A DNA stretch of 64,000 nt, taken from the IMG/VR virus record IMGVR_UViG_3300035211_000097, positions 31,703 to 95,702 of that record; one strand, given 5' to 3'. The notes beneath the pieces are model-generated. The model did no database searches, was not told the DNA's origin, and saw nothing but the letters and a program-made list of their open reading frames with translations. Position 1 is the first letter of the stretch. The number at the start of each line of letters is the position of its first letter. Shown here piece by piece: positions 1 to 64,000 of this stretch. A program made the translations under genes and the position numbers. This DNA comes from a virus.

Positions 1-1056
1 AATCCGCCTCCGGGAGCTGATGGTTATAATGAGATCACAGATTCGGAAACACGTATAGCTATTATTCCTGAAAGAACACAATATTATTTTGTAGATGACA
101 GTGGTGACGAAACACATTATTATAAAACGGCTTACTACAATTCAGTTACTCAAGCGCAGAGTAATACAAGCGATCCTATACAGGGATCAGTGGAACCGGG
201 TAAACTGGGGTACACTTTTGGTAATTATACACCGCCTCCCGGAGAGTGGGGCGAAGTCCTTACGCCTGATGATATCAGATACACCTATATGTTTGGTATA
301 GATGCTATTGCCAACGATCAGAATGAAACAGAATTTACAGATGATCAATTTCGGTATTTTGTAGAAAGTGCTGTGGCTGATTTTGAAGCATTTCTGACTA
401 TTGATATTAAGAAAAGGGTTTATGTGACAAGTCCTGATGATGAATTGGTTCAGTCTGTTGACTGGCGTGAGGGTGTGGATTACACAAATGAAGAAGACCC
501 GTACCCGTTTATTCCCGAACACTGGAAAGAATATGGCTTTATTCAGCTTAGGCACTGTCCTGTTTTGTCAGTAGAACGGGCAATTATGTATTCACCAGTA
601 AAAGGTGAAATTCTTGATCTCATGGAATGGATACGTTATCGAAAGGCTGTAGGTCAGCTGAATTTTTACCCAAAACAGGGATCAGGATACGGGCCGTACA
701 ATATTTACGGTATGCCATGGCATCTTCAGGGTAGACAATATCCTGAGGGTTTTGAGATAGACTACTCTACCGGTTTCAAGACATCTGATTTTGTACCGAA
801 AAATCTGAGAAATGTAATTGGCATGTGGGCTACAATAAAAGCATTGGATACTATTGGTGACGGTTTACTTGCCGGTTTTAGTTCACAGAGTGTTTCATTA
901 GATGGCTTAAGTGAAAGTTTTTCCAGCACACAATCGGCTACTTCTGCTTATTTCGGTGCAAGGATCAAAAGTTATATCGATCAAATACAGGATTACCTGA
1001 AGAGAAACCGGTATAAGTGGGGTGCTATCCCTATATCTTTTGTCGGAGTTAATTAG
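1..1056 (+). CDS. Head-tail adaptor-like neck protein (5' truncated)
   Basis: The reading frame is open from base 1, so the true start lies upstream; an internal GTG at 190 is not needed as a start. At least 351 residues are visible. The central part (TYMFGIDAI, a helical segment AVADFEAFL, then beta-rich sequence and a C-terminal helix SYIDQIQDYL) has the look of phage head-tail connector proteins of the gp6/gp15 type that sit below the portal. Position directly ahead of other neck genes and the sheath supports a neck role. The N-terminal part carries proline-rich PPPG segments twice. Family placement is inference from arrangement and general pattern. Confidence 0.6.
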   Translation, partial: NPPPGADGYNEITDSETRIAIIPERTQYYFVDDSGDETHYYKTAYYNSVTQAQSNTSDPIQGSVEPGKLGYTFGNYTPPPGEWGEVLTPDDIRYTYMFGIDAIANDQNETEFTDDQFRYFVESAVADFEAFLTIDIKKRVYVTSPDDELVQSVDWREGVDYTNEEDPYPFIPEHWKEYGFIQLRHCPVLSVERAIMYSPVKGEILDLMEWIRYRKAVGQLNFYPKQGSGYGPYNIYGMPWHLQGRQYPEGFEIDYSTGFKTSDFVPKNLRNVIGMWATIKALDTIGDGLLAGFSSQSVSLDGLSESFSSTQSATSAYFGARIKSYIDQIQDYLKRNRYKWGAIPISFVGVN

Positions 1057-2168
1057 TGGCAGCCGGTTTTCAGACGTTTCAAACAGTAAAAAACTATGAC
1101 GATGCTCTGGGTAGACATGGTCAGTGGGTGCGCTGGCTGAAAGGGTCGAAATGCGCTTGTGTGCATGGTATACAAAAGCAGCCTGACCCACAATGTAATT
1201 TGTGTGATGGTAAAGGGTTTGTATACAGGAATCCTGATGAATTTACAGTCTTACAGGAAAATTTAAAATATGGCGGTTCCGGGATTTATTATCCATTACA
1301 GACACCTGTGGTTAGTATACAGTCGATAACACATCAGGGAGTCGATCTTACTTTATCAGGATCACAGCCAGCAGACGGTAGTTATATAGCTATCGATTTT
1401 CCATATTTGAAACCATACAATCGGGTGAAATGTGATTACACTTATAGCTCAAAAACATCGGTGACTGATGAAAACAGTGAAGTAATTGCTGATAACATTT
1501 TAAGGACAGTGGCTACCCGGTTTACGGAAAAAGGGAAAACATTTGAGGGTTCTGTGTTTTCTGTATCCAAGGTTTACAATGCTACCAAGGATGAGAATTA
1601 CACGGTATCTTCTTTTTCAAAAGAATTTATTTATCTGGTAGACATGGGGACATGGGCCTCCGGGGATGTTTTGGAAGTGAGCTATACATATATTCATCCA
1701 TTTTACTTTATGATGCATACCGTTTCTGAAAAAATGAGATATGAAAAATCTTATATTTTGGAAAGTGCTGATGCCATATTAGTAGCACCGAGTTGGTTCA
1801 CTCTCTCCGCAGATGATCTTTTTACAGCACTGGCGCAGGAAGCAGTAGGCCGGATAATTATTAACCCGACAGCTCGTACAGGGAATGATATTATAGAGAA
1901 TGTTTTTGATCTGGCGAGTGTTCCTTATGTGATGGACAAGAATGGAGTATCGTATAAAGAAGGGACTAATTTTGTTGTTACAAATAGGAACGAACTGAAA
2001 TGGATAACAAGTAAACCGACAGTTAATTACAGCGTAGAGTATCTGCATCATCCTACTTTTCGGGGACTGGGTGAAATGTCTACAGTCAGGAATGCAGAGA
2101 ACAAAGTGTTTGCAAACAGGATAAACGTGAAACTCTGGCAGGGAGCTTCTGAGGGAATGATGTTTTGA
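1056..2168 (+). CDS. Neck/virion protein with N-terminal zinc-ribbon-like cysteines
   Basis: GTG start overlapping the previous TAG, with GGAG seven bases upstream; 370 residues. Near residues 32-50 there are two cysteine pairs (CAC and CNLC) followed by DGKGFVYR, as in a zinc ribbon. The remainder is beta-rich without a recognised motif. Its place between a connector-like protein and an HK97 gp10-like protein suggests a head-closure or neck role. I do not recognise the family; it could equally be an accessory virion protein. Confidence 0.55.
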   Translation: MAAGFQTFQTVKNYDDALGRHGQWVRWLKGSKCACVHGIQKQPDPQCNLCDGKGFVYRNPDEFTVLQENLKYGGSGIYYPLQTPVVSIQSITHQGVDLTLSGSQPADGSYIAIDFPYLKPYNRVKCDYTYSSKTSVTDENSEVIADNILRTVATRFTEKGKTFEGSVFSVSKVYNATKDENYTVSSFSKEFIYLVDMGTWASGDVLEVSYTYIHPFYFMMHTVSEKMRYEKSYILESADAILVAPSWFTLSADDLFTALAQEAVGRIIINPTARTGNDIIENVFDLASVPYVMDKNGVSYKEGTNFVVTNRNELKWITSKPTVNYSVEYLHHPTFRGLGEMSTVRNAENKVFANRINVKLWQGASEGMMF

Positions 2169-3031
2169 GTACAATAAATGTCAAAATAACAGACTTTGTC
2201 CCTGAATTTATGTCTTTAATGCAGAAAGGTTATGGGGATAGAGTGTTCACAAATTCTCTGGCAGCAATGCGTACAATAGGTAGGATGTATCAGAAAGTTT
2301 GGCGACAATTTGCCAGTGGTGAAAAAGTTGTTCCGGGCAGCCCTCCTATATTTTCAAAAGGGCCTTATACTCGGTCAATACAAATAGACGAGTCCACATC
2401 GAATGTTATTTCTGTGTATACTGATTATTATGGCCATGAATACATAGAAAAAGGGCATCCTCAGATTGATTTAAAGCCGGGCCTGTTAAGTGGCCCTAAA
2501 GCACGGCAGGGAAAGAAAGGCCCTTATAATATTGTACATTTCAGGCACGGTGTTCCGGGTAGTGATCCCCACAGGAATAATCCTATGCCTGTCAGCATAT
2601 ACGATGAAATACGCAGGCTTACTAAGGAAGCTGATGAAAAGAAACAGGCCGGTTTGGACTCTAAACCCGGAGGTTCACGGGTTACTGGAAATATTCGTGT
2701 TTGGGAATACGGGAAAGACAGGCGATTCCGTTCTTACTTGTGGGGACAAAGTATCAGTAAAACAGATACTACCGGAGGGAAACCGAAAAAACCTACAGGT
2801 TACCAGTGGAAATCCGGGAAATATGCAGGCATGTACCAGATGCAGACATCTACAGGAAGAGCTAAACGGTCGAGTTACATTACTTTTCGGGTCGTGTCAT
2901 ACAGAAGTGATCCGACATCATGGATTGTACCGGCCAGACCAGCAATACCTATAAGACAGGCAACAGTTGATTTGGTACGACCTATTGCACAGAATATGAT
3001 CAGGCAAGCAATAGAGAAGGATATAGCATGA
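2165..3031 (+). CDS. HK97 gp10-like tail completion / neck protein
   Basis: TTG start at 2165 overlaps the previous stop; GAGGGA lies at suitable spacing and no better start exists. 288 residues. The C-terminus (SWIVPARPAIPIRQATVDLVRPI) matches the usual ending of HK97-gp10-like completion proteins, where a PARP-like motif precedes a terminal helix. These proteins join the completed tail to the head. The middle is basic and rich in glycine and lysine, and is longer than the usual 120-200 residue family members. The gene order completion, terminator, sheath fits. Confidence 0.6.
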   Translation: MSTINVKITDFVPEFMSLMQKGYGDRVFTNSLAAMRTIGRMYQKVWRQFASGEKVVPGSPPIFSKGPYTRSIQIDESTSNVISVYTDYYGHEYIEKGHPQIDLKPGLLSGPKARQGKKGPYNIVHFRHGVPGSDPHRNNPMPVSIYDEIRRLTKEADEKKQAGLDSKPGGSRVTGNIRVWEYGKDRRFRSYLWGQSISKTDTTGGKPKKPTGYQWKSGKYAGMYQMQTSTGRAKRSSYITFRVVSYRSDPTSWIVPARPAIPIRQATVDLVRPIAQNMIRQAIEKDIA

Positions 3032-3813
3032 GTGATACAGGCGAAAACTACTTATTTTCAGATGCTCATATACGGCAGAGTGCTTCTGCAAAACCGGTAA
3101 TCATTTTAAGTCAGTTTGATATTGAGACTGAGGTTATTAAAATCGTTCAAAAGTTTTTTCAGGAACTGGAATTTGACAGTATTTATGCAAACTTTGGAAA
3201 TATAAATTTAAGTACAGATCACCCGTTTGCTCTTCTTTTATTTGCTGAGAATGTAGGGGAAGACGTGAAACCAGCTACTTTATTTCCTTCTGTTACAGTG
3301 TGTGACAGTGCGGATTCAGAAGACAGGGAAGAGCTGGGTGGTACTTATGCTGAATTTGTTTTTGATTATGATGATCTTAAGGAAATAGAAAATAAAGTAT
3401 CCACAGATTTAATCAGTATATCTGAGAGTAGTCTGGCTCGGTTAAAACAGCATTTTCAAACAAACAGTTCAGCGGTAGCCTACAAGCGAAAGATCAATAT
3501 AAGAACGACTGTTGATTTTAATGTATGGACTCAGAATAAATTGGTAACAAATTTTATTTATGATTCTTTGAAGCAGTGTATTCGATTATATAATAATGAA
3601 TTTAAACAGGCAGGAATGGACATTCATGCAGGAGGTATGACTGGCAGGAAGTCCGGGGATTATAATGTAGACTTTGGTATTTTATTATATGGTGCAAATA
3701 TTTCTGTGCCGGTAGATTATTATATCAGCAGTCTCTATATAGATGTAAATTTGGGCGAGATCAATGATATCGTGGTTGATCCTACTTATCACCATACCGG
3801 GGAGGATGTATAA
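3028..3813 (+). CDS. Probable tail terminator / sheath-capping protein
   Basis: ATG start overlaps the upstream TGA by four bases (ATGA), indicating translational coupling. 261 residues with no clear motif. An acidic mixed alpha/beta N-terminal half is followed by a C-terminal beta segment (GILLYGANISVPVDYYISSLYIDVNL). It lies just upstream of the sheath, where contractile phages usually encode the tail terminator. The function is inferred from position only. Confidence 0.45.
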   Translation: MSDTGENYLFSDAHIRQSASAKPVIILSQFDIETEVIKIVQKFFQELEFDSIYANFGNINLSTDHPFALLLFAENVGEDVKPATLFPSVTVCDSADSEDREELGGTYAEFVFDYDDLKEIENKVSTDLISISESSLARLKQHFQTNSSAVAYKRKINIRTTVDFNVWTQNKLVTNFIYDSLKQCIRLYNNEFKQAGMDIHAGGMTGRKSGDYNVDFGILLYGANISVPVDYYISSLYIDVNLGEINDIVVDPTYHHTGEDV

Positions 3814-4017
3814 ATGGCTGAAGAAGCTAAAAAAGAAGAAACAAAGAAACCGGCAAAAAAGAAAAAAGATGATTCCATGCTGGTAAGCACGTACTTGACC
3901 CAAAAAGGGATCAAGGAAAAATATCTCGTAGCAAGTCTTCGATTTCAGTATCGTGGTATAATAAAAACAAAGAGTGAATGGGACAACGAATTGAAAGACA
4001 GGATTAAAACAAACTAA
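3814..4017 (+). CDS. Small lysine-rich protein before the sheath
   Basis: 67 residues; ATG with GGAGG eight bases upstream. The N-terminal 25 residues are almost entirely A, E and K; the rest (STYLTQKGIKEKYLVASLRF) could form one helix. No family recognised. It sits directly between the terminator candidate and the sheath, so a small tail-assembly role is possible but unproven. Confidence 0.55.
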   Translation: MAEEAKKEETKKPAKKKKDDSMLVSTYLTQKGIKEKYLVASLRFQYRGIIKTKSEWDNELKDRIKTN

Positions 4018-4031
4018 ATAGGAGCTTAAAA

Positions 4032-5732
4032 ATGAGTATAAGCAGTCGTACTTTTCAATCAGCCGGTAAGCTCTCACAGCATTATATTCCGGGTGCATAT
4101 TCCCGAATAGACTCTGTGAAGGGTACTGGCGGTCTGGTATCGGCAAATAATTTAGTTATTATGGGGAAGAGTACGGGTGGTAAACCGACTGAGCTTCTTC
4201 AGTTTAACAAATTAACCGATGCTGTAGCGGTGTTAAAAGGCGGTGATCTGATGGAAGCCATGAGATTGGCTTTTAATCCGGGTGCCGGTTTAATACCCAC
4301 AAGAATTTATGCAATGCGTGTAAATTCCGCAGTGCAGTCAAGTTATGATCTGGTAGATGGCAGCTCGAATGACATGATTCTTCTGGAATCGAGGGATTAT
4401 GGTCTTCAGCAGAACCAGATAACTCTTTTGATGGTCGCTGGTACAACTCAAGGTAAAAAGATTACCATAGGGTTTAAAACCAATGAAGAGGAATTTGATG
4501 ACGTGTATCGGTCATCTTTAACCATCACACATGCCACAGATACAGTGACAATCGTGAATAACAGCACCACACAGACACTTACTCTGGTGTCAGCAGCTGT
4601 TACCATTGATCTGAATACATATCCTACTATTGGAGAATTGGCTGCATATATCAATGCGCAGTCTGGCTTTACTGCTGTAGTTACAGCTGGGGAAGAAGAT
4701 GCCAGTTCTCTGGAATTGGATGCAGTAACCGGACAATCCTTAACTGGTGGTTATGTCTGTCAGTCTACCTTTCAGGCTATTATTGACACGATAAATGCAG
4801 GATCGGTTTATGTAGAGGCTTCAGCAAACAATGGAGTGAATGACAGAGTAATTCCTGTCAATGTTGCTTCTCTTGCTTATTTTACAGGTGGTTCAGAGGG
4901 TTCTTATACTTCGACTGAGTGGACAAATGCTTTGAGTGCGTTGGAAGCTGAAGATATTCAGCTGATTGCTACTCCTGACACTACAGAAGCCAATCACGCT
5001 CTAATAAAAGCTCATTGTGAATCGATGAGTTCTGTGACAGGACGTAAGGAAAGGCAGTTTCTTGTGGGCGGTGACTGGGGAGATACAGAAACAGCTGCGA
5101 TTACAAATGCCAAAGCATTGAATTCCAAGTATGGATTATATGTGTTTAATGGTGGTACTCAATACAATGTGAACGGTGTTTTGACAAACTATAATTCCGG
5201 GTTTGCAGGATGTATGCTTGCCGGTATGAAGTCAGCACTGGCAATAAACGCACCGCTCACATTTAAGACGCTAAACTTCATTTCTCTGGAAGCGAAACTG
5301 AAAGACAGCTCTTTGGAAAATCTCATTAAAGATGGGGTGGCCCCGATTGCTTATAATAGCAATGAAATTGCTCACTGTGTAAGGCAGGTGAATACTTACC
5401 AAACAGATGATCTGAAATGGAATGAATTCTCTATGGTTACGATTATGAATTTTGTTTCCCGTGACCTCAGGAACTTTCTGGAAAGCAGATATGTTGGTAA
5501 GGCTTCCACGACATTTTCGTTGTCTGCCCTCAGAGCGCAGATCGCCGGTAGACTTAATCTCTATGTAGATTTAGGTCTGTTTATTTCCGATGGCGAACAG
5601 GCGTGGTGGGGTCTGAATTTATCAATAAACGGTGATACCGTGACGGTTGATTATGATGCGTACATTACAGCACCGATAAACTTCATTTTCATAACCAACC
5701 ACTTCCACGAAGTATCAGCGACAGCAGCTTAA
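4032..5732 (+). CDS. Contractile tail sheath protein
   Basis: 566 residues, ATG preceded by AGGAG. The N-terminus (YIPGAYSRIDSVKGTGGLVSANNLVIMG) is the typical sheath opening, and the C-terminal domain ends with a beta handshake-like strand (INFIFITNHFHEV). The sheath polymerises around the tube and contracts on infection. It is directly followed by the tube gene, the classic myovirus order. The middle third is threonine/valine-rich and looks like an inserted surface domain. This is one of the safest calls in the window and establishes contractile-tail morphology. Confidence 0.9.
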   Translation: MSISSRTFQSAGKLSQHYIPGAYSRIDSVKGTGGLVSANNLVIMGKSTGGKPTELLQFNKLTDAVAVLKGGDLMEAMRLAFNPGAGLIPTRIYAMRVNSAVQSSYDLVDGSSNDMILLESRDYGLQQNQITLLMVAGTTQGKKITIGFKTNEEEFDDVYRSSLTITHATDTVTIVNNSTTQTLTLVSAAVTIDLNTYPTIGELAAYINAQSGFTAVVTAGEEDASSLELDAVTGQSLTGGYVCQSTFQAIIDTINAGSVYVEASANNGVNDRVIPVNVASLAYFTGGSEGSYTSTEWTNALSALEAEDIQLIATPDTTEANHALIKAHCESMSSVTGRKERQFLVGGDWGDTETAAITNAKALNSKYGLYVFNGGTQYNVNGVLTNYNSGFAGCMLAGMKSALAINAPLTFKTLNFISLEAKLKDSSLENLIKDGVAPIAYNSNEIAHCVRQVNTYQTDDLKWNEFSMVTIMNFVSRDLRNFLESRYVGKASTTFSLSALRAQIAGRLNLYVDLGLFISDGEQAWWGLNLSINGDTVTVDYDAYITAPINFIFITNHFHEVSATAA

Positions 5733-5743
5733 GGAGGAAACAA

Positions 5744-6208
5744 ATGGCTGATAAATTGATAGCAGGTGGCGCATGGGTAAAAATTCTTGCCGATGGACAA
5801 CCTATTGGTCTGGCTACCGGTGTTTCCTATGATGAGGACTGGGCGGTAAACCCGGCAAACGTAATTGGTTTTTTAGGGCCGATAGATTATGATTCACAGG
5901 GTTATTCCTGTAGTATCAGTATGCAGGCGTTCATCCCTGAAAAAATTGCGCAGAACCCCGGAGGCAGGACATTACCGGATGGCAGTATCACTACCATCTC
6001 TGATTTAATTCCTACCAGAACCGAAATCCAAAATCAGGGTGGAAAACCGAGACAGCTGGATGATTTATCTCTGGTAAATGTATCCAATGGTGAAGTACTG
6101 GCTTCATTCAGAAATGTAATGATTGCCAGCAATGGTGTGCAAGTTACACCGAACAGTTACGTGACATCGAATGTCAGGATGCTTGCAGTCGAAAGGTACG
6201 TAGCGTAA
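5744..6208 (+). CDS. Tail tube protein
   Basis: 154 residues, start ATG with AAGGAGG six bases upstream, the strongest ribosome binding site in this operon, fitting a protein made in high copy. Length and beta-rich sequence agree with myophage tube subunits that form stacked hexameric rings inside the sheath. It sits between the sheath and the tail assembly chaperone, as expected. Confidence 0.85.
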   Translation: MADKLIAGGAWVKILADGQPIGLATGVSYDEDWAVNPANVIGFLGPIDYDSQGYSCSISMQAFIPEKIAQNPGGRTLPDGSITTISDLIPTRTEIQNQGGKPRQLDDLSLVNVSNGEVLASFRNVMIASNGVQVTPNSYVTSNVRMLAVERYVA

Positions 6209-6226
6209 ATAGCAGATGTATTTTCA

Positions 6227-6255
6227 GAAAGGGGTGGGATAAGTCTGCCCCTTTC
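6227..6255 (+). terminator. Stem-loop between tube and chaperone genes (possible attenuator)
   Basis: GAAAGGGG at 6227-6234 pairs perfectly with CCCCTTTC at 6248-6255 around a 13-base loop; only a short TTAT follows, so it is at best a weak terminator. It lies between a gene needed in high amount (tube) and one needed in low amount (chaperone), so partial termination or mRNA 3'-end protection is plausible. The start of the next gene's ribosome binding site follows directly. Confidence 0.5.
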
Positions 6256-6276
6256 TTATAAAAGGGAGAGATTATA

Positions 6277-6663
6277 ATGGAAAAAAAGACAGCAGAACAC
6301 AGAATTGGTAAACAGGTACTCACAGAGGACGATCTGAAAATAGAGGTGCCCTATAAAGATGAACTTTTTGTAATGAAGTACCCTACACCGTGGGAAAAAG
6401 CACAGATTGAAAGAGTAATTGCCGGTCATCTTAATGGGATGCCGAGAGCTTCATTTCCCGAAGGTGAACTTTTTCGTATACAGGCCATGTGCTATGTAGA
6501 TGGCTTGATGATCCCGGACTTATGCCCTGACTGGTTTGTTAATCCATGGCAGTGCTACGATGAACAGCTTGTCTTGGAACTTTTCTCAGGGTACTTATCC
6601 TTTCGTGACGAATTTGTCAAAAACGTTAACAACGGACGTTATCGAAAAGGAAGTACAGGATAG
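6277..6663 (+). CDS. Tail assembly chaperone, upstream frame (gpG-like)
   Basis: 128 residues; ATG with GGGAGA eight bases upstream. The protein is acidic, follows the tube gene, and ends inside a second open frame that continues to the tape measure. This is the standard G/GT-type chaperone arrangement, in which a ribosomal frameshift makes a minor long product that binds the tape measure. The downstream frame is reached by a +1 (or -2) shift; an AAAAA run at 6619-6623 within the overlap lets a lysine tRNA re-pair after a +1 slip. Confidence 0.75.
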   Translation: MEKKTAEHRIGKQVLTEDDLKIEVPYKDELFVMKYPTPWEKAQIERVIAGHLNGMPRASFPEGELFRIQAMCYVDGLMIPDLCPDWFVNPWQCYDEQLVLELFSGYLSFRDEFVKNVNNGRYRKGSTG

Positions 6664-6952
6664 TTTTGATTTAAAATTAGATGTCTGGATTTGTGAGCAT
6701 TTTAAGGTATTGCCTACAGAACAGAGATTTAAGGATTTATCAGGTAGACAGAAACTGATTTTGTGGTTTGGTTGCTTATATACACCGAGTAGGGAAGTGA
6801 TGCAAAGAAGTTTCTTACTTTCAAAAAAGAATGAAGAGAGGTTTGGTGTTGATGAGGTAACAGCTGATGCTCTTAAACAGAGTGGTTACAGCAAAGAACA
6901 AATAGAGGCCATACAAGATCAGCTGAAAAAGTTTACAGAGAAAGGTGAGTAA
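6536..6952 (+). CDS. Tail assembly chaperone, downstream frame (gpT-like, via frameshift)
   Basis: The frame is open over 138 codons and its distinct part begins around 6620 (TTDVIEKEVQDSF, a helical C-terminal extension). The ATG at 6536 has no ribosome binding site and lies deep in the upstream gene, so I regard this as the second half of a frameshifted product running from 6277 to 6952 rather than an independent gene. The helix-rich tail ending KKFTEKGE directly precedes the tape measure start. Independent initiation at a TTG near 6614 cannot be excluded but has no Shine-Dalgarno sequence. Confidence 0.65.
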   Translation: MLIHGSATMNSLSWNFSQGTYPFVTNLSKTLTTDVIEKEVQDSFDLKLDVWICEHFKVLPTEQRFKDLSGRQKLILWFGCLYTPSREVMQRSFLLSKKNEERFGVDEVTADALKQSGYSKEQIEAIQDQLKKFTEKGE

Positions 6953-8980
6953 ATGTCTGATATTATGAGTCGTATAAAATTACAGGTAGAGGGAGCTGAT
7001 CAATCTGTACGGGAAATTCAGAAACTTAAAGGTGCTTATGACGAGGTTTCTGATTCTGCAAAAGGCATATCAGGTGGTGTTTCTGCCGATCCGTTTGAAA
7101 AAGCGGTGTCTTCTGCCCCTGCTGGCGGTGCCGGTACTGCCGGTCGCTCAGAACATAATGATTTAATGGACAGGGCCAATGATCGATTGGCCTCTCACTA
7201 TAATACAGCTGGGGCCATGGGTTCACAGGTACCCGGTGCAATAAATACAGCTTCCAGTGCAATATCTCAGATAGGTTCCGGGCAAGGTGCCAGTGGAGCC
7301 GGTTCTGCCATGGGGGGTTTGGCCCGTATGATCGGAGCCGGTACTACAGGTGGTTTGATTGCCATGGCAGGGTCAGCTGTACTGGGCGGTATTGGTGCGT
7401 TATCCGGGGAAGAAAAAGAACTGGTACAGCAGTTACACGGGACAGGATTATCTACCCGATTAGATGCTGGCTATTCTAATATGCGTAATTCTATGATAGG
7501 TTTCGGGCAAGCCGGGGTAGCTTCTCAGAGACTGTCTACTTTGATGCAGTCGCTGGCTTCTTCAGGGGGACAGTTTACAGCTGGTACATGGAATACAGTA
7601 AAGGAAGCTACTCAGTATATGGAATATTTGGGGCTTCCTCCTGAAACAATAGGACAGTTTCTCGGTACTCAGCAGCAGGCAGGTTATACTGGTACCGTAA
7701 ACAAGCAGATATATGCTACTGCATATCAGACATTCGGTCGTGGTATGGCTGATTCTTATATGAGTGAGCTTACCAGAATGCAGAACCAGTCGTTATCATT
7801 GACACAGAAAAGAGGTGTCGGAGCCGAACAGGATATTCTATTATCTAATGCAAATTTACTAGGTACACTGGCTACCGGTGGTGGTATGTCTGCGCAGGGT
7901 GCTGTTGCTGTTATGCAACAGGCTGAAAGTGCAGGCCGGGCCTCTGCTACATTAAGCAGACCTGAAGATGTTGTGGCTTATCAGGCCATGAAAAAATTAT
8001 ATCCGAATAAATCCATGACAGAATTGATGATGTATATGGAGTCTCACCCGATAGAGGTATCCAATGCTGTTGCCGGTTATATCAGCGATACTTCAGGAAA
8101 TGCGGATGTAGCCCGGCTACGTATGAAGCAATATTTGGGTGGCAATGTCAGTCAGGCTGATGCTTATATGAAAGCTAATGCGCAGATGGAAAGAGAGGGT
8201 GTTGTTCCGGGGTCAGCACGGGCCACTGAAATTCTCGCAGAAGCAGGGGCGGTCGCTCAGGAAGGTATGCAGGCTACAGCGATTGATCAGTCTAAACTTT
8301 TCGAGGGATTACAGAAAGCAGCTTATGATATTTCACAGATGTTTATAAAATTGTTTAAGGGTGATGAAGTCACTATAGAGGGTCTTGAATTTGGAATGAC
8401 CCCGAAACAGTTTGAAGAACAGCAGTTCTGGAATGAAAAATATATTGATCAGTTCAGAAACCCTGAAAGAATAACCGCAAGTGAATTGTGGATAGATAAA
8501 ATGATCACAAGTGCCAGGGTATCTGAGTCAGGCAAACAAGAAATTACAGATATCTGGGCTAAAGTTCTTCCGCAGCTACCTTCTGGTGCTTCACTTACTG
8601 ACTTTGCTGATTCTAATTATGAGTTTAATGCAGGCGCACCGGGGACTATAAACAATCTACCTGGATTGTACCAAGCTATTTATACAAACTTGTCTGACTG
8701 GGAAAGTAATTCGCAGGAGAGATTTAACGAGATTGTAAAAGAGAAATTTGCACCGTACATCGATCTTAAAACCAGAGGAAATCTTGATGCTTCTTATGAT
8801 ATCATACAGTTAATAGATAAGAAGTTCGGCGGTGAAATGGATTTAGCGACTGAGAAGGAAATGTTTTTAGTTCTGATGAGGTTATTAGTAGACTCTTTTG
8901 ATCAGCTGAAAGGCGAGATGGAAAAAAGTAACCAGATACTTTTTATGGATGAAGAACCTCAGTTTCAGTCATTTAAGTAG
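6953..8980 (+). CDS. Tail tape measure protein
   Basis: 675 residues, the longest in the structural block. The start overlaps the end of the chaperone frame (GTGAGTAAATG). The N-terminal helical region (QVEGADQSVREIQKLKGAYDEV) is followed by low-complexity glycine/alanine/serine sequence with a hydrophobic segment (GGLIAMAGSAVLGGIGALSG, about residues 137-156), then long helical Q/A-rich stretches. At about 1.5 angstrom per residue, the known rule for tape measures, the tail would be roughly 100 nm. No muralytic domain is visible. Confidence 0.8.
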   Translation: MSDIMSRIKLQVEGADQSVREIQKLKGAYDEVSDSAKGISGGVSADPFEKAVSSAPAGGAGTAGRSEHNDLMDRANDRLASHYNTAGAMGSQVPGAINTASSAISQIGSGQGASGAGSAMGGLARMIGAGTTGGLIAMAGSAVLGGIGALSGEEKELVQQLHGTGLSTRLDAGYSNMRNSMIGFGQAGVASQRLSTLMQSLASSGGQFTAGTWNTVKEATQYMEYLGLPPETIGQFLGTQQQAGYTGTVNKQIYATAYQTFGRGMADSYMSELTRMQNQSLSLTQKRGVGAEQDILLSNANLLGTLATGGGMSAQGAVAVMQQAESAGRASATLSRPEDVVAYQAMKKLYPNKSMTELMMYMESHPIEVSNAVAGYISDTSGNADVARLRMKQYLGGNVSQADAYMKANAQMEREGVVPGSARATEILAEAGAVAQEGMQATAIDQSKLFEGLQKAAYDISQMFIKLFKGDEVTIEGLEFGMTPKQFEEQQFWNEKYIDQFRNPERITASELWIDKMITSARVSESGKQEITDIWAKVLPQLPSGASLTDFADSNYEFNAGAPGTINNLPGLYQAIYTNLSDWESNSQERFNEIVKEKFAPYIDLKTRGNLDASYDIIQLIDKKFGGEMDLATEKEMFLVLMRLLVDSFDQLKGEMEKSNQILFMDEEPQFQSFK

Positions 8981-8986
8981 GGGATC

Positions 8987-10402
8987 ATGAATATAAAAGA
9001 AAGCGGAGTAATAGAAGACAGAACCCCGAAGATTACAGTCGAGATAGATACATGGAACTGGGACACCGGCAAAAAGGTACGTGTTTACGATATAACCAAA
9101 CAGGTTATTCGCTACCAATTTCAGAAAACTATTAAGTCTACAGGCGGTTCCTGTACGGTAGTCATAACTCCGATAGTGGAGAGTGATAATGCCATGAACC
9201 TGTTTAATACTATGGATGTGGTGAGGATTAAAGAATATGATATCACCAAATTTATAGGTATTATACAGACTATAAATTACACTGCCACGGCAAGTAATGA
9301 CGGCAAGGTAACCACTGGTATTAATATAGGGGCCATCGGCATTAGCAGTATTTTATCATCAGCATCTATCGGTTTACAGATGGGTGCTTTGCTGGATGAA
9401 TTTGATGCTCTGGTGACTGCGATAAATGAATTACAGGTAAACTTAGGAAAAATTCTTGACGGTTTAAATACGCCCACTTATGCAGATATTGTGAAGGTTC
9501 TCTTTGAGAACTTTTTTGGTGTAGTGGACAAACTGGGAGTTACCGGGTATCGAAATTTTATAAACACATATTTTGATTTGACCACTGCTTTAGAGTCAGT
9601 GTATTCACCTACTCTGCCGAGGACATACACACCTTATTCCGGGACTGATGAAAATATAAACTTGTGGGATATTCTTTCACAATTTATAGAAGCACCACTC
9701 ATGGAAATGTGGTGTGATTGTGGCAAGCGTTCTGTAAATATTAATGGTAAGAATATTACGCTGGCAGATGGAAAAATGTACCTTATTCTTCGATCTACTC
9801 CCTATAACGATACTGCATATGGAGACAAATCAACCACAGCTTTTGATGATTTACCAGAGTATAAAATACCGGCGAGCGTAGGCACACAGCTGAGTATTGG
9901 CAGGAGTGCTTCAGAGGCGTATTCTACGTTTACAGCTATTCCTTCAGCTTTTGACTTAGGGAGTACACTGCGGAATTTAGTTGGCTCTGCGAAATATTCT
10001 GAAAAGAACTTGAATAAATATTTGTACAAACCTATAAATCTTACTCTTTATTTTCTGAGAAAAGAAAGTCTGGATGACAATTCTGAAAGGATTAACACAT
10101 CAGAAATAAATGGTACTGTAGAGGACATTTCTACTACTTTGAAAAATTGGTTTGAGGATAATGATTTTTATTTAAACGGTTCACATAAAATAATAGTTAC
10201 CGAGGATCATGATTATTTTATTGGTACCAGAGTTTTGTTAGAAATTACGAATGGTTATTTCTATTGTGAGTCTGTAAATCACAGTTTTACATATGGGGGG
10301 CAGATAACCTCTGATTTATTATTAACCAGAGGTGTGGGAAAATCCAATGAAAATAAAAGACTGCGGTTACGTGGACGGCTGTTTGAGTCTGGGAGTGAGT
10401 AA
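8987..10402 (+). CDS. Baseplate hub protein (gp27/gpD-like)
   Basis: 471 residues; ATG preceded by GGGGAT. The N-terminal beta domain (KITVEIDTW, then SCTVVITP and VVRIKEYDITKFIGIIQ) resembles the opening of hub proteins that form a trimeric ring at the tube tip. The gene is followed by a spike with an OB-fold-like start, as gp27/gp5 or gpD/gpV pairs are. The middle section (residues 120-200) is helical. Hub assignment rests on pattern and position. Confidence 0.65.
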   Translation: MNIKESGVIEDRTPKITVEIDTWNWDTGKKVRVYDITKQVIRYQFQKTIKSTGGSCTVVITPIVESDNAMNLFNTMDVVRIKEYDITKFIGIIQTINYTATASNDGKVTTGINIGAIGISSILSSASIGLQMGALLDEFDALVTAINELQVNLGKILDGLNTPTYADIVKVLFENFFGVVDKLGVTGYRNFINTYFDLTTALESVYSPTLPRTYTPYSGTDENINLWDILSQFIEAPLMEMWCDCGKRSVNINGKNITLADGKMYLILRSTPYNDTAYGDKSTTAFDDLPEYKIPASVGTQLSIGRSASEAYSTFTAIPSAFDLGSTLRNLVGSAKYSEKNLNKYLYKPINLTLYFLRKESLDDNSERINTSEINGTVEDISTTLKNWFEDNDFYLNGSHKIIVTEDHDYFIGTRVLLEITNGYFYCESVNHSFTYGGQITSDLLLTRGVGKSNENKRLRLRGRLFESGSE

Positions 10403-11245
10403 ATGAAAAAACGGCATGTAGGTTTTCAGACGGTACCACAAAATAGCATGAAGAACCTGAACAAGAAGCGGATAGTCAGAGAGATGGTTCTGGCTACTGT
10501 GAAAAAGGTTCATCCCGATAGATACACTTGTGATGTTACTACCGAAAACGGCAGTGTAATGAAAAACGTTCCGGTCATGGCTGAGTGTGGTTTAATTGGT
10601 GATACTCAGGAGATATACGGAACTTTTGATATGCCAGAAGTAGAATCTTCTGTAATAATTATATTTGTTGGAGGCACTGCCGATAAACCCTTAATTATTA
10701 ACGCTTCCTTTTTTCCTTATTTGTACGATGCATACGGTAAAAGTCAGACAGCAGTAAATTCTTCCAGTAAAGCAGAGACAAAAAAACTTTTGGAAGAGGG
10801 AAAAGAACGTTATTACCGTAAGATTTTCAAGAGTGGTACGACCGTGGAGGTCACGGATGATGGTACAATTAAAGTAGAGGTACCGAGTGGTTCCATTGTT
10901 ACTGTGGATGAGAGTAGTGACCTTATATCTATAAAGCATAATAACGGGTCTGAAATACTCGTTGATGTCAATATGTCTGTTAAGCATAATAATGGTTCCG
11001 AGATCGTCATAAACGGTTCTGAGCTGTCTGTTACACATAATAATGGGTCTAAAGTTACGATTGATGGTATCGGGATATCAGTGAAACATACCAGTGGGCC
11101 TGAGGTATATGTGGATGTTACTGGTATTACCTTGAAATCAGGGGACGCTACTATATGGCAACCGAACACATTACCCGCATGTTTGTTTTCAGGTGCGCCT
11201 CATGGTGGTGTTTCTGGTGGTATTTCGAAACTAAAGGGCGGTTGA
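10403..11245 (+). CDS. Baseplate spike protein with beta-helix repeats (gp5/gpV-like)
   Basis: 280 residues; ATG directly after the hub stop, with GGGAGTGAG upstream. Residues 25-110 look like an OB-fold (MVLATVKKVHPDRYTCDV, GTADKPLIINASF). From about residue 140 a repeated strand pattern appears (VKHNNGSEI, VTHNNGSKV, VKHTSGPEV), typical of a trimeric beta-prism that pierces the outer layer of the cell. The C-terminus (LFSGAPHGGVSGGI) has the Cys/His/Gly character of a spike tip. No lysozyme domain is visible. Confidence 0.75.
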   Translation: MKKRHVGFQTVPQNSMKNLNKKRIVREMVLATVKKVHPDRYTCDVTTENGSVMKNVPVMAECGLIGDTQEIYGTFDMPEVESSVIIIFVGGTADKPLIINASFFPYLYDAYGKSQTAVNSSSKAETKKLLEEGKERYYRKIFKSGTTVEVTDDGTIKVEVPSGSIVTVDESSDLISIKHNNGSEILVDVNMSVKHNNGSEIVINGSELSVTHNNGSKVTIDGIGISVKHTSGPEVYVDVTGITLKSGDATIWQPNTLPACLFSGAPHGGVSGGISKLKGG

Positions 11246-11246
11246 T

Positions 11247-12029
11247 TTGGGAACTGATGTTTTAGGTATAAACATTCTTAATGCTATAGACGCTCTCTCG
11301 TCTCCGAATAAATTAGTTCGTGCTGAGTTGATGAAAGCTCTGGGTAATGCTATAGAGGATTATTATTATCCATTACTTCCAGTTAGTATAACAGGACACG
11401 TAATAGATTATCCCGGAAGTTCAGCCCCGACTGGGTATTTAAAATGTGATGGATCATCGGTAAGCAGAACAACATATGCTACATTATTTTCTGTGATAGG
11501 GACTACTTTTGGTTCCGGGGACGGCTCTACTACATTTAATCTGCCGAATTTAACTGTTCCTTTATCAAGGTTATCACATGTCAGGGTAGAAAAAAATGCA
11601 GCACAAACAGTGGCTAATACTGCGGAAAAACTTATATATGGTTCTACTATTTATGATGTATACAGCGAATGGGATTCTACAAATAATCGCTTTGTGGCAT
11701 CTCAAGATGGATATTATATGTTTACATCCATGGTACAGAGTCAAAATTATTCAGAAACTACCGGCGATTATATGCACATGGAAATATATATAAATGGAAC
11801 AAAAGCAGTTCGTATGAACAAGCATGCTGTTCAATATGGGGGTACTCGTTACTGGGCATTTATCGGGGCGACTCCCTTATTTATGAATAAGGATGACTAT
11901 GCAGAAAATTGGTGGTTCGGCACAGGTTTGGGTGCGATGAATATTAGTGCTACTGGGGAGCATAATTATTTTACGATTGATCAGCAGGTGTCCGCAGATC
12001 CTAATTTGACACGTATAATTAAAACATAA
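11247..12029 (+). CDS. Phage collar-domain protein with C1q/TNF-like C-terminal domain
   Basis: 260 residues; TTG start, preceded by AAAGGGCGG. Residues about 47-100 match the phage tail-collar domain (SAPTGYLKCDGSSVSRTTY, then FNLPNL). Residues about 112-260 look like a C1q/TNF-type jelly roll (VASQDGYYMFTSM, MHMEIYINGTKAVR), a fold used by receptor-binding tips. It is likely a short fibre or baseplate-attached adhesin. Its place between spike and wedge genes is slightly unusual, since adhesins mostly follow the wedge genes. Confidence 0.7.
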   Translation: MGTDVLGINILNAIDALSSPNKLVRAELMKALGNAIEDYYYPLLPVSITGHVIDYPGSSAPTGYLKCDGSSVSRTTYATLFSVIGTTFGSGDGSTTFNLPNLTVPLSRLSHVRVEKNAAQTVANTAEKLIYGSTIYDVYSEWDSTNNRFVASQDGYYMFTSMVQSQNYSETTGDYMHMEIYINGTKAVRMNKHAVQYGGTRYWAFIGATPLFMNKDDYAENWWFGTGLGAMNISATGEHNYFTIDQQVSADPNLTRIIKT

Positions 12030-12038
12030 GAGGGGAAG

Positions 12039-13763
12039 ATGAACGTTTTAGAAAAGAGTTGGCTTTTTGAAGTCGTAGATAGAAAGACAAACTTGATACA
12101 GGAATCTTTTACTCTGGTACTCCCTCCGAAAGCTGTTACTGTAAAGGAAGGGCAACGTGTCAGTATCACAAAGACTTTTGGTGAACCACACATAGACGAT
12201 TATGGGGCTGATAATATCCAGTTGACTATAAAAGCAGAGTCTGGTACAGCGAATAAATTACCGACATTTAAGACTTCAGGGGTGTCCGGGGCTACTTCTT
12301 CGTTTGCTGCCAGTTCACAGACATATACAGGTCGGGAGGCTTTTCAGGAATTTAGAGACAATATAATGCGGTATCGTACAAAGCATAAAAATAAATATGA
12401 CAGATATGATTTGCACGTATACGATTTTGAGGATGAGTCTGCTTATGTTTGTTCTCTACTTGATTTTTCTCTGGAAAGGGTTGCCAGTACTCCATTAAGG
12501 TATCCTTTTACCATTTCTCTTTTTGTAAAGAAATTGATGAATGCTGCGTTGCGATGGAATGCTGCTGACAAAATATTAGGACAAAAATATGGTATTGATG
12601 ATGCCATCAAAGCGATAAACACAGCAATAGAAGCAGTGGACAACGTAGGTAGTTTATTGGACAAAATATCTGTGGAAGCAGTTTTTAACGCTGACAATCC
12701 TGTACTGAGGGCCTTAAACGCTCTGTCCAGTTTGAATGCTGCCGGTCAGCGATTTATCGGGAAAACAAAACAGCTTGGATTACAGCTTGATTTAATAAAA
12801 TCACGAGCGCAGAGTTATGTAGACGATGTGCAGGGAATTGTACAGTTTCCTGCCGATCTCATTAAGTCAGCAGCTGATCTGGCTTTTGAGATTGCTGTGA
12901 TTCCATCAGAAATAGTTGACTCAGCCGTGAACTCTTTTAACGATACGGTAGAGGCTTATGCAGAGATTGTGGATCATTTTAAAAGGATAGGTAATTCTAT
13001 CAGCAGGGCGTATATAGCATCGTTCAATATCGACTCAAAGAAGACAGAGGCTTCCGTGTATCCTACTGATGACGGAGACCCGGCACCACCTACTGAATCT
13101 CAGTTGCTGGGGAATTCTACTTTACTTGCTGGTACTTCTGATCTTGCTTTTTTAACAGATACAGAAACCAGTGAAATTGTTAAGTATAACAGTGAAACTA
13201 CTGTCATTGTCCGGGAGGGTATGACATTAGAGAATATTGCGAATGATGTCGGTTTGGATGACTGGGTAGCCATGGCTTCACATATGGGTATTACAAACAA
13301 TGACTTATATCCCGGAATGGAGCTTACAGTTCCTATCATAATTCCTGAATCTTCTATCGCTCAGAATGAATCTTTCATTTTAAGTGAGGGAGGCATAGAA
13401 GTTTACGGTAGGGATTTACAGGTTGATGATGACGGTGATCTGGTGGTACTGGAAAGTGGTTTATTAGGAACCATAGAAGGTGTTGAGAATGTAAAACTGG
13501 CAATAGATCGCAGATTAAAAACAGGAATAGGTAGCCTTGTCAAAAATACCGCTTATGGATTGTCGATTACAGTCGGTAATGCTGGTACAGTTATGGCTAT
13601 TAAATATTTGAAAATGGCTGTGGAATCTACCATTTTGGCTGATCCACGAATTTCTTCTGTATCAAACATCGATGTGTATACTGAAGGGGACACTTTTAAA
13701 GTGAGCTGTACCTTGCAGTTGACTGCGTTGGTTACTACAGAATATGTAGGGAGTTTAATCTAA
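12039..13763 (+). CDS. Baseplate protein: N-terminal baseplate domain + LysM + gp25-like wedge fusion
   Basis: 574 residues; ATG with GGGGAAG upstream. Residues 1-170 are a beta-rich baseplate domain (LHVYDFEDESAYVCSLLDF), residues about 180-330 are helical, residues about 385-430 match a LysM fold (VREGMTLENIANDVG, then LYPGMELTVP), and the C-terminal 110 residues resemble gp25-like wedge proteins (LAIDRRLKTGIGSL, FKVSCTLQL). In T4 the LysM-type gp53 and gp25 are separate partners in the wedge; here the functions seem to be fused. The next gene, baseplate J, fits this context. Confidence 0.65.
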   Translation: MNVLEKSWLFEVVDRKTNLIQESFTLVLPPKAVTVKEGQRVSITKTFGEPHIDDYGADNIQLTIKAESGTANKLPTFKTSGVSGATSSFAASSQTYTGREAFQEFRDNIMRYRTKHKNKYDRYDLHVYDFEDESAYVCSLLDFSLERVASTPLRYPFTISLFVKKLMNAALRWNAADKILGQKYGIDDAIKAINTAIEAVDNVGSLLDKISVEAVFNADNPVLRALNALSSLNAAGQRFIGKTKQLGLQLDLIKSRAQSYVDDVQGIVQFPADLIKSAADLAFEIAVIPSEIVDSAVNSFNDTVEAYAEIVDHFKRIGNSISRAYIASFNIDSKKTEASVYPTDDGDPAPPTESQLLGNSTLLAGTSDLAFLTDTETSEIVKYNSETTVIVREGMTLENIANDVGLDDWVAMASHMGITNNDLYPGMELTVPIIIPESSIAQNESFILSEGGIEVYGRDLQVDDDGDLVVLESGLLGTIEGVENVKLAIDRRLKTGIGSLVKNTAYGLSITVGNAGTVMAIKYLKMAVESTILADPRISSVSNIDVYTEGDTFKVSCTLQLTALVTTEYVGSLI

Positions 13764-14845
13764 TGGCTTTCGGAATAAAGAGTTTTAATACAATCGTAAG
13801 TGACATGGTCGCTTATATTACGCTTCATTCTTCCAAGATAACTGATTTCAGTCCGGGGAGTATTATGCGGTCAATGCTGGAAGGTGTTGGTATTGCTCTG
13901 GAAGATTTTTATTTTGCTACATATGTAGGGTTTAAAAATTATCTTCAGAACATACAAAAATATGTCTTTGATTTTCCACGAAAGGAGGGGCAGAAAGCTA
14001 CTGTAAATGTGGTTTTCAGCAGGACAGATACATCTTCGAGCGCAACGATCCCGGCAGGTACTGAGGTGCAGACAGCTACGGGCTTGAAATTTTATACTAC
14101 AACTCTGGTAACCATTAATGTAGGGGTTACTGATTCTGTGGCTACTGAAGTGGAAGCGGAGATTGTCGGTAAGGATTATAATGTAGGTGCTGGGACTATT
14201 AATTTGATTTCTTCAGCAGTGCCTCATGTGGACACGGTTACTAATGCAGCTTCAGCAGCAGGCGGTATCGATCAGGAAAGTGATATCTCGTACAAGGCTC
14301 GGTTCCAGCTGTATATTGAAGGATTGGGCCGATGTAATGTTGCCGGTTTACGAGCAGCTGCATTAGGTGTTGAGGGTGTAACTTCAGCTTATGTGGAAGA
14401 GCATTTTCCTCCGATCAGTGATGTGAATGCTACAATGTACATTGACGATGGTTCAGCTGGCGGTGCCAGTGCTGCGTTGGTTCAGGAAATTCAGGATTTA
14501 ATAGATGGGGACGGGACAGAAGACAATCCCGGATACAGAGCTGCCGGGGTACAGATAATAGTTGTGGCCCCTACAGTAATTCTACAGAATGTCACGGCTA
14601 CTATCGAATTGCTTACTGATATCGATCCAGCGAATGTAGACACTCAGATTAAAGAAGCCATCACTTTTTATATGGCCTCTCTGGGAGTGGATCAGGAAAT
14701 TGTCAGGGAAGAAATAGATTATGCTATAATGAATGTACACGGTGTTTATAATTGCGAGGTCACAATACCAGCAACAGATGTGGCTATCGGTGCTAATCAG
14801 GTAGGGCGTGTGGGTACCTTCAGTTTTACTTATATTGAGGTGTAA
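13763..14845 (+). CDS. Baseplate J-like protein (gp6-like wedge)
   Basis: 360 residues; ATG overlaps the preceding stop and has GGGAG upstream. The sequence shows typical baseplate J features: the opening TDFSPGSIMRSMLEG, the IPAGTEVQTATGLKFYTT segment, the GGIDQESDISYKARFQ segment and a C-terminal domain ending in VGTFSFTYIEV. Members form the wedge dimers linking hub to fibres. Confidence 0.88.
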   Translation: MAFGIKSFNTIVSDMVAYITLHSSKITDFSPGSIMRSMLEGVGIALEDFYFATYVGFKNYLQNIQKYVFDFPRKEGQKATVNVVFSRTDTSSSATIPAGTEVQTATGLKFYTTTLVTINVGVTDSVATEVEAEIVGKDYNVGAGTINLISSAVPHVDTVTNAASAAGGIDQESDISYKARFQLYIEGLGRCNVAGLRAAALGVEGVTSAYVEEHFPPISDVNATMYIDDGSAGGASAALVQEIQDLIDGDGTEDNPGYRAAGVQIIVVAPTVILQNVTATIELLTDIDPANVDTQIKEAITFYMASLGVDQEIVREEIDYAIMNVHGVYNCEVTIPATDVAIGANQVGRVGTFSFTYIEV

Positions 14846-14848
14846 ACA

Positions 14849-15631
14849 GTGAATGCTATTGATCTGTGTAATAAATCAGTAAACAAAAAAGCAGTTAACA
14901 TTTACGGTGAGAACTATGAAGCAGTTGTCGGGCAGGTAGAATTTACTCCTGAGCTGGTAATAGATGAATCGAAAGATTATAACTGCGGTGCTTTTTGTAA
15001 TGAGCTGGAATATGCCCGACTGGTCGCTACTTCCTACACAGAATCTATATCTATTGACGGAGCAGAGAACGGTGAGCTTGATTTGCTCGTAGACTCTTTT
15101 GTTAAACTGGAAAGGTTGATTTTGTACGAGAATGATGATGATTACCGGAACCGGTTTAAAGCTCTGGTTGTACAGAACAATATACCAGCATGGACAACAC
15201 GTACTGCTATTATGAACGCTCTGGGCTACTTTTTGCCGATAGAAAATATCTTTATCTGGGAGCCTTTCGATACACATGATTATTATTTTGAAGTACGGCT
15301 GAAGGGCTTGGAAGTTTTTGACGCTGATACTGCTTTTGTGGATCAGAATTATTTTGATAATTGTTTCATAGGCGGTGCCGGGGTTGGTAAAGCTAAAATA
15401 TTTGCTGATGATATTTTACCACGGATCAGAGCTGCTGGTATCCAGCATAATGTTGTGATTGTGGATAATTCATCTGAAACTATTTTCTCAGATGCATTCT
15501 TGTTGTCTACAAGAATACCTATATTGTCTGATGCAAATATTTTATGTATCAGCACAGACACAATCCTGTCAGACGCTGTGGTAATCGCTCTGGGAACAGA
15601 TACTATTACATCGGATGCAACGATAACATAA
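14849..15631 (+). CDS. Baseplate wedge / tail protein I-like protein
   Basis: 260 residues; GTG start with AGGTG upstream, three bases after baseplate J stops. In contractile phages the gene after J usually encodes tail protein I or a gp7-like wedge that carries the fibres. The last 50 residues contain an imperfect repeat (SDAFLLSTRI, SDANILCISTD, SDAVVIALGTD), probably stacked beta strands serving as the fibre attachment. Function is inferred from order. Confidence 0.55.
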   Translation: MNAIDLCNKSVNKKAVNIYGENYEAVVGQVEFTPELVIDESKDYNCGAFCNELEYARLVATSYTESISIDGAENGELDLLVDSFVKLERLILYENDDDYRNRFKALVVQNNIPAWTTRTAIMNALGYFLPIENIFIWEPFDTHDYYFEVRLKGLEVFDADTAFVDQNYFDNCFIGGAGVGKAKIFADDILPRIRAAGIQHNVVIVDNSSETIFSDAFLLSTRIPILSDANILCISTDTILSDAVVIALGTDTITSDATIT

Positions 15632-15640
15632 GGATTTTAT

Positions 15641-17464
15641 ATGAAGTTTAACGAGGGAAAAGGGTTATATACATTAAATGTTCTGACAGATGAACAGGTG
15701 ACCAAGAAGGACTTGGACGGCTTTGTGGTGTCAAAGTATAAAAATGCCAACTTTCACCTCACAGCGATAGCACAGCGAGGGCTCGTGGCGAATTACAGGC
15801 AGGAGAGGATTACCGGGGTATGCTTCACCGGGGTACATTGTGTACCGTACATATCCGGGCTTACTATTACCATATCTGCCGGGTGTGTAATGAGCTTTCT
15901 GGGTAGATATGTGACAAGCGATTACTGGGGATATTTGAACGCACCCGGTGAGAGCTTTTTCGTTATTCTTACCGACACGACTGCTTCTTTTGCTACTGCT
16001 GATCTTACATCTGACAGATATGATACCGTACAGGTTCGTCCGGTAATCACTTCTTCAATAGCTAAAGAGCGTGACTTTTTAAATCCGTTCGATCTGTCTA
16101 TCTCTCCGACAACAATCGACACAAAAAGAAGCGTTACTTTCGAGGTGAGTGTAATTACAGGTACGCCGGGTGCAGGTGTGGCTCCGGCTACAGTAGAGGG
16201 GTATATCAAGATCGCTGAGGTTAAGATACCAGCGAATGCTACCGGTTTGACGGCTACTGAAGTGTTCGGAATACGTGATTGTAACTTGTGGACTACAGAA
16301 GAAAACAGCATGCACTATCTGAATGATTTTCTTTTGAATGAACACTCAAAAAGTTCATATCAGGCCAGATATAATCAACAGAGATTTTTGACTATACCGA
16401 GTGCTTCAGCACCTACAGGTATGGATATTCGTGCAGGTGTTCCACGGAAAAACATAGCATATTCCAAGCAGCTGGGAATTTATTTATTTCCTTATGTCAG
16501 TACAGTTTCTAATCAGGGAATTCTTAAATCACCGAATATGCTGTATTGGAGAACAGATCACACGAATACACCTACTCCGGGGTCTGATACTTACGGCACG
16601 GTATTCTGGGATGATAGCCTTGAATTATTTATAGCTGCTGGTATTAATGGTACCACAGGATATATACATACTTCTCCGGGAGGGACTATATGGACACAGA
16701 GATTGTCAATTACAGTAGACTCTGGGTCTACTCCGAGCGAGATTATCCGGGTACATAAAGAGGGTGTTGTAGCCTGTGGCTTTGTTGTGAGTGGAGGCGT
16801 TAATCTGTACTCATCTATTAACGGAACTTCGTGGAGTCTGGAAGCCTCTGCAATTGTTAACTCAGACGGACATTGCAGGCTGATAAGTAATGAAAGAACA
16901 GGGACAGTAATATGCCTTGGCCGAAAAAGCACAGGTGGTGATTATCTGGCCATTTGTTATACCACTATTGATGCATGGCAGAATATATCAAGTAATTTGC
17001 CGTTGTATTCAGTGTTTAGTGGATCGGCTACTTACGTGAGATACTGTGATATTGCTTACAATAAATATCTGGATTTGTATGTGATTGCTGGATATTATGA
17101 TGTAGGTGGTAATGTTTATCCGTGTATGATTTATTCACATGATGGTGAATTCTGGGGAATTTCTAATATGGAGAATTCACCTTCTGCGTTTACTTCATTA
17201 GAAATGATTGTGGTATCTATTGACGGAGGTTTTGTCTGTTATTCTATATCCAATTTAACTGTCATGGGCGGTATTTGGAAATCAGCTACAGGTATTGACT
17301 GGGAAAATGTGGACGATGAAATGACCACAAGGCTGGAAGGAATAAAAGACTCTACATATACTTTTGGAGTTGATGATATTTTAATCTGTGAATGCAATCA
17401 CAATGAAGTAACCGGGGTGTTTATGATTGACTCTGGTACAATGCAGGAAGCATGGTTTATATAG
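15641..17464 (+). CDS. Tail fibre / receptor-binding protein 1 with propeller-like repeats
   Basis: 607 residues; ATG with AGGA upstream. First of three tandem paralogues. Residues 1-230 form a shared anchor region containing TPGAGVAPATVEGYIKIAEV and LWTTEENSMHYLNDF. The remainder holds repeated strands of the type SPGGTIWTQ, SINGTSWSLEA, SHDGEFWGIS, SATGIDWENV, which resemble BNR/sialidase-type beta-propeller blades. Such domains commonly bind or cleave surface glycans. No catalytic residues can be assigned. Confidence 0.72.
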   Translation: MKFNEGKGLYTLNVLTDEQVTKKDLDGFVVSKYKNANFHLTAIAQRGLVANYRQERITGVCFTGVHCVPYISGLTITISAGCVMSFLGRYVTSDYWGYLNAPGESFFVILTDTTASFATADLTSDRYDTVQVRPVITSSIAKERDFLNPFDLSISPTTIDTKRSVTFEVSVITGTPGAGVAPATVEGYIKIAEVKIPANATGLTATEVFGIRDCNLWTTEENSMHYLNDFLLNEHSKSSYQARYNQQRFLTIPSASAPTGMDIRAGVPRKNIAYSKQLGIYLFPYVSTVSNQGILKSPNMLYWRTDHTNTPTPGSDTYGTVFWDDSLELFIAAGINGTTGYIHTSPGGTIWTQRLSITVDSGSTPSEIIRVHKEGVVACGFVVSGGVNLYSSINGTSWSLEASAIVNSDGHCRLISNERTGTVICLGRKSTGGDYLAICYTTIDAWQNISSNLPLYSVFSGSATYVRYCDIAYNKYLDLYVIAGYYDVGGNVYPCMIYSHDGEFWGISNMENSPSAFTSLEMIVVSIDGGFVCYSISNLTVMGGIWKSATGIDWENVDDEMTTRLEGIKDSTYTFGVDDILICECNHNEVTGVFMIDSGTMQEAWFI

Positions 17465-17473
17465 AGGTGGTGT

Positions 17474-19306
17474 ATGAGATTAAATGACGGCAGAGGTTTG
17501 ATGAGTCACAGATACAATACTGATGAAATTGTGTCTGTAGAAGATTTTAAAAACATGTCGATAGTGGAACAGAGAAACCTGACTAATTTTTTGGCATTGT
17601 ATGTCATGAACACTTTTTCTACTGAAGAGCTTATAACCAATGATCTTTTTAATGTTTGTCTGGGAGGTGTTACTATACAGCAGACAGACTGGGATAATAG
17701 TTTAGGAATGACTATAAATATATTACCGGGTGTCATTTTGTCTTTTAATGGGTATTTGAACAGTGCAGACTGGTCGTTGGTTCCCGGAGATGGTGAAGTG
17801 ACTGCTGTATGTGTACCTGATGATATGGAACTTGTATGTTCTCCCATGGCTCTGAATTACAGGGGTAATGTAGAAATACGATGTATCAGGGATACGCTTG
17901 AAGAGAGTAATCGCAAATTTAGAAATCCTTCCACTCTGGCTGTTACTGAGTCTGATATAGATACTCGTGCACATTTCACGATACAAGCACAGTTTGTGGC
18001 TGGTACTTCTATTACAGCCCCAGCGGTAACAGCAGGATGGATAAAAATTGCAGAGGTAGAAACTAATTCCGGTGATCAGGCCGTTATGTCTCTGTATGAA
18101 ATAGATCAATGGACAAGTGGAGCAGACACCGTTAAGCATATAAACTCAGTGGAGCGTAATGCTTTAACTGAACATCTTCCTATGTTCAAGGCCGGGGTAC
18201 AAGGCGCAGAGTCTACACAGTTTGTGCATGCTACTTATGATAGAGTACAGGGAAAAGCGTTGTGGTCGGCTGAAAAAGACAGTTACTATTTAGCCTCAGA
18301 ATTGGACGGAACTTCATCTTATTGGAGCTTTGGATATTCTCAGAATGGCAAGGACTGGACTTTTAACGATATTTCAGGTGATCTTGCTACTGTATATGAC
18401 TTGGCCTACAGTCCTGTCTTAGACAGATTTGTTGTTGCTGGTTTGAATGCTTCTGGGGGTATTGTCTTCTTTTATTCAGATGTAGGTAGTGTGACTACTT
18501 TTACTTTTGTAGCTACAGCATATACTTCCAATGCGCACATAAAAAATATTATATGGAGTGAAAAATTACAGCAATTTGTAGCGGTCGGGGGTGAAACAAC
18601 TATTGGCACTTCTTTCTGTTTTATATCGTCTGACGGAATTTCATGGTCAGTAAATAATATATCTGCAATACAAAGATATGTGTCACAGATTACATATTCA
18701 GAAGCGTTTGGTTATTTTTGTGTTTTAGTTGGACACACGTCTAATGTTTACAGTTATACTTCTGAGGACTGTGTGACATGGACAGTAGGAACTAAAATAA
18801 ATGCGACGACAGCGACAGCGCATGATATAGATGATCCAAACGGCATTATACTGATGTATAATGAGTCACTGAATTTATGGGTTGCTGTTCTTAAAAGCAA
18901 TGTTACTGTAGATTATCTTGAGTCCAGTTATTCCCGTGATGGAGTAAATTGGAGCGGTGGTGTTTATGTCTGTCCTTTCGGAGCAATTGGTGATTATTAT
19001 GAAAGCGGTGCCTTGCATATACACGGATCAGAGTCTTTAGACTCCATAGGTGTCTTCATGATTGCCGGGTGGGAGGGAATTTCCTATTACACTAAAGACG
19101 GTGTGTCGTGGTATTCTTTAAGATCATCGATAATGAAATCAAGGTCATTAGATGGTCGTATAGGTTATGTCGCTGGGGCAGGGCAGGACAACAGGATATA
19201 TTCTCTGGTATGGAATTCATTACGTGCTGAGTTATTGGTTGTGAAAAAGCAGTCATTTTTTAATGGCGGTACTCCAAGCCCTCAGGTTATCGTGGAGGTT
19301 TGTTAA
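17474..19306 (+). CDS. Tail fibre / receptor-binding protein 2 (paralogue)
   Basis: 610 residues; ATG with AGGTGGTG upstream. It shares the anchor architecture of its neighbour (TAPAVTAGWIKIAEVET, QWTSGADTVKHINSV) and the same kind of propeller blades (SQNGKDWTFND, SSDGISWSVNN, SRDGVNWSGG, TKDGVSWYSL). The blades diverge from those in the flanking paralogues, as expected for adhesins under diversifying selection. Confidence 0.72.
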   Translation: MRLNDGRGLMSHRYNTDEIVSVEDFKNMSIVEQRNLTNFLALYVMNTFSTEELITNDLFNVCLGGVTIQQTDWDNSLGMTINILPGVILSFNGYLNSADWSLVPGDGEVTAVCVPDDMELVCSPMALNYRGNVEIRCIRDTLEESNRKFRNPSTLAVTESDIDTRAHFTIQAQFVAGTSITAPAVTAGWIKIAEVETNSGDQAVMSLYEIDQWTSGADTVKHINSVERNALTEHLPMFKAGVQGAESTQFVHATYDRVQGKALWSAEKDSYYLASELDGTSSYWSFGYSQNGKDWTFNDISGDLATVYDLAYSPVLDRFVVAGLNASGGIVFFYSDVGSVTTFTFVATAYTSNAHIKNIIWSEKLQQFVAVGGETTIGTSFCFISSDGISWSVNNISAIQRYVSQITYSEAFGYFCVLVGHTSNVYSYTSEDCVTWTVGTKINATTATAHDIDDPNGIILMYNESLNLWVAVLKSNVTVDYLESSYSRDGVNWSGGVYVCPFGAIGDYYESGALHIHGSESLDSIGVFMIAGWEGISYYTKDGVSWYSLRSSIMKSRSLDGRIGYVAGAGQDNRIYSLVWNSLRAELLVVKKQSFFNGGTPSPQVIVEVC

Positions 19307-19308
19307 TT

Positions 19309-21219
19309 ATGGTTTTCGCAGACAGTGGGAAAATAAGTTCACCATTATGGTACATCAATGAAAAATTTATGTCTGAAGACATAGCGCAAATGACTCTGTT
19401 TGAATACGTAAATATGTGTAATATCCTGTCAGTGGCTTCTTTGGGATGCTATGGAGCTATTCGTCCCAAAGATGCAGAGCTTCCGGCAATATGCATGGGC
19501 GGTCTTGGTATAGAACACTATACCAGTATGACCCTTGTAGTACACACGGGATCAGTGGTCAGTTTTACCGGGTCATATGTTTATAACGAATTGTGGCAAT
19601 GGCATGCTGGGGCCGGGGAATCTTTTTTTGCCAGTGTAGCTAAAGCAGAAAGCCTTACCATTTCGGACGGAGATGCCAGTGATCGTATTGATATTATAGA
19701 AATACGTCCTGTAATGACTCCGTTTAAAGTCGATGCTCGTGATTATTACGGAGGAAGCACTGTTTATGATAATGTACTCACAGAGTTTGGTGTGGAAATA
19801 CAGGTAGTTGAAGGTACGCCGGGTACAGGAGCAGCCCCGTCCTCTACTGCTGGCTGGATAAAAATTGCTGAGGTGTACGTTCCTGCTTCAGCAACCAGTA
19901 TTACATCTGATGAGGTATTGGGAATAGGTGACTCTGATTTATGGACAACAGACACCAGACGAGTCAGGAACTTTACTAATATATTACAGAAAGACTCAGC
20001 ACAAATATTAAACAAAAAAAATATTCGTGGAAAGTTAAATTCTTTGATGATTAATCAGACCGATGATGATTGTACTGTGAATACGTCAATATTTTATTTA
20101 TCGGGAACCGGAGTACAGAATGGTCCTATTGAAGTAGTGGAGCGTGGAGAGGGTGATGACGGGTATGCTAATCAGCATTATGCACAAGCTATACTTAATG
20201 ATTCTGTTTTACCCTCTACTGCTTATAAAGAAGTTGCTTTTTATTCGTTCTGGTTTTACCCTAACAGCAATAGATATCAATGGGCTACTGCCACCCTTAT
20301 TGTCACATACACAGGATCAACACGAATACCGAATACAAGGTATACATACTTTCTGTCTAATCGTGATAATTTAACATCCGCAGTGGATCGACTGAGAGGG
20401 TCTACGAGTGGAGACAGGACAATAGTGGTCGTTCACACGTTTACAAATGCAGGCGGTCTGTTTGACATTTTGTATGATGATGTTCATGACAGGTTGGTTA
20501 CAGTGGGTGGTTACTCATCTACCAAACATGCTATCGTGTCTGCTGTTTGTTATGATACCGTAAACCTCACTGGTTTTACTTCTCAGGAACAGGCATACCC
20601 AAACATTCCTTATGATCAGTTTACTATTTTAAAAGGGGTTACTTTGTGTAGAGTAGACAACAAATTATGGGCGTGTGCTTCGTGTGATACTTCTCCGACA
20701 CGAGCTTTAATTTTTTCATCTCCTGACGGCCTTAACTGGACTTTTGAAAGCGAGATTTATCACACTACTATTAATATAGAGCCTCACAAAATCCTGTGGA
20801 GTATACAGTTTGAAAAGTTCTTTTTAACTGTTTCAGATGACAGCTCGAAAACACTTAAGATATACACATCTCCTGACGGTGTGGCATGGACATTATCATA
20901 TCAAGGAATTTCTGATACCAATGATTATACCCCGAACAGAATGAAAGAAATTACCGAGCTTGGCGGTGTGTTTATATTGGCCCCGTCTGCTGATTATGGT
21001 ATGGCATTTATATTTACTCTGGACGGTGTCGAATGGCACAGAGTTGATGATATTATAAAAGTTCCGAATGATACTGTGTCCGCAAGCACTGTTTCTTTAA
21101 TATCAAATGATTATCCGCAGTACAATGATTTTGCATATATTCCTCTGCGCCATGGTTTTTTCATAGGGGGACAGATGGAAGGGTCTACCCGTACTTTTGC
21201 GGTGGCAATGGGAGGATAA
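19309..21219 (+). CDS. Tail fibre / receptor-binding protein 3 (paralogue)
   Basis: ATG at 19309 is chosen because GGAGG at 19294-19298 is well spaced; a TTG at 19300 in the same frame is too close. 636 residues. The anchor (TPGTGAAPSSTAGWIKIAEV, LWTTDTRRVRNFTNI) is clearly paralogous to the upstream two fibres. Propeller-like blades include SPDGLNWTFES and SPDGVAWTLSY. A non-homologous stretch (residues about 240-370) with a jelly-roll look is specific to this copy. Confidence 0.72.
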   Translation: MVFADSGKISSPLWYINEKFMSEDIAQMTLFEYVNMCNILSVASLGCYGAIRPKDAELPAICMGGLGIEHYTSMTLVVHTGSVVSFTGSYVYNELWQWHAGAGESFFASVAKAESLTISDGDASDRIDIIEIRPVMTPFKVDARDYYGGSTVYDNVLTEFGVEIQVVEGTPGTGAAPSSTAGWIKIAEVYVPASATSITSDEVLGIGDSDLWTTDTRRVRNFTNILQKDSAQILNKKNIRGKLNSLMINQTDDDCTVNTSIFYLSGTGVQNGPIEVVERGEGDDGYANQHYAQAILNDSVLPSTAYKEVAFYSFWFYPNSNRYQWATATLIVTYTGSTRIPNTRYTYFLSNRDNLTSAVDRLRGSTSGDRTIVVVHTFTNAGGLFDILYDDVHDRLVTVGGYSSTKHAIVSAVCYDTVNLTGFTSQEQAYPNIPYDQFTILKGVTLCRVDNKLWACASCDTSPTRALIFSSPDGLNWTFESEIYHTTINIEPHKILWSIQFEKFFLTVSDDSSKTLKIYTSPDGVAWTLSYQGISDTNDYTPNRMKEITELGGVFILAPSADYGMAFIFTLDGVEWHRVDDIIKVPNDTVSASTVSLISNDYPQYNDFAYIPLRHGFFIGGQMEGSTRTFAVAMGG

Positions 21220-21220
21220 A

Positions 21221-21604
21221 TTGACTAAGAAAGAAAAAGTACAGAGAGGGATTAAATGGATTGTTGCTATAATTATTATAGTAACTGTCGGGATTTTTGC
21301 GATAGTTGCTGGTATAAACATCGGAGGGCTTATTAATAAACTTCTGGATCGTAAGAAAGAAAAAAAGGCTTTCCTGTCTGTAGACGGAAAAGTTATTGGT
21401 TCTCCGGTGAAAATAATCGGTAGGAAAAATCCATTCAGGGACAAGTCACTGTTAAAAACATCAGACGGTGAATTCATAAAACTTCCCTCAGGAATGGAAG
21501 ATACTGATGTGGAAAACCTGATAAAAGTTAAAATAGAAATGAAGGATGGTGAGTATGCGGTCACTAAAAAGCACGATACTGTTACTGATATTTTTGATAA
21601 GTAG
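21221..21604 (+). CDS. Small membrane-anchored protein with basic cytoplasmic tail
   Basis: TTG start at 21221 is chosen because GGAGG at 21211-21215 is six bases away; an in-frame ATG at 21197 lies inside the preceding gene. 127 residues: a basic N-terminus, one transmembrane segment (IVAIIIIVTVGIFAIVAGI, about residues 12-30), then a KKEKK-rich turn and a soluble domain. The overlap with the next membrane protein recalls spanin or holin pairs, but no coiled coil or lipobox is visible. Function unknown. Confidence 0.5.
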   Translation: MTKKEKVQRGIKWIVAIIIIVTVGIFAIVAGINIGGLINKLLDRKKEKKAFLSVDGKVIGSPVKIIGRKNPFRDKSLLKTSDGEFIKLPSGMEDTDVENLIKVKIEMKDGEYAVTKKHDTVTDIFDK

Positions 21605-22031
21605 TCATGTAGTTTTTTCGGACGATCTTGAATATCCTACAGATGTCGAGGTTATGAAAATGATAGAGGAACATCCGGATTTGGTCGTTCCTATCGTTCA
21701 AAAGTGCTGGGTTCTGGAACATGCCACGCCGATTTTAATACTTCCAGATTTAATTTTTCTGGAAGTCAATGAAAACTTTAGTCAAGTTAATGGTAACTTT
21801 AGTCAAGGTAACACTAACTTTACTATAGTTATGTTTGAGGATAAACCGGCAACTTTAAAAATAGGAACTGAAGAGTTTAATTTGTTTTATGATATAGATT
21901 TAGATGTAGCTAAGGTTGTCTATACACAGCCTGAAGAAAGTTCTGATGGCATACCGATCTGGGCGGTAGTGGTAATTGGTGCCGGTTGTTTTGGTGTAGG
22001 TTTTTTCGTGGGGTACTTAGTATTCCACTGA
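21555..22031 (+). CDS. Signal-peptide protein with C-terminal membrane anchor
   Basis: Start ATG at 21555 (GGTGAG upstream) inside the end of the previous gene. 158 residues. An N-terminal signal sequence (STILLLIFLISSHVVFS) has a plausible cleavage site before DDLEYP; a C-terminal transmembrane segment (IPIWAVVVIGAGCFGVGFFV) ends the protein. The middle has three near repeats (ENFSQVN, GNFSQGN, TNFTIV). A signal peptide with a C-terminal anchor would span the periplasm as a spanin does, but the lipobox of known u-spanins is missing. Last gene before the terminator. Confidence 0.5.
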   Translation: MRSLKSTILLLIFLISSHVVFSDDLEYPTDVEVMKMIEEHPDLVVPIVQKCWVLEHATPILILPDLIFLEVNENFSQVNGNFSQGNTNFTIVMFEDKPATLKIGTEEFNLFYDIDLDVAKVVYTQPEESSDGIPIWAVVVIGAGCFGVGFFVGYLVFH

Positions 22032-22055
22032 GAAATTATAGTCTCTTTTATCCCT

Positions 22056-22096
22056 GCCGTGAGTGATGATCTGCCGTTACTCACGGCTCTTTTTTT
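22056..22096 (+). terminator. Rho-independent terminator of the structural operon
   Basis: GCCGTGAGT (22056-22064) pairs perfectly with ACTCACGGC (22079-22087) and is followed by TCTTTTTTT. It lies 25 bases after the last gene of the late block and just before a promoter, so it separates the structural and regulatory transcription units. Confidence 0.92.
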
Positions 22097-22101
22097 GATG
22101 C

Positions 22102-22135
22102 TTGACAAAGATAAATAACTGTAGTAAAGTTACTA
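22102..22135 (+). promoter_or_regulatory. Sigma70-type promoter with overlapping palindrome (sigma gene control region)
   Basis: TTGACA at 22102-22107 and TAAAGT at 22125-22130 are 17 bases apart. A perfect inverted repeat, AGTAA-AG-TTACT (22123-22134), covers the -10 region and the sequence continues as a partly repeated AT-rich stretch (ATTAGTAAAATTA). A repressor bound there would block initiation. It would drive the sigma-like gene starting at 22164. Confidence 0.6.
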
Positions 22136-22163
22136 TAACATTAGTAAAATTAAAGGAAGGGAT

Positions 22164-22739
22164 ATGTTTGAAGAGATTTTAGGCAGAGAAAAAACACAAG
22201 CATTTATAGGATATTACGGTAGAAAAATATCAAAATGCTTCCCCGTTCTCTACACGTATGAAGACGGGAAACAAGAACTGACATTAGGATTATTGTCAGA
22301 GTTTGATCGTGGAGCCTTTAAAGGGCTGAGTGAATTACACATCCAGAATAAAGTACTTTCTGTGATTAAGTGGAAATTCATAGATTTGATCAGGTCTTCC
22401 AGAAAAGCTGGTATTCAGAAATATTTAAACGAAAACACTGAAACGATCGATGAGTTTCGGACAAGTTGTGATTATGATCGAAAGGTTTATCAGTATACGG
22501 ATGATTATGGAGTGACCAGATATCTTAGACGTAGCCAGCTGGATACTGCTTACGTAGAAGTGGCTGGCCGGTTTTTAAATTCCGAGTTGGCTTCTTTGAA
22601 AAATGCCGGTAAAATTTTGACGATGATTGCTGAAGGTTATCAACACTCTGAGATCGCAGATGAGCTTGGAGTGACAGCAATGTATGTCAGAAAACTGAGA
22701 AATGATCACGTAGTGCCAGCACTGCAAATGGAGTTATAA
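22164..22739 (+). CDS. ECF-like RNA polymerase sigma factor
   Basis: 191 residues; ATG with AAGGAAGG upstream. Residues about 62-80 (SVIKWKFIDLIRSSRK) have the pattern of sigma region 2, and residues about 150-185 (ILTMIAEGYQHSEIADELG followed by VTAMYVRKLRND) form a typical region 4 helix-turn-helix for the -35 element. Length matches ECF/group IV sigma factors. It is first in its unit, after the late-operon terminator. A set of four non-housekeeping promoters in this window is a possible target. A small sigma-like DNA-binding activator is the alternative. Confidence 0.7.
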   Translation: MFEEILGREKTQAFIGYYGRKISKCFPVLYTYEDGKQELTLGLLSEFDRGAFKGLSELHIQNKVLSVIKWKFIDLIRSSRKAGIQKYLNENTETIDEFRTSCDYDRKVYQYTDDYGVTRYLRRSQLDTAYVEVAGRFLNSELASLKNAGKILTMIAEGYQHSEIADELGVTAMYVRKLRNDHVVPALQMEL

Positions 22740-22740
22740 G

Positions 22741-23025
22741 ATGGCTGTAAGCTATGAGGAAAAGAAAAAATTTATTCTTGAATGTTATAATGAAAAACAC
22801 ATGACCCGGCCTGAGATTTGCGATGCCTTATCCGAACGTTTTGGGCTGAAGATAGGCACGGCATATCAGGCAGTATACCGGGTGCTTCATGGTGAAGAGT
22901 TTCAGGTTCCTGCTGGAAAACGTAGAGCAAGGGGTTCTGTTCCGGTAGATAAGCGGACATGGAACAATCGATACAGCAACAGGTCAAGTATTGATGATGA
23001 TGTGGACTTATCAGCTCTGTCATAG
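22741..23025 (+). CDS. Small HTH-like DNA-binding protein
   Basis: 94 residues; ATG with GGAG upstream, one base after the sigma gene ends. Residues 5-52 (EKKKFILECYNEKHMTRPEI and IGTAYQAVYRVLHG) have helix-turn-helix character, followed by a basic RRARGS stretch and an acidic tail. Cotranscription with the sigma factor suggests a regulator; a palindrome flanking the next promoter begins at its stop codon and may be its operator. No family assigned. Confidence 0.55.
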   Translation: MAVSYEEKKKFILECYNEKHMTRPEICDALSERFGLKIGTAYQAVYRVLHGEEFQVPAGKRRARGSVPVDKRTWNNRYSNRSSIDDDVDLSALS

Positions 23026-23070
23026 AATAAATTTACTTGACAGGGACTGATACACCATGATAATTTATTC
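23025..23070 (+). promoter_or_regulatory. Sigma70-type promoter enclosed by an inverted repeat
   Basis: TTGACA (23037-23042) and GATAAT (23059-23064) are 16 bases apart. The promoter sits between GAATAAATT (23025-23033) and its exact reverse complement AATTTATTC (23062-23070). This suggests an operator for a repressor or a replication protein. It would drive the replication genes from 23089. Confidence 0.6.
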
Positions 23071-23088
23071 GAGCGTCTAAAAATAATT

Positions 23089-23916
23089 GTGGGGAAAATA
23101 TTGGGAAAATACGATTATACAACAGCGGTGTTGCTTGTCATGTGCCAACATGGATATGCTACACCATCAACGATGACTGTCTGGGCGTACTTGCAGCTGC
23201 TTGAAGGCAGTCACATAAAAATTGAAGATTTTAAATTACACACAGGGCTATCCAAGAAAGCTGTTAATGCAGCTTTGAAGGTTTTGATTGGTATTTCTGT
23301 GGTTAGTCGAGAGCGTGAGAGTGTGACCACGCCGTATGCTTATCGCCTACATCCGCTGAAAGCACCGAAAACCCTGAAGGTTCCTCAGGAGTCGGCACCG
23401 TTCTACTACTATACTAACATATTAGAATTTAACGATATTAATATATTAATACCTTGTAATGTTATTAATATTAATAACTTACACAGTATAGGTAGTAAGG
23501 GGGTTCCTCAGGAGTCTACAGGTAAACCACGAAGGGTAACTGTGAAAAGTATTCTTGCTGATTCTGACTGGAAAACTATTACTGATCTACTCAGTGAATA
23601 CTTTCCGAAACATAGTATACGGCCTACTGATTTGGTATACAGGAACCGCTGGAACAGACTGTGTATTTTGCTTTATGATGATAGTTTTAATTTACATACC
23701 TATGCCGAATGGTATCGGCAGGAAAAGTTTGATAGGTTGGGTCTACAGTGGGGATTATTTGTAAGTAAATCTATGTGTGAAGAGTTCATAGATGCGGAAG
23801 ACAGGTTTATTTCTAAGAAAAAACGTATCAGTAGTAAAATGCATACTACGAAAAAATGGGAGGGCAAAGAGGCTGACATTTCGTGGTTGGAAAAATTGGA
23901 GGATGTTGATGATTGA
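23089..23916 (+). CDS. Replication organiser-like protein with winged-helix N-terminus
   Basis: 275 residues from GTG; a TTG at 23101 with GGGG upstream is an alternative. Residues about 5-90 form a winged-helix-like domain (TPSTMTVWAYLQLLEG, LHTGLSKKAVNAALKVLIGI). A Y/N/I-rich linker (residues 100-140) follows, then a C-terminal domain. Genes of this type next to a DnaC-like loader and DnaB helicase usually encode the origin-binding initiator. The linker DNA is strikingly AT-rich and palindromic (see the candidate origin). No exact family recognised. Confidence 0.6.
   Translation: MGKILGKYDYTTAVLLVMCQHGYATPSTMTVWAYLQLLEGSHIKIEDFKLHTGLSKKAVNAALKVLIGISVVSRERESVTTPYAYRLHPLKAPKTLKVPQESAPFYYYTNILEFNDINILIPCNVININNLHSIGSKGVPQESTGKPRRVTVKSILADSDWKTITDLLSEYFPKHSIRPTDLVYRNRWNRLCILLYDDSFNLHTYAEWYRQEKFDRLGLQWGLFVSKSMCEEFIDAEDRFISKKKRISSKMHTTKKWEGKEADISWLEKLEDVDD
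23379..23516. other. Candidate replication origin inside the initiator gene
   Basis: Two exact copies of GGTTCCTCAGGAGTC (23379-23393 and 23502-23516) flank a stretch of almost pure A/T containing the perfect palindromes ATTAATATATTAAT (23437-23450) and GTTATTAATATTAATAAC (23461-23478). Iteron-like repeats beside an AT-rich unwinding region within the initiator gene is the layout known from lambda-type origins. The repeats are also coding (VPQES twice), so coincidence is not excluded. Confidence 0.5.
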
Positions 23917-24727
23917 GTTGAACGGTCGGCAAATGCGCAGACTGGAAACTATTAAAAAAACACTGGTAGGGTCTTGTGAAAACTGTGGGGGTAACGGTTA
24001 TCGGGAAGATGGTTCCATGTGTGATTGCATGATTATTTTTCAGTATATTTTAAATCTTGTGAAAGCTAATATTCCAGAAAATTACTGGGAGTTGTCATTA
24101 AAAACTTTGAAAGTTAAAGATGCTTATAAAAAGTTTGTCAGGTTTTTCATTAACAAACTGGACAATGCAGTATATCGAAGTTTGGGTGTTATTTTTCTGG
24201 GGCCGAATGGTGTAGGTAAAACCAGTATACTTTGTGAAATTGGAAAACGAGCTGTCGTGAGTGGTTATCAAGGGCAGGTGCTTTATCTGACAGTGCAGCA
24301 GTTCATGAATGCTCATTACGATAAACAGGAAAGTCGGGAAAATGAGCATTGTTCTCTGGACATGATTAACAATTCGACAATTTTGCTTTTGGATGAGCTG
24401 GACAAAGTTTATATCAAAAAAGAATCGGATTATGTTTTACGTACTTTGGAAGATTTTTTTAGAGAGTCTGTTGCCAGAGGCAGAGTCCTTGTCATGGCAA
24501 CTAATTGGACACTTGAGGATATCGGGGACAATTTTGGGGAATCGTTTGTGTCCTTGATAAATCGTAACTTACGTGTTATGGAATTTTTAGGGAGTGATTA
24601 CAGTATTCAGCGACAAAGTCAGTGGCTTCAGTTGCTGGAAAACGATGTTGATTTTTATGCAGATGATATTGTGAATATGGCTAATCGTTTGAATGACTTT
24701 AAGGATATTGAGGCAGTCAATGAGTAA
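23909..24727 (+). CDS. DnaC-like helicase loader (AAA+ ATPase)
   Basis: Start ATG at 23909 is chosen because GGAGG (23898-23902) is six bases upstream; it overlaps the end of the initiator gene. 272 residues. An N-terminal zinc motif (CENCGGNGY, then CDC) is followed by Walker A GPNGVGKTS (about residues 98-106), Walker B ILLLDELDK (about 157-165) and a sensor region VLVMATNW. The zinc-plus-AAA+ layout is that of DnaC/DnaI-type loaders which place DnaB on single-stranded DNA. The next gene is the helicase. Confidence 0.85.
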   Translation: MIELNGRQMRRLETIKKTLVGSCENCGGNGYREDGSMCDCMIIFQYILNLVKANIPENYWELSLKTLKVKDAYKKFVRFFINKLDNAVYRSLGVIFLGPNGVGKTSILCEIGKRAVVSGYQGQVLYLTVQQFMNAHYDKQESRENEHCSLDMINNSTILLLDELDKVYIKKESDYVLRTLEDFFRESVARGRVLVMATNWTLEDIGDNFGESFVSLINRNLRVMEFLGSDYSIQRQSQWLQLLENDVDFYADDIVNMANRLNDFKDIEAVNE

Positions 24728-26174
24728 AGAAAATTTACAAGAAACAATTCAGAATAAAGCTGAAGAAAAATTCAGGAATTATTACATTGAAAATGAGATC
24801 GTTGCCTATATTGCTCGGAAGTCACCAAAGCAGGCCATGGCAGTTAATCCTGAGTGGTTTTCCACAGAGGTGTTTGTTCATGTGATTCGAGTGTTGAAGG
24901 AAAAGCGGACGTATATGTCTCAGGATTTGCTTACACTTGAAATCAAAGATTTAGGGATTACTGGGGATGAGTTTGAGGTTTTAAGTGAAACTTTGGATGA
25001 TGTATACAATCTTGATCTGGAAAAATATACGGATCAGACGTTCAAGGAATTGGTTACACAGCTGGTAAATATGTATGATTCTCGGAGAGTTTTTACAGCA
25101 ATGGCTGGTGTAGTCACGAAGATGAATTCATTCAGCTTGGAACGTGACCGGAAAAGTTTGGCAGAAGCGATTATTCCTACTGTCCTCAGAGACGAAAAGC
25201 ATGGTGGTTTTTATGTGGATGATTACGAGGAACGTGTCGAGATTATACAAGAACGGGCCAGACAACGAGTTGAGAATGATGTTGATCACATAGGAATTCC
25301 TTCTGGTATTAAACAATTTGATGCTGCTATTGGTGGGGTTATGTCTGGTGAGTTTATGGTGATTGGAGGTCGTACAGGTATAGGTAAGACGGCAGCCTTG
25401 ATACATCATGCGATTACTTCATGGAAATTTAAAAACAATACCTTGCTTGTTTCCGGGGAAATGACGAAGCATGCAATGGAATTCAGGATTGATTCAAATG
25501 TGACAGCAATTCCATCTACCCTTTTCAGATTATCAGAACTTGAACAAAACGATTATGCTCTTTGGGAAAATACTATGAGTAATTTACGTGATATGCATAA
25601 TGATAGTTTTTTGTATGTACGTAGTTATCCGAAAGGGTTTTCAGCTGAAGACATTGAGCGTGATATTCACTGGTTACAGGATGAGACTGGGGAAAAGGTT
25701 GATACGTTGTGTATGGATTATCTTAATATTATGAGACCGAGACGGGGCAGGGGCAAGACGCAGGAATGGTCTTCACAGGCTGAGGCTGTTTGGGATTTTA
25801 AGGAGTTGATTCTTGATTTTGATATGGCTGGATTTACAGCTAACCAGATCAAGGATGAGGCGTATAACAAGCGGTTTTTGGATTCCAGTGATATGAAATA
25901 TGCCAGAGCTATCTCAGAGGCAGCCCCGATTATTGTAGGCTTGACACAATGTGATGAAGACAGGCTTATGAATCGGATGGTGTATCAGCCGATAAAAACA
26001 CGAGAGGCTACACCGCCGAAGCCAATTTACTTAAATCCCCGAATGGATATTATGCGTATAAATAATGAGTTGATTCATTCTGTAAGTTCGTTGTCTGATA
26101 TAAAATCAGCAGTGGTTGATGTGGATAAGGAAAAAAGTAAAAAGAAAAAACGGAAGATTGTCAAGGAATTATGA
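24720..26174 (+). CDS. Replicative DnaB-like helicase
   Basis: ATG at 24720 overlaps the loader stop (TTGAGG upstream); 484 residues. The C-terminal RecA-like motor has Walker A GGRTGIGKTA (about 215-224), Walker B TLCMDYLNIM (about 328-337) and the GLTQ motif. The N-terminal 180 residues are helical, as in the DnaB/gp41 collar. A lysine-rich tail (KEKSKKKKRK) ends the protein. It unwinds DNA at the fork with the primase encoded by the overlapping next gene. Confidence 0.9.
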   Translation: MSKENLQETIQNKAEEKFRNYYIENEIVAYIARKSPKQAMAVNPEWFSTEVFVHVIRVLKEKRTYMSQDLLTLEIKDLGITGDEFEVLSETLDDVYNLDLEKYTDQTFKELVTQLVNMYDSRRVFTAMAGVVTKMNSFSLERDRKSLAEAIIPTVLRDEKHGGFYVDDYEERVEIIQERARQRVENDVDHIGIPSGIKQFDAAIGGVMSGEFMVIGGRTGIGKTAALIHHAITSWKFKNNTLLVSGEMTKHAMEFRIDSNVTAIPSTLFRLSELEQNDYALWENTMSNLRDMHNDSFLYVRSYPKGFSAEDIERDIHWLQDETGEKVDTLCMDYLNIMRPRRGRGKTQEWSSQAEAVWDFKELILDFDMAGFTANQIKDEAYNKRFLDSSDMKYARAISEAAPIIVGLTQCDEDRLMNRMVYQPIKTREATPPKPIYLNPRMDIMRINNELIHSVSSLSDIKSAVVDVDKEKSKKKKRKIVKEL

Positions 26175-27103
26175 TCGATTATATGTTACAGCTGGAAACA
26201 AGAGGTGTTGAGATCACACAGACCGGTGTTAATTATGCCATGATGTGCTGTCCTTTTCATGGGGAGTCAGAACCATCACTTTCACTGTCTCTTACGACAG
26301 GACGATATAATTGTTTTAGTTGTCACGAGAAAGGGGATTTTGCGAACCTTATAGCACAGATTGACGAGATTGATTTGCTTACTGCTTATGGTCGAGTGAA
26401 AAACATGATAAATCCTACTGGTGTGGTAAAACTTTTGGAGAAACAATTCTTTGAAGATGAATTGGAACAGAAAAAGAATGTAAGGTTTATCAAGTGGTCA
26501 TATTTTAAACAGAAATATGCCTCTGCTTTGGAATATGATGATGCCCGTGGTTATTTGTATAAGCGAGGGATCACAGAGCAGAGTATTCGGGATTACAGGA
26601 TACGTTTTTGTGATGCAGATACAGCATATTATAATCGGGTTATTATTCCTATTTTTCAAGAGAGGAAATTGGTTTCATGGGTGGGGCGTTTAATTTATGA
26701 CAGTCCTACTCGTTCAAAAACTCGGAAGACAGGGACTCCGTATTATACCTTATTTGGAATTCCACAATTAGGTTTAAAACTTGGTGAACGTTTAGATTAT
26801 TTGATACTTGTCGAGGGGGAATTCGATGCGATTTATTTGAGGCAGTTCGGTTTGAATGTTGTGGCTGTTATGGGTTCAGGTGAGTTAAATAAATATCGTT
26901 TAAGTCTTTTGAGAAAATTGACAAACAGGGTAGTGTTGGCTTTTGACGGAGATCAGGCAGGCCGGGACGGTATGTATAAAAATTATCAGAAAATTCGTAA
27001 GGTTTTGCCGGTAGAAAGATGTGTTTTACCGTGGGGAAAAGACCCTAATACTTTGAACACGGCAGAAGTAAACAATAATTTTTCAAAATATTTAGTAGCG
27101 TAA
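26171..27103 (+). CDS. DnaG-type primase (CHC2 zinc finger + Toprim)
   Basis: ATG overlaps the helicase stop by four bases, with AAGGA upstream. 310 residues, compact compared with bacterial DnaG. The CHC2-type zinc finger is clear (CCPFHGESEPS and YNCFSCHEKGDF, about residues 24-57), and the Toprim domain has LVEGEFDAIYL (about 215) and the LAFDGDQAGRDG metal motif (about 256). No helicase-binding C-terminal domain is evident. It makes RNA primers for lagging-strand synthesis. Confidence 0.9.
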   Translation: MIDYMLQLETRGVEITQTGVNYAMMCCPFHGESEPSLSLSLTTGRYNCFSCHEKGDFANLIAQIDEIDLLTAYGRVKNMINPTGVVKLLEKQFFEDELEQKKNVRFIKWSYFKQKYASALEYDDARGYLYKRGITEQSIRDYRIRFCDADTAYYNRVIIPIFQERKLVSWVGRLIYDSPTRSKTRKTGTPYYTLFGIPQLGLKLGERLDYLILVEGEFDAIYLRQFGLNVVAVMGSGELNKYRLSLLRKLTNRVVLAFDGDQAGRDGMYKNYQKIRKVLPVERCVLPWGKDPNTLNTAEVNNNFSKYLVA

Positions 27104-27126
27104 TTTTGGTATTTGCCGTATAGGTA
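27093..27126 (+). promoter_or_regulatory. ECF-like bipartite promoter, copy A
   Basis: TAGTAGCG (27093-27100) and CCGTATAG (27116-27123), with 26 bases between the starts of TAGTA and TATAG. The same pair with the same spacing occurs at three other unit starts. The upstream box overlaps the stop of the primase gene. It resembles ECF promoters (AAC...CGTATA) and would drive the tubulin-like gene and what follows. Confidence 0.6.
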
Positions 27127-27139
27127 GATAGGAAACAGT

Positions 27140-28198
27140 ATGATTGATTTGATTGTAGGAATAGGTCAGGGCGGTTGCCGTCTGGCAAAAGAGTTTTCAC
27201 AGGGTTTGGATGCACAAGCTGTTTATTGTAATCTCACAAACACGGATTTTTCAAAATTGGACGTATCAAGAAAAGATAAATTTGTGATTGAGGTGGGTGG
27301 TACGGGTAAAGACCCGGAATATGGTGAACATATTGTCAGAAAACACATTGCTAATTATAAGAAGTTCTTGGGGAACTACGAAGCTGAAACGGTTATGGTT
27401 GTGGTCGGTGGTGGCGGTGGTTCTGGGGCCGGTTTTCTTCCGCATACATTGAAATATTTTACAGGAAGAAAACGGGTTATTCTGGTATTCATTTTACCTG
27501 AAGAAAATGAAGGGATTCCTACTAAGCCGAATGCTTTGAAAACATTGAACAAGGTTATTACTGAGTACAGGCAGAAAATAAGTATATGTTTGGTAGATAA
27601 TGAATATCTGGGTAAAGTTCATGGACATTCAGGATCAAATTCGTACTGGGAGTCAGTGAATCGGGCAATTGTGGGATCATTTAAAAAGATTTATTTACTT
27701 ACCAATTTGGAAAAGAATAAAAATTATATTGATGTTTCCAGTGGTTTTAAGGCTTTGGATGAAAAGGATGTCCAGAGGGTTCTGTTTACTGAGAATGGAT
27801 ATGTGGATATTCGGGAGCTGGTACTTCCTGCTACTCGATCAAAGGCAGGAGATTGTATCAAACGAGAATTTGGCAGGTCGAGCATGTTTATGCCTGATTT
27901 AGACAGTAGATCGGCAGGAAGGTGCTTTATCGCTCTGGGTATTCCCGGAGTATATAAAGATCACAAAGAGCATGTGATGAAATATGTCAGTGGCATATTT
28001 TCAGATATGTCTGCTGTGATCAGAACCCCGGACGTTGTCCGGTGTAACTATTATAATAACAAACTTGCAGAGATAAAACTTTTGGTAGGTATGGCTGGTA
28101 TTACTGCAAATTCCAGAATGAAAAAACTGGTAGCTTCAGTGAACCGTGACCTTGAGAAGATGGAAAGCTGTGAGGGGTTATCTGTAATAGATTTTTAA
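27140..28198 (+). CDS. FtsZ/tubulin-like GTPase (TubZ/PhuZ class)
   Basis: 352 residues; ATG with AGGA upstream. The nucleotide-binding fold begins with GIGQGGCRLAKEF (residues 7-19), and the tubulin signature is present as GGGGGSGAG (about residues 90-98), followed by VFILPEENEG and an N/L/K segment. The C-terminal activation-domain-like half ends in a helix (MKKLVASVNRDLEKM). Tubulin homologues polymerise with GTP; phage and plasmid members position or segregate DNA. It stands alone behind its own promoter between primase and recombination genes. The subfamily cannot be fixed by eye. Confidence 0.8.
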   Translation: MIDLIVGIGQGGCRLAKEFSQGLDAQAVYCNLTNTDFSKLDVSRKDKFVIEVGGTGKDPEYGEHIVRKHIANYKKFLGNYEAETVMVVVGGGGGSGAGFLPHTLKYFTGRKRVILVFILPEENEGIPTKPNALKTLNKVITEYRQKISICLVDNEYLGKVHGHSGSNSYWESVNRAIVGSFKKIYLLTNLEKNKNYIDVSSGFKALDEKDVQRVLFTENGYVDIRELVLPATRSKAGDCIKREFGRSSMFMPDLDSRSAGRCFIALGIPGVYKDHKEHVMKYVSGIFSDMSAVIRTPDVVRCNYYNNKLAEIKLLVGMAGITANSRMKKLVASVNRDLEKMESCEGLSVIDF

Positions 28199-28215
28199 GT
28201 GGAGGTTACTAAACG

Positions 28216-28719
28216 ATGAGTGACGAACAGACCAATGAAAAGCAGGAAACCAAAGTAATCCGGTTTACTCTTGCAGGTAAACGGTTCAGAGTTCGTATCG
28301 AAGGTGACTTGGAGCTTACCAGTAAAACCAATGCGGATTTGATAGATCAGTTAAATGTCATTCCGGGACGGCTGGCTTACTGGGGTGCAAAAAGAGCGCA
28401 GGTAGAGTCTGCCGTTGACAAGGCTATGCTTGCGTTTAATCAGTGGATGGCTTCTATGTACTTTAAAGTCAAAGATGCTCTGGTTAAAGAAGGCGAAAAG
28501 AAACCTACTGAAACGCTTATCGGCAATAAAATACTTGTCGATAACGTGGACAAACACATGGAATTGAAAGCGGATATTCGTGAACTGAACGAGTCACTTG
28601 CAATTATCAAAGGTGTGCTTAAGGCATATGAACAGCAGGTGTGGACATTACGTGCAATTGTACAGATGCGAACACATGAACTGGGTTCTATGTCGGACGG
28701 CAATCTCTCGCAGCTATAA
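28216..28719 (+). CDS. Possible UvsY-like recombination mediator
   Basis: 167 residues; ATG with GTGGAGG upstream. A short beta-rich N-terminus (RFTLAGKRFRVRIEG) is followed by long helices (LAYWGAKRAQVESAVDKAML, AYEQQVWTLRAIVQ). The size, helical nature and position directly before the gp32-like SSB and RecA/UvsX genes suit a mediator that loads recombinase on SSB-coated DNA. No diagnostic motif is visible; the call is inference from context. Confidence 0.45.
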   Translation: MSDEQTNEKQETKVIRFTLAGKRFRVRIEGDLELTSKTNADLIDQLNVIPGRLAYWGAKRAQVESAVDKAMLAFNQWMASMYFKVKDALVKEGEKKPTETLIGNKILVDNVDKHMELKADIRELNESLAIIKGVLKAYEQQVWTLRAIVQMRTHELGSMSDGNLSQL

Positions 28720-28730
28720 GGAGTAGTTTT

Positions 28731-29822
28731 ATGCAGAGTTTAAGCAAAAAAGAAGACATTGACAGTACCCTATCGCTATTTGAGCAGCGTACTCAGAATG
28801 TCACAATTCCGAAAGAAAAAACCCCGTGGTATATTCTTTCTCCTGAATTTAAAACAGGATTCAGGCACTGGATTCAGTTGTCGAACGGGAACAAAATTCC
28901 TGTTCCGTGTAAGGGCGGTAATGATGGTAAAGGGTTTGCCCCGGATGTCTGTCCGTTCTGTAAAAAATCTCTGGAATATTACCAGAAAGCCAAAATGCTG
29001 TTACAGCGTGGCAGGGAAAAACAGTCTGAGAAATTGAAAGAGGCAGGGAATTCCATTCGGTCTACTTTTTCAGCACTTTTTCACGCTGTCAGAGGTGTTA
29101 AGGTTTTGGAAATGCAGACTACGAAAACCGGCAAAAAGAAGGTGCTGGTTCCCTACTTTGAAGATATTGATGAAGACGATGAAAACAGTGTCGAAGTAGG
29201 AATTCTGTCTCTTAGTCAGGCACAGTTTGAAAACTTTACTGGGATGATCGGCTCTGAAGAATATCCGTTTATCAAGTCAGGTGATGATCTGACAAACAGG
29301 GTAATCTGGACACAGAAGAAAAAGACATCCAAAAAGAAGAGGTTCCCGGAAGTTGTTTTCTCAGCAGCCAAGCATACATCAGAGAAACCTGATGTTGTGA
29401 TACCTGAAGAACAGCAGAACCTTGAAGACCAGTTTAATATTACAGATGAAGAATTTGAAAACATCTGGAAAGATTTTGCCGGTGACATCGGTGAAGAACT
29501 GGAAAAGCGTGATAAAAAACGCAGCAAAAAGAAACCGCCCGTAGAAGAAGTCGATGAAGACGATGATGATGATGACGAAGAAGCGGACGAGGAAGAAGTC
29601 GAAGTCGAGGACGATGATGATTACGAAGAAGAAGATGAAGACGATGACGACTACGAAGAAGCGGACGAGGATGACACTGATGATCTTCCAGATGATGCCT
29701 ACCTTGATGACGATGAGGACGATTTTGAAGATGACGACCCGGACGATCTGCCCCCGCCTCCGAAAAAGACAAAAGCAAAAACTGGAGGAAAAAAGGGCGG
29801 TAAAGGGAGTGCCAAGCTGTGA
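28731..29822 (+). CDS. gp32-like single-stranded DNA-binding protein with polyacidic tail
   Basis: 363 residues; ATG with AAGGAG upstream. Cysteines at about 60, 74 and 77 (VPCKGG...DVCPFCKKS) and the surrounding sequence fit T4-gp32-type SSBs with a structural zinc. From about residue 272 to 340 the protein is nearly all D and E, far longer than usual SSB acidic tails, and unusually it ends in a basic K/G-rich segment. The acidic tail of SSBs recruits partner proteins. RecA, SbcC and UvsY-like partners are encoded alongside. Confidence 0.75.
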   Translation: MQSLSKKEDIDSTLSLFEQRTQNVTIPKEKTPWYILSPEFKTGFRHWIQLSNGNKIPVPCKGGNDGKGFAPDVCPFCKKSLEYYQKAKMLLQRGREKQSEKLKEAGNSIRSTFSALFHAVRGVKVLEMQTTKTGKKKVLVPYFEDIDEDDENSVEVGILSLSQAQFENFTGMIGSEEYPFIKSGDDLTNRVIWTQKKKTSKKKRFPEVVFSAAKHTSEKPDVVIPEEQQNLEDQFNITDEEFENIWKDFAGDIGEELEKRDKKRSKKKPPVEEVDEDDDDDDEEADEEEVEVEDDDDYEEEDEDDDDYEEADEDDTDDLPDDAYLDDDEDDFEDDDPDDLPPPPKKTKAKTGGKKGGKGSAKL

Positions 29823-30856
29823 GCAAAAAAGAGCAAGAATCTTTTTTAGCCGGGCTTAATAAAGCCATGGGTAACGATGAGGCATTTATGCGTCTCTCCA
29901 CCCGTGATAAAAAGATAGTTACCGGTCTAAGTACCGGTAGCTATCTGCTTAATTATAAAATGTCGGGTAACCCTTTTGTGGGGTGGCAATATGGAAGGAT
30001 TGCTGAAGTTTACGGCCCTGAACAGTCAGGTAAAACTACGCTGACACTGCATACAATCGCAGAGGCGCATAAGCTGGATGCAATGAAAGGGAATAAACAA
30101 GTGATAAATCCTGTTTTCATTGATGCAGAACACACACTCGATCCAGATTATGCTTCAGCTATTGGTGTAGACATGGACAGGCTTTATGTAATGCAACCAG
30201 ACAGCGGTGAGCAGGCATTGACTGGTGTGGAGAAAGCTATAGACACGGGAAGTAAGCTGATAGTGATTGACTCAGTGGCTTCTCTTACTCCACAGGCAGA
30301 GCTTGACGGGGATATGGGTGATTCTCATATGGGTTTACAGGCCCGGCTTATGGGTCAGGCTCTCAGGAAACTGGTAGGAAAAATCAGTAAAAATCAGGCT
30401 CTGGTTATTTTTATAAATCAGCTTAGGATGAAAATAGGGGTTATGTTTGGTAATCCAGAAACTACTCCGGGCGGTAAAGCTTTGAAGTTTTATTCTTCCT
30501 ACAGGCTGGATGTCCGGGCTGCCCGTGGTGATGCTATAAAAGGCAAACAAAGCCTATCAAATATAAAAGCGGACAAGGATGAAAATGAGATAGGTATAAA
30601 AACGAAAATAAAGATCGTTAAAAATAAATTGTACCCTCCGTATAAAAGAGCGTTGCTTCCTATTATTTACGGACGGGGTTTTGACAAGGAAAAAGACATT
30701 GTGAAATTTTTGGAGTTGTGTGGTTATCTTGATGACGGTTTTGAACTTCCATCTTTAGGTAAGACTTATCAGAAACCGATGTTTAAAAAGGTATTAAGCA
30801 AACCAGAAGTGCAGGGAGATGTCTTAGCATTTTTGAAAAGGGAGTTTGTAGAATGA
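29819..30856 (+). CDS. RecA/UvsX-like recombinase
   Basis: GTG start overlapping the SSB stop; 345 residues. The core has Walker A GPEQSGKTT (about residues 66-74), the catalytic region DAEHTLDPDYASAIGVD, Walker B KLIVIDSVASLTP and the L2-like segment GVMFGNPETTPGGKALKF, all typical of RecA. It catalyses strand exchange in recombination-dependent replication and repair. It is coupled to the following Mre11-like nuclease gene by an ATGA overlap. Confidence 0.9.
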   Translation: MSKKEQESFLAGLNKAMGNDEAFMRLSTRDKKIVTGLSTGSYLLNYKMSGNPFVGWQYGRIAEVYGPEQSGKTTLTLHTIAEAHKLDAMKGNKQVINPVFIDAEHTLDPDYASAIGVDMDRLYVMQPDSGEQALTGVEKAIDTGSKLIVIDSVASLTPQAELDGDMGDSHMGLQARLMGQALRKLVGKISKNQALVIFINQLRMKIGVMFGNPETTPGGKALKFYSSYRLDVRAARGDAIKGKQSLSNIKADKDENEIGIKTKIKIVKNKLYPPYKRALLPIIYGRGFDKEKDIVKFLELCGYLDDGFELPSLGKTYQKPMFKKVLSKPEVQGDVLAFLKREFVE

Positions 30857-31974
30857 TAGATGTGTGTGATCCCCATTTCGGGAGAAAGCAGGATACTATT
30901 ATGGTAAAAAACGATATTTTACCTGAATGTGGTTTACCTGAATTGAATTCCAGAACATATGATTTGGTAAATCGTATGAATTATGCTTCTGAGTTTGCAC
31001 AGAAAAATAATCACAGTCTTGTGATTGCTGGTGATGTTTTTAATATTGTATCTCCGAGTACTCGAACTATTTCTATTTTTAATGCATGGTTGGGCCGTAC
31101 ATTAAAAATGGGTGTAGTGGTCTACATTATGCCGGGGAACCATGACAGTACAGTTACATGGGTAAATTCTGGTATGCTCATGGGTTTGGAGTCAGTCATA
31201 ACCAATTTTTATATTATAGACAGGGTTTCTATATGGGAAATAGACGGTATGCGAGTACTGATGATCCCGCATATACCAAGAGATTTAATTACACCGGATA
31301 GCTTTTCTATTTTGAAGGAAGCTGACAAGTATGATCTTGTGGTGGGCCATGGTCAGATTGTAGGAAGCAGTTATGATAACGATTGTTTTTATGAAGCTGG
31401 TAAGGCTGTTGAATTTACGTATGGTATGTTCCCGGAAAACACACAAGTAGTGCTGGGTCATGAGCATGCCTATAAGGTGTACAAAGGCGAGGGTAATGTT
31501 AGAGTTTATTATCCCGGATCAGTAGTTGAAAATAATTTTGGGGAAGCTGGGGATGAAAAGCGGTTCGCTGTGGTGACTAATGGAGTTATCAGTTTTGAAA
31601 ATTATCCTGATTTGAAATACCCGTATATGAACATTGACATCGATCTCACTGAAAAGGATTTCAGCTATACCCCGGATGACATCAGAGATATTTGTCAGGG
31701 AAAAGTGATCAAGGTGAGAGCTACAGCCAAGGATGCTTTAGCTGTAAATCAGGTCAAGATATCACAGGTGATTACCGAGGCTGGTGGTTATGTTGTCCGG
31801 TTTGAAACTATACTTCTGGAAAGTGAAGAAAGGACAGATGTATCTATGATCACAAATCATGATCATCGGGCATTACTTAAAAAATATCTGGCGGGACAAG
31901 ATGATTTAACAAAGGCCGAACGTGATGAAGCGTATTTGATTGGGGAAAAAGTAATTGAGGGAGGTGCTGAATGA
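30853..31974 (+). CDS. SbcD/Mre11-like nuclease subunit (T4 gp47-like)
   Basis: 373 residues; ATG overlaps the recombinase stop. Metallophosphoesterase motifs appear in order: DPHFG (about residue 6), GDVFN (about 60), GNHDS (about 95), VVGHGQ (about 164) and GHEHAY (about 202). With the following SbcC-like ATPase it should form a double-strand-end processing nuclease that feeds RecA/UvsX recombination. Confidence 0.88.
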   Translation: MIDVCDPHFGRKQDTIMVKNDILPECGLPELNSRTYDLVNRMNYASEFAQKNNHSLVIAGDVFNIVSPSTRTISIFNAWLGRTLKMGVVVYIMPGNHDSTVTWVNSGMLMGLESVITNFYIIDRVSIWEIDGMRVLMIPHIPRDLITPDSFSILKEADKYDLVVGHGQIVGSSYDNDCFYEAGKAVEFTYGMFPENTQVVLGHEHAYKVYKGEGNVRVYYPGSVVENNFGEAGDEKRFAVVTNGVISFENYPDLKYPYMNIDIDLTEKDFSYTPDDIRDICQGKVIKVRATAKDALAVNQVKISQVITEAGGYVVRFETILLESEERTDVSMITNHDHRALLKKYLAGQDDLTKAERDEAYLIGEKVIEGGAE

Positions 31975-33974
31975 TCTGTAGAATACAAGGGACTAATTTC
32001 ATGGGGTATGAAAAGGTCGATGTGGATATCAGCGGTTATTCTTCTATTGAAGTTGTGGGGCGTAACGGTTCCGGTAAATCAGCACTGTTGGAAATGGTTA
32101 TTTATGCGTTGTACGGGATTACCCGGCTGGCTACCAAGGAAATATCCAGAAAGCAGGGGGATGGTACACACGAGGTAATCATTTCTTTTGATAATGTGGC
32201 TGGTAATAAGGGAATTCTGGAAATAACCAGAGGATTAAACGCTAAAGGGAACGGGTACGCTTCTGCTACTTTTAATGGGGAGCCGGTGGCTGATGGTTCT
32301 ACCGAGTTGGCTACTTACATAGATAATACGATACAGATGGATTCTGTGATGTATCTTTCCAGTGTATTTTTTGGTCTGTCTGATGAGAAGAAAGGGGATA
32401 AGATGATCAGTGTGACTCCGGCTACTCGTTTGGAAAACCATCAAATACTGGCAAATATCGCTATGTATAAACCGTGGAAAAAGAAGGTCGATATTGAGAA
32501 GAAAAAAGCAGAGAGCGAGTATGATGTTGTGTCCGGGAACGTGGAAGCGTATGAAAAAATACTGGCTGACATCGATGTTACTGAAATAAATAAACAGATC
32601 GAGGATGATCGTAAGGAAGTCGAAAAGATACAGGAGAAAATTGACGGGTTCAAGCTTAATGATCTCCGGGCTAAAATTGAACGAGAAAAAACTTTGGCCG
32701 ATAATATTGAAGAGCTTAAGAGATCGATTAAGGAAAAGAAGGAATTTCTGAGTAAAAAAGTAAAGTCCATAGAGGAATATAAAGAGGATATGGACGAAGC
32801 TGTGGAAAATATTAAGACATATACGTCTGAATTGAAGGAATTGAATACGCAGCGAGAAGAACAGGGTGATCTGCCTGCGTTTGAAAATAAAAAAGTAAAT
32901 ATAACACAAGCTATTGCTGTGATGGAAAGTGATTTGGAATTGCGAGAGGCTGCCGTGCAGGTAGAGCATGATAGCTGTGATTGTCCTCTTTGTAAAAGTA
33001 AAGTGTCTGAGACTGTTGTGAAAAAGTGGAGAGAGGAAATACAAACTTTGCTGGATAAGGTTGCGGCACATAATAATCAGTTGAAGGGCATTGAAACAAA
33101 GATTGCCCTGATAAATACCACAGACGCAAAGATCACACGTAAAACATCGGCTATTGATAATGCAAAGACTGAACGTGATTCTGCTAAAAAAAGTATTGAG
33201 GGTTTTGAGGTAGAGCGAAAAGAGATTGAAGCGAAAATCAGGGACAAGGAAAACCAGTTGAAATCTCAGGAAGCTAAATTTGATGCTGAAGCATATCAGA
33301 AAAGGTATGATGAGGTTAAGCGCATTGAAAGAGAAATTGAAATTCTCAATGATCAGAAATCAGATAAGAATGAAAATATCGCTGTGTTAAATGAAAAGTT
33401 GAAGTCGAAAAAGACTACTGAGGAAAAATTGACAAAGGCTAAAAAGAAAAGAAAGGCTTTACGTATTACTATAAAATTACACGGTGTGGTCTCCAAGGCT
33501 TTTTCAAAGCAAGGGATTCCGATGGATTTGTTACGCTGGTTTAATGCAGAGCTGGAAAAAATAGCTTCCAATGTTTACAAGAAATTTGGAAATGGCTTTA
33601 TTACTATAGAAGAGGTTCCGGGAAAACAGCCGGGTCTGATTTATTATCTGGTTGATGCTTCAGGAAAGAAACACCTGAATGGTTTATCAAAAGGGCAGAA
33701 AATGATGGTGTTTGTATCGCTCAGAGTTGCACTTACTCAGTTGATGCAGAGGATTTCCGGGGTGTATGTGGACTATTTGATATTGGATGAAATCGTGGCC
33801 AATCTGGACGAGGAAAACCGTAGTACGTTGATGAGCCTTATAAATGGAGTTTTGAGCCAGTTTTACAAACAGGTGATTGTTGTTTCACATGCGTCTATGC
33901 GAAACATTTTTAATAAAACGGTCAGCGTGGAGTTGGGTACCGATGGAGTGTCCAGAATCGTTGATCCTGCATGA
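31971..33974 (+). CDS. SbcC/Rad50-like ATPase (T4 gp46-like)
   Basis: 667 residues; ATG overlaps the nuclease stop. An N-terminal Walker A (GRNGSGKSALLE, about 29-40), two long coiled-coil arms rich in E and K, a zinc-hook motif CPLC near residue 336 in the middle, the ABC signature LNGLSKGQKMM (about 568) and Walker B YLILDEIVANLD (about 602) make this a short-armed Rad50 homologue. It controls the partner nuclease on DNA ends. Confidence 0.9.
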   Translation: MICRIQGTNFMGYEKVDVDISGYSSIEVVGRNGSGKSALLEMVIYALYGITRLATKEISRKQGDGTHEVIISFDNVAGNKGILEITRGLNAKGNGYASATFNGEPVADGSTELATYIDNTIQMDSVMYLSSVFFGLSDEKKGDKMISVTPATRLENHQILANIAMYKPWKKKVDIEKKKAESEYDVVSGNVEAYEKILADIDVTEINKQIEDDRKEVEKIQEKIDGFKLNDLRAKIEREKTLADNIEELKRSIKEKKEFLSKKVKSIEEYKEDMDEAVENIKTYTSELKELNTQREEQGDLPAFENKKVNITQAIAVMESDLELREAAVQVEHDSCDCPLCKSKVSETVVKKWREEIQTLLDKVAAHNNQLKGIETKIALINTTDAKITRKTSAIDNAKTERDSAKKSIEGFEVERKEIEAKIRDKENQLKSQEAKFDAEAYQKRYDEVKRIEREIEILNDQKSDKNENIAVLNEKLKSKKTTEEKLTKAKKKRKALRITIKLHGVVSKAFSKQGIPMDLLRWFNAELEKIASNVYKKFGNGFITIEEVPGKQPGLIYYLVDASGKKHLNGLSKGQKMMVFVSLRVALTQLMQRISGVYVDYLILDEIVANLDEENRSTLMSLINGVLSQFYKQVIVVSHASMRNIFNKTVSVELGTDGVSRIVDPA

Positions 33975-34335
33975 AGCTAAAAGTATTGATGACTGGAATA
34001 AGAGGGTTTTACAGCGAGACCGCTATTGTAGGCTTTGTACTGGTGCTGTACCGGCTACTGATCCTCACCATCTGATTTTCAGACGGTATAAGAAAACGTG
34101 GCTAATTTTAGAAAACGGAGTGGGATTATGTCGGAAACATCATACATGGATACACAAGAAGGGAGGGTTGAGGCTGTGGAAGATAATAACGTGGCTGATA
34201 AGGGAAGACCTATATTTGAAACTGATAAACCTGTCAGGAGCTACTTTCCGGGACAAGAGTTCCGGGATGGTCAGGCCGAAGCCATTGAAGCCATTGAAAA
34301 TGCCTACAAGCAGGGATATAAATTCGTTATTTTAG
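33943..34335 (+). CDS. HNH endonuclease-like protein overlapping both neighbours
   Basis: ATG at 33943 with GGAG upstream lies inside the end of the SbcC gene. The first 75 residues carry an HNH/zinc domain (RDRYCRLC, DPHHLIFRR, GVGLCRKHHTWIH). After about position 34170 the frame is merely open across the beginning of the helicase gene and the remaining residues look unnatural (basic, no motif). Either the protein has a long out-of-frame overlap or an error or frameshift has extended it. The domain itself is convincing. Confidence 0.6.
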   Translation: MECPESLILHEAKSIDDWNKRVLQRDRYCRLCTGAVPATDPHHLIFRRYKKTWLILENGVGLCRKHHTWIHKKGGLRLWKIITWLIREDLYLKLINLSGATFRDKSSGMVRPKPLKPLKMPTSRDINSLF

Positions 34336-35756
34336 AGGCCCCGACAGGAAGTGGTAAATCTTTTATTGCCGGGGCGTTTGCAAATGCTGTGAAAGATACA
34401 CATATGCTGACTATTCAGAAAATTCTTCAGGATCAGTACCAGAGGGATTTTCCTGATTATTATGTGATGAAAGGCAGAAACGCTTATAACTGTTTGATGG
34501 AAGTAGGTGAGACCTGTGCGAAAGGGCCGTGTCAGAGGGATAAGAGAATTTCCTGTTCTGATTGTCCATATAAGATTGCCAGAAGGCAGGCTCTGGAAGC
34601 CAAGGTTACTATTAATAATTTTGATAGTTTTTATTATCAGAATCGTCTGTCTATTGGGTATCCTCCCCGGACATTGATGATTGTAGATGAGGCTCATAAC
34701 ATTGAAAGGAAATATTTGGATTTCATCTCTTTTACGATTTCATCAAAAGAAGATATGACTGGTATTCATATTCCTGAATATGACAAGCTGAGTGAGTATG
34801 CTGAGTTTATGCAAGATTATGAAGTTGAAGTTACTAAGCAGTTGGGATGGCTCACTGAATTATATGAAAATGGTACCTTACCAAAAGATCAGGTGGCGGT
34901 CATGCGTAAACTTCAGATTTTACAACGGAAGATCAGGATTTTTCTGAGGAAGCATGAAACGGTAGAATATGTTTTTGACTATGAAGATAGAGGCATGGTT
35001 CAGAAACTCACGCTGAGGCCTGTTATGGTAGACGATGAAATACCAAATGATCTTTTTGTACATTCCGATTTTGTTCTCATGATGTCTGCTACAATACTGG
35101 ATAAGGAATTATTCTGTGAAGGTATCGGGCTTGATCCTGAAGAGGTGCGGATGATTCAGATGGGTAGTCAGTTTCCTAAAAAGAATAGGCCTATTTTTAA
35201 GAAGTATGCCGGGTATATGTCTTATAAGCATATTCACAAAACAAAGCCGTTGATGCTCAGTCTGGTAGAGATGATTTTGGAACAGTACCCGGAAAGGAAA
35301 GGTATTATTCAGACACATACAGAAAATATTGCTGAGTATATCAGGACAAATATTGACGATGCTTTTTATGATCGGCTTACCTTTAATAAGGATTATTTGA
35401 CTCCCATGGATATGTTGGAGGCGCATAAAAATAAACCGGGGTCTTTTATTGTTGCCAGTGGTCTTCGGGAAGGACTGGACTTGAAAGGCGATCTTTCACA
35501 GATACAGATTTTCTGTAAGGTTCCTTACCCATCATTGGCAGATAAGCAGGTGAAAAGACGAGCGGAAATATCTCAGGAATGGTATGGGTACATTACAGCG
35601 CATATGCTGGTACAGGCTCTGGGCCGATCCATCAGATCGAAAAAGGATAAGGCACTTACTTTTATTCTGGATCGAAGTTTTGATCAGTTTATGTTTCGTA
35701 ATGGGTATTTTATCCCGGATTATATTAAGGAGGCCATCGTTGGCAAATCTAAATGA
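34128..35756 (+). CDS. DinG/XPD-like superfamily 2 helicase
   Basis: ATG at 34128 (GGAG seven bases upstream) is preferred; GTG at 34176 behind GGGAGGG is an alternative that shortens the overlap with the HNH gene. 542 residues. Walker A EAPTGSGKSF (about 68-77), four cysteines (NCLM...TCAKGPC...SCSDC, about 120-147) as in the iron-sulphur cluster of XPD/DinG, the DEAH box IVDEAHN (about 185) and the C-terminal motif QALGRSIRS (about 495) identify the family. It unwinds DNA 5'-3', probably in repair or replication restart. Confidence 0.85.
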   Translation: MSETSYMDTQEGRVEAVEDNNVADKGRPIFETDKPVRSYFPGQEFRDGQAEAIEAIENAYKQGYKFVILEAPTGSGKSFIAGAFANAVKDTHMLTIQKILQDQYQRDFPDYYVMKGRNAYNCLMEVGETCAKGPCQRDKRISCSDCPYKIARRQALEAKVTINNFDSFYYQNRLSIGYPPRTLMIVDEAHNIERKYLDFISFTISSKEDMTGIHIPEYDKLSEYAEFMQDYEVEVTKQLGWLTELYENGTLPKDQVAVMRKLQILQRKIRIFLRKHETVEYVFDYEDRGMVQKLTLRPVMVDDEIPNDLFVHSDFVLMMSATILDKELFCEGIGLDPEEVRMIQMGSQFPKKNRPIFKKYAGYMSYKHIHKTKPLMLSLVEMILEQYPERKGIIQTHTENIAEYIRTNIDDAFYDRLTFNKDYLTPMDMLEAHKNKPGSFIVASGLREGLDLKGDLSQIQIFCKVPYPSLADKQVKRRAEISQEWYGYITAHMLVQALGRSIRSKKDKALTFILDRSFDQFMFRNGYFIPDYIKEAIVGKSK

Positions 35757-35952
35757 TTATCAGGATGATAAGCAGGATTATTTGAAAAGGATTGATGATC
35801 TTGAGACTGATGCAAGGATAAGTATCTGGGAAGAGGGATTTTTAATAAGCATACGGCAACGTCTGGAAAGAGGTCGAGATTTGACAGATGATCAGATATT
35901 AAAACTGGAAGAAATAGAGAAAGAGGTGGAGGAAAGGGAGTATTATGGTTGA
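35740..35952 (+). CDS. Small acidic helical protein
   Basis: TTG start at 35740, chosen because AAGGAGG (35727-35733) is six bases upstream; it overlaps the helicase end. 70 residues, almost wholly helical and charged (LERGRDLTDDQILKLEEIEK). No family recognised. It overlaps the exonuclease gene that follows, so it belongs to the replication operon. Confidence 0.55.
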   Translation: MANLNDYQDDKQDYLKRIDDLETDARISIWEEGFLISIRQRLERGRDLTDDQILKLEEIEKEVEEREYYG

Positions 35953-36862
35953 TACATTATCCGGGATGAAACCGAACAAGGTTTATGAGTATGTGATTAT
36001 TGATGGGATGAATTTCGCTTATAGAAATCATTATGGTAATCATCTGACTCATGAAATCATGGTAGACGGTGAAAGGCAGATACTTCGTACGGGTATGCTA
36101 TATGGATTTGCTAATCTTTTGCTTGCCAGACACAATAAATATCCTAATGCTGAGTTTATAGTACTCTGGGAGGGTGAAAATTCATGGAGGCGCAAGAAGT
36201 ATCCTTTTTATAAATCCAATAGAAAAACACGCCGGTCGTTATCTTTATCCTCTGCTGAGGATTCTGAAAAAAGGGAATTTTATGAGTGTGTGGATCAGTT
36301 ACAGGAATTTTTATCACAGATAAATGTTAAGCAGGTTTCACACGATACTCTGGAAGCAGATGATCTTGCCGGGTACTTTGTCGAGCTTTACGGTGAAGAT
36401 GTTCTTTTGGTATCCAATGACCATGACTGGCAGATGTTGGCTGATACAGCTGATGTCATGGTCGAGGGTACCATTTTAAAAAAATCACCTCCGGGATTAT
36501 TCTGGCATAAGGTTATTCGAGGGGATTCTTCCGATAAGATACCTCCGGGTCTTCCCCGGATACGATCGGAAATATTAAGCAAGCTGTTGCCACAGATACA
36601 CTGCACAGAGGATATTCCTCTACTGCTTAAAAGTATGGATCAGGAATCGTGGGCTAAACGTGCTGAAGAGCGTATGCGGGAATTGAAAATAAATGTGGAG
36701 CTGATTACTTTGCATGCTGAAATGGTTGATGAGAGCAAGCTGGAATGGATACCGGTTATAAATGATCCGGGGCAGGCTGAGGCTATTTTGAAGTATACCG
36801 GTATGAAAAGTACAGTAACTAAATTCCGGGAGTTGTCGTACATTATAGGCAGGAAGGGCTAA
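35945..36862 (+). CDS. 5'-3' exonuclease (FEN/PIN-type, polI N-domain-like)
   Basis: 305 residues; ATG with AAGGGAG upstream. The PIN/FEN core shows the metal ligands in order: YVIIDGMNFAYR (about 17-28), a basic KKYPFYKSNRK stretch typical of the helical arch, LEADDLAGYF (about 138) and LLVSNDHDWQML (about 156-167). It supplies the primer-removal activity missing from the PolA-like polymerase encoded nearby. As in T5 and T7-like phages the nuclease is a separate gene. Confidence 0.85.
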   Translation: MVDTLSGMKPNKVYEYVIIDGMNFAYRNHYGNHLTHEIMVDGERQILRTGMLYGFANLLLARHNKYPNAEFIVLWEGENSWRRKKYPFYKSNRKTRRSLSLSSAEDSEKREFYECVDQLQEFLSQINVKQVSHDTLEADDLAGYFVELYGEDVLLVSNDHDWQMLADTADVMVEGTILKKSPPGLFWHKVIRGDSSDKIPPGLPRIRSEILSKLLPQIHCTEDIPLLLKSMDQESWAKRAEERMRELKINVELITLHAEMVDESKLEWIPVINDPGQAEAILKYTGMKSTVTKFRELSYIIGRKG

Positions 36863-37225
36863 GTGAAACAGGAATTGATTGATCTGTATGATAAAGCCAC
36901 AGACATACAAAAAGAGTTTATTGATTGTATTCTGAAGGGACATCCGGTGATGGGTGCGGTTGGGAAGAAAGAACGGGTAGAGGTTGACCATGATATTTTA
37001 TATGCCATAAATGGCGAACTGGGAGATATAAATTTATTACGGGCGTGTCTTATTTCTGCTGATATCAGTTTGAATAATGACAATGCTTTTCAGGCCAGCA
37101 TCTTTGTGTTTTCTTTGATATTGAAGTGGAGAGGATTCACCGCTGACTGGTTGAAGGATCAGGTTTTCAAAATAATTGAAGAGGTAGATAAAAACTTTGG
37201 TGATTCAGAACGAAAATTGCATTAA
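36863..37225 (+). CDS. Hypothetical helical protein between exonuclease and polymerase
   Basis: GTG start immediately after the exonuclease stop; 120 residues. Predicted mostly helical (LYDKATDIQKEFIDCIL, QASIFVFSLILKW, LKDQVFKIIEEVD). No motif or family recognised. Overlaps the start of the polymerase gene by about 29 bases, suggesting coupled translation. Confidence 0.6.
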   Translation: MKQELIDLYDKATDIQKEFIDCILKGHPVMGAVGKKERVEVDHDILYAINGELGDINLLRACLISADISLNNDNAFQASIFVFSLILKWRGFTADWLKDQVFKIIEEVDKNFGDSERKLH

Positions 37226-39671
37226 TTGTACAGCAAAAAAGAATTGTAAAAATCCGAACATCGAGGGCAATGGGTACACGTCTGCCGATATCATGATTAT
37301 AGGTAGCCATCCAGAAAAAGACGATGACAGAAACGGGGAGGCTTTTTCTGGGATCACCGGTCAGTACCTTGTCGAAGATGTATTTCCTTACGTGGGTCTT
37401 GAGTCTGAAGAGGTGTATTTTACATATGCTGTGAAGTGTATGCCGAAAGTAAAAAAGAATGGAACACTGGATTCTGTTTCTGCGGTAAGTGTAGACCGAT
37501 GCAGGGATGCACTGGTAGCTGAGATTAAAAAGGTAAAACCAAAGGTTATTTTCTCACTGGGAGATGCTGCTTGTGCTTCCCTACTCCAAAGCTATATTGA
37601 AAAGAGTGATGAGGATGCCAAGAAGATAGCCGGGGCTTCTAAGTGGCGAGGTAAAAAGGTATGGTCACGGGAGTTTGAATGCTGGATTTTCTTTGAAATA
37701 AGTGTAGTGAAATTACTTTCCATGGATAAGGGCCGAGGGAGTACTTACCACGAAGAGTTATTTCAAAATACGCTTGAAGAGGCAGTACAGCATATTTCAA
37801 GAAAACCATACAAACAGAAAAAGGTTGTTTCCAGAGTGATTACCAGAGTCAGTGAGGCTCTGGATTTTTTGAAGACAGAGATTATGCCAAGCTCTTATCA
37901 TGGTTTCGATATTGAGACCGGAGGTTCCGGGCATGATTTTAATGATCGGTATATTATTGGTGCTTCTTTCAGTGCCAGTACAAAGCTGGGAGCGTATTTC
38001 AGCTGGGACTTAGTGAAATCCAGTACAGAGCTTTATAATTTGGTGAAGAGTCTGCTTACTGATAGGAATAGATTAACTATTATTCACAATGTTGGTTTTG
38101 AGTATAAGGTACTTAAGATCAGCGAAGGAATTGAGATCAGAAATTATTTCTGTACTATGATATCTGCCGGTCTTTATGATGAGAACTTTTATAAAGGGTT
38201 GAAACCGCTGGCGTGGTTACATACTGATTTCGGTGGTTATGAAACTGAACTGGAACGATACAAGGTAAATCATAAAGTAAAAGATGATTATTCAGAAATT
38301 CCTTTTGATACACTGGCCCCGTACGGTGGTTATGATTCTATAGTCCCGGTTATTCTTTATAAGAAATTTGTCAAGGCAAGCAAAGAACTGGGATATTCTA
38401 CTTTACAGAATAAAATATTATTCCCTGTACGCCGGGTAATGTCTGAAGCTGAGATTACCGGTTTCAAGCTGGATAAACAGAGAGCATTACAGTTGAAGGA
38501 AGTTGCTGGTAAGGCATCACATATTTTACAGGAAAAAATATATGAGTATGTGGGCCGGGAATTTAATATTGGATCAAATAAACAGTTGTCACAAATTCTG
38601 TACAAAGAGATGAAGCTAAAGCCCTTGATAAAAACAAAGACCGGTTACTCAGTTAACAAAGACAGTATTAAATTTATTTGTACACAGGAAGAAGGAAAGG
38701 AAATAGGAAGCCTTTTGAGTGGGTATAATTATCTGTCTACTATGGTTGATTCACACGTTAATCAGGCTTTGAATTATGTGTGGGCTGATGGTCGAGTACA
38801 CACTACTTTTAATATGACCGCAGCAGTTACCGGGAGAAGTTCAGCGAGTAGACCATCGTTACAAAATGTGCCGAGTGATGGGCTTGTAAAATCTATGTAT
38901 ACGGCCAGTGATGGATGTTACCTGTTGGATTCTGATTTGAAAGCAGCTGAGTATGTTTACTTGGCAGCTGCGTCTGGGGAACGAGCATTTATAGAGGCGT
39001 TTCGTCAAGGATATGATGTACACGCCATGACTGCTTCTATGATCTTTGGTATTCCTATTGAGAGGGTTGATCCTGAGCGCAGGCGTATTGCGAAAAGCAT
39101 AAACTTTGGTTTGGTATACGGTATGACAATAATAGGGCTTGTTGTTAGATTAGGTATCACAGAGGAAGAGGCAGAGGCGTTTATAGATTTATATTTTGAG
39201 AAGTTGCCCCGGATACAGCAGTATTTGGAAGTAGTTGAAAAATTGATTGTGGCGAAAGGTTGGGTGCAGTCTCTGTTTGGCAGGATACGTAGAATTCCTA
39301 ATGGTATGAGTGATGTCTGGTTTGAAGTTTCCAGAGCAAAAAGGCAGGCCAGAAACTCCCCGGTACAGGGTGGTGCTGCTGATTATGCTTATCTGGGTTT
39401 GGTGCGAGCAGCAAATAACTTGCGTAAAGTTAAATTACGTACTAAACTAATACACACAGTTCATGATTGTGGTATTGCTGATTCACCGGAAAATGAAGTA
39501 GAGCAGGCTACTGAGTTGATACGGAAAGGTTTTGAGGAACCGGTGAAGGTACTTCCGGTCAAGATGCGTGTAGATTGTGAAGTGACAAAGAGGTGGGGTG
39601 AAAATAATAAGTCTCATCTGAAAGAAATATTTGAAGTATGTGGAGTATGGGAGGCAGACAAGTGGTTATAA
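37197..39671 (+). CDS. DNA polymerase A with N-terminal uracil-DNA-glycosylase-like domain
   Basis: TTG (37197) or GTG (37200) start; 824 residues. Residues 1-170 resemble family-4 UDG: cysteines (NCINCTAKKNC), IMIIGSHPEKDD, GEAFSGITGQYL. The 3'-5' exonuclease begins at GFDIETGG (about 236) with IIHNVGFEYKVL. The polymerase has motif A DSDLKAAEYVYLAA (about 577), motif B RRIAKSINFGLVYG (about 627) and motif C TVHDCG (about 756). Motif C has cysteine where family A usually has glutamate (HDE). The usual UDG motif GEAPG is altered to GSHPE, so glycosylase activity is uncertain. Replicative polymerase of the phage. Confidence 0.9.
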   Translation: MVIQNENCINCTAKKNCKNPNIEGNGYTSADIMIIGSHPEKDDDRNGEAFSGITGQYLVEDVFPYVGLESEEVYFTYAVKCMPKVKKNGTLDSVSAVSVDRCRDALVAEIKKVKPKVIFSLGDAACASLLQSYIEKSDEDAKKIAGASKWRGKKVWSREFECWIFFEISVVKLLSMDKGRGSTYHEELFQNTLEEAVQHISRKPYKQKKVVSRVITRVSEALDFLKTEIMPSSYHGFDIETGGSGHDFNDRYIIGASFSASTKLGAYFSWDLVKSSTELYNLVKSLLTDRNRLTIIHNVGFEYKVLKISEGIEIRNYFCTMISAGLYDENFYKGLKPLAWLHTDFGGYETELERYKVNHKVKDDYSEIPFDTLAPYGGYDSIVPVILYKKFVKASKELGYSTLQNKILFPVRRVMSEAEITGFKLDKQRALQLKEVAGKASHILQEKIYEYVGREFNIGSNKQLSQILYKEMKLKPLIKTKTGYSVNKDSIKFICTQEEGKEIGSLLSGYNYLSTMVDSHVNQALNYVWADGRVHTTFNMTAAVTGRSSASRPSLQNVPSDGLVKSMYTASDGCYLLDSDLKAAEYVYLAAASGERAFIEAFRQGYDVHAMTASMIFGIPIERVDPERRRIAKSINFGLVYGMTIIGLVVRLGITEEEAEAFIDLYFEKLPRIQQYLEVVEKLIVAKGWVQSLFGRIRRIPNGMSDVWFEVSRAKRQARNSPVQGGAADYAYLGLVRAANNLRKVKLRTKLIHTVHDCGIADSPENEVEQATELIRKGFEEPVKVLPVKMRVDCEVTKRWGENNKSHLKEIFEVCGVWEADKWL

Positions 39672-40315
39672 TTCACGGAAGAGATGTAAAACATTTCGTA
39701 AGTTCTATAGGTGAAGGGACATGGGATCAGGTAGAGGCTAATGAAGATGGTTCATTTTCATTGAGGGTTGCTTCACTGAAAATTATGGAAAGCGGTGTAG
39801 AATTGGGTTTTAATCCTCAGACACGGGATACAGATGTTATGGGTAGAATGTATTCGCCTCCATCACATACGAGGCCGTACAAATTACATAACGGTATGGG
39901 TGTGAAATTTCTTACTCAGTTGAAAATTAGTAAGGATATTTTTGCGTATACGAGATATCGTCTGGGGTACATGCTGGTAGATGTTCTTGGAAAGACTGAA
40001 GGGGTCGGTCTCATTTTTCCGAAACAGATTATGATGCTTGATCCTAATAATATGAATATTGAAGTGCCAGCGGTAACAGGCAGGCGGTTGGCTATTCAGC
40101 CCTATGCTGAATTTGCCAGAATGTATTTTGTGGCCTTTTCAGAAGGTATTCCAGTGGATGCTTTATATCCTGTCCCTGAGAAAAGTGTTTTATCTGTTGA
40201 GGTTCCTGATGATATAGACGATGTGCTTAATAAGGGCATACCAATTATCAAGGATGTGGTTTTTGATGGAGAAGAGCATATACCGGATAATGTGGAGATA
40301 GAAGACGATGAGTAA
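39662..40315 (+). CDS. Hypothetical protein after polymerase
   Basis: GTG at 39662 is preferred because GGGAGG (39649-39654) is seven bases upstream; ATGs at 39638 and 39647 in the same frame lie before that site. 217 residues; beta-rich middle (RYRLGYMLVDVLGKTEGVGL) with an acidic C-terminus ending in EDDE. No family recognised. Lies between the polymerase and terminase genes. Confidence 0.55.
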   Translation: MVIIHGRDVKHFVSSIGEGTWDQVEANEDGSFSLRVASLKIMESGVELGFNPQTRDTDVMGRMYSPPSHTRPYKLHNGMGVKFLTQLKISKDIFAYTRYRLGYMLVDVLGKTEGVGLIFPKQIMMLDPNNMNIEVPAVTGRRLAIQPYAEFARMYFVAFSEGIPVDALYPVPEKSVLSVEVPDDIDDVLNKGIPIIKDVVFDGEEHIPDNVEIEDDE

Positions 40316-40727
40316 AACACACTGTAAAGGATGTGCTTTTCTTTTTGTTTTACAGGCGAAGAAAAGTAGCAGCTATACAATAAGGTGTTTGGCTGATGCT
40401 GATTTTGTAGACAGTCCTCTGCGCAAATGTGTGGATGTGAAGGGTATGGAGCTTGCTTTAGAAAAAAATAAGTCGTTTGATTGTCAGGATAAAAAGATAT
40501 TTTCTTTTAAAGCTGTTCTGATGAAAAAATGGTTGATGGATAATCTGGGGGATATGGATGTCAGAAAAGTCAGACTCGAAGAAGTCAAAACAGAATACGA
40601 ACGAAGTCTCACTGAAAGTACAGGGGGAAGTGGCCGAAAAGATGAAGGAAAAAAAGCCACAGAAAAAATCTCCGCTGGCAAAGGAAAGTCCACGAAAAAA
40701 GCCACCAAAGGATCGAAAGACTCTTAA
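40308..40727 (+). CDS. Cysteine-containing protein with lysine-rich tail
   Basis: 139 residues; ATG overlaps the previous stop. The N-terminus has CKGC (about 6-9) and two further cysteines (RCLAD, RKCVD), a possible zinc site. The C-terminal 40 residues are almost all K, G, S, T and E, and this A-rich DNA also forms the beginning of the next frame. Function unknown. Confidence 0.5.
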   Translation: MSKTHCKGCAFLFVLQAKKSSSYTIRCLADADFVDSPLRKCVDVKGMELALEKNKSFDCQDKKIFSFKAVLMKKWLMDNLGDMDVRKVRLEEVKTEYERSLTESTGGSGRKDEGKKATEKISAGKGKSTKKATKGSKDS

Positions 40728-41043
40728 GAGTTTTACTATTAAGGGTGAAATCGAGCTGCGCACTGAACAAGTAGAATTTTTATCTGTTGGTAGAGAGCCG
40801 TTCGTGGAAAACCCGGATACTGTGATAGACTCTTTTTATCAGAAGTTTACCGGGTGTGTTCTGGATATTACTGACATTAAAAGGAATAAGACAATTTCAT
40901 TGATGCTTGACGCTATACAGGTTGAGATGCTTTTAAAAATAATGTGTTTATGTGATGGGGGTTATAGTGCAGACGAGCGAGAAGTCATCGAAGCAGAACG
41001 AAAAGAGCTTGCAGAGAAAGTCGCTTCTAAAAAGAGTAAATGA
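40642..41043 (+). CDS. Hypothetical lysine-rich protein
   Basis: ATG at 40642 with a GGGGGAAG tract upstream is preferred; an in-frame ATG at 40558 would deepen the overlap with the previous gene. 133 residues: a K/P-rich N-terminal 30 residues, then a folded-looking part (GEIELRTEQVEFL, SLMLDAIQVEMLLKIMCLC) and a charged tail. No family recognised. It overlaps both neighbours. Confidence 0.45.
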   Translation: MKEKKPQKKSPLAKESPRKKPPKDRKTLKSFTIKGEIELRTEQVEFLSVGREPFVENPDTVIDSFYQKFTGCVLDITDIKRNKTISLMLDAIQVEMLLKIMCLCDGGYSADEREVIEAERKELAEKVASKKSK

Positions 41044-41674
41044 CTACCGTACATATCAAAAACCACAGACTGTTGATACTGCCAAGTATACGGATAAACA
41101 GGCGCAGGCGATAACCGGTTTTTATAATCCTGAAGAGGTTGTAGATTTATTTGAGCGGTTTTCTTTTGATAGTAGGCAAATAGCCTTTTGTTTGGAAACT
41201 GCTTTAGGCTATCCCTCTGTTTCAAAGTTGATAAAAAAATTGGGGATATCAGACTGGACATATTATAAGTGGAAGCATGATCCTAAAATAATACAGTGCG
41301 TTGATGCATTGAAAAGAAATCGTAGATTGTTTGAAATGGCTACTTATGACAATTTGCGTAATAGGATGTATCAGTCTCTCCATGAGTTGCTGGATTATAA
41401 AGTTACCTCTGCTAATTTTGCTTCCAAGAAAGAACTTCTGGTGTTTATCCATAAATTATTGGAAGGAGGTCAGCCTACAAAGAAGACATTACGGGTGGCT
41501 TATCAGGAAGAGCCGGTTGATCCTTATGGCGTAGAAAGTGCGACAGAGAGAGATGTCACGCCGTCTGATAGATTGCGTCCTGAGGATATAACCCCGGATA
41601 CTTTAAATGATTTACGAAAACAGTTGGTAGAAAAAATAGACACTCTTGAGGTATTGCATGACGACAGCGTCTGA
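40952..41674 (+). CDS. Probable small terminase subunit
   Basis: The frame is open from ATG 40952 (240 residues), but the first part overlaps the previous gene and a TTG at 41009 may be the real start. Residues about 60-125 contain a helix-turn-helix-like stretch (SVSKLIKKLGISDWTYYKWK), as expected for a DNA-recognising TerS, followed by helical sequence and an acidic tail. It directly precedes the large terminase. Assignment is by position and HTH. Confidence 0.6.
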   Translation: MMGVIVQTSEKSSKQNEKSLQRKSLLKRVNDYRTYQKPQTVDTAKYTDKQAQAITGFYNPEEVVDLFERFSFDSRQIAFCLETALGYPSVSKLIKKLGISDWTYYKWKHDPKIIQCVDALKRNRRLFEMATYDNLRNRMYQSLHELLDYKVTSANFASKKELLVFIHKLLEGGQPTKKTLRVAYQEEPVDPYGVESATERDVTPSDRLRPEDITPDTLNDLRKQLVEKIDTLEVLHDDSV

Positions 41675-43679
41675 CAGGATGTCTGAGTATATTGAGTTGA
41701 AAAAGTTATTGCGCAGGTATGCAGTTGCTGAGAAAAAGATTAGTATTGGCTACCCTGCATATAATTGGGCCTTGAATCATCACCGGAATTCTAAGCTGGA
41801 ACCAATGACTTTTGAAGATGCGTGGTTTTTGCTGCCATTATATAAAAATATAGGAAAGTGGGAGCAGTTTGTAGTTCAGAAGTCTGTTCAGTGTGGGCTC
41901 TCTGAACTTTTTATTATTCAGTCACATTATGAAGCATCTTTGGGAATGTCGGTTATGTATGTTCTGCCTAAATATGAATTGCGTAACCGTTTTGTAAATA
42001 ATCGAATATATAAGCTACATAAGAAAGTACCATGGTATACAAAGCTGGTAGCGCAGGCTGGTACTTCTGTACACAGAACTTCGTTGATGCATTTTGGCAG
42101 GGGTACTTTGATTTATGTCGGGTCGAATGTTGAAGATGAATTTATTGAAGTGCCTGTGGATTCTGCCTATGTTGATGAGAAAGACAGGTGCAATCATAAG
42201 AATTTATTGATGCTGCCCGACAGGTATAGTGCATCCAAGCATAAGTTTCATAGGGAAATTTCTAATCCTACTGTAGATAAGTATGGGATCAATGCCCGAT
42301 ATCGTGAAAGCTCACAGGGTCTGTGGAATTATAAATGTGATCATTGTGGTCATTATTTTACACCTGATTTTTTTAAGCACGTTGTTCGGGAGGTTGGTGA
42401 TCGACAATTTGAAGTTATCGATCCTGCTTTTGATCTTGACTTGTACCGTAAGAAAGACAGAAACACGGATGTTCGGGTGATCTGTGATAAATGTGAAAGG
42501 CCAGTTAATCGTTTAATGAAAGGTGAGTGGGTACATGGCTATCCTACTCGTGAGTGGATAGGTGTTCTGGTTAGTAAAATATTTTCCCGGAATAATACTC
42601 TGTATGATTTGGTAGTAAAATGGGAAGATGGGAAAGATAACGAGTATAAACGGCAGGTGTTTTTTAACAGTGATCTGGGTCTTACTTATTCGGGAGAAGG
42701 TAATCAGATTACTGAAGGAATGATGGCTGAGTGTGCTGTCAGATATTCTTTTCCCGTACGACAGGTAGACTCTGTTGATACTTTGCTGATGGGTGTGGAT
42801 GTGGGTGCTGTTCTTAATTATGTGATTCGCAGGCGGGTTAAGGTTGATACAAAAGTGAAATTACAGTTGATCGAGTTGGGTACAGTTCCCTCTTTTACTG
42901 CTCTGGGAGATGTAATCAGGAAGTGGAAGCCGAAACGGGTTGTGGTAGATGCGCAGCCTGAAATCCATAAGATCATGGAGCTTAAGGCAGATTTTCCCGG
43001 TAAGGTTTTCAGTGCGAGGTTTGCACAGGGTACTACAGCCTTGTCTTATAATAAACAACGGCGTGAGTATTCCATGGATAGGACAGCTTCTCTTGATTAC
43101 GTTCTGGAATACTTTACAACAAAAACATACTTGTTACCGTTGAATTTTCGGGACATTTCGGGAGGTACATATAAGTCGCAGATGATTGCCAGCAGCCGTA
43201 TTTTAGATACAAATGAAGAGCATCCTGAGAAGTCCCGGTTTGACTGGGTACATACTGATCCCGATCATTATTTTTTGGCCGAGGCTTATTTGGTTATGGC
43301 ACATCTTAGTCTACCGATGCATGATCTTTTTGAATTTTTTGAAAAAGAGGTTGAAGTTCAGAGGCAGACAAATGCATATGACAAGGCTAAATTTATAGAC
43401 GCTGCGGATCGGGAAGCTGTAGCAGAAGCAATGCGCATAACTCCACAGGTTTTTTTGGATGGTGTCAGGAGACAGGATGCTGTTAAGAAAGATACCTTGA
43501 AGCCGAGAGTTGATGAAAGGGAAATTCGTCGGGCTATTGATTTCTTTTATAAACAGCAAGGTTATGTGGATTTAAAATTGTGTGCTAATATGTGTCATGA
43601 ACATGAAGACGATGTGAAACGATGGTTGAAAATAAAGGGATTCAGTGAAAGTAACATCAAAGGCCAGTATATCAAGTGA
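41658..43679 (+). CDS. Large terminase subunit (packaging ATPase/nuclease)
   Basis: ATG at 41658 is chosen because GAGG is seven bases upstream. 673 residues. A Walker A-like VVQKSVQCGLSEL (about 71-83), Walker B with catalytic acid DSAYVDEKDR (about 167-176), two CxxC pairs (CDHC, CDKC) forming a zinc insertion, and a RNase-H-like nuclease beginning LLMGVDVGA (about 377) with VVVDAQPE identify a terminase of the gpA-like group. It cuts and pumps DNA into the prohead through the portal, whose gene lies about 15 kb away. Confidence 0.85.
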   Translation: MTTASDRMSEYIELKKLLRRYAVAEKKISIGYPAYNWALNHHRNSKLEPMTFEDAWFLLPLYKNIGKWEQFVVQKSVQCGLSELFIIQSHYEASLGMSVMYVLPKYELRNRFVNNRIYKLHKKVPWYTKLVAQAGTSVHRTSLMHFGRGTLIYVGSNVEDEFIEVPVDSAYVDEKDRCNHKNLLMLPDRYSASKHKFHREISNPTVDKYGINARYRESSQGLWNYKCDHCGHYFTPDFFKHVVREVGDRQFEVIDPAFDLDLYRKKDRNTDVRVICDKCERPVNRLMKGEWVHGYPTREWIGVLVSKIFSRNNTLYDLVVKWEDGKDNEYKRQVFFNSDLGLTYSGEGNQITEGMMAECAVRYSFPVRQVDSVDTLLMGVDVGAVLNYVIRRRVKVDTKVKLQLIELGTVPSFTALGDVIRKWKPKRVVVDAQPEIHKIMELKADFPGKVFSARFAQGTTALSYNKQRREYSMDRTASLDYVLEYFTTKTYLLPLNFRDISGGTYKSQMIASSRILDTNEEHPEKSRFDWVHTDPDHYFLAEAYLVMAHLSLPMHDLFEFFEKEVEVQRQTNAYDKAKFIDAADREAVAEAMRITPQVFLDGVRRQDAVKKDTLKPRVDEREIRRAIDFFYKQQGYVDLKLCANMCHEHEDDVKRWLKIKGFSESNIKGQYIK

Positions 43680-43977
43680 TCTTCTCTTTTGTTCTTACTG
43701 TGAATCGTGGCTCAAGAAGTCGGCTTTCAGTAACGGGTCACCTATCTGCAAAGTTTGTACCGATGTTTATTTACAAGTGGACAGTTATCGGGAACCTACT
43801 TATTCTACTATTTTAAATGGATATGTAAATTTATTTTTGGCTATCAGGGATCGGGCCATACTGGATCATGCGCAGGAAGATTTTGACAGTTATTGGATAT
43901 GGCAATTCTCTGATGTTTGGGATTCTCTCAGTTCTCTCTTCCGGTCTGACAATTCATATAAAATTTCTGATATTTAA
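43645..43977 (+). CDS. Small zinc-ribbon protein
   Basis: GTG start inside the end of the terminase gene; 110 residues. CSYC (about 17-20) and CKVC (about 35-38) make a four-cysteine zinc ribbon; the rest is helical and aromatic (DSYWIWQFSDVWDSL). No ribosome binding site is obvious, so translation may be coupled. Function unknown. Confidence 0.5.
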   Translation: MKVTSKASISSDLLFCSYCESWLKKSAFSNGSPICKVCTDVYLQVDSYREPTYSTILNGYVNLFLAIRDRAILDHAQEDFDSYWIWQFSDVWDSLSSLFRSDNSYKISDI

Positions 43978-44001
43978 ATTTAGGGACGATAAAGTAACAA
44001 T

Positions 44002-44030
44002 TTGACATATAACTTGACTCATGTTATAAT
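44002..44030 (+). promoter_or_regulatory. Consensus sigma70 promoter with extended -10 (leader 1)
   Basis: TTGACA (44002-44007), exactly 17 bases, TATAAT (44025-44030), with TG at the extended -10 position. This is the best housekeeping promoter in the window. About 66 bases around it (from AAATTTAGGGACGATAAAG to AGTATAAGTAAGGGA) are repeated almost unchanged at 45.6 kb. It should give strong early transcription of the small-gene island. Confidence 0.9.
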
Positions 44031-44036
44031 TAAGTA

Positions 44037-44215
44037 TAAGTAAGGGAAGGATATTTGACAGAGCAGGGAAAGGGAGTTCAGGGAACTGACTAAAGGATTG
44101 TCGGACTGAATGGATCGAGTACTGAAGTAGAGAAGGATGCATACCCTCCTATCTGATAACTTGATTGAAGTTATGAGACGGGAGAAACCCGAAGCAATAT
44201 TTTGGAGGTAGGCAA
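44037..44215 (+). ncRNA. Structured 5' leader 1 with anti-Shine-Dalgarno segment
   Basis: About 180 untranslated bases. A conserved block (GGAGTTCAGGGAACTGACTA at 44073 and TGTCGGACTGAATGGAT at 44099) is shared with leader 2; CTGAC can pair with GTCGG. GCATACCCTCC (44139-44149) is complementary, with one bulge and one mismatch, to GGAGGTAGGC (44204-44213), the ribosome binding site of the next gene. Between them are two hairpins: ATAACTT/AAGTTAT (44056-offset block at 44156-44174) and CGGG/CCCG (44179-44191). The arms differ in leader 2 but still pair. Confidence 0.65.
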
Positions 44216-44401
44216 ATGCATAAAGGAAGACTTGAGATGGCCAGAGAATATGGACGGAAAGCTTTTAAAGCAGGGAAGAAAAGAGTACCGGCATTGGACA
44301 ATAATTTGCCGAGATTTATGAAATATGATAATGCTAAATACGCCGTGGCTCTTCTGAAAGAATGGTTTACTGGATGGGATGAAATGAACATGGCTGATTA
44401 A
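44216..44401 (+). CDS. Small protein resembling ribosome modulation factor (RMF/CrpP-like)
   Basis: 61 residues; ATG with GGAGG at 44204. The pattern of basic N-terminus, EYGRKAFKAGKK, a proline, then a C-terminal WFTGWDEM is reminiscent of RMF and related small phage proteins (G-x-AG ... W-x-GW). RMF binds near the anti-Shine-Dalgarno end of 16S rRNA and dimerises ribosomes. Similarity is short and judged by eye. It is the first gene after the strong promoter and structured leader. Confidence 0.5.
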   Translation: MHKGRLEMAREYGRKAFKAGKKRVPALDNNLPRFMKYDNAKYAVALLKEWFTGWDEMNMAD

Positions 44402-44404
44402 AGA

Positions 44405-44456
44405 CTTTGTGGGTAGTTCTACGGAGCTACTTGCTGACTCTTTATACTTTGGAGGT
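44405..44456 (+). promoter_or_regulatory. Intergenic two-part UTR element, copy 1
   Basis: Starts three bases after the TAA stop: CTTTGTGGG, stem GTAGTTC/GAGCTAC closed by a TACG tetraloop, TTGCTGA, then GGAGGT just before the start of the next gene. Confidence 0.75.
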
Positions 44457-44463
44457 ATGTAAG

Positions 44464-44775
44464 ATGAAGAAAGACTTTTTTAAGGATTTCAGGTACGAAG
44501 ACAAAATTACAGACGTTGTCTCTGTTAAGATGAATACGGTTGTGGTTATGGTTGATGATCTTGAGATTACAGTACAGCTGGTTCCGGGTGGCGTAGGCCA
44601 TTACGATATCTGGGTTTCGTTCGGAAAGGGATATATCAGAAAGACTTATTACAGAAGAACGATGACGGAAGCCGATAGAGAATGGTTTATGGAATTCCGG
44701 GAAGTGTCTCTGGAAATACGTGATGAGAAAGCGACACATTTTTTCGATGACATTGAAAAACGGTTGTATGGGTAA
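44464..44775 (+). CDS. Hypothetical protein of the small-gene island
   Basis: ATG at 44464 follows GGAGGTATGTAAG; an ATG directly at the ribosome binding site is followed at once by a TAA and cannot be the start. 103 residues, beta-rich first half (VVSVKMNTVVVMVDDLEITV) and helical acidic C-terminus. No family recognised. Confidence 0.65.
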   Translation: MKKDFFKDFRYEDKITDVVSVKMNTVVVMVDDLEITVQLVPGGVGHYDIWVSFGKGYIRKTYYRRTMTEADREWFMEFREVSLEIRDEKATHFFDDIEKRLYG

Positions 44776-44778
44776 AGG

Positions 44779-44827
44779 CTTTGTGGACAGCTCTTCGGAG
44801 CTGCCTGCTGATTCTTTACTTGGAGGT
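44779..44827 (+). promoter_or_regulatory. Intergenic two-part UTR element, copy 2
   Basis: Three bases after TAA: CTTTGTGGA, perfect stem CAGCTC/GAGCTG with a stable TTCG tetraloop, outer GG/CC pairs, CTGCTGA, then GGAGGT. Confidence 0.75.
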
Positions 44828-44833
44828 ATTGAT

Positions 44834-45049
44834 ATGCAAACACAAACGGAATTTATAAATGACACTGGTTCCTCTGTGATTATGACAGTCACAGAGCGTG
44901 GAAAATACAGTACCCTTACTGTTGAGCATGAAGATTATGACGGACAGGGTGGGCCAGTACACGAGCAGGACGTACCTGCTGACGAGATAGATAAAGTCTG
45001 TCGGGAGTGGGTACGGGATTTGCTCGGCTTAAAGTTCAGACCAGTGTAA
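44834..45049 (+). CDS. Hypothetical small protein
   Basis: 71 residues; ATG seven bases after GGAGGT. Sequence MQTQTEFINDTGSSV then a beta-rich acidic domain and WVRDLLGLKF near the end. No family recognised. Flanked by repeat elements on both sides. Confidence 0.6.
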   Translation: MQTQTEFINDTGSSVIMTVTERGKYSTLTVEHEDYDGQGGPVHEQDVPADEIDKVCREWVRDLLGLKFRPV

Positions 45050-45052
45050 AAG

Positions 45053-45120
45053 TTTTGTGGACAGTCCTACGGGGCTGCCTGCTGAATCTTTATACTTTAT
45101 ATTATAAGAGATTGAGGAGG
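45053..45120 (+). promoter_or_regulatory. Intergenic two-part UTR element, copy 3
   Basis: Three bases after TAA: TTTTGTGGA, stem CAGTCC/GGGCTG with TACG loop, CTGCTGAATC, then a longer second hairpin (AATCT...AGATT) and GAGGAGG. Confidence 0.7.
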
Positions 45121-45126
45121 TCAGCG

Positions 45127-45357
45127 GTGATAGAATATTGGGATAATATTGATATAAAACTTATAAAAAAACCTAATATGTATGGATTGATATTTGAGGT
45201 AAACTCATTGGCTTATGATGAATTGGAGTTATACATCGGGGAGCTTATTGAGTTTGAAGGTCAAAAATATATGGTTAAAACAGTGAATCATCTTTCTTCA
45301 GAAAAAAGAGAAAGCAGGGTCTATATCGGTTCAAAACTTATATCTAAATCTCTTTGA
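45127..45357 (+). CDS. Hypothetical small protein
   Basis: GTG start at 45127, six bases after GGAGG. 76 residues with a beta-rich pattern (GLIFEVNSLAYDELELYIGE, KYMVKTVNHL) suggesting a small beta barrel. No family recognised. Confidence 0.55.
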   Translation: MIEYWDNIDIKLIKKPNMYGLIFEVNSLAYDELELYIGELIEFEGQKYMVKTVNHLSSEKRESRVYIGSKLISKSL

Positions 45358-45407
45358 ACGGAACACGGTATTTGAGTGTGGATCACTGCGAATATCTGGA
45401 TTAAAGA

Positions 45408-45456
45408 TTTTGTGGGTCGTCTATTGGACGGCTTGCTGAACCTTTAACGATGGAGG
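45408..45456 (+). promoter_or_regulatory. Intergenic two-part UTR element, copy 4
   Basis: TTTTGTGGG, stem GTCGTC/GGACGGC, TTGCTGAAC, then GGAGG. Here the element lies 50 bases after the previous stop rather than three; the extra 50 bases hold no visible feature. Confidence 0.65.
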
Positions 45457-45461
45457 GTTTT

Positions 45462-45581
45462 ATGATTGGTGTATGCATTGGTGTAGTATTTGTGGGATTG
45501 TTGATAACAGCTTTCCTACTGTACCGGAAAGATTTAAAAGAGTGTCAGGTGTATTTTGGAATCTACAAGTATAGAAAGTAA
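45462..45581 (+). CDS. 39-residue membrane protein
   Basis: ATG six bases after GGAGG. A single transmembrane segment (VCIGVVFVGLLITAFLLY) followed by a short basic tail ending YKYRK. The strong ribosome binding site and the UTR element in front argue that this very short gene is real. Function unknown. Confidence 0.6.
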   Translation: MIGVCIGVVFVGLLITAFLLYRKDLKECQVYFGIYKYRK

Positions 45582-45590
45582 GAAGTAAAA

Positions 45591-45612
45591 TGCAGGGCGT
45601 TCCTGCCCTGCA
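45591..45612 (+). terminator. Stem-loop before promoter copy 2 (weak terminator candidate)
   Basis: TGCAGGGC (45591-45598) pairs perfectly with GCCCTGCA (45605-45612). Only AAAATTT follows, so rho-independent termination on the + strand would be weak. Located between the end of one transcription unit and the second strong promoter. Confidence 0.5.
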
Positions 45613-45638
45613 AAATTTAGGGACGATAAAGTAACAAT

Positions 45639-45667
45639 TTTACATATAACTTGACTCATGTCATAAT
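45639..45667 (+). promoter_or_regulatory. Sigma70 promoter with extended -10 (leader 2)
   Basis: TTTACA (45639-45644), 17 bases, CATAAT (45662-45667), with TG at the extended position. It is a near-copy of the 44.0 kb promoter, slightly further from consensus in both boxes, so probably weaker. Confidence 0.85.
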
Positions 45668-45673
45668 AGAGTA

Positions 45674-45873
45674 TAAGTAAGGGAAAGGGAGATCAAACCT
45701 GAAGTACTTAAGGTCTTTGAAAGATGAAGGGGGAAGGAGTTCAGGGAACTGACTATGATGTCGGACTGAATGGATAAACCCCGGATAAGCGAAGGATGCA
45801 TACCCTCCTTTCAGAGAGTTTAGAAATGAACTTTCCGATGGGAGTAATCCCAAAAAAACCTTGGAGGTATGCT
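45674..45873 (+). ncRNA. Structured 5' leader 2 with anti-Shine-Dalgarno segment
   Basis: About 200 untranslated bases sharing the conserved blocks of leader 1 (45736-45755 and 45759-45775). GCATACCCTCC (45798-45808) pairs over ten base pairs with GGAGGTATGC (45863-45872), with one bulged C. Between them lie hairpins GAGAGTT/AACTTTC (45814-45835) and TGGGA/TCCCA (45839-45852). These occupy the same places as in leader 1 with different but still pairing arms. The likely role is control of translation by hiding the ribosome binding site. Confidence 0.7.
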
Positions 45874-46770
45874 ATGAAAGCTACTAAATCAAATCCCTTT
45901 TTTACAGTATCAAGAGAAGAACTTTACAGGAAGAACACTACAAACAAACCGGAAAACGGAAAGATGATCTATACAGGTTATGACAGCCTTTACCGGAAAG
46001 ACAACGGCAGACAGCTGGCAGTAGTTAGCAAACAGTATGAGGTTATTACTCATCGAGAAGCCGTTGACACAGCACACCACGCTCTGCGTGATGTGGGGAT
46101 AATGAACTTTAAATTTGAAAGTGAAGTATCCTATAGTGGTGCGCAGCTGTTTCACAAGATACAGTTTCCTGAATACAAGTTTAATCTTGATGACAACAAT
46201 GGTAAGTCACTGAGAGGTACCGCACTGGACTCTGGCAGTAAACTGGGTGAAGGTGCTGTTCCGCAGATCGTGGTCAAGAACACTTACGATGGAACATCCA
46301 GCTTGAATTTTACTTATGGTATTTTCAGATTGGTCTGTTCAAACGGCATGATGGTCGGCACACAGGTTGACAAGATTGCAGTTACCCATTCAGGTGAAAT
46401 TGATTTTGAGAGTATTGGTGATCGTATCATTGAAAATCTGGAAGCAACAATCGAAGGTGCTAAACGCAGTTACCAAAAGCTGAATGCTGAAGACGGTTTT
46501 GATCTGTTCAAACAGATCATGATTACAGATGCATGGCTCAGTAACCGCTACAATAACCTTGTGTTTGATATGCTTGAAAAACAGGTAACTGTAGAGTGGG
46601 ATAAAGACGAAGAAACCGACAAGCTCGTTCCTGTCGATGCTCGTCTTAAACAAGAGTTTTCAAAGTATGCACTGTGGTGTGTATTAACTGAAGTGGTAAC
46701 ACACAGAATCCACTCGGCACAGCACAGGGACAGGTTAAGTCGAAAGATTGCAAAGTCTTTCACTGCCTGA
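45874..46770 (+). CDS. DUF932-like protein
   Basis: ATG at 45874 follows GGAGGTATGCT. 298 residues. The segments QLAVVSKQYEVITHREA, FRLVCSNGMMVG and the helical C-terminal half with RIHSAQHRDRL match the DUF932 (phage/plasmid-like protein) family, widespread in phages and conjugative elements with no established function. It is the largest protein of the island and stands behind its own strong promoter and leader. Confidence 0.75.
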   Translation: MKATKSNPFFTVSREELYRKNTTNKPENGKMIYTGYDSLYRKDNGRQLAVVSKQYEVITHREAVDTAHHALRDVGIMNFKFESEVSYSGAQLFHKIQFPEYKFNLDDNNGKSLRGTALDSGSKLGEGAVPQIVVKNTYDGTSSLNFTYGIFRLVCSNGMMVGTQVDKIAVTHSGEIDFESIGDRIIENLEATIEGAKRSYQKLNAEDGFDLFKQIMITDAWLSNRYNNLVFDMLEKQVTVEWDKDEETDKLVPVDARLKQEFSKYALWCVLTEVVTHRIHSAQHRDRLSRKIAKSFTA

Positions 46771-46773
46771 TGG

Positions 46774-46838
46774 CTTTGTGGGCGGTTCCACGGAACCGCT
46801 TGCTGAACTCATCAGGGTTCTAAAAATACTTGGAGGTA
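46774..46838 (+). promoter_or_regulatory. Intergenic two-part UTR element, copy 5
   Basis: Three bases after TGA: CTTTGTGGG, perfect stem GCGGTTC/GAACCGC with CACG loop, TTGCTGAAC, second hairpin GAACTC/GGGTTC, then GGAGGTATG. Confidence 0.78.
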
Positions 46839-46844
46839 TGCCAG

Positions 46845-47153
46845 ATGAAAATTGAGAAAGGAACAATATTGAACTTTAGAGGATCATGGGGATCGGGAAT
46901 CGGATATCTTGTAATTCAGAAAGAAGGCGAGAGAGAAGAGATATCGGTACCATGTGAAAACGGTGCTACAGTCAGAGCGTTATCCAATTACGTAGACTGT
47001 ATTACTACTGGTCACGGCGTGGATGTGGACAAGATAAAAGGCATGGAAATATTCTACGCAATGGAAGGCTGGGGAACAATGGCCGGGCTCGTTCCTACCG
47101 AACATGCAACTCCTGAGATGTGGGATTTGTATGAGTCTGGTTACGAAGACTAA
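46845..47153 (+). CDS. Hypothetical protein of the small-gene island
   Basis: ATG after GGAGGTATGCCAG. 102 residues; a beta-rich N-terminal half (GTILNFRGSWGSGIGYLVIQ) and acidic C-terminus. No family recognised. Confidence 0.65.
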   Translation: MKIEKGTILNFRGSWGSGIGYLVIQKEGEREEISVPCENGATVRALSNYVDCITTGHGVDVDKIKGMEIFYAMEGWGTMAGLVPTEHATPEMWDLYESGYED

Positions 47154-47156
47154 GGG

Positions 47157-47208
47157 CTTTGTGGGTGGTTCCACTGGAACCACTTGCTGAACTTTTAGTT
47201 CAGGAGGT
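47157..47208 (+). promoter_or_regulatory. Intergenic two-part UTR element, copy 6
   Basis: Three bases after TAA: CTTTGTGGG, eight-base-pair stem GTGGTTCC/GGAACCAC, TTGCTGAAC, second hairpin GAAC/GTTC, then GGAGGTATG. Confidence 0.78.
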
Positions 47209-47215
47209 ATGACAG

Positions 47216-47545
47216 ATGGTACTTTTAACACAGGAAATTCTTAAAAGGATTCCGAGCATTGACGAGGATCGTGCGGTTGAACCGGACAGTGAAAAAAGAA
47301 TGGCGCATGCCAAGCTATTCACTCCCGATGCAAACTGGACATGGTACTTGATTGCTTATGATCCTGAAGAGGAACTGGCGTACGGTCTGGTAAAAGGATT
47401 CGAGGTAGAATTCGGTTACATCAGTATGGCAGAGATCAAGAATCTCAGGGGGCCGATGGGTCTGGCTGTTGAGCGTGACAGGAGCTTTACCAAGATGAAC
47501 GTGAAAGAGCTGTACGACAAAATCAAAGCTGGAAAGCATGTGTAG
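47216..47545 (+). CDS. DUF2958-like protein
   Basis: 109 residues; ATG after GGAGGTATGACAG. The order LLTQEILKRIPS, AKLFTPDANWTWYLIAYDP, GLVKGFEVEFGYISMAEI and GLAVERDRSF matches the DUF2958 family, small proteins common on mobile elements. Molecular function of the family is unknown. Confidence 0.8.
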   Translation: MVLLTQEILKRIPSIDEDRAVEPDSEKRMAHAKLFTPDANWTWYLIAYDPEEELAYGLVKGFEVEFGYISMAEIKNLRGPMGLAVERDRSFTKMNVKELYDKIKAGKHV

Positions 47546-47551
47546 CTTAAA

Positions 47552-47625
47552 ACCTTGGGGATGAGATTACGGTCTCATTCCTTGGGTGGTAAGACACTGA
47601 AAAATCTGAAATAACCTTGGAGGTA
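47552..47625 (+). promoter_or_regulatory. Divergent intergenic hairpin element, copy 7
   Basis: CTTGGGGATGAGA pairs with TCTCATTCC around a TTACGG loop; the CTTTGTGGG and CTGCTGAA boxes are replaced, but CTTGGAGGTATG before the next gene is kept. Probably a degenerate or differently specific copy. Confidence 0.55.
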
Positions 47626-47631
47626 TGTGAG

Positions 47632-47976
47632 ATGGGAATATTAAGAACAAATGATTGGGAGATGTTCAGGTATTCGTTATTCTGCGATATTCTTGAACAG
47701 CTCGGTGGATCAGAACCTACAGACGAAGATATTTGGGAACAGATGCGAGAGTCTGTAGAGGTACCATTGGCTGAGAATTACTATTATGATGAGGTGTTAG
47801 GCCGTATCAAAGCAAAGCTTGATGAGGAAGGCATTGAGTCAAGTTATTATGTTAATTCTCGGGATACTCATTTACACATCTATATTGATGGTTGTTCAGA
47901 AGAAGTTACCAGCATGTCAGAATTTGATGATATGTATGAACGGGCTAAAGCTGAACTTGACGATGTTGATGAGTAG
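47632..47976 (+). CDS. Hypothetical acidic protein
   Basis: ATG after GGAGGTATGTGAG. 114 residues, strongly acidic (LEQLGGSEPTDEDIWEQM, AKAELDDVDE). The sequence SSYYVNSRDTHLHIYIDGC is a likely beta hairpin. Acidic small proteins in phage early regions often mimic nucleic acid, but nothing here proves that. Confidence 0.6.
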   Translation: MGILRTNDWEMFRYSLFCDILEQLGGSEPTDEDIWEQMRESVEVPLAENYYYDEVLGRIKAKLDEEGIESSYYVNSRDTHLHIYIDGCSEEVTSMSEFDDMYERAKAELDDVDE

Positions 47977-48026
47977 GTTTTCTGAGCTGTCTATAGGGCA
48001 GCTTGGTGAATTTTAATGCTTGGAGG
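47977..48026 (+). promoter_or_regulatory. Divergent intergenic hairpin element, copy 8
   Basis: GTTTTCTGAG, stem AGCTGTC/GGCAGCT with TATAG loop, TTGGTGAA, then TTGGAGGTATG. It keeps the plan with altered boxes and begins directly after the TAG stop. Confidence 0.6.
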
Positions 48027-48034
48027 TATGTGAT

Positions 48035-48409
48035 ATGAAGAAAAGAAAAACAGCTGATGTGTATTATCAGACACCGCTACAATGGAAAGATTTACTGGGG
48101 GTATCAGTACGACAGCGTGAGAATCTTCAGTATGTGGTCAAGCTAAATGAAGTTGAACAGAAAGGCCGTTATAAGTTTGTCAGGTCGATAGATTATAGCT
48201 GGCTACCACAGACTAAACAAGAGGCTGATACTTTGGATGAAGTTTATCGGTTGATGCAGGGCGAGGTCTGGTCACCTAATGGGGAGGCCAGAGAGTTGAT
48301 TGAGTCTTTGAGACTTCACCATACATCTATGAGTGTAGGTGATGTGGTGAAACTTGCAGATGGTACTTTCTGGATACTTAATAGTATCGGCTGGGGGCGG
48401 TTGAGCTGA
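48035..48409 (+). CDS. YodL-like protein
   Basis: 124 residues; ATG after GGAGGTATGTGAT. The C-terminus (LHHTSMSVGDVVKLADGTFWILNSIGWGRL) matches the typical ending of YodL-like proteins of mobile elements (H-S-x-S-V-x-D-V). The N-terminal half is basic. Function of the family is unknown. Confidence 0.65.
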   Translation: MKKRKTADVYYQTPLQWKDLLGVSVRQRENLQYVVKLNEVEQKGRYKFVRSIDYSWLPQTKQEADTLDEVYRLMQGEVWSPNGEARELIESLRLHHTSMSVGDVVKLADGTFWILNSIGWGRLS

Positions 48410-48417
48410 AGCATAGG

Positions 48418-48478
48418 CTTTGTGGGTAGCCTATTGGGTTACCTGCTGAACCTTATGGTTCGAGAAAATTTTGGAGGT
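48418..48478 (+). promoter_or_regulatory. Intergenic two-part UTR element, copy 9
   Basis: Eight bases after TGA: CTTTGTGGG, stem GTAGCC/GGTTAC with outer GG/CC support, CTGCTGAAC, second hairpin GAACC/GGTTC, then GGAGGTATG. Confidence 0.78.
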
Positions 48479-48483
48479 ATGCC

Positions 48484-48864
48484 ATGGAATTAACAAGCAA
48501 GAATGTAGATGCTTTATTCAAAAAGTGTTTATATACCGAAGGTGAAGTTGTTGAAGGTCATATTCCGGTAGAAGGGGTTATAACAAGGGTCGGGTTTCAT
48601 CCGGGGCGTATTGAGGAAAACAAAGTTGAAATTGAAAACTTGTTAAATCAGCTTCCTGACAGTTTCAGTAAAAGCATGGGAGGTGGACATTCATTTCTTC
48701 AGGCATGTGTGGATAACAAAGGTAGACAGTGGGGTGAACATCGGAACATTGATCAGTTGCTGATGTTGGGTCTGGCAATAGGCAAGGCACACTACTGTAT
48801 AGAAAACCGGCAGGCATGGAGAGTCATGCCGGGAGGAATGCCTTATTTCTACATCGATGATTAA
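48484..48864 (+). CDS. Hypothetical protein of the small-gene island
   Basis: 126 residues; ATG directly after GGAGGTATGCC. Mixed alpha/beta sequence with a glycine-rich turn (SFSKSMGGGHSFLQACVDN) and a C-terminal MPGGMPYFYIDD. No family recognised. Confidence 0.65.
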   Translation: MELTSKNVDALFKKCLYTEGEVVEGHIPVEGVITRVGFHPGRIEENKVEIENLLNQLPDSFSKSMGGGHSFLQACVDNKGRQWGEHRNIDQLLMLGLAIGKAHYCIENRQAWRVMPGGMPYFYIDD

Positions 48865-48867
48865 CGG

Positions 48868-48932
48868 CTTTGTGGGTGGCCTGCTGGGTCACCTGCTGAA
48901 CTGTTAACCAGTTCAAAAAAATCTATGGAGGT
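48868..48932 (+). promoter_or_regulatory. Intergenic two-part UTR element, copy 10
   Basis: Three bases after TAA: CTTTGTGGG, stem GTGGCC/GGGTCAC, CTGCTGAAC, second hairpin GAACTG/CAGTTC, then GGAGGTATG. Confidence 0.78.
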
Positions 48933-48938
48933 ATGCCT

Positions 48939-49139
48939 ATGAGTGAAAAGGTGAAACCCACAATTTACATTGAGGAAGGTGAAAACGTATTCGGTATCTT
49001 TGGAAGGTTCCAGAGAGAGGCCCGGAAAAACGGCTGGTCGCAGGAAGATATTGACGAGGTTCTGGATAAGGCGAAAGCCGGGGACTATGAAAATGCTGTT
49101 GCTGTGATCAAGAAAAATGTGGAGGTCGAAGAGTTATGA
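48939..49139 (+). CDS. Small acidic protein
   Basis: ATG at 48939 is preferred over 48933 for spacing from GGAGG. 66 residues, helical; the segment NGWSQEDIDEVLDKAKAGDY has the look of a small helix-turn-helix or UBA-like bundle. No family recognised. Overlaps the next gene (ATGA). Confidence 0.6.
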   Translation: MSEKVKPTIYIEEGENVFGIFGRFQREARKNGWSQEDIDEVLDKAKAGDYENAVAVIKKNVEVEEL

Positions 49140-49447
49140 GAGTAGATATTGATTTCACAGATGTCGGGTACGGTATCCCGGATGTCGGGGAAACGTTCAG
49201 ACGTAAACGTGGTTACACGCTGTACTTACGTGTCGATACTCGGTACATAGAGGATTTGGAATTTGAAGACAAAAGAGGTCGGGGTGGTAAGGTCAGCATG
49301 GCAAAAACATTCGATATGGATCGCTATTTTTTTGGAGTACGGGTAGATACAGGTATTATCCATTACTTCAAAAAAGAGGACGCTTACAATTGTGTTGTAA
49401 TGCCTACCAAAGTGGTCATGGATATGGAGGCTATCGATGAAGGGTGA
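49136..49447 (+). CDS. Hypothetical protein
   Basis: 103 residues; ATG overlaps the previous stop, with GGAGG thirteen bases upstream. Beta-rich (YTLYLRVDTRYIEDLEFEDK, YFFGVRVDTGIIHYF). No family recognised. Confidence 0.6.
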   Translation: MRVDIDFTDVGYGIPDVGETFRRKRGYTLYLRVDTRYIEDLEFEDKRGRGGKVSMAKTFDMDRYFFGVRVDTGIIHYFKKEDAYNCVVMPTKVVMDMEAIDEG

Positions 49448-49583
49448 CACACTTGAAAGAATTCAGGCAGACCTGAAGGGCCTGAAAGAAAAAGTAAGGT
49501 TGGGCCAGCTGACTTATGAGGCTTACTGTATTCAAAAGGCGAAGGTCAAAAAACGACTGAGGGAATTTCAGGGTAAAGCCTAA
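49437..49583 (+). CDS. 48-residue basic helical protein
   Basis: ATG at 49437 with GGAGG six bases upstream, overlapping the previous stop. Sequence begins MKGDTLERIQADLKGLKEKV and continues as one long charged helix ending LREFQGKA. The regular spacing from its stop codon to the next UTR element (three bases) supports that it is translated. Confidence 0.6.
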   Translation: MKGDTLERIQADLKGLKEKVRLGQLTYEAYCIQKAKVKKRLREFQGKA

Positions 49584-49586
49584 AGG

Positions 49587-49650
49587 CTTTGTGGGCTATC
49601 TGCTGGGTGGCCTGCTGAATCTTTATGGTTCAATATTAAATCTTGGAGGT
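49587..49650 (+). promoter_or_regulatory. Intergenic two-part UTR element, copy 11
   Basis: Three bases after TAA: CTTTGTGGG, stem GGCTATC/GGGTGGCC (with G-T pairs), CTGCTGAATC, second hairpin GAATC/GGTTC, then GGAGGTATG. Confidence 0.75.
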
Positions 49651-49654
49651 ATGT

Positions 49655-50221
49655 ATGAGTTTAAATTGGAACAGTGAAAACTGTGTGGGATGGGAAGAAC
49701 TGCAAGAGAGTGCAAAGGAACGGAGCATTACTGATGCGATTATCTGGGCTTCTTGTGTGGTTGGTATTCCTGAGATCAAGGCAGATAACATAGTGGAATT
49801 CCACTATCGGAGTAATCTGTATGATGCGATTGCCGGGGCAAGAATGCATGACTTATTGCCTATGTCGAGCGATAATAAAAGTGATTGGGCTGTACCACGT
49901 CCGATTAAGGTAGATGATTTGCAAAAGAGGATCGGATTGATGACCAATGCGCCTGAGTTTACTACTCCACAGTTCTTTAAGAACTTACGGAAGATGTATG
50001 ATCGGGAAGTTGAGAAAAGTGATTTTCATCTCCGTGGTATACTTCGGGGAGACGAGCAGGCTGAGTTTCATAAGAAACAGGGTTGTCCCGGATGCTTTTA
50101 TGCTGATGAGAAAGCGATAGCGAGAAAGATGCCTTGTTGTACTTTCGGGCAAACGTGTACCAGTCCCCCACAATTTGACAAGGATGGAAAGTGTCTCACA
50201 AGGAAAGCGAGGGGCGTATGA
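49655..50221 (+). CDS. Hypothetical protein with C-terminal cysteine cluster
   Basis: 188 residues; ATG four bases after the GGAGGTATG motif begins its ATG, so 49655 is preferred to 49651. The C-terminal 50 residues contain CPGCFY, CCTFGQTC and KCL, a possible zinc or iron-sulphur site. The N-terminal part is mixed alpha/beta. No family recognised. Confidence 0.6.
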   Translation: MSLNWNSENCVGWEELQESAKERSITDAIIWASCVVGIPEIKADNIVEFHYRSNLYDAIAGARMHDLLPMSSDNKSDWAVPRPIKVDDLQKRIGLMTNAPEFTTPQFFKNLRKMYDREVEKSDFHLRGILRGDEQAEFHKKQGCPGCFYADEKAIARKMPCCTFGQTCTSPPQFDKDGKCLTRKARGV

Positions 50222-50385
50222 CTATCAAGGAAAAATGCCAGAGGGCATGTATGGCGATTGAGTACGTGAAAGAGTGGTTGGAGATTGTTGAAGAAGATGC
50301 TGGTAAAGACTTACTGCGTGTTGATGATGATAAAATGCTTGCAAATATTGAGGCTTATTTGACAAGCAGACCAACTACGAAGTAA
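50218..50385 (+). CDS. 55-residue helical protein
   Basis: ATG overlaps the previous stop (ATGA); GCGAGGGG lies upstream. Sequence begins MTIKEKCQRACMAIEYVKEW and is helical and acidic. No family recognised. Confidence 0.55.
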   Translation: MTIKEKCQRACMAIEYVKEWLEIVEEDAGKDLLRVDDDKMLANIEAYLTSRPTTK

Positions 50386-50388
50386 CAG

Positions 50389-50441
50389 CTTTGTGGGCTA
50401 TCCTCTGGGTAGCCTGCTGATCTGTTAAAGATCAATGGAGG
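50389..50441 (+). promoter_or_regulatory. Intergenic two-part UTR element, copy 12
   Basis: Three bases after TAA: CTTTGTGGG, eight-pair stem GGCTATCC/GGGTAGCC, TGCTGATC, second hairpin GATCT/AGATC, then GGAGGTG. Last copy of the series. Confidence 0.78.
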
Positions 50442-50446
50442 TGTTT

Positions 50447-50719
50447 ATGGGATTATTGCAACATGCAATAGAAATGGAGACGGGACACCTGAGAAGTATA
50501 GGTGTCCAGCAATATGGATTACACACAATGCTTATGTATGAATGTGTGACTTGCGGTTCTACGTTTCCTGCGATATTTTCTGAAGACATGAAGGTATCAG
50601 GATCAGAACACATGGATGCTGAGGATATTGTGAAGTTGGCCCCGGAAATGGTGCCGAGTTGTAACGGTGAAAAAGTAAAGCAGTGTCCATGGTGCAGAAA
50701 AAAAGCAGCGATAAATTAG
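50447..50719 (+). CDS. Small zinc-ribbon protein
   Basis: 90 residues; ATG after GGAGGTGTTT. CVTC (about 33-36) and CPWC (about 80-83) form a split four-cysteine zinc ribbon around an acidic middle. Its stop codon TAG is the first part of promoter copy B. Function unknown. Confidence 0.6.
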   Translation: MGLLQHAIEMETGHLRSIGVQQYGLHTMLMYECVTCGSTFPAIFSEDMKVSGSEHMDAEDIVKLAPEMVPSCNGEKVKQCPWCRKKAAIN

Positions 50720-50750
50720 TATCGTTATTATACATTCTGCCGTATAGTAT
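50717..50750 (+). promoter_or_regulatory. ECF-like bipartite promoter, copy B
   Basis: TAGTATCG (50717-50724) and CCGTATAG (50740-50747), 26 bases between the starts of TAGTA and TATAG, followed by TATAG again. It begins within the previous stop codon and would transcribe the structured region and the methyltransferase block. Confidence 0.62.
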
Positions 50751-50754
50751 AGTG

Positions 50755-51060
50755 AGTAATTCGATGTAAACTTTATCCGGGTCAGCCTGAGAAAGAGTTC
50801 ACTTTCATCTTAACCTGCCCTATGGTTCGGATCAAAGATTTGCATATCTCCAAAAAGGCACAGAAAGTGTATTCAGGTTTAAGGGCAGGTTATTTATTTT
50901 GGTTAATATCCGGGAGTTGGAGTAGGTGATGAGGGTTCGTCTTATACAGTATTGATCCCTACGGGGATGACGTAGACAGGCAGCCACCTTTTATGCTTGA
51001 CGCTTCCCTTGGTGTCTTCGCAGTGATGGGAAGATGCCCCTCCCTCCCGGATTCATATAT
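50755..51060 (+). ncRNA. Candidate structured RNA or long leader in a 353-base gene-free region
   Basis: No coding frame of note. TAACCTGCCCT (50811-50821) pairs perfectly with AGGGCAGGTTA (50882-50892). ATCCGGGAG (50908-50916) pairs perfectly with CTCCCGGAT (51044-51052), enclosing ATCCC-TACG-GGGAT (50955-50968, a UNCG-type hairpin) and CTTCCC/GGGAAG (51003-51033). It starts right after a promoter and ends 20 bases before a small gene. It could be a long regulatory leader or a free RNA. I do not recognise a known class. Confidence 0.6.
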
Positions 51061-51072
51061 AAAGAGGTGTAC

Positions 51073-51261
51073 ATGGAAATTGGTGACTATAAGATTGAGA
51101 AGATCAGGGATCACGGAATGTCAGTGATACAGAAAGGTGTTACAAAATATACAGCGTTTTGTGATCTGAAATTAAAAAGTAGAATACTTCGGGACATGGA
51201 TATGTTGCGAAAGTGTATGCATTTTATTTGTGATGAAATAATGGTGGGGGTAAATTCATGA
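51073..51261 (+). CDS. Hypothetical small protein
   Basis: 62 residues; ATG with AGAGGTG upstream. Begins MEIGDYKIEKIRDHGMSVIQ; mixed alpha/beta with two cysteines near the end. First gene after the structured region. No family recognised. Confidence 0.55.
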   Translation: MEIGDYKIEKIRDHGMSVIQKGVTKYTAFCDLKLKSRILRDMDMLRKCMHFICDEIMVGVNS

Positions 51262-51944
51262 GTCAAGGTAAAGCATATCACAATAGGAAACCAAAGGTAG
51301 AGAGAAAAGCGAATGATGGTTATTCTACTCCGAGAAGTCTGGTCTGGGAATTACATAAACAATATCCGGGGGTTATAGATTCATGTGATATACTTGAACC
51401 TTGCTGTGGTAGGGATCAGAATATCATGAATGCATTGGGAGATATAGGAATATCCTGTACAGGTTTTGATTTATATTATGGTCAGAACCGGCAGGATATT
51501 TTTGCGTATGATGGCGAACACGATATGATTCTGACTAATGTTCCATTCACAAACTGGGACGATTTTATATTTGCCTGTAAGTCCATAGCAAGAAGGGTTG
51601 TGGTGATAGGCAGGACAAATTATTTCGGTACTTATCAGAGATATGACTCTGGGATATGGAAAGGGTTACGGCAGACACTTGTGTTTAACAGAATGGTTGA
51701 TTATGAAACTCCGGCAAGGAAGGACGGACATTTTCATGTGGGTGGTCTGGTCACGGCGTGGATGGTATTTGATCGGGATTACCGGGGTAAGGCGTATCTG
51801 GATCATGTGGATGTACAGAAGTATGCAACACTGGGCCAGTATCCACGGAAAATATGTAAAGAGTGTGGAAAGAAAATAACAAAAGGTGATTTATGTAAAA
51901 AGTGTGTTATTAAAATACAGGATGTATTTTATGGCCGTGTTTGA
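51258..51944 (+). CDS. DNA methyltransferase-like protein with altered catalytic motif
   Basis: 228 residues; ATG overlaps the previous stop. The AdoMet-binding motif I is recognisable as DILEPCCGRDQNI (about 43-55), and motif IV as MILTNVPFTNW (about 89-99), where N6-adenine enzymes normally have NPPF/DPPY. The C-terminus carries a zinc ribbon (CKECGKKITKGDLCKKC). It could methylate phage DNA for protection. The replacement of the first proline in motif IV makes activity uncertain. Confidence 0.65.
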   Translation: MSQGKAYHNRKPKVERKANDGYSTPRSLVWELHKQYPGVIDSCDILEPCCGRDQNIMNALGDIGISCTGFDLYYGQNRQDIFAYDGEHDMILTNVPFTNWDDFIFACKSIARRVVVIGRTNYFGTYQRYDSGIWKGLRQTLVFNRMVDYETPARKDGHFHVGGLVTAWMVFDRDYRGKAYLDHVDVQKYATLGQYPRKICKECGKKITKGDLCKKCVIKIQDVFYGRV

Positions 51945-52179
51945 AAAGAAGCATGGGACAAAATGCAGCCGATGTGGTCAGTCTATCTGGGCCAGATATC
52001 GGATAATAAAACTGAGGTATGCTGCCTATAATCGAGTGGAGCTGTCAAGAATATATTGCAAGAACTGTGATTCTACTTGGAACTGGATGCAAGAAACGGG
52101 AGTATGGAACCGGGTGAAACTGGGGCTTATTGTTGCTGGTGTGATTATTCTTGTGGTCGTGGTAAAATTAAGTATATAA
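51931..52179 (+). CDS. Zinc-ribbon membrane protein
   Basis: 82 residues; ATG overlaps the previous gene. CSRC (about 12-15) and CKNC (about 43-46) form a zinc ribbon; the C-terminus is one transmembrane segment (LGLIVAGVIILVVVVKL). Tail-anchored topology with a cytoplasmic zinc domain is likely. Function unknown. Confidence 0.6.
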   Translation: MAVFEKKHGTKCSRCGQSIWARYRIIKLRYAAYNRVELSRIYCKNCDSTWNWMQETGVWNRVKLGLIVAGVIILVVVVKLSI

Positions 52180-52196
52180 TTTACGGAGGTGTTTTC

Positions 52197-52916
52197 ATGG
52201 GTGATGATATCCGGGGAATCGAAAACGGTAATAATAGTTCTATACGATACTCGCAAGATAAAAACGCAAACGAGTGTATTATCAGAAAAGCCAAAACAGA
52301 GATGGCTAAAGAAATTGAAACTAAGATCAGGAAAGAAATCAAAGGTGTCTCTGAATCGGTAATTAAAAAAATAATTAAGATTGTTTTCAGTAGGGTGAGG
52401 TATCTGGAAAATTGTGGGGTGTCAGCGTTCTCTACTCTGATGGAAGGTATCGGAGTGCTGGGGCCGTTAAACTATGCACATGTAAACCGTGAGTCTATCC
52501 AGATGGATGATTTTTTTTCGGATTATCTGAATGATCCTAAAAAGGATAATATATTCAGTGCAGGTGATGTTTTTGATAATCGATCAATGGGAAATTATGT
52601 CAGGCTGGTAAAAATATTTTTCCCGGAAGTGGATGTGGTTTACAAGAAATTTACATGGGAAGAGATCACTGAGAAAATTTATAATGGCTGGGGCGCACAG
52701 ATGTGTCTGAGGACTCCGGGTCATTATGTGGCAGGTACCAAGTACAACAAAACAAAGAAGTTGATCCTGTATTCTGACTCATGGTCAGGAAACAAGATGC
52801 AGTGGGAAGGACAGAAACTACTTCGGCATGGTGGCTGGGATGAAGAAATGAACAGGAAGATGTATGAAAAAAATACAGTTGGTTACGCAATCATCTATAG
52901 AAAGAAAACTACCTAA
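52197..52916 (+). CDS. C39-like (papain-fold) cysteine peptidase domain protein
   Basis: ATG at 52197 with GGAGGTG upstream; 239 residues. A charged N-terminal helix region (1-65) is followed by a domain with the C39-like catalytic order: cysteine in ENCGVSAFSTL (about 73), histidine in TPGHYVAGTKYN (about 176) and aspartate in LILYSDSW (about 194). Related domains occur in bacteriocin-processing peptidases and some phage cell-wall enzymes. The small membrane proteins downstream could make this a lysis or host-takeover cassette. Substrate unknown. Confidence 0.6.
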   Translation: MGDDIRGIENGNNSSIRYSQDKNANECIIRKAKTEMAKEIETKIRKEIKGVSESVIKKIIKIVFSRVRYLENCGVSAFSTLMEGIGVLGPLNYAHVNRESIQMDDFFSDYLNDPKKDNIFSAGDVFDNRSMGNYVRLVKIFFPEVDVVYKKFTWEEITEKIYNGWGAQMCLRTPGHYVAGTKYNKTKKLILYSDSWSGNKMQWEGQKLLRHGGWDEEMNRKMYEKNTVGYAIIYRKKTT

Positions 52917-53037
52917 GTATTGTGGACAGTGTGACAATTTTAAATCGTTTCGCTGTCCACATGACGGTAAGACTATAGGAAACGGAGTTCGTTACTATGA
53001 TATAGCAAAGGAATGCTTCAGGGAGTGTTATGACTGA
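52864..53037 (+). CDS. 57-residue cysteine-rich protein
   Basis: ATG at 52864 with AGGAAG upstream, overlapping the peptidase gene in another frame. After 17 residues come KYCGQCDNF, FRCPHDG and ECFRECYD: six cysteines arranged as a small zinc-binding domain. It links to the next gene by an overlapping stop/start. Confidence 0.55.
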   Translation: MKKIQLVTQSSIERKLPKYCGQCDNFKSFRCPHDGKTIGNGVRYYDIAKECFRECYD

Positions 53038-53452
53038 GAAAAAATTTGGTAGGTTAAATGGATTTGTACGGGCAATCATTCCGTTAGTAATTGTGTTGGT
53101 TATCGGGGCATGTCTTATAGTCGGGATCATTCTACTGATTGGTGAAGTAGATCAGCTTGACAGATACACAACATTGCAGTGGATAACTCAGCAGATGCCG
53201 TGGGTGGTTCGAGATATCATCTATGGGTTTATAATGTTGATCACAATATTTGCTTCATTTTTTGGTGCGCTTAAATACTTTAAAAAACATCTTATCTTAT
53301 GGGTGAAGGGTGAAACTTATATGAAGTTCAAAACGTATGAACTGGAAATAAAATATTTGAAGCGTGAGAAAGTAGAGGTCACAAAAGAGCGTGACGAATA
53401 TAGAACAAAATGTAAAGCGTTTGAAAGTAGTATAAATATAACTACGAAGTGA
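53030..53452 (+). CDS. Two-transmembrane protein with cytoplasmic coiled coil
   Basis: 140 residues; ATG overlaps the preceding stop. Membrane segments AIIPLVIVLVIGACLIVGII (about 15-34) and IIYGFIMLITIFASFFGALK (about 63-82) are followed by a charged coiled-coil tail. Two membrane spans near a peptidase allow a holin role, but the tail is longer than in most holins. Function unknown. Confidence 0.55.
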   Translation: MTEKKFGRLNGFVRAIIPLVIVLVIGACLIVGIILLIGEVDQLDRYTTLQWITQQMPWVVRDIIYGFIMLITIFASFFGALKYFKKHLILWVKGETYMKFKTYELEIKYLKREKVEVTKERDEYRTKCKAFESSINITTK

Positions 53453-53459
53453 GGGAGCC

Positions 53460-53582
53460 ATGGTATTATTTTGGTTAATAGTTTTAGGTGTTGTATGTCC
53501 GATGATATCCGGGGGACTGGTTACTCTGGGGTTACTGGGAATTGATCGGGCAATAGTGAAACTGCAAAAAGCAGGTGTTTAG
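53460..53582 (+). CDS. 40-residue membrane protein
   Basis: ATG with GAGGGAG upstream. The sequence opens MVLFWLIVLGVVCPMISGGL and continues hydrophobic to about residue 27, ending with a short basic helix. Very short but with a proper ribosome binding site directly after the preceding gene. Possible holin accessory or membrane regulator. Confidence 0.5.
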   Translation: MVLFWLIVLGVVCPMISGGLVTLGLLGIDRAIVKLQKAGV

Positions 53583-53697
53583 GTACCATTTTTGCAGAAA
53601 GTCGTTCAGAGGGCCACCAGCAAAGGCAGGTGAGAGAATTCAGGCAGTCCGGGAGGTTGGTTTGTCAACGTGGAAATCTGATTTACGTGAGGTTTGG

Positions 53698-54171
53698 ATG
53701 CATACAGACATTGAAGTCTGGCACCAAGTAATTTTAGACGGGATCACGTATCCATATCTGGTAAGCAGTAATGGGGATGTGATGAATATGAATGGTAAGG
53801 TTTTAAGCAAGATTAAAAGAGGACAGCGGAAAGGGACTTATCATTATGTGAATTTGTATTTGCAGGATGGGAGTGGTAAGCATATCAGAAAAGATGTACA
53901 GAGGATAGTTGCGGAAATCTTTATAGATAATCCTGATAATAAACCGGAAGTAAATCATCTCTGGGGAGACCATTTTGATAACAGAGCCAGAAATCTTGAG
54001 TGGTGTACCCGGTCAGAGAATGAACAGCATAAAAGATTTATGATGGCGCACAGGGAATTCGAGGATGAACCGGAGTCGGTAATAGTGACAGAGGAAGAGC
54101 TGGAGCAGGAACGCCGGGAGTATGAGGAAAAGATCGGGGCCAGTAATTATGAAGAGGTGGTTTGCGGATAA
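53698..54171 (+). CDS. NUMOD4/HNH homing endonuclease
   Basis: ATG at 53698 with GTGAGG upstream; a TTG at 53662 behind GGGAGG is an alternative. 157 residues. NUMOD4-like EVWHQVILDGITYPYLVSSNG begins the protein, followed by the HNH core EVNHLWGDHFDNRARNLEWC and TRSENEQH, the standard pattern of free-standing homing endonucleases in phages. An acidic tail follows. Such genes are mobile and cut sites near their own location in related genomes. The 115 bases before the start hold no other gene. Confidence 0.82.
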   Translation: MHTDIEVWHQVILDGITYPYLVSSNGDVMNMNGKVLSKIKRGQRKGTYHYVNLYLQDGSGKHIRKDVQRIVAEIFIDNPDNKPEVNHLWGDHFDNRARNLEWCTRSENEQHKRFMMAHREFEDEPESVIVTEEELEQERREYEEKIGASNYEEVVCG

Positions 54172-54871
54172 TTTTATTGTGGGGTTTGGTGTGAAAGAAT
54201 TTGTGGTGACTATGGAAGATTTACAGGAAGCATCTCGATGTCTGTGTCATGATAAAATAGAGCGGACAAGGAACGGACTATTCCGGGGAGTTGTTTTCTG
54301 CTTATTGTCTATCGGGCAATTATACAAAAGCCAATTGAACACATATCGAAGTTTACTGACACATGAATTGTGCAGCCCGGAGGCTGTTCGGGACAAATTG
54401 GGTCTTGCTAAACTTATAACCAGTACGGCCCGGTTCCCATCCGCTACGTTTGATTATCTGATGTGCTTGGCAATGACATGGGATGAACACGAAAAATTTT
54501 TTGTTGAGACTTTTATCAATAATTTTCCTAATGACAGTCAGGTGATTGAAGTGCGGGAAGAGCTTATAAAACGGGTTAAGGGATTTGGTTATAAGGTTGC
54601 TTCCCTTTTTATGTGTCTGCTGGGTTTGAATGTCCCGGCAATAGATATTTGGCTGTTGCGATTTTTGAAGGAACAGGGGTATCCGGTAAGTTATAATTAC
54701 GAGAGAGATGGTGGTATAGATCGTAAACAATATTTGAAGTATGAAAAGTATTTGAAGGATTTTGCAAATAAATATGGTTTGCCTGTTGGAGTATTTCAGG
54801 TGATAGTCTGGGTAAAGATGTCATCATGGAATAAACAGGCAGACTTAAAACAATTGGAGTTATTCGGATGA
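54122..54871 (+). CDS. HhH-GPD DNA glycosylase-like protein
   Basis: ATG at 54122 (CGGGAG upstream) or 54149; 249 or 240 residues. Helical throughout; the helix-hairpin-helix with catalytic region is visible as VKGFGYKVASLFMCLLGLN (about 151-169) and VPAIDIWLLRFL (about 170-181), where the aspartate matches the catalytic acid of the HhH-GPD superfamily. No iron-sulphur cysteines at the end. It probably removes a damaged or modified base. Confidence 0.6.
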   Translation: MRKRSGPVIMKRWFADNFIVGFGVKEFVVTMEDLQEASRCLCHDKIERTRNGLFRGVVFCLLSIGQLYKSQLNTYRSLLTHELCSPEAVRDKLGLAKLITSTARFPSATFDYLMCLAMTWDEHEKFFVETFINNFPNDSQVIEVREELIKRVKGFGYKVASLFMCLLGLNVPAIDIWLLRFLKEQGYPVSYNYERDGGIDRKQYLKYEKYLKDFANKYGLPVGVFQVIVWVKMSSWNKQADLKQLELFG

Positions 54872-55101
54872 ATACATTAAATATTATTCGGGAATTGGAA
54901 AGAACAAAGGAAGTGTCTACTGATGCAGTGCGTAAGGCCCGGAATAGACTTCAGGAATTGGAAGAAGAATTGAAGGTTGCTATTGATGCATTGGAGAGTG
55001 TTGTTATAAATGAGCATATAAGGTCAGCGAGTGTAGTAAGGCCCGTGGCTGAAAATGCTCTGAAGAGAATTTATCAGATGCAGAAGGAAAGGAAGGTGTA
55101 A
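54868..55101 (+). CDS. Small coiled-coil protein
   Basis: 77 residues; ATG overlaps the glycosylase stop. One long helix rich in E, R and L (ELERTKEVSTDAVRKARNRL) suggests a coiled coil. Function unknown. Confidence 0.55.
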   Translation: MNTLNIIRELERTKEVSTDAVRKARNRLQELEEELKVAIDALESVVINEHIRSASVVRPVAENALKRIYQMQKERKV

Positions 55102-55102
55102 G

Positions 55103-55648
55103 GTGAGTGATTATATGGCTCAGAAAGCGGACGATCAGATAGAAGCAGGTTTACAAGCACAACAGCGGGCGTATGAACTTCTTCAGGAAGTAAAAAGAAG
55201 AAAGGATAAACCCGGTAAAGATGATTATGTCATAGCTTCACGTTGGGGTGACGTTGATCCTAATGATCCATGGTTTATCGGATTTGTGGAAGATATGGAC
55301 AGTAGCGGTCGTTATTTGGTTCATGGTCGGTGGTATCGTCATGCTTATAGATTACTTAATAACGAGGAAGGGGTTACTCTTTTAAGATTTTTACAGAGTG
55401 TTGAGGGTAAATCTTTCCCGGTTATTTCTGAGGATGCTATGACGATTATATATCAGGATAAAAAAATGGTGCTTGAGGCATACCCTCATCGATGGCTGTT
55501 ATTATTTAGGGATACCGGGGAGATTAGAGGCACTGAACAGATGAGATATCAGAGCAAGGAACCACGGGCAGCTGATTTGAATAAATTGTATGCGATGAGG
55601 CGTATGATAAATATGATGATCAAGGAAGTGAAAAGAAATGATAGATGA
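55103..55648 (+). CDS. Hypothetical protein
   Basis: GTG at 55103 with GGAAGGTG upstream; 181 residues. A helical N-terminal region (1-38) precedes a beta-rich part (SRWGDVDPNDPWFIGFVEDM) and a basic helical end. No family recognised. Confidence 0.6.
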   Translation: MSDYMAQKADDQIEAGLQAQQRAYELLQEVKRRKDKPGKDDYVIASRWGDVDPNDPWFIGFVEDMDSSGRYLVHGRWYRHAYRLLNNEEGVTLLRFLQSVEGKSFPVISEDAMTIIYQDKKMVLEAYPHRWLLLFRDTGEIRGTEQMRYQSKEPRAADLNKLYAMRRMINMMIKEVKRNDR

Positions 55649-55937
55649 TTTTGCGTGTGATCATACATACAAATGGAATACCGGTTATTCGTGTTCCTTG
55701 TATGAGACCTGTTGCTACTCGAAAGAAAATAATCCAAATAAAACTGTGAGGTCATCCAGTGAATTCGGGTGGAGGCAAGACCGGGTATGTCAGGGTTATG
55801 AGGATATGAAGATACCGTCTGCTTGTGATGATTGTTATAAAAGGCTGGTGTACCCAAAATGCAGTTTATTTGCTTTGAGCTGGGAACGGGATCATCCGCA
55901 TAGCGCACCAAAGGAGTGTCCAAGTAAAAATGTTTAA
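55638..55937 (+). CDS. Cysteine-rich protein
   Basis: 99 residues; ATG overlaps the previous gene. Ten cysteines spread over the protein (FACDH, SCSLYETCCY, VCQGY, ACDDCYK, KCSLF, ECPS) suggest metal binding, perhaps two sites. Function unknown. Confidence 0.55.
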   Translation: MIDDFACDHTYKWNTGYSCSLYETCCYSKENNPNKTVRSSSEFGWRQDRVCQGYEDMKIPSACDDCYKRLVYPKCSLFALSWERDHPHSAPKECPSKNV

Positions 55938-56220
55938 GCTGTCAAAGAAAATGAACATCCGAAAGGGTGATGTTATTTATATAAACGGGATACCAGCAAC
56001 AATCAGTGAAGTAGAACCGGGGAAATGTTTGGTCACAGCAGAGACTACCGGGGTGAAGTTTATAAGGTACGGGGATAGAACGCCTGTACAATCAAATAAG
56101 TACCAACCAAGTAAGCGTTGTCGGGATTGCGCACGAAGAAATCAACACGATTGTGAGAGGCGTGAAAGTGGAACGACTGACGATGCATATATCTGTTGGA
56201 AATTTGTGGAGTGGTTATGA
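55930..56220 (+). CDS. Small protein with beta N-terminus and cysteine motif
   Basis: 96 residues; ATG overlaps the previous stop. The N-terminal half (KGDVIYINGIPATISEVEPG) looks like an SH3-type barrel; the C-terminal half has CRDCARRNQHDC and YICWKF, typical of small phage zinc proteins. Function unknown. Confidence 0.55.
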   Translation: MFKLSKKMNIRKGDVIYINGIPATISEVEPGKCLVTAETTGVKFIRYGDRTPVQSNKYQPSKRCRDCARRNQHDCERRESGTTDDAYICWKFVEWL

Positions 56221-56606
56221 ATGAAATAGTAATGAATGGCAGGCCAGTAAAGGTCTATTCGAGAAGTTTTGTATTACAGGATGGTATGGCAACGGAAAAA
56301 ATTGAGAGCGTGGGTACCGGGATATTCAGAAAATGGGGATGTGATTATCAGGAGTTCGAGTCCGGGCCGGGTAATTATTCTACTGCCATAGTTGAAATGG
56401 AAGACGGGAGTGTTTTGAATGTATCGGCAGATTTAATTGAATTTCAGGACAGGTTATTTTCGCAGGTACATGAGGTCGGAAAAGAGCGGAAAGCCTTGTC
56501 AGAGGCTCTCAGCAAAGGCTCAGGAGAATTTTGGAACTGTCCTACATGTGGGAGTAATTGCAGCAATGTTTGGATTTATTGTCCTTACTGTGGTGAACGA
56601 AAATGA
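56217..56606 (+). CDS. Zinc-ribbon protein
   Basis: 129 residues; ATGA overlap with the previous gene. The beta-rich front (GRPVKVYSRSFVLQDGMA) is followed by a C-terminal double CxxC zinc ribbon (CPTCGSNCSN, YCPYCGERK). Function unknown. Confidence 0.58.
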   Translation: MNEIVMNGRPVKVYSRSFVLQDGMATEKIESVGTGIFRKWGCDYQEFESGPGNYSTAIVEMEDGSVLNVSADLIEFQDRLFSQVHEVGKERKALSEALSKGSGEFWNCPTCGSNCSNVWIYCPYCGERK

Positions 56607-56854
56607 GCTGGACTATTACCGAGTGGGCGCAGGCCAGATTAAGAGAAAGATACCGCCTATCACCACGAGGGATAATGATACTTGAACATTTATTGAATAC
56701 TGGTGATTTTATTATTCTGCATGGTAGTAAGAAAGGGACTATCGAAATTGCTGAGGTTATTTACGGTGGCGAGAAGATGCATCTTGTGATCCACAGAAAA
56801 GATAAAAAGGTTATGACGGCAATACCTGTTGATATAAAAAATCCGGGGAGGTAG
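56603..56854 (+). CDS. Hypothetical small protein
   Basis: 83 residues; ATG overlaps the preceding stop (ATGA). Begins MSWTITEWAQARLRERYRLS and becomes beta-rich (MHLVIHRKDKKVMTAIPV). No family recognised with confidence. Confidence 0.55.
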   Translation: MSWTITEWAQARLRERYRLSPRGIMILEHLLNTGDFIILHGSKKGTIEIAEVIYGGEKMHLVIHRKDKKVMTAIPVDIKNPGR

Positions 56855-56859
56855 ATACA

Positions 56860-57252
56860 ATGAATACTGCTGAGAAACAGGCTACATACAAGGTATTGAA
56901 TACCAGATTGAAAAAGACATTCATTGAAATTGATGGCCTGAAGAGAAGACAGCAGACAGTGACCAGTGAGTTGAAAGAAAAGATGAAACAGGTGCAAAGC
57001 ATATCTGACCAGATGAATGCTTTGAGAGAAAAGGAAATTGTCATAACAGAACATGCGGTACTGAGATATCTGGAAAGGGTGAAAGGTATTGACATCGAGT
57101 CGATTAAAAAAGAAATGTTGCCGGTTAAGGTTAAAGAACAAATTGAAACGTTAGGTGGTGAGGGTAAGTATCCTATAGGTTTGGATAATCCGGGCCAGTT
57201 GATACTCAAGAATAATGTTGTGGTGTCTGTGTATGTGAGGGAGAAGAAATAA
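56860..57252 (+). CDS. Coiled coil plus DUF4258-like domain protein
   Basis: 130 residues; ATG with GGGGAGG upstream. Residues 1-55 are a coiled coil; the rest begins ITEHAVLRYLERVKGIDIES, matching the HA-x-x-R-x-x-x-R pattern of DUF4258-type domains, which share a fold with RelE-like ribonucleases. Whether it cleaves RNA is unknown. Confidence 0.5.
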   Translation: MNTAEKQATYKVLNTRLKKTFIEIDGLKRRQQTVTSELKEKMKQVQSISDQMNALREKEIVITEHAVLRYLERVKGIDIESIKKEMLPVKVKEQIETLGGEGKYPIGLDNPGQLILKNNVVVSVYVREKK

Positions 57253-57365
57253 TGTTTTATGGTAGGCTAAGATTGATGTTGGAGTGTGGGATTGTGATTG
57301 AAGTTGATACTTATTCAATATTCGAGAGATTGGCTGAGTATGCCGGTTTTCTTGTGGAGGTGTAG
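57252..57365 (+). CDS. 37-residue protein
   Basis: ATG overlaps the previous TAA, with GGGAGAAG upstream. Begins MFYGRLRLMLECGIVIEVDT. No family recognised; called because of the coupled start and the otherwise dense packing. Could be spurious. Confidence 0.35.
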   Translation: MFYGRLRLMLECGIVIEVDTYSIFERLAEYAGFLVEV

Positions 57366-57427
57366 GCATATACCGTTGGATCGGGTAAGGAAGTGAAGAC
57401 AGAGAACATCCGGGGAGGTTGGTGATT

Positions 57428-57643
57428 ATGAATGATGAACTGATTAAATTTGCCAGAGATTATTTGAAAGAGAATTTAAAAAAGTGTACTGAGGCACAGA
57501 GGGGTATGTTTAATCGAATGTATCAGGGTGAGGGTGTTCCGGGTGATGTGGACAGTGTGGTTGATGCAATGCCTGAAAGTAAGCTGGATTGGGCTATGGA
57601 ACAGGTGAGGCAGACTTTACAGAAAAATGATATTTCCGGTTAG
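57428..57643 (+). CDS. Hypothetical helical protein
   Basis: 71 residues; ATG at 57428 behind GGGGAGG (GTG 57422 also possible). Helical and acidic (KFARDYLKENLKKCTEAQRG). No family recognised. Confidence 0.55.
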   Translation: MNDELIKFARDYLKENLKKCTEAQRGMFNRMYQGEGVPGDVDSVVDAMPESKLDWAMEQVRQTLQKNDISG

Positions 57644-57654
57644 AGAGGTAAAAT

Positions 57655-57825
57655 ATGTATGTCGATAAAAACGGCAAGGAATATGAACACATCTATTGTT
57701 TAACGGAAGAAAATGATGGGTATCTTCCCGGATGGTATTTTTCGGATGAGATCGGTGAAATGCATGGGCCGTTTCAAACATTGGAAGAGACGGAAGAATG
57801 TTTGAAGAATTATTGCAAGTATTAA
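57655..57825 (+). CDS. 56-residue acidic protein
   Basis: ATG with GAGAGG upstream, 12 bases after the previous stop. Sequence MYVDKNGKEYEHIYCLTEEN followed by GYLPGWYFSDEIGEMHGPF looks like a small beta fold with an aromatic core. No family recognised. Confidence 0.5.
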   Translation: MYVDKNGKEYEHIYCLTEENDGYLPGWYFSDEIGEMHGPFQTLEETEECLKNYCKY

Positions 57826-57862
57826 TGGAATTCAGTTACGAAAGAAAACATAGGGGGCGGTA

Positions 57863-58165
57863 ATGAATAAGAAATCGAAGGTAACATGGACATATGATGA
57901 CGGGGAAGCTGTTGACTGTGGGGTAGCTACGGTTGTGAAAATGTGGCTGCCTGTCTTATTTAAGCAGCGTAAAAAGAAAATGCAGTGTGTGGTATATGCC
58001 AGTACGAGAAAGGATTACAATTATATCTGTAAGGAATTTGATGATGAAAGTGAGCCTTTCTTCATGGATACGACAGTCAAGTTGGTATCACAGAAAAAGT
58101 TTGACCGATTAGCACTGAAGCATAACAATCATGCGTTCGATGAAGCAAGTAAGAAAGTGATATAG
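57863..58165 (+). CDS. Hypothetical basic protein
   Basis: 100 residues; ATG with GGGGGCGG upstream. Beta-rich (KSKVTWTYDDGEAVDCGVA) with a basic patch FKQRKKKMQ. No family recognised. Confidence 0.55.
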   Translation: MNKKSKVTWTYDDGEAVDCGVATVVKMWLPVLFKQRKKKMQCVVYASTRKDYNYICKEFDDESEPFFMDTTVKLVSQKKFDRLALKHNNHAFDEASKKVI

Positions 58166-58204
58166 GTTACTATAAGTCGGGAAAAGGGCAGTACAAAATA
58201 TCCG

Positions 58205-58218
58205 GGGTTCATGGTACA
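58205..58218 (+). promoter_or_regulatory. Possible extended -10 promoter
   Basis: TGG followed by TACAAT (58213-58218) in the 88-base gap before the next gene; no good -35 box is present 17 bases upstream. Weak candidate for transcription of the DUF5661-like and portal genes. Confidence 0.3.
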
Positions 58219-58253
58219 ATGTATTTAAGAACAGATTTAAAGAGGTTACCGAT

Positions 58254-58739
58254 ATGCGTGTATGTATTATGAAGGGTAAAGGCTCTGATAAGATAGTTGA
58301 AGCACTGAAGGATTCCGGGATATCGAAGAATGATCCTGACAGTAAGTTTAATAAAAGGGAGCTTGCGATTGGTGCCAAGATTGAGCTGGAACATGTTGAT
58401 GATATTGAGGCAGCCAAGGAGATTGCAAAGGATCATCTGATTGAGGATAAAAATTATTACAAAAAAGACTTGTTCGCAGAAGAAAGAGCCAAGGCAGTGA
58501 AAACATTGCAGAAATCAAAAATAAAACTGACAATGGAAGCGGTTATGGATTTCCTGCTGGACAATCCGAACCCGGAAGACTATGTGTTGCATGAGTGGGC
58601 CGAGAGTAAAGGCTTTAATGTGCATGCAGTGGAAGAGTTGGTCTACCAGATGGCGACAGTTCACGCACAGAAGCACATGGGTAAATCATTGATCATCTTA
58701 CCGGCGAGTGAGTACAGAGAGCTGTGCAAAGCTGACTAA
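58254..58739 (+). CDS. DUF5661-like protein
   Basis: 161 residues; ATG with AGAGG upstream. The segment ELAIGAKIELEHVDDIEAAK and EIAKDHLIEDKNYYKKD matches the DUF5661 pattern found in many phages, usually near structural genes. The C-terminal half is helical (HEWAESKGFNVHAVEELVYQ). Function unknown; it directly precedes the portal. Confidence 0.65.
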   Translation: MRVCIMKGKGSDKIVEALKDSGISKNDPDSKFNKRELAIGAKIELEHVDDIEAAKEIAKDHLIEDKNYYKKDLFAEERAKAVKTLQKSKIKLTMEAVMDFLLDNPNPEDYVLHEWAESKGFNVHAVEELVYQMATVHAQKHMGKSLIILPASEYRELCKAD

Positions 58740-58765
58740 ATAAGTAATATATAGAGAGGAACATA

Positions 58766-60310
58766 ATGGCAAGGAATCGAAACAAGTCAAAAGCAAAGCG
58801 ACAGAACACAATGGCTAATTATGAAGCTACGTTGAGAAAGGTGAACAGTGTACTGCTTGATCCGAGGTGGCACGCACAGCAGTGGCGTGGAGTATCCGGG
58901 GTCAGGGAAAAGTTACTGAGTATAGACTTTGAAGTGCTGCGCAATGTGGTTGACAAGGTGCCTCTGATATCGGCAATCATAAATACAAGGCAGGATCAAA
59001 TATTACCTTTTTGCTCATATACAGAGGATGAAAGTAAGCAGGGGTACAAGTTTGAGTTGTCACCGGGAGAGAAAGGGGACATCAAAGACGATGAGGTAAT
59101 GCAGCTGGCCTTATTCTTTGATCAGACCGGGTTTAATGAAGACATGGAGAGGGAAGACGATCTGGCTGACTACATTCAGATGTTTATAAGGGACACGTAT
59201 ACCATTGATCAGGTGGCTACAGAGATACAGTATAATCGCATGGGTGAGGCTGTGGGGTTCTGGGCGTTGGACGGCGCAACGATCAAGAGGACGGATAATT
59301 CCGGGGAATTTCTCAGGGGTGTTCGGTTTGTTCAGGAGATAGAACAGCAAATTTATAACAAATATACTGCTGACAACATGATTTTTGATTATAAGAATAA
59401 GCGGAGTGATATCAGGTACAGAGGATACGGGTACAGTTTCGTGGAGCAGTGCGTTGATATCATTACCACGCTGCTTTTTGGATACAAATATATGCAGGAT
59501 CAGCTGGTCAAGGATAAGATGCCGAAGGGCTTTATTCAGGTCATGGGTGACGTGGGTCAGACGCAGCTTGACAGTATTCGGGCCTACTGGTATTCAGCCA
59601 TGGCAGGTGCAGGCGGTCAGTGGAACATTCCGATCTTGCCGAGTGGTAAAGATGGGGTGGGTATTGACTTTAAAACTCTCAGTCAGAGTAATAAGGATTT
59701 GGAATATCATAAACTCATGATGTTTATATCAAGTATTGTGGGTGCGGTGTTCGGGATTGATCTGGCAGAAATGGGTATGAAGTCAGACAATTCACAGACG
59801 GTTATTGCGGAGAACACAGCACCGAGGCTGGAATACTCGAAGAGTCGGGGCGTGGCTTCCATGCTGGCTTTTATACAGCAGCATCTGAATAAGATTCTCA
59901 GGAAGGTTACTACAAAATACCGATTTAAGTTTGTCGGTATTGAGCCTGAAGATGAACAGAAAAAAGCTGAGATTGATATCAAGCTGGTACAGACGAGGCT
60001 GACAGTAAACGAGATCAGGGAAAGGGAAGGGCTGGAAAAGCTGTCTGACAAATACGCTGATCTTATTCTGAACCCTCAGGCTATACAGGTTTATTTGGCA
60101 GAGCAGGGAGGTGGTTCTGGTGAAGATGACGGTTTCGGTGGTGGTGGATTCGATGATTACGGTGACGAGGATACAGGAGACAATGCCGATGAGAAAGATA
60201 CCGATACAGGAAATAAAAAAGATCAAGGAAAAGCTGAAGAGATGGAAAAGAGCTTATCCAGCTTCAGGAAGCTTACAGACAAAAAGGAAGTCACGGTTAC
60301 TATCAGATGA
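58766..60310 (+). CDS. Portal protein
   Basis: 514 residues; ATG with GAGAGG upstream. A basic N-terminus is followed by an extended alpha/beta wing, the clip and stem regions (LFGYKYMQDQLVKDKMPKG; FKTLSQSNKDLEYHKLMMF), and a helical crown with NEIREREGLEKL, all typical of portals. The last 60 residues are a disordered G/D/E-rich tail. The dodecameric portal is the DNA gate at the head vertex. Terminase is 15 kb upstream and no capsid gene follows within the window. Confidence 0.85.
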   Translation: MARNRNKSKAKRQNTMANYEATLRKVNSVLLDPRWHAQQWRGVSGVREKLLSIDFEVLRNVVDKVPLISAIINTRQDQILPFCSYTEDESKQGYKFELSPGEKGDIKDDEVMQLALFFDQTGFNEDMEREDDLADYIQMFIRDTYTIDQVATEIQYNRMGEAVGFWALDGATIKRTDNSGEFLRGVRFVQEIEQQIYNKYTADNMIFDYKNKRSDIRYRGYGYSFVEQCVDIITTLLFGYKYMQDQLVKDKMPKGFIQVMGDVGQTQLDSIRAYWYSAMAGAGGQWNIPILPSGKDGVGIDFKTLSQSNKDLEYHKLMMFISSIVGAVFGIDLAEMGMKSDNSQTVIAENTAPRLEYSKSRGVASMLAFIQQHLNKILRKVTTKYRFKFVGIEPEDEQKKAEIDIKLVQTRLTVNEIREREGLEKLSDKYADLILNPQAIQVYLAEQGGGSGEDDGFGGGGFDDYGDEDTGDNADEKDTDTGNKKDQGKAEEMEKSLSSFRKLTDKKEVTVTIR

Positions 60311-60348
60311 TATGTACCTTGATTAAATAAATCTCATGGAGGGATAAT

Positions 60349-60900
60349 ATGAGAGCAAAGTTTATATGTGAAAAAGTCATGAGGGTGGACGACACACAAG
60401 ACGTGAAACTGTCTGGTGAACTGGACATGATGGCCAGTAACCCGGCAGCTTCTGACTTCTTTAAAGAGGGCCAGTGTTATTATCTTGATTTTACACCTGC
60501 TGATGGTGAAGATGAACACAGTCAGTATGTAAAAGTACAACCGGAAGTAGGCGGTGAAATCAGGACAGGTAGAGACCCGGAAAAAGAGCCGTGCAGGACA
60601 TGTTTACATGTGTATGCTAAAGGAATACCTGATCCGTGTACTGATTGCATTGCCCCGGAGTTTGAGTATTATGAACCGGCTATGCCGGAAGCAGAAGCGG
60701 TTAATATAGCTGTAGAGGATGAGGGTGAAGTGGAGCCGGGCGGGGAGTTTACCTTGTCTGATGAAGAGCGGGCAGAGCTGAAAAAAGAATTCCCGGATGC
60801 AGAGCCTATGTGTGAATCTGACGGGGCCGAGGAAGAAAAGTGGCCTCAGTCGAAAGAAGATGATGAAGAAGAAACAAAAGAAGCGGAGTCCCTTGACTAA
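60349..60900 (+). CDS. Acidic protein with four-cysteine motif
   Basis: 183 residues; ATG with GGAGG upstream. CRTCLHV and CTDCIAP (about 85-103) form a compact zinc site; the last 70 residues are strongly acidic. It follows the portal, but no structural role can be shown. Confidence 0.55.
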   Translation: MRAKFICEKVMRVDDTQDVKLSGELDMMASNPAASDFFKEGQCYYLDFTPADGEDEHSQYVKVQPEVGGEIRTGRDPEKEPCRTCLHVYAKGIPDPCTDCIAPEFEYYEPAMPEAEAVNIAVEDEGEVEPGGEFTLSDEERAELKKEFPDAEPMCESDGAEEEKWPQSKEDDEEETKEAESLD

Positions 60901-60912
60901 AGTTTGTATACT

Positions 60913-60941
60913 TTTACTCAAGGTATGGTATCTTGAGTAAA
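60913..60941. repeat. 10-bp inverted repeat upstream of promoter copy C
   Basis: TTTACTCAAG (60913-60922) and CTTGAGTAAA (60932-60941) are exact reverse complements around a 9-base spacer. There is no T tract, so it is more likely an operator or RNA hairpin than a terminator. It lies 10 bases before promoter copy C. Confidence 0.6.
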
Positions 60942-60950
60942 GGTATAAAG

Positions 60951-60984
60951 TAGTAACGCTTTTTATAGTCTTGTCGTATAGTAA
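60951..60984 (+). promoter_or_regulatory. ECF-like bipartite promoter, copy C
   Basis: TAGTAACG (60951-60958) and GTCGTATAG (60973-60981), again with 26 bases between TAGTA and TATAG starts. The downstream box lies in the stem and loop of a terminator hairpin. Confidence 0.58.
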
Positions 60985-61001
60985 TATGACAAGACTTTTT
61001 T
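60967..61001 (+). terminator. Rho-independent terminator overlapping promoter copy C
   Basis: AGTCTTGTC (60967-60975) pairs perfectly with GACAAGACT (60988-60996), followed by TTTTTTA. It should stop transcripts coming from the portal unit while the overlapping promoter starts the next unit. Confidence 0.8.
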
Positions 61002-61021
61002 ATTGTGTGGAGGAAATTACA

Positions 61022-61399
61022 GTGGCACTTAAAAGAAATCAAACAGCATATGACAGGGTCATGGACAGTACAGATACAGAATATATCCGGGACATGGCCT
61101 GTCGGTATATTGAAAGGGAAGAGAGGGAACATAAAAGGACACAGATGCTTAAGTCTCTACTGGATCATGTGCTGTCAATGTTTGTGGATGCCGGGGCAGA
61201 GATTATGCAGACAGAGGATAACAGTCAGGGGATGCTGGACACTGTGCGCATGTTCTCAGAGATGCAAAAGGATGCAAACGATATAATGAGCATGCCACCG
61301 GATGAGTTTGCCAAACAGAAGATTAATTATATACGGACAAACTACCCTGAAAAATTCAGAAAGTATATGATGGATGCGTTCGGAGGTAAACAATCATGA
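61022..61399 (+). CDS. Hypothetical helical protein
   Basis: GTG at 61022 with GGAGG eight bases upstream; 125 residues. Helical throughout (YIEREEREHKRTQMLKSLLD, KINYIRTNYPEKFRKYMM). No family recognised. Overlaps the next gene by four bases. Confidence 0.58.
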   Translation: MALKRNQTAYDRVMDSTDTEYIRDMACRYIEREEREHKRTQMLKSLLDHVLSMFVDAGAEIMQTEDNSQGMLDTVRMFSEMQKDANDIMSMPPDEFAKQKINYIRTNYPEKFRKYMMDAFGGKQS

Positions 61400-61866
61400 G
61401 TGATTATAAAGCAGGTCTTCAAAAACAGTTTGCAAACAGTCGGGAATATGCACAGAAGTCTGAAGAAATGTTTCAGCGACTCGACAAGATAAGCAGTGGT
61501 GCTACATATCAAGTACTGGAAGTGTTTGTTAATGAATGGATCAGGGGCAGGGCGTGTATAATTCCTTCTGGTGAATATTATAACAGGTATGGAAGAATTA
61601 CTTCTGCCATACTGGATGTTGAACACAGATTGGTGAACTCTGCTCATGTGTCGAACTTGAGAATTTTGGTATTGATACAGCCGTATGATTTGAAAAAGAA
61701 GGACGGGACGGTACTCTGGGATAGGGATGATGCTCGGAGGTATTACGATTTGAAGAAATGTTATAAGACACTTACTGATGAGTCAGTGGTTATTCGTACA
61801 TTGCAGAGGGTATCTGAGAAAGCAGATAATAATTATCTTGATCTGGATTCCAGTTGTGGTGAATAA
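61396..61866 (+). CDS. Hypothetical protein
   Basis: 156 residues; ATGA overlap with the previous gene, GGAGG upstream. A helical N-terminus precedes a mixed domain (RITSAILDVEHRLVNSAHVS, RILVLIQPYDLKKKDG). No family recognised. Followed directly by the tRNA-like gene. Confidence 0.58.
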   Translation: MSDYKAGLQKQFANSREYAQKSEEMFQRLDKISSGATYQVLEVFVNEWIRGRACIIPSGEYYNRYGRITSAILDVEHRLVNSAHVSNLRILVLIQPYDLKKKDGTVLWDRDDARRYYDLKKCYKTLTDESVVIRTLQRVSEKADNNYLDLDSSCGE

Positions 61867-61874
61867 TATTAGAG

Positions 61875-61978
61875 ATAGAAGTGCCGGAGTGGTTAAACGG
61901 GCGTCCAGTTAAGTCTGGGTCGAGTAAACGGGGCAGGAGTGGAGACCTGTAGCGTGGGTTCGAATCCCACCTTCTGTC
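61875..61978 (+). tRNA. Abnormally long class II-like tRNA (anticodon uncertain)
   Basis: Acceptor ATAGAAG (61875-61881) pairs with CTTCTGT (61971-61977); U8, a D arm CCG...CGG with GG in the loop and a perfect T arm (GTGGG-TTCGAAT-CCCAC, 61954-61970) are present; CCA is not encoded. The body is 104 bases, longer than usual. The first hairpin after the D arm is CCAG-TTAAGT-CTGG (a UAA anticodon, leucine, is suggested but the loop is 6 or 8 bases), then CAGG...CCTG. TAAACGGG occurs twice, 31 bases apart. The D arm looks more serine-like. Confidence 0.6.
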
Positions 61979-62022
61979 AAATCTTAATGTGAATGTGGTG
62001 AACAAATAGATTTGGAGGGAGT

Positions 62023-62394
62023 ATGAGTAAATGCAAATATTGTGGGTTTGTCGGAACAAACGATGAAATGATGCAACATGCTGGTGAATGTGAAATAATG
62101 TTAAAAGATTATCAGCCGTTATCGACGGAAGAAAAGAGAGAACACATGAAAGATAAACTTTTACCTGCGGACATTGAGAAATTATTTCGAGAAGAAACCG
62201 GAAACGATCTTATTTGTCCCGGAATAGATATTTATAGAGTGAATTTTATAGACTGGCTTAAAACAAATCTTTGCAAAGCATGGAACACCCGCCAGCCTGA
62301 GAAGGTGAAGCCAAATCTTAAAAAAATAACTTGTAATTCATGTAATGGCGAAGGCGGACATACTAATTGTCCAGATTGTAATAAGGATGGATGA
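62023..62394 (+). CDS. Protein with two zinc motifs
   Basis: 123 residues; ATG with GGAGGGAG upstream. The N-terminus CKYCGFVGTNDEMMQHAGEC is C2HC-like zinc finger; the C-terminus CNSCNGEGGHTNCPDC resembles a DnaJ-type CxxCxGxG motif. A helical domain lies between. Function unknown. Confidence 0.6.
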   Translation: MSKCKYCGFVGTNDEMMQHAGECEIMLKDYQPLSTEEKREHMKDKLLPADIEKLFREETGNDLICPGIDIYRVNFIDWLKTNLCKAWNTRQPEKVKPNLKKITCNSCNGEGGHTNCPDCNKDG

Positions 62395-62639
62395 TTATGT
62401 ATTTGCAAGGAATTCATTTATCAATAAACACAAAGGATTTGAAAAATAGTTTGGGTCGGACGGTTAAGTATTTGTGTAAGAATGATATTGATAGATCAGG
62501 CCGGGGTTATATTTTTCCACGGATGGGAGTGATTACAGATGTTTATAAAAGGCACGTAGAGTTTGATCATTCTCAGGATTATATACATTTCAGTGATATG
62601 GAAGAAATAACGATCAGTGAGAAGGGAGGGGGAAAATGA
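62391..62639 (+). CDS. Hypothetical small protein
   Basis: ATG 62391 (overlapping the previous TGA) or 62397; AAGG lies upstream. 82 residues, beta-rich (GLKN-type turn, YIFPRMGVITDVYKRHVEFD), suggesting a small barrel. No family recognised. Confidence 0.55.
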   Translation: MIMYLQGIHLSINTKDLKNSLGRTVKYLCKNDIDRSGRGYIFPRMGVITDVYKRHVEFDHSQDYIHFSDMEEITISEKGGGK

Positions 62640-62881
62640 AGTGGGAAAGGATTGCAGGTAAAGAGTGTGGACAGCTGGGAGAGTTCACAGCTTTTCAGAT
62701 TTTTTACAATGGTATTGATGGAAGTAAGCCGGGTCGGAGGTATAATCTGGTGTGTAATCTACCGGGGGTACGACTATTAAATCCCTACAGTGATGATGAA
62801 GAAATCTTAAAGGGTTTAGCTGAACGTACGTGTCAGCGTTGGCTGGATTATGCTAATTTAAAGGAAGGTGATAATGGCTGA
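62636..62881 (+). CDS. Hypothetical small protein
   Basis: 81 residues; ATGA overlap with the previous gene and GGGAGGG upstream. Mixed sequence (AFQIFYNGIDGSKPGRRYNL). No family recognised. Confidence 0.55.
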   Translation: MKWERIAGKECGQLGEFTAFQIFYNGIDGSKPGRRYNLVCNLPGVRLLNPYSDDEEILKGLAERTCQRWLDYANLKEGDNG

Positions 62882-63071
62882 GAAAAGATGCGGTAAACCA
62901 GCAAAGTTTCGGTATACATGGCCCGGTAATAATGAGGCTGTTGTTTGTGAAGATTGCGCTTTAAAAGTAAAAACGGTTGCTAATACATTGGGCTTTTACT
63001 TACAGATGATTGAGTTGAGTGAAGCAGACCAGCAGGTAGGATTCACCTGTACACAATTTATTGGGGAATAG
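62874..63071 (+). CDS. Small cysteine-containing protein
   Basis: ATG at 62874 with AAGGAAGG upstream is preferred to GTG 62868. 65 residues. RCGKPA and VVCEDCALKV suggest a zinc ribbon like those in phage proteins annotated as metal-binding. Function unknown. Confidence 0.55.
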   Translation: MAEKRCGKPAKFRYTWPGNNEAVVCEDCALKVKTVANTLGFYLQMIELSEADQQVGFTCTQFIGE

Positions 63072-63092
63072 AGCATGGGAAAGTGTAAAGCA

Positions 63093-63126
63093 TAGTAACG
63101 TTTTTCCTGTTATTGCCGTATAGTAT
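63093..63126 (+). promoter_or_regulatory. ECF-like bipartite promoter, copy D
   Basis: TAGTAACG (63093-63100) and CCGTATAG (63116-63123) with the same 26-base spacing as the other three copies, 16 bases before the next ribosome binding site region. Located in the 70-base gap before the HD-domain gene. Confidence 0.62.
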
Positions 63127-63141
63127 TTGTGAGGTGAATTT

Positions 63142-63702
63142 ATGTTGAGTATCGAACGAGACCAGACCAGAAAAATAAATCCAGTGTGTCCTATATGCGG
63201 TCATATAATATGGAGGGTAGATAAAGTGAAATATGATTATAATAACTTGCTGGCTGAAGCTATTGCTATTGTCAGTCATGAATATTCGTATGTGATGGAT
63301 AAGGGAGGAAAGCCATATATTTTGCATTGTCTCGCTGTGATGTATGGCGTAGAACATTTGGGGTCAAAGGCAATGATTACGGCTGTTCTGCATGATCTTA
63401 TAGAGGACTTCCCTGATAAGTGGTCTGTACAACGGTTAGCGTCGCATGGCTTTCCATTAGGTGTCACAGATGATCTGGATATTCTCTGTCATAAGAAAAT
63501 GAACAGTTATAAAGCGTATATAGATCGGGTTGCCTGTTTTCGGTTGCCTACTGAAATAAAGCTGGCAGATTTGAGACATAACATGCGACCGGAGAGGTTG
63601 CAGAGTTTGAACAAGAAGGACTTGGACAGGCAGGTAAAATATCACAAGGCGTATCAGAAATTACTGGAAGCCAAAAAAAAATTTGATGAAAGGGGATACT
63701 GA
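63142..63702 (+). CDS. HD-domain protein resembling (p)ppGpp hydrolase (MESH1/SpoT-like)
   Basis: 186 residues; ATG with GAGG upstream. After a short zinc-like CPICGH segment the order GKPYILHCLAVMYGVEH (about 53-69), MITAVLHDLIEDF (about 79-91), SHGFPLGV and EIKLADLRHNMRPERL (about 140-155) follows the HD hydrolase half of RelA/SpoT proteins and the small MESH1/SAH enzymes. No synthetase domain is present. It could remove alarmone from infected cells. It is first in its own transcription unit behind promoter copy D. Confidence 0.75.
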   Translation: MLSIERDQTRKINPVCPICGHIIWRVDKVKYDYNNLLAEAIAIVSHEYSYVMDKGGKPYILHCLAVMYGVEHLGSKAMITAVLHDLIEDFPDKWSVQRLASHGFPLGVTDDLDILCHKKMNSYKAYIDRVACFRLPTEIKLADLRHNMRPERLQSLNKKDLDRQVKYHKAYQKLLEAKKKFDERGY

Positions 63703-63941
63703 TGAATACTGAGTATACAGCAGATGATTACACACATCGTTTAATGTGTAGACATTGTTTTGGTAAGAGTGTGAAACACTATTACATGAAGTGTATCAAG
63801 CTGGGTGAAACAAAATCGGGTAAGGTAAAGGTTCTTGTTTTTGGAGATCGTTACTGGGGCCGTCTGGAAGAACAGCGGATCAGATATGTATCTCCTGACA
63901 GGTTGTTGGCACGGCGTTCAGGTAGTCCGGTGGCTGAATAA
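63702..63941 (+). CDS. Small protein with cysteine pair
   Basis: 79 residues; ATG overlaps the previous stop region, with AGGGGA upstream. Contains CRHCFGKS and a basic beta-rich body (GKVKVLVFGDRYWGRLEEQR). No family recognised. Confidence 0.55.
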   Translation: MNTEYTADDYTHRLMCRHCFGKSVKHYYMKCIKLGETKSGKVKVLVFGDRYWGRLEEQRIRYVSPDRLLARRSGSPVAE

Positions 63942-63957
63942 TCCAAGGTGAGAGTTG

Positions 63958-64000
63958 ATGACTGATTATCTAAAGTACCGGGGCAAGTGCAAAGAGATGT
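63958..64000 (+). CDS. Start of a further gene (truncated by the window end)
   Basis: ATG at 63958 with AAGGTGAG upstream; the 14 visible codons read MTDYLKYRGKCKEM. Too short for any function. Confidence 0.45.
   Translation, partial: MTDYLKYRGKCKEM

Follow-up and report, generated by a model that had tools for sequence, protein, structure and literature searches.

Anti-Shine-Dalgarno (anti-SD) translational riboswitches and attenuators hold the SD in an upstream complementary segment and have alternative folds. The phage leader RNA described here is like them in that its SD is held by an upstream complement in two predicted folds, and unlike them in lacking a known aptamer and in having an upstream domain that is not conserved between phages. 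Trans-acting RNAs are represented by the phage antisense RNA c4 of P1 and P7 and by the SreA riboswitch small RNA. As with these, the complementarity of a leader or small RNA could extend to other mRNAs; in contrast to them, a single short segment would here fit many SDs, and the free RNA is only hypothetical. In lambda, nutL lies ~200 bp upstream of N, and N translation is repressed when Nus factors and N are bound, a repression described as an RNA loop (PMC5725501). The leader resembles nutL-N in placing a boxA-like motif and a hairpin before a long structured stretch that precedes the SD of the first gene, but here an explicit anti-SD is predicted to cover the SD, and no N-like protein or boxB is recognized so far. 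The 5' UTR of Escherichia coli suhB also has a boxA in an mRNA leader, where it represses translation and lies 6 nt from the SD (PMC5725501), whereas the boxA-like motif here is >100 nt away with the anti-SD platform between. The boxA consensus given in PMC5725501 is GYTCTTTAANA. Literature searches found no description of such a leader. We class it as an anti-SD translational-control leader whose unusual features are the boxA link and an SD shared across a gene island.

The window analyzed here is a 64,000-nucleotide stretch of DNA that spans positions 31703-95702 of a 95.7 kb virus record (IMGVR_UViG_3300035211_000097), a bacteriophage judging by its terminase and portal genes. The same layout occurs twice: a near-identical promoter, a leader of 180-200 nt, and a gene (Table 1). 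The two promoters sit in a 73-nt repeat that is 95% identical, and a third copy of the promoter block is found at record position 6800 without a leader. A palindrome scan revealed the imperfect palindrome TAACTTGACTCATGTTA inside all three promoters (window 44010-44026 and 45647-45663; record position 6833). In promoter 1 it overlaps the spacer and the -10 element, and it is a possible candidate operator. Hairpin 1 of leader 1 (44157) is similar to this palindrome.

Table 1. Features of the two leaders and the gene island (window coordinates).
Feature	Position	Strand	Details
Promoter 1	44002..44030	+	TTGACA - 17 nt - TATAAT
boxA-like segment, leader 1	44050..44060	+	GATATTTGACA, degenerate, then GAGCAG
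Upstream hairpin, leader 1	44076..44111	+	UUCAG[GGAA]CUGAC-loop-GUCGG[A]CUGAA; proposed sensor blocks
Anti-SD, leader 1	44139..44149	+	GCATACCCTCC
Hairpin 1, leader 1	44152..44178	+	
Hairpin 2, leader 1	44179..44191	+	CGGGAGAAACCCG; GGGAG at 44180-44184 is the alternative CUCCU partner
SD of gene 1	44204..44213	+	GGAGGTAGGC; one mismatch to anti-SD
Gene 1, behind leader 1	44216..44401	+	61 aa; phrog_19203 (unknown function)
Intergenic hairpins, one family	44399..50428	+	11 between island genes; TTTGTGG-stem-CYTGCTGA
Extended SD GGAGGTATG	44451..49653	+	44451, 45863, 46832, 47203, 47619, 48022, 48473, 48927, 49645
Promoter 2	45639..45667	+	TTTACA - 17 nt - CATAAT
boxA-like segment, leader 2	45712..45722	+	GGTCTTTGAAA
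Upstream hairpin, leader 2	45739..45771	+	proposed sensor blocks
Anti-SD, leader 2	45798..45808	+	GCATACCCTCC
Hairpin 1, leader 2	45811..45838	+	
Hairpin 2, leader 2	45839..45852	+	TGGGAGTAATCCCA; GGGAG at 45840-45844 is the alternative CUCCU partner
SD of DUF932 gene	45863..45872	+	GGAGGTATGC; pairs with anti-SD via one bulge
DUF932 gene, first behind leader 2	45874..46770	+	PF06067, E 4.5e-14

The first-pass annotation had proposed that both leaders carry an anti-SD segment complementary, with one bulge, to the SD of the gene that follows. The segment GCATACCCTCC does occur exactly twice in the window, in the leaders only (shuffle mean 0.02). The complementarity is full in leader 2, whereas leader 1 has one mismatch. 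Duplex energy by itself is weak evidence for the pairing: 86 of 5000 shuffled versions of leader 2 pair with the SD equally well, as do 683 of 5000 for leader 1, whose SD duplex is no better than chance.

Comparative folding of the two leaders confirmed a shared fold. The stretch from the anti-SD to the SD has an RNAalifold energy of -18.8 kcal/mol compared to a mean of -3.6 for column-shuffled alignments, and 0/2000 shuffles were as low. The two hairpins between the pairing partners form in both leaders, and the pairs changed on both sides (3/33 in the consensus) are all in hairpin 1, whose pairing is preserved. The multibranched structure closed by the SD/anti-SD helix, also proposed at the outset, does not have the lowest energy. 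CUCC sits on the SD in ~75% of the leader 2 ensemble but in only a few percent of that of leader 1, in which it occupies the invariant GGGAG of hairpin 2 (93%). In this second fold CUCCU pairs with GGGAG, CAUACC with GGUAUG, and CCAA with UUGG. In leader 2 the CUCC-on-SD and CUCCU:GGGAG folds have energies of -32.3 and -32.4 kcal/mol; in leader 1 these are -25.1 and -28.2 kcal/mol. The gap between the folds is at most 0.7 kcal/mol in leader 2 and in the leaders of the related phage L008 (below), compared to 3.1 kcal/mol in leader 1. The SD is predicted to be buried in both folds, and CUCCU:GGGAG is predicted to form first in the growing transcripts of both leaders. Opening the leader 2 SD would cost 7.9-9.1 kcal/mol with 100-170 nt of upstream sequence, the highest value among 14 gene starts; the cost for leader 1 is 3.6-5.6 kcal/mol, which ranks second among the 14 only with 100 nt upstream. 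A transcription attenuator was rejected because no U-run adjoins hairpin 2 in either leader by eye.

The comparison covered five terminase relatives, among them L008, which came from the terminase scan and whose terminase is 44% identical to that of the window phage. A first covariance model, built from the two window leaders, matched L008 at E 1.2e-5 (2.9e-6 unfiltered) and detected no leader in the other four records; L007 gave a partial match (E 0.04) to the upstream hairpin only, without the SD platform. Adding one L008 leader to the two window leaders gave a second model, which recovered the other L008 leader, itself left out of the model, at E 9e-5. The search for homologues located the same leader in L008 in two copies, each behind one of two TTGACA-17-TATAAT promoters. 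The L008 anti-SD is CACACC(A)CCTCC and its SD is GGAGGTGTG. Between the window phage and L008 the two partners change jointly from CAUACC/GGUAUG to CACACC/GGUGUG, one U-A pair becoming C-G, and both L008 leaders are fully complementary to their own SDs. When refolded, they adopt both alternative folds with nearly equal energies. The first-pass annotation had counted relatives that keep the leader without complementarity as evidence against its proposal; the opposite was found, as complementarity in L008 is restored by change. The leader pairing looks real given these matching changes on both sides, on an evidence base of two phages and four leaders in which the closing helix contributes a single independent change of both partners. 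SD sequestration in cis, a property of the predicted folds, is supported because the leader 2 SD is the hardest to open and because the complementarity survives in a distant phage, where both sides have changed.

Searches beyond these relatives gave no further leader. Exact-DNA-pattern searches of viral contigs returned only chance matches (1, 0, 21, 63, and 1 match): inspection of the 21 matched stretches recognized no intergenic copy, none of the 63 kept both full stems, and the last single match is inside a coding sequence. Among three matches to genome contigs, L030 and L032 had no leader context, and L031, of the same species as L032, was left out. Neither the region nor one L008 leader matched any phage by blastn, and protein searches with DUF932, terminase, portal, and gene 11 gave no further leader-bearing relative among those inspected.

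The genes behind the leaders are non-homologous between the window phage and L008, which argues against a tie between the leader and any single gene product. It is extremely unlikely that gene 1 encodes an Rmf/CrpP-like protein that binds the 16S-like anti-SD segment and regulates its own synthesis. A weak NCBIfam match below the cutoff (E 0.067; 12.8 bits versus 28) prompts the idea, but the record has no PF04957 match, a low-confidence structure model of gene 1 gave no fold match, and none of the other three leaders precedes a related gene.

The upstream part of the leader begins with a putative boxA-like antitermination motif, absent from the first-pass annotation and new here. GGTCTTTRAMA is present in leader 2 and both L008 leaders (three of four) and is degenerate in leader 1; TTTGACAGAGYAG is common to the boxA-like region of leader 1 and an L008 leader. 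Three leaders match the boxA consensus at 9-10 of 11 positions and leader 1 at fewer; the consensus is gamma-proteobacterial and may not be that of the host. On the + strand of the window and L008, three of the five TCTTTRAMA occurrences fall in leaders, which make up 1% of the bases, with the motif picked post hoc. Further downstream, the two window leaders show 100% identity in blocks GGAGTTCAGGGAACTGACTA and TGTCGGACTGAATGGAT, the sequence between the blocks has diverged, and the blocks pair as a hairpin with a GGAA/A internal loop. Their earlier interpretation as a sensor domain agrees with this invariance within the phage, but it is weakened by L008, where the blocks are not recognizable and a different upstream domain is conserved between its own two leaders. 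A leader peptide was also rejected; ATGGAT lies in block B of both leaders, but the frames differ in length (6 versus 17 codons) and in sequence by eye.

A structured leader with an SD-occluding platform and upstream blocks that are invariant within the phage is what a classical small-molecule riboswitch would look like. We consider this very unlikely. The upstream blocks are not conserved in L008, Rfam 15 covariance models gave 0 matches at the gathering threshold over the whole window, and at E up to 1 the region 43900-50500 gave only three sub-threshold matches, all outside the leaders and none relevant. Comparison of the two phages suggests that the signal is a nut-like element or another RNA-binding complex rather than a metabolite.

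The extended SD of the DUF932 gene recurs before most downstream genes, as first noticed in the initial annotation. GGAGGTATG has 10 occurrences in the window, nine of them in the island, where it makes up 9/14 SDs compared to 0/31 GGAGG sites elsewhere in the record. The corresponding L008 island has GGAGGTGTG at 8/12 SDs compared to 0/9 outside. Gene starts were assigned by one single rule, and the Fisher values are 2e-6 and 0.005 with island limits chosen after seeing the data. GGAGGTGTG is not in the window, and GGAGGTATG is not on the L008 + strand. The islands have few genes in common (3 matches in 18 x 16 comparisons, one marginal), and the only two clear pairs are DUF932 (25%) and a 48% pair. 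The latter is a small conserved protein at window 48035-48409 and L008 15303-15632, 48% identical over 65 aa. That each island has its own uniform SD though few genes are shared favors one factor that reads all of these SDs, perhaps the leader acting in trans.

It is rather doubtful that the leader RNA, free or processed, coordinates many island genes in trans by base pairing with the extended SD they have in common. Such trans regulation would account for the island-specific SDs, for the fit of each SD set to its own leaders, and for the UAUG extension, which we take to depart from the complement of the 16S 3'-end. The anti-SD is complementary to several island mRNAs, but only over the SD and about four more bases; the window anti-SD does no better on its own SDs than on those of L008, with which it pairs through U-G (-14.9 versus -14.9), and it is already paired in cis. 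In addition, the terminase relative L005 has 4/26 identical SDs (GGAGGGAAG), and the covariance-model search found no leader in its record. GGAGGGAAG precedes L005 starts at 14086, 18689, 20265, 20670, and 21536. Doubtful as well is an operon-wide ribosome binding site code, in which each phage of this group would equip one island with a shared extended SD and carry leader RNAs to match, a single leader RNA gating the gene behind it in cis and all of the island in trans, and SD and anti-SD coevolving as genes turn over.

The SD regions of phage mRNAs can also be read by proteins, as by RegA and RegB of T4. It is unlikely that GGAGGURUG is read in this way here by an RNA-binding protein or nuclease of the phage, with leader pairing hiding or mimicking the site. 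The uniform extended SD fits such a reader, including the CTT that lies upstream of it in many copies and has no complement in the leader, but no such protein was identified, and the idea does not alone predict covariation of leader and SD. A local mini-hairpin around the SD found no support as the cause of TATG/TGTG in the window, where 921/2000 shuffles were as good; support in L008 is weak (33/2000).

The island genes are separated by hairpins of ~20 base pairs that belong to one family (199/231 cells paired versus at most 189 in 1000 shuffles). These are possible candidates for RNase III-type processing sites. Phage T7 has RNase III processing hairpins, which are likewise long hairpins between consecutive genes; unlike these, the elements here contain the strongly conserved UUUGUGG and CYUGCUGA. 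At 47552-47586, the space between two island genes contains a different strong hairpin, CTTGGGGATGAGATTACGGTCTCATTCCTTGG, in place of a family member, and strong intergenic hairpins also occur in L008 (13734-20277), several with GTGGGG ... CCTTGCGG. One tentative but possible explanation is that genes entered between copies of one intergenic unit of hairpin plus SD and that the anti-SD merely tracks its own SD in cis. The single family agrees with this, with 9/11 members beginning with TAA/TGA, as do the strong intergenic hairpins of L008 and the partly uniform SDs of L005 without a detected leader. In contrast, the spacers between hairpin and SD are unlike one another, and the stems have diverged with pairing kept, so inserted units would have to be old; moreover, something maintains TATG or TGTG.

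Our best reading is that the leader is a cis translational-control element, perhaps nut/boxA-coupled, and that this phage 5' leader RNA probably controls translation of the first gene in each of two transcription units. Computation gives the common fold, the two-sided anti-SD/SD change between two phages, the predicted SD burial, and the boxA-like motif. The near-identical promoter would drive each leader copy, which would present the boxA-like motif, then the phage-specific hairpin, and then the platform of anti-SD, hairpin 1, hairpin 2, and SD. The platform would keep the SD shut in either fold, with CUCC on the SD or with CUCC on GGGAG and the SD split between CAUACC and CCAA. We infer that translation stays repressed by the leader until its upstream part is bound. 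Since the platform is kept between the phages and the upstream hairpin is not, the likeliest binder is an RNA-binding complex and not a small molecule; as in lambda nutL/N, it could consist of host Nus factors, alone or together with a phage protein.

Because the pairing partners changed in concert between two distant phages, short reporter constructs would allow a direct test of the idea. If it is true, one phage leader RNA would join a motif resembling an antitermination site to a bistable platform that hides the SD, and a shared ribosome-binding sequence could serve to switch a set of otherwise unrelated phage genes jointly.

Follow-up and report, generated by a model that had tools for sequence, protein, structure and literature searches.

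Covarying intercistronic hairpins in the small-gene island of an uncultured phage as candidate mRNA-processing signals

In an uncultured phage group, an early-type gene island has a layout dominated by a structured RNA element that recurs between its genes. Twelve intercistronic copies (10 clear and two divergent) are located at 44.4–50.45 kb of the window, which is the 64,000-nt stretch of IMG/VR record IMGVR_UViG_3300035211_000097 analysed here, and are distributed over two transcription units. The arms of the stem covary, and the pairing commonly runs through the stop codon of the upstream gene. By analogy with phages T7 and SP82, the elements are read as intercistronic mRNA-processing signals, that is, as candidate sites of cleavage; this is the preferred reading and is given close to an even chance.

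Leaders and junctions of the island

Promoter P1 (44002–44030, + strand) has the sequence TTGACA-17-TATAAT, a 12/12 match to consensus with an extended -10. It is followed by leader 1 (44031–44215, +), which contains an irregular stem (CUCCUAUCUGAUAACUU/AAGUUAUGAGACGGGAG), an alternative hairpin (GGGAGAAACCC) and a Shine-Dalgarno sequence (SD) at its end, where the RNA appears to be an intercistronic module minus the stop codon. Promoter P2 (45639–45667, +; TTTACA-17-CATAAT, 10/12) precedes leader 2 (45668–45873, +), featuring a boxA-like sequence (GGTCTTTGAAAGA), an irregular stem (CUCCUUUC...GAUGGGAG) and a GCAUACC/GGUAUGC pair around the SD. A comparable stem without a stop codon ends both window leaders and clearly one leader of another phage locus, L014, before the first gene; the long stem is not clear in the L014P1, L017 and L021 leaders. 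The boxA-like motifs present in the leaders suggest antitermination in both operons. A trans-acting anti-SD leader RNA was considered for GCATACCCTCC, which is complementary to GGAGGTATGC, and was rejected since this sequence more plausibly represents the junction and stem strand of the leader itself.

Inside both units the element is present at 12/12 non-overlapping gene junctions and at 0/3 overlapping junctions, all on the + strand. The twelve-copy element of the preliminary description is thus real, and it is larger than was claimed. Eight clear copies carry a stop codon at an exact three-base distance: e1 (44397–44456; core at 44405; stop 44399–44401; SD GGAGG at 44451), e2 (44771–44827; core at 44779; stop 44773–44775; UUCG loop; SD at 44822), e3 (45045–45121; core at 45053; stop 45047–45049; SD at 45116), e5 (46766–46837; core at 46774; stop UGA 46768–46770 with the partner AUCA; SD at 46832), e6 (47149–47208; core at 47157; stop 47151–47153; SD at 47203), e10 (48860–48932; core at 48868; stop 48862–48864; SD at 48927; clear alternative hairpin), e11 (49579–49650; core at 49587; stop 49581–49583; SD at 49645) and e12 (50381–50442; core at 50389; stop 50383–50385; SD at 50437). 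In e4 (45400–45456; core at 45408; SD at 45452) a TAA at 45402–45404 is paired in the stem at the three-base distance; it does not serve as the stop of the gene at 45127–45357 and is either a relic or part of a small ORF. The basal helix of e9 (48407–48478; core at 48418; SD at 48473) is built with CAUAGG, and its in-frame stop TGA (48407–48409) is 8 nt off. In the divergent e7 (47543–47624; core at 47553; CUUGGGG/UCCUUGG; SD at 47619) the basal helix begins directly 3' of the stop TAG (47543–47545). The divergent e8 (47970–48027; core at 47978; stop TAG 47974–47976; SD at 48022) has UUUCUGA/UUGGUGA, a double compensatory change.

The motif CTTTGTGGG is not enriched by itself (18 occurrences against 13 expected, one mismatch allowed). 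The combined pattern TTTGTGG..TGCTGA matches 11 times across the 95.7-kb record. Ten of these matches lie inside the island, and neither the opposite strand nor a reversed-pattern control gives any. As described previously, the element is neither a terminator, as it has no T tract, nor simply a ribosome binding site; in a loose scan for intrinsic terminators e8 alone passes, and the region yields six candidates against 4.4 expected. A tRNA or tmRNA identity was also checked and rejected.

Stem anatomy and covariation

From its top downward, the stem has a core of 11 bp, then an irregular zone, and finally a basal helix of 6–8 bp. The 6–8 bp stem originally reported is only its top third, as the lower flanks UUUGUGG/YUGCUGA pair too and the extended stem reaches about 21 pairs. 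Across 49 copies from six phages the extended stem has a median of 25 helical levels and 21 pairs, and 41/49 copies have at least 20 levels, the figure used here for an irregular hairpin spanning roughly two helical turns. The upstream gene's stop codon lies within the basal helix, UAA pairing with UUA and the UGA copy with UCA, and this accounts for the exact three-base spacing noted earlier in 8/10 clear copies, with e4 and e9 as the exceptions. Two to three stop-codon nucleotides are paired in 24/29 evaluable copies and the pairing covaries with stop identity, as in e5 (UGA versus AUCA), an unusual feature that forms a sharp link from translation termination to RNA folding.

That both arms change together was confirmed: 70 of 72 upper-stem positions pair, compared to a mean of 51.4 and a maximum of 66 when arms were swapped between copies (200,000 swaps). 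Against arm-swapped controls the core arms give z=-14.9 (0/50,000), the flanks, stop codon included, z=-7.9 (0/50,000) and the second hairpin z=-6.1, and the window flanks give -60.4 versus -25.2 with arms swapped (0/100,000). In a 16-row alignment 91.7% of cells are paired, compared to 78.4% after shuffling and 40–58% after sliding, and the covariation score is 0.497 versus 0.209 (0/500). Every core is more stable than its own shuffles (z -2.6 to -4.9). The arm-swap and column-shuffle tests rule out a chance origin. For the basal helix alone in a fixed-register window alignment the gain is modest (83.3 versus 77.4% shuffled, 25/500), and basal-flank covariation is weak in L014 alone (p=0.15). 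Conservation is too high to reveal covariation in the A10 alignment of type-2 copies from L071 and L073.

The window copies have 49 G-U and 2 A-C oppositions; G-U is abundant and A-C nearly absent, which shows that selection acts on the sense-strand RNA. This asymmetry, explicable by RNA only, argues against DNA-level inverted repeats for gene shuffling, of the kind found in mobile cassettes such as PeSL. Such repeats would fit the occurrence of one junction type with different gene sets and the gene replacement suggested by the relic-like TAA of e4. The junctions also contain no high-scoring promoter, and this origin is considered very improbable. Identity as a PeSL cassette was rejected on the finding that high-scoring promoters are located only at the two leaders.

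The second hairpin (H2) of the preliminary description is upheld in part, being clear as a separate hairpin in 7–8 of the 12 window copies, with four copies having no real H2. In most copies it is the 3' strand of the stem that can alternatively fold as H2, just upstream of the SD. The 5' arm of H2 is shared with the basal helix, and the two structures are therefore mutually exclusive. The extended stem is more stable than core plus H2 by 3.5 kcal/mol on average, and thus H2 is expected mainly after strand release. By eye, some SDs could sit in hairpins of the AUAC-UUGGAG-GUAU type; a CsrA regulon would be expected to have GGA in its hairpin loops together with a CsrA protein.

Message processing and alternative functions

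A signal shared by the whole island had been proposed, with protein binding, RNA processing and re-initiation listed without a choice. The RNA structure is strongly supported, and the anatomy favours processing: each non-overlapping junction has an irregular stem of two turns, the leaders apparently have one too, and the stems resemble the RNase III sites of T7. The island transcript would fold into an irregular two-turn hairpin at each such junction, and a host double-strand endonuclease, assumed to be RNase III, would most likely cut within the irregular zone. Cutting would split the polycistronic message into short units, most likely single-gene messages, while the 3' strand released from the basal helix could refold into H2, leaving many downstream messages with a 5' end made up of a hairpin, a short spacer and GGAGG. 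We infer the cleavage, its enzyme and a protective role for H2. No RNase III gene is present in the phage records, so that a host enzyme has to be assumed; phage-encoded RNase III and phage-encoded CsrA were both rejected. SD accessibility after a simulated cut changes from 0.45 to 0.51, a rise that is not significant (p=0.07), and SD unmasking through cleavage was discarded for the intercistronic copies.

Because the stem encloses a stop codon, a switch coupled to translation stays viable as the main rival to processing, and the more novel of the two. The long stem would form in the absence of a ribosome at the upstream stop; a terminating ribosome would open the basal helix, allowing H2 to form and either changing access to the next SD or helping the ribosome there. 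The elements would then be a phage RNA switch family in which the paired stop codon is part of the sensor and upstream translation controls how the following cistron is translated or cleaved, at each junction of an operon, a reading that is possible but rather unlikely. It is consistent with the paired, covarying stop codons, with the exclusion of the basal helix by H2 where present, and with the start of the strong helix, mostly 9–16 nt past the stop (mode 11), near the mRNA-channel edge of a terminating ribosome. Placing a ribosome at the stop raises SD opening in 24/49 copies but lowers it in 11/49, a weak and mixed effect. The module also appears in leaders without a stop codon, the in-frame stop is outside the stem in e4, e7 and e9, a real H2 is lacking from four window copies and stop spacing varies among other phages, all of which argue against the switch.

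Within the window UUUGUGG/YUGCUGA is retained in 10/12 copies, and its U.U and U.G oppositions in 12/12. To our knowledge RNase III sites require no conserved sequence, and this retention therefore hints at an extra binding partner. One regulatory protein of phage or host origin could bind the elements and control translation or stability of the island as a regulon. The same architecture with other sequences is found at nearly all gaps between the small early-type genes of at least five distant uncultured phages, where CGUGG/UUGCG is conserved in L014 and L021 copies and internal loops of the GG/AA type in L071 and L073 copies. These conserved parts would suit a protein site, but they vary from phage to phage and even among the copies of a single phage, and a single recognition sequence is therefore unlikely. 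The phage records contain no CsrA homologue and no RNA-binding domain was identified among the island proteins tested with Pfam. Such a regulator is considered improbable. Similarly doubtful are uncut, REP-like hairpins that stabilise the message or shield it from Rho, guarding message ends or untranslated gaps. A stable hairpin at each non-overlapping junction and the antitermination suggested by the leaders agree with this role, but it gives no reason to expect an irregular zone, a stop codon placed where it is or an overlap with H2.

The elements are unrecognisable at the TerL-clade loci L011, L013, L022, L024, L026, L027 and L028, and a pattern match in L009 is a chance match. The structured-RNA family is apparently undescribed: no Rfam 15 family scores above the gathering threshold, sub-threshold matches being at chance level, and a search of the island DNA against phages gave no match and no close relative in cultured phages. 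IMG/VR provided no relatives for the proteins encoded at 48484 and 45874 (DUF932).

Comparison with known systems

The PeSL cassettes of T4-type phages bear promoters and terminators. They resemble the window elements as recurrent intergenic hairpins among small early genes, but the window elements contain neither promoters nor terminators. The put RNA of HK022 acts near promoters in antitermination and is likewise a phage transcript element with two hairpins side by side; the window elements have no Rfam match. Bacillus phage SP82, of the SPO1 group, has RNase III sites in its early RNA, a likeness by description to the proposed processing of the island transcript, and the terminase of the window phage is distantly similar to the SPO1 group. 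Translational coupling through RNA unfolding is known from rpmI-rplT and f1 VII-IX (PMC12548453), where, as could occur here, an upstream translating ribosome opens structure near the next gene. Unlike in these systems, the stop codon itself anchors the window stem, which recurs at about a dozen junctions and masks the SD inconsistently.

The early polycistronic mRNA of T7 is processed by RNase III to mono- and dicistronic mRNAs (PMC4858673). The early sites (R0.3, R0.5, R1, R1.1 and R1.3) are likewise irregular two-turn hairpins with a core helix of about 9–11 bp, an irregular zone and a basal helix, and are located between early cistrons and before the first early gene (R0.3 ahead of gene 0.3). 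Counted in the same manner, R0.5 has 26 levels and 21 pairs and R1 has 22 and 18, while R1.1 and R1.3 do not reach an equal count in the stretches used. The R0.5 stop UGA (1431–1433) is also inside the basal helix, and the 3' strand of the R1.1 processing-site stem (PMC8708148) can form a downstream hairpin, as with H2. The window differs from T7 in its sequences, in the regular presence of the stop in the stem and in its frequent SD-adjacent alternative hairpin, and its 12 elements occupy all non-overlapping junctions, whereas the T7 early region has five sites. If the elements are RNase III sites, with cleavage as we infer it, T7-style message cutting would operate at almost all junctions of a phage group that is distant from T7.

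Organization of the small-gene island

The full record of 95,702 bases, of which the window covers positions 31703-95702, belongs to an uncultured virus in IMG/VR and represents a tailed phage with its terminase large subunit encoded at 41646-43679. Directly downstream of the terminase, small genes form two transcription units, each headed by a leader of approximately 200 nt and a sigma-70 promoter (44002 with 12/12 consensus bases for the first unit, 45639 with 10/12 for the second). Island genes located at 45874-46770, 47216-47545 and 48035-48409 include those encoding a DUF932 protein, a DUF2958 protein and a protein with an HTSMSVGDV motif that is common to other phage contigs. With gene starts assigned by inspection, the hairpin element is found at all 12 non-overlapping gene junctions within the two units versus none of the three overlapping ones. 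A covariance model searched against the whole record recovers 11 of the 12 elements, and no further match is returned at E<1.

The bases at 45358-45404, between the gene at 45127-45357 and the fourth element, e4, finish in an open frame with a TAA that is paired in the e4 stem and is not the stop codon of that gene; this frame is possibly the remnant of a replaced gene. Outside the island, three intergenic gaps are also predicted to be structured: 60901-61021, very strongly (z about -7), 22032-22163 (z -3.8) and 52917-53029 (z -2.8). Immediately after the island, approximately 350 bases (50720-51072) lack a convincing gene and possibly contain inverted repeats.

The stem, the stop codon and the second hairpin

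In almost every window copy, RNAfold predicts a core of 11 bp with the form GUGG-N6/7-loop-N6/7-YUGC; here and in the other predictions, folding leaves out proteins, ribosomes and modified bases. The flanking sequences CTTTGTGGG and CTGCTGAA of the preliminary description form the two strands of one lower helix. In the divergent copies, e8 carries a double compensatory change (UUUCUGA/UUGGUGA) and e7 preserves pairing through CUUGGGG/UCCUUGG, and the U.U and U.G oppositions are retained in all 12 copies.

The stem extends downward through a basal helix, in which the stop codon of the upstream gene, three further bases and a pyrimidine pair with the bases following UGCUGA. Examples are UAACAG with CUGUUA in e12, UAACGG with CUGUUA in e10, UAAGGG with CUUUUA in e6 and, where the stop codon is UGA, CCUGAUGG with CU(C)AUCAGG in e5. 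The previously described three-base spacing between stop codon and element is the register of this helix. In the window, the copies' own 5' and 3' flanks score -60.4, versus a mean of -25.2 when swapped between copies and -56.8 for the best of 100,000 swaps. With the register fixed and bulges disallowed, the basal helix by itself exceeds shuffles only modestly because similar UAA-AGG type strands are common to most copies; most of its signal is contributed by e5, e9, e10 and e12, and a bulge is required in two of these four. The complete structure of 19 pairs is 93.6% paired, versus 84.9% when shuffled and 35-62% when slid.

The 3' basal-helix strand has an alternative partner in most copies: it can pair with the bases after it, just upstream of the Shine-Dalgarno (SD) sequence, forming a second hairpin, H2 (z=-6.1 against swapped arms, 25 copies with sufficient sequence). 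Within the window, H2 is reduced to 3 bp in e1, e2, e4 and e8, so the second hairpin noted earlier is common rather than universal, and the long stem is nearer to universal. In many copies, the bases upstream of the extended SD could enclose it in a small hairpin. The extended SD itself varies among phages (the window, L014, L017 and L021), with the forms GGAGGTATG, GGAGGTGTG and GGAGGTTTG.

Uncultured relatives and covariation across phages

Relatives were identified through terminase relatives in IMG/VR and a scan for MoxR-type ATPases; all are metagenomic and some are fragments. Five further phage records share the junction architecture: L014, L021 (with L061), L017, L071 and L073. Terminase identities to the window, which cover L014, L017 and L021, are 46-51%, while the route to L071 and L073 was the ATPase, with 68-69% identity to the query. 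The lower helix takes the forms CGUGG/UUGCG (L014, L021), CUACGG/ACGC (L014, L017), CG-GG/AA-CG (L071, L073) and CACCUA/AGGGG (L017, L021, L071, L073). The MoxR genes of L017 and L021 are 82% identical, and at the junction 3' of this gene the lower strand CGCAGAG/UAAUGCG is retained while the upper stem is entirely replaced yet paired.

Across 49 copies, gathered partly by eye and with a fold-energy filter so that detection is biased toward well-folded junctions, the core arms score z=-14.9 and the flanks z=-7.9 versus swaps inside phage groups; the bias weighs more on the core and stem length than on the flank test, which is not wholly free of it. Taken singly, four of the five phage groups are significant in the flank test, the exception being L014. 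The strong helix mostly starts 9-16 nt past the stop codon (mode 11).

A strict type-1 pattern searched against all of IMG/VR gave three matches, all known copies, and the island DNA did not match cultured phage records. The best cultured terminase matches listed are 21-24% identical, many of them from SPO1-like Staphylococcus and Bacillus phages. Inspection of the loci of several other terminase relatives revealed no recognisable element. The contig carrying one terminase relative (L066, PRDI01000110.1; 42%) has been binned with a Thorarchaeota genome, which may reflect either a binning error or an unusual host.

Leaders and a candidate role in mRNA processing

Both window leaders terminate in an irregular stem (CUCC...GGGAG), an alternative hairpin (GGGAG-N-CCC) and then the SD, and the second L014 leader has the same layout in other sequence. 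The GCAUACC/GGUAUGC pairing that spans the SD in the window leaders has the counterpart CACACC/GGUGUG in L014 and is a covarying closing helix across the SD. The module is less clear in the L014P1, L017 and L021 leaders. The paired leaders with a consensus promoter (window 43977-44215 and 45617-45873; L014 about 12757-13064 and 15559-15859) also contain boxA-like motifs (GGTCTTTGAAAGA, GGTCTTTAACAGA). Their combination of promoter, boxA-like motif and a junction that closes over the SD looks like a conserved regulatory leader in its own right.

The stop codon inside the stem makes a ribosome-sensing switch attractive as the chief rival to mRNA processing, but the effect calculated for the SD is both weak and mixed, and the leaders have no stop codon, so that a stop codon is not required for the module; such a switch is considered unlikely. 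Cutting is not proposed to activate translation, since a simulated cut gave no significant SD opening in the intercistronic copies.

The elements may instead be an mRNA processing signal, a reading given slightly less than an even chance. The structure, covariation, placement and conservation of the elements are the steps established here. Cleavage would occur at the element, host RNase III would be the cutting enzyme and H2 could serve as a 5' protector. This reading is chosen because of an RNase III-like stem length and irregularity, the likeness to T7 sites and the cutting of T7 early mRNA, in which five such sites are cleaved to give mono- and dicistronic messages (PMC4858673). The stem has a median of 25 levels and 21 pairs, compared to 26 and 21 for T7 R0.5 and 22 and 18 for R1, and resembles the T7 RNase III sites in both length and irregularity. 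R0.5 likewise encloses a stop codon, that of gene 0.4. In R1.1, as folded in this analysis, the strand 3' of the core takes part in an alternative downstream hairpin, and cleavage at this site has been tied to maturation and protection (PMC8708148).
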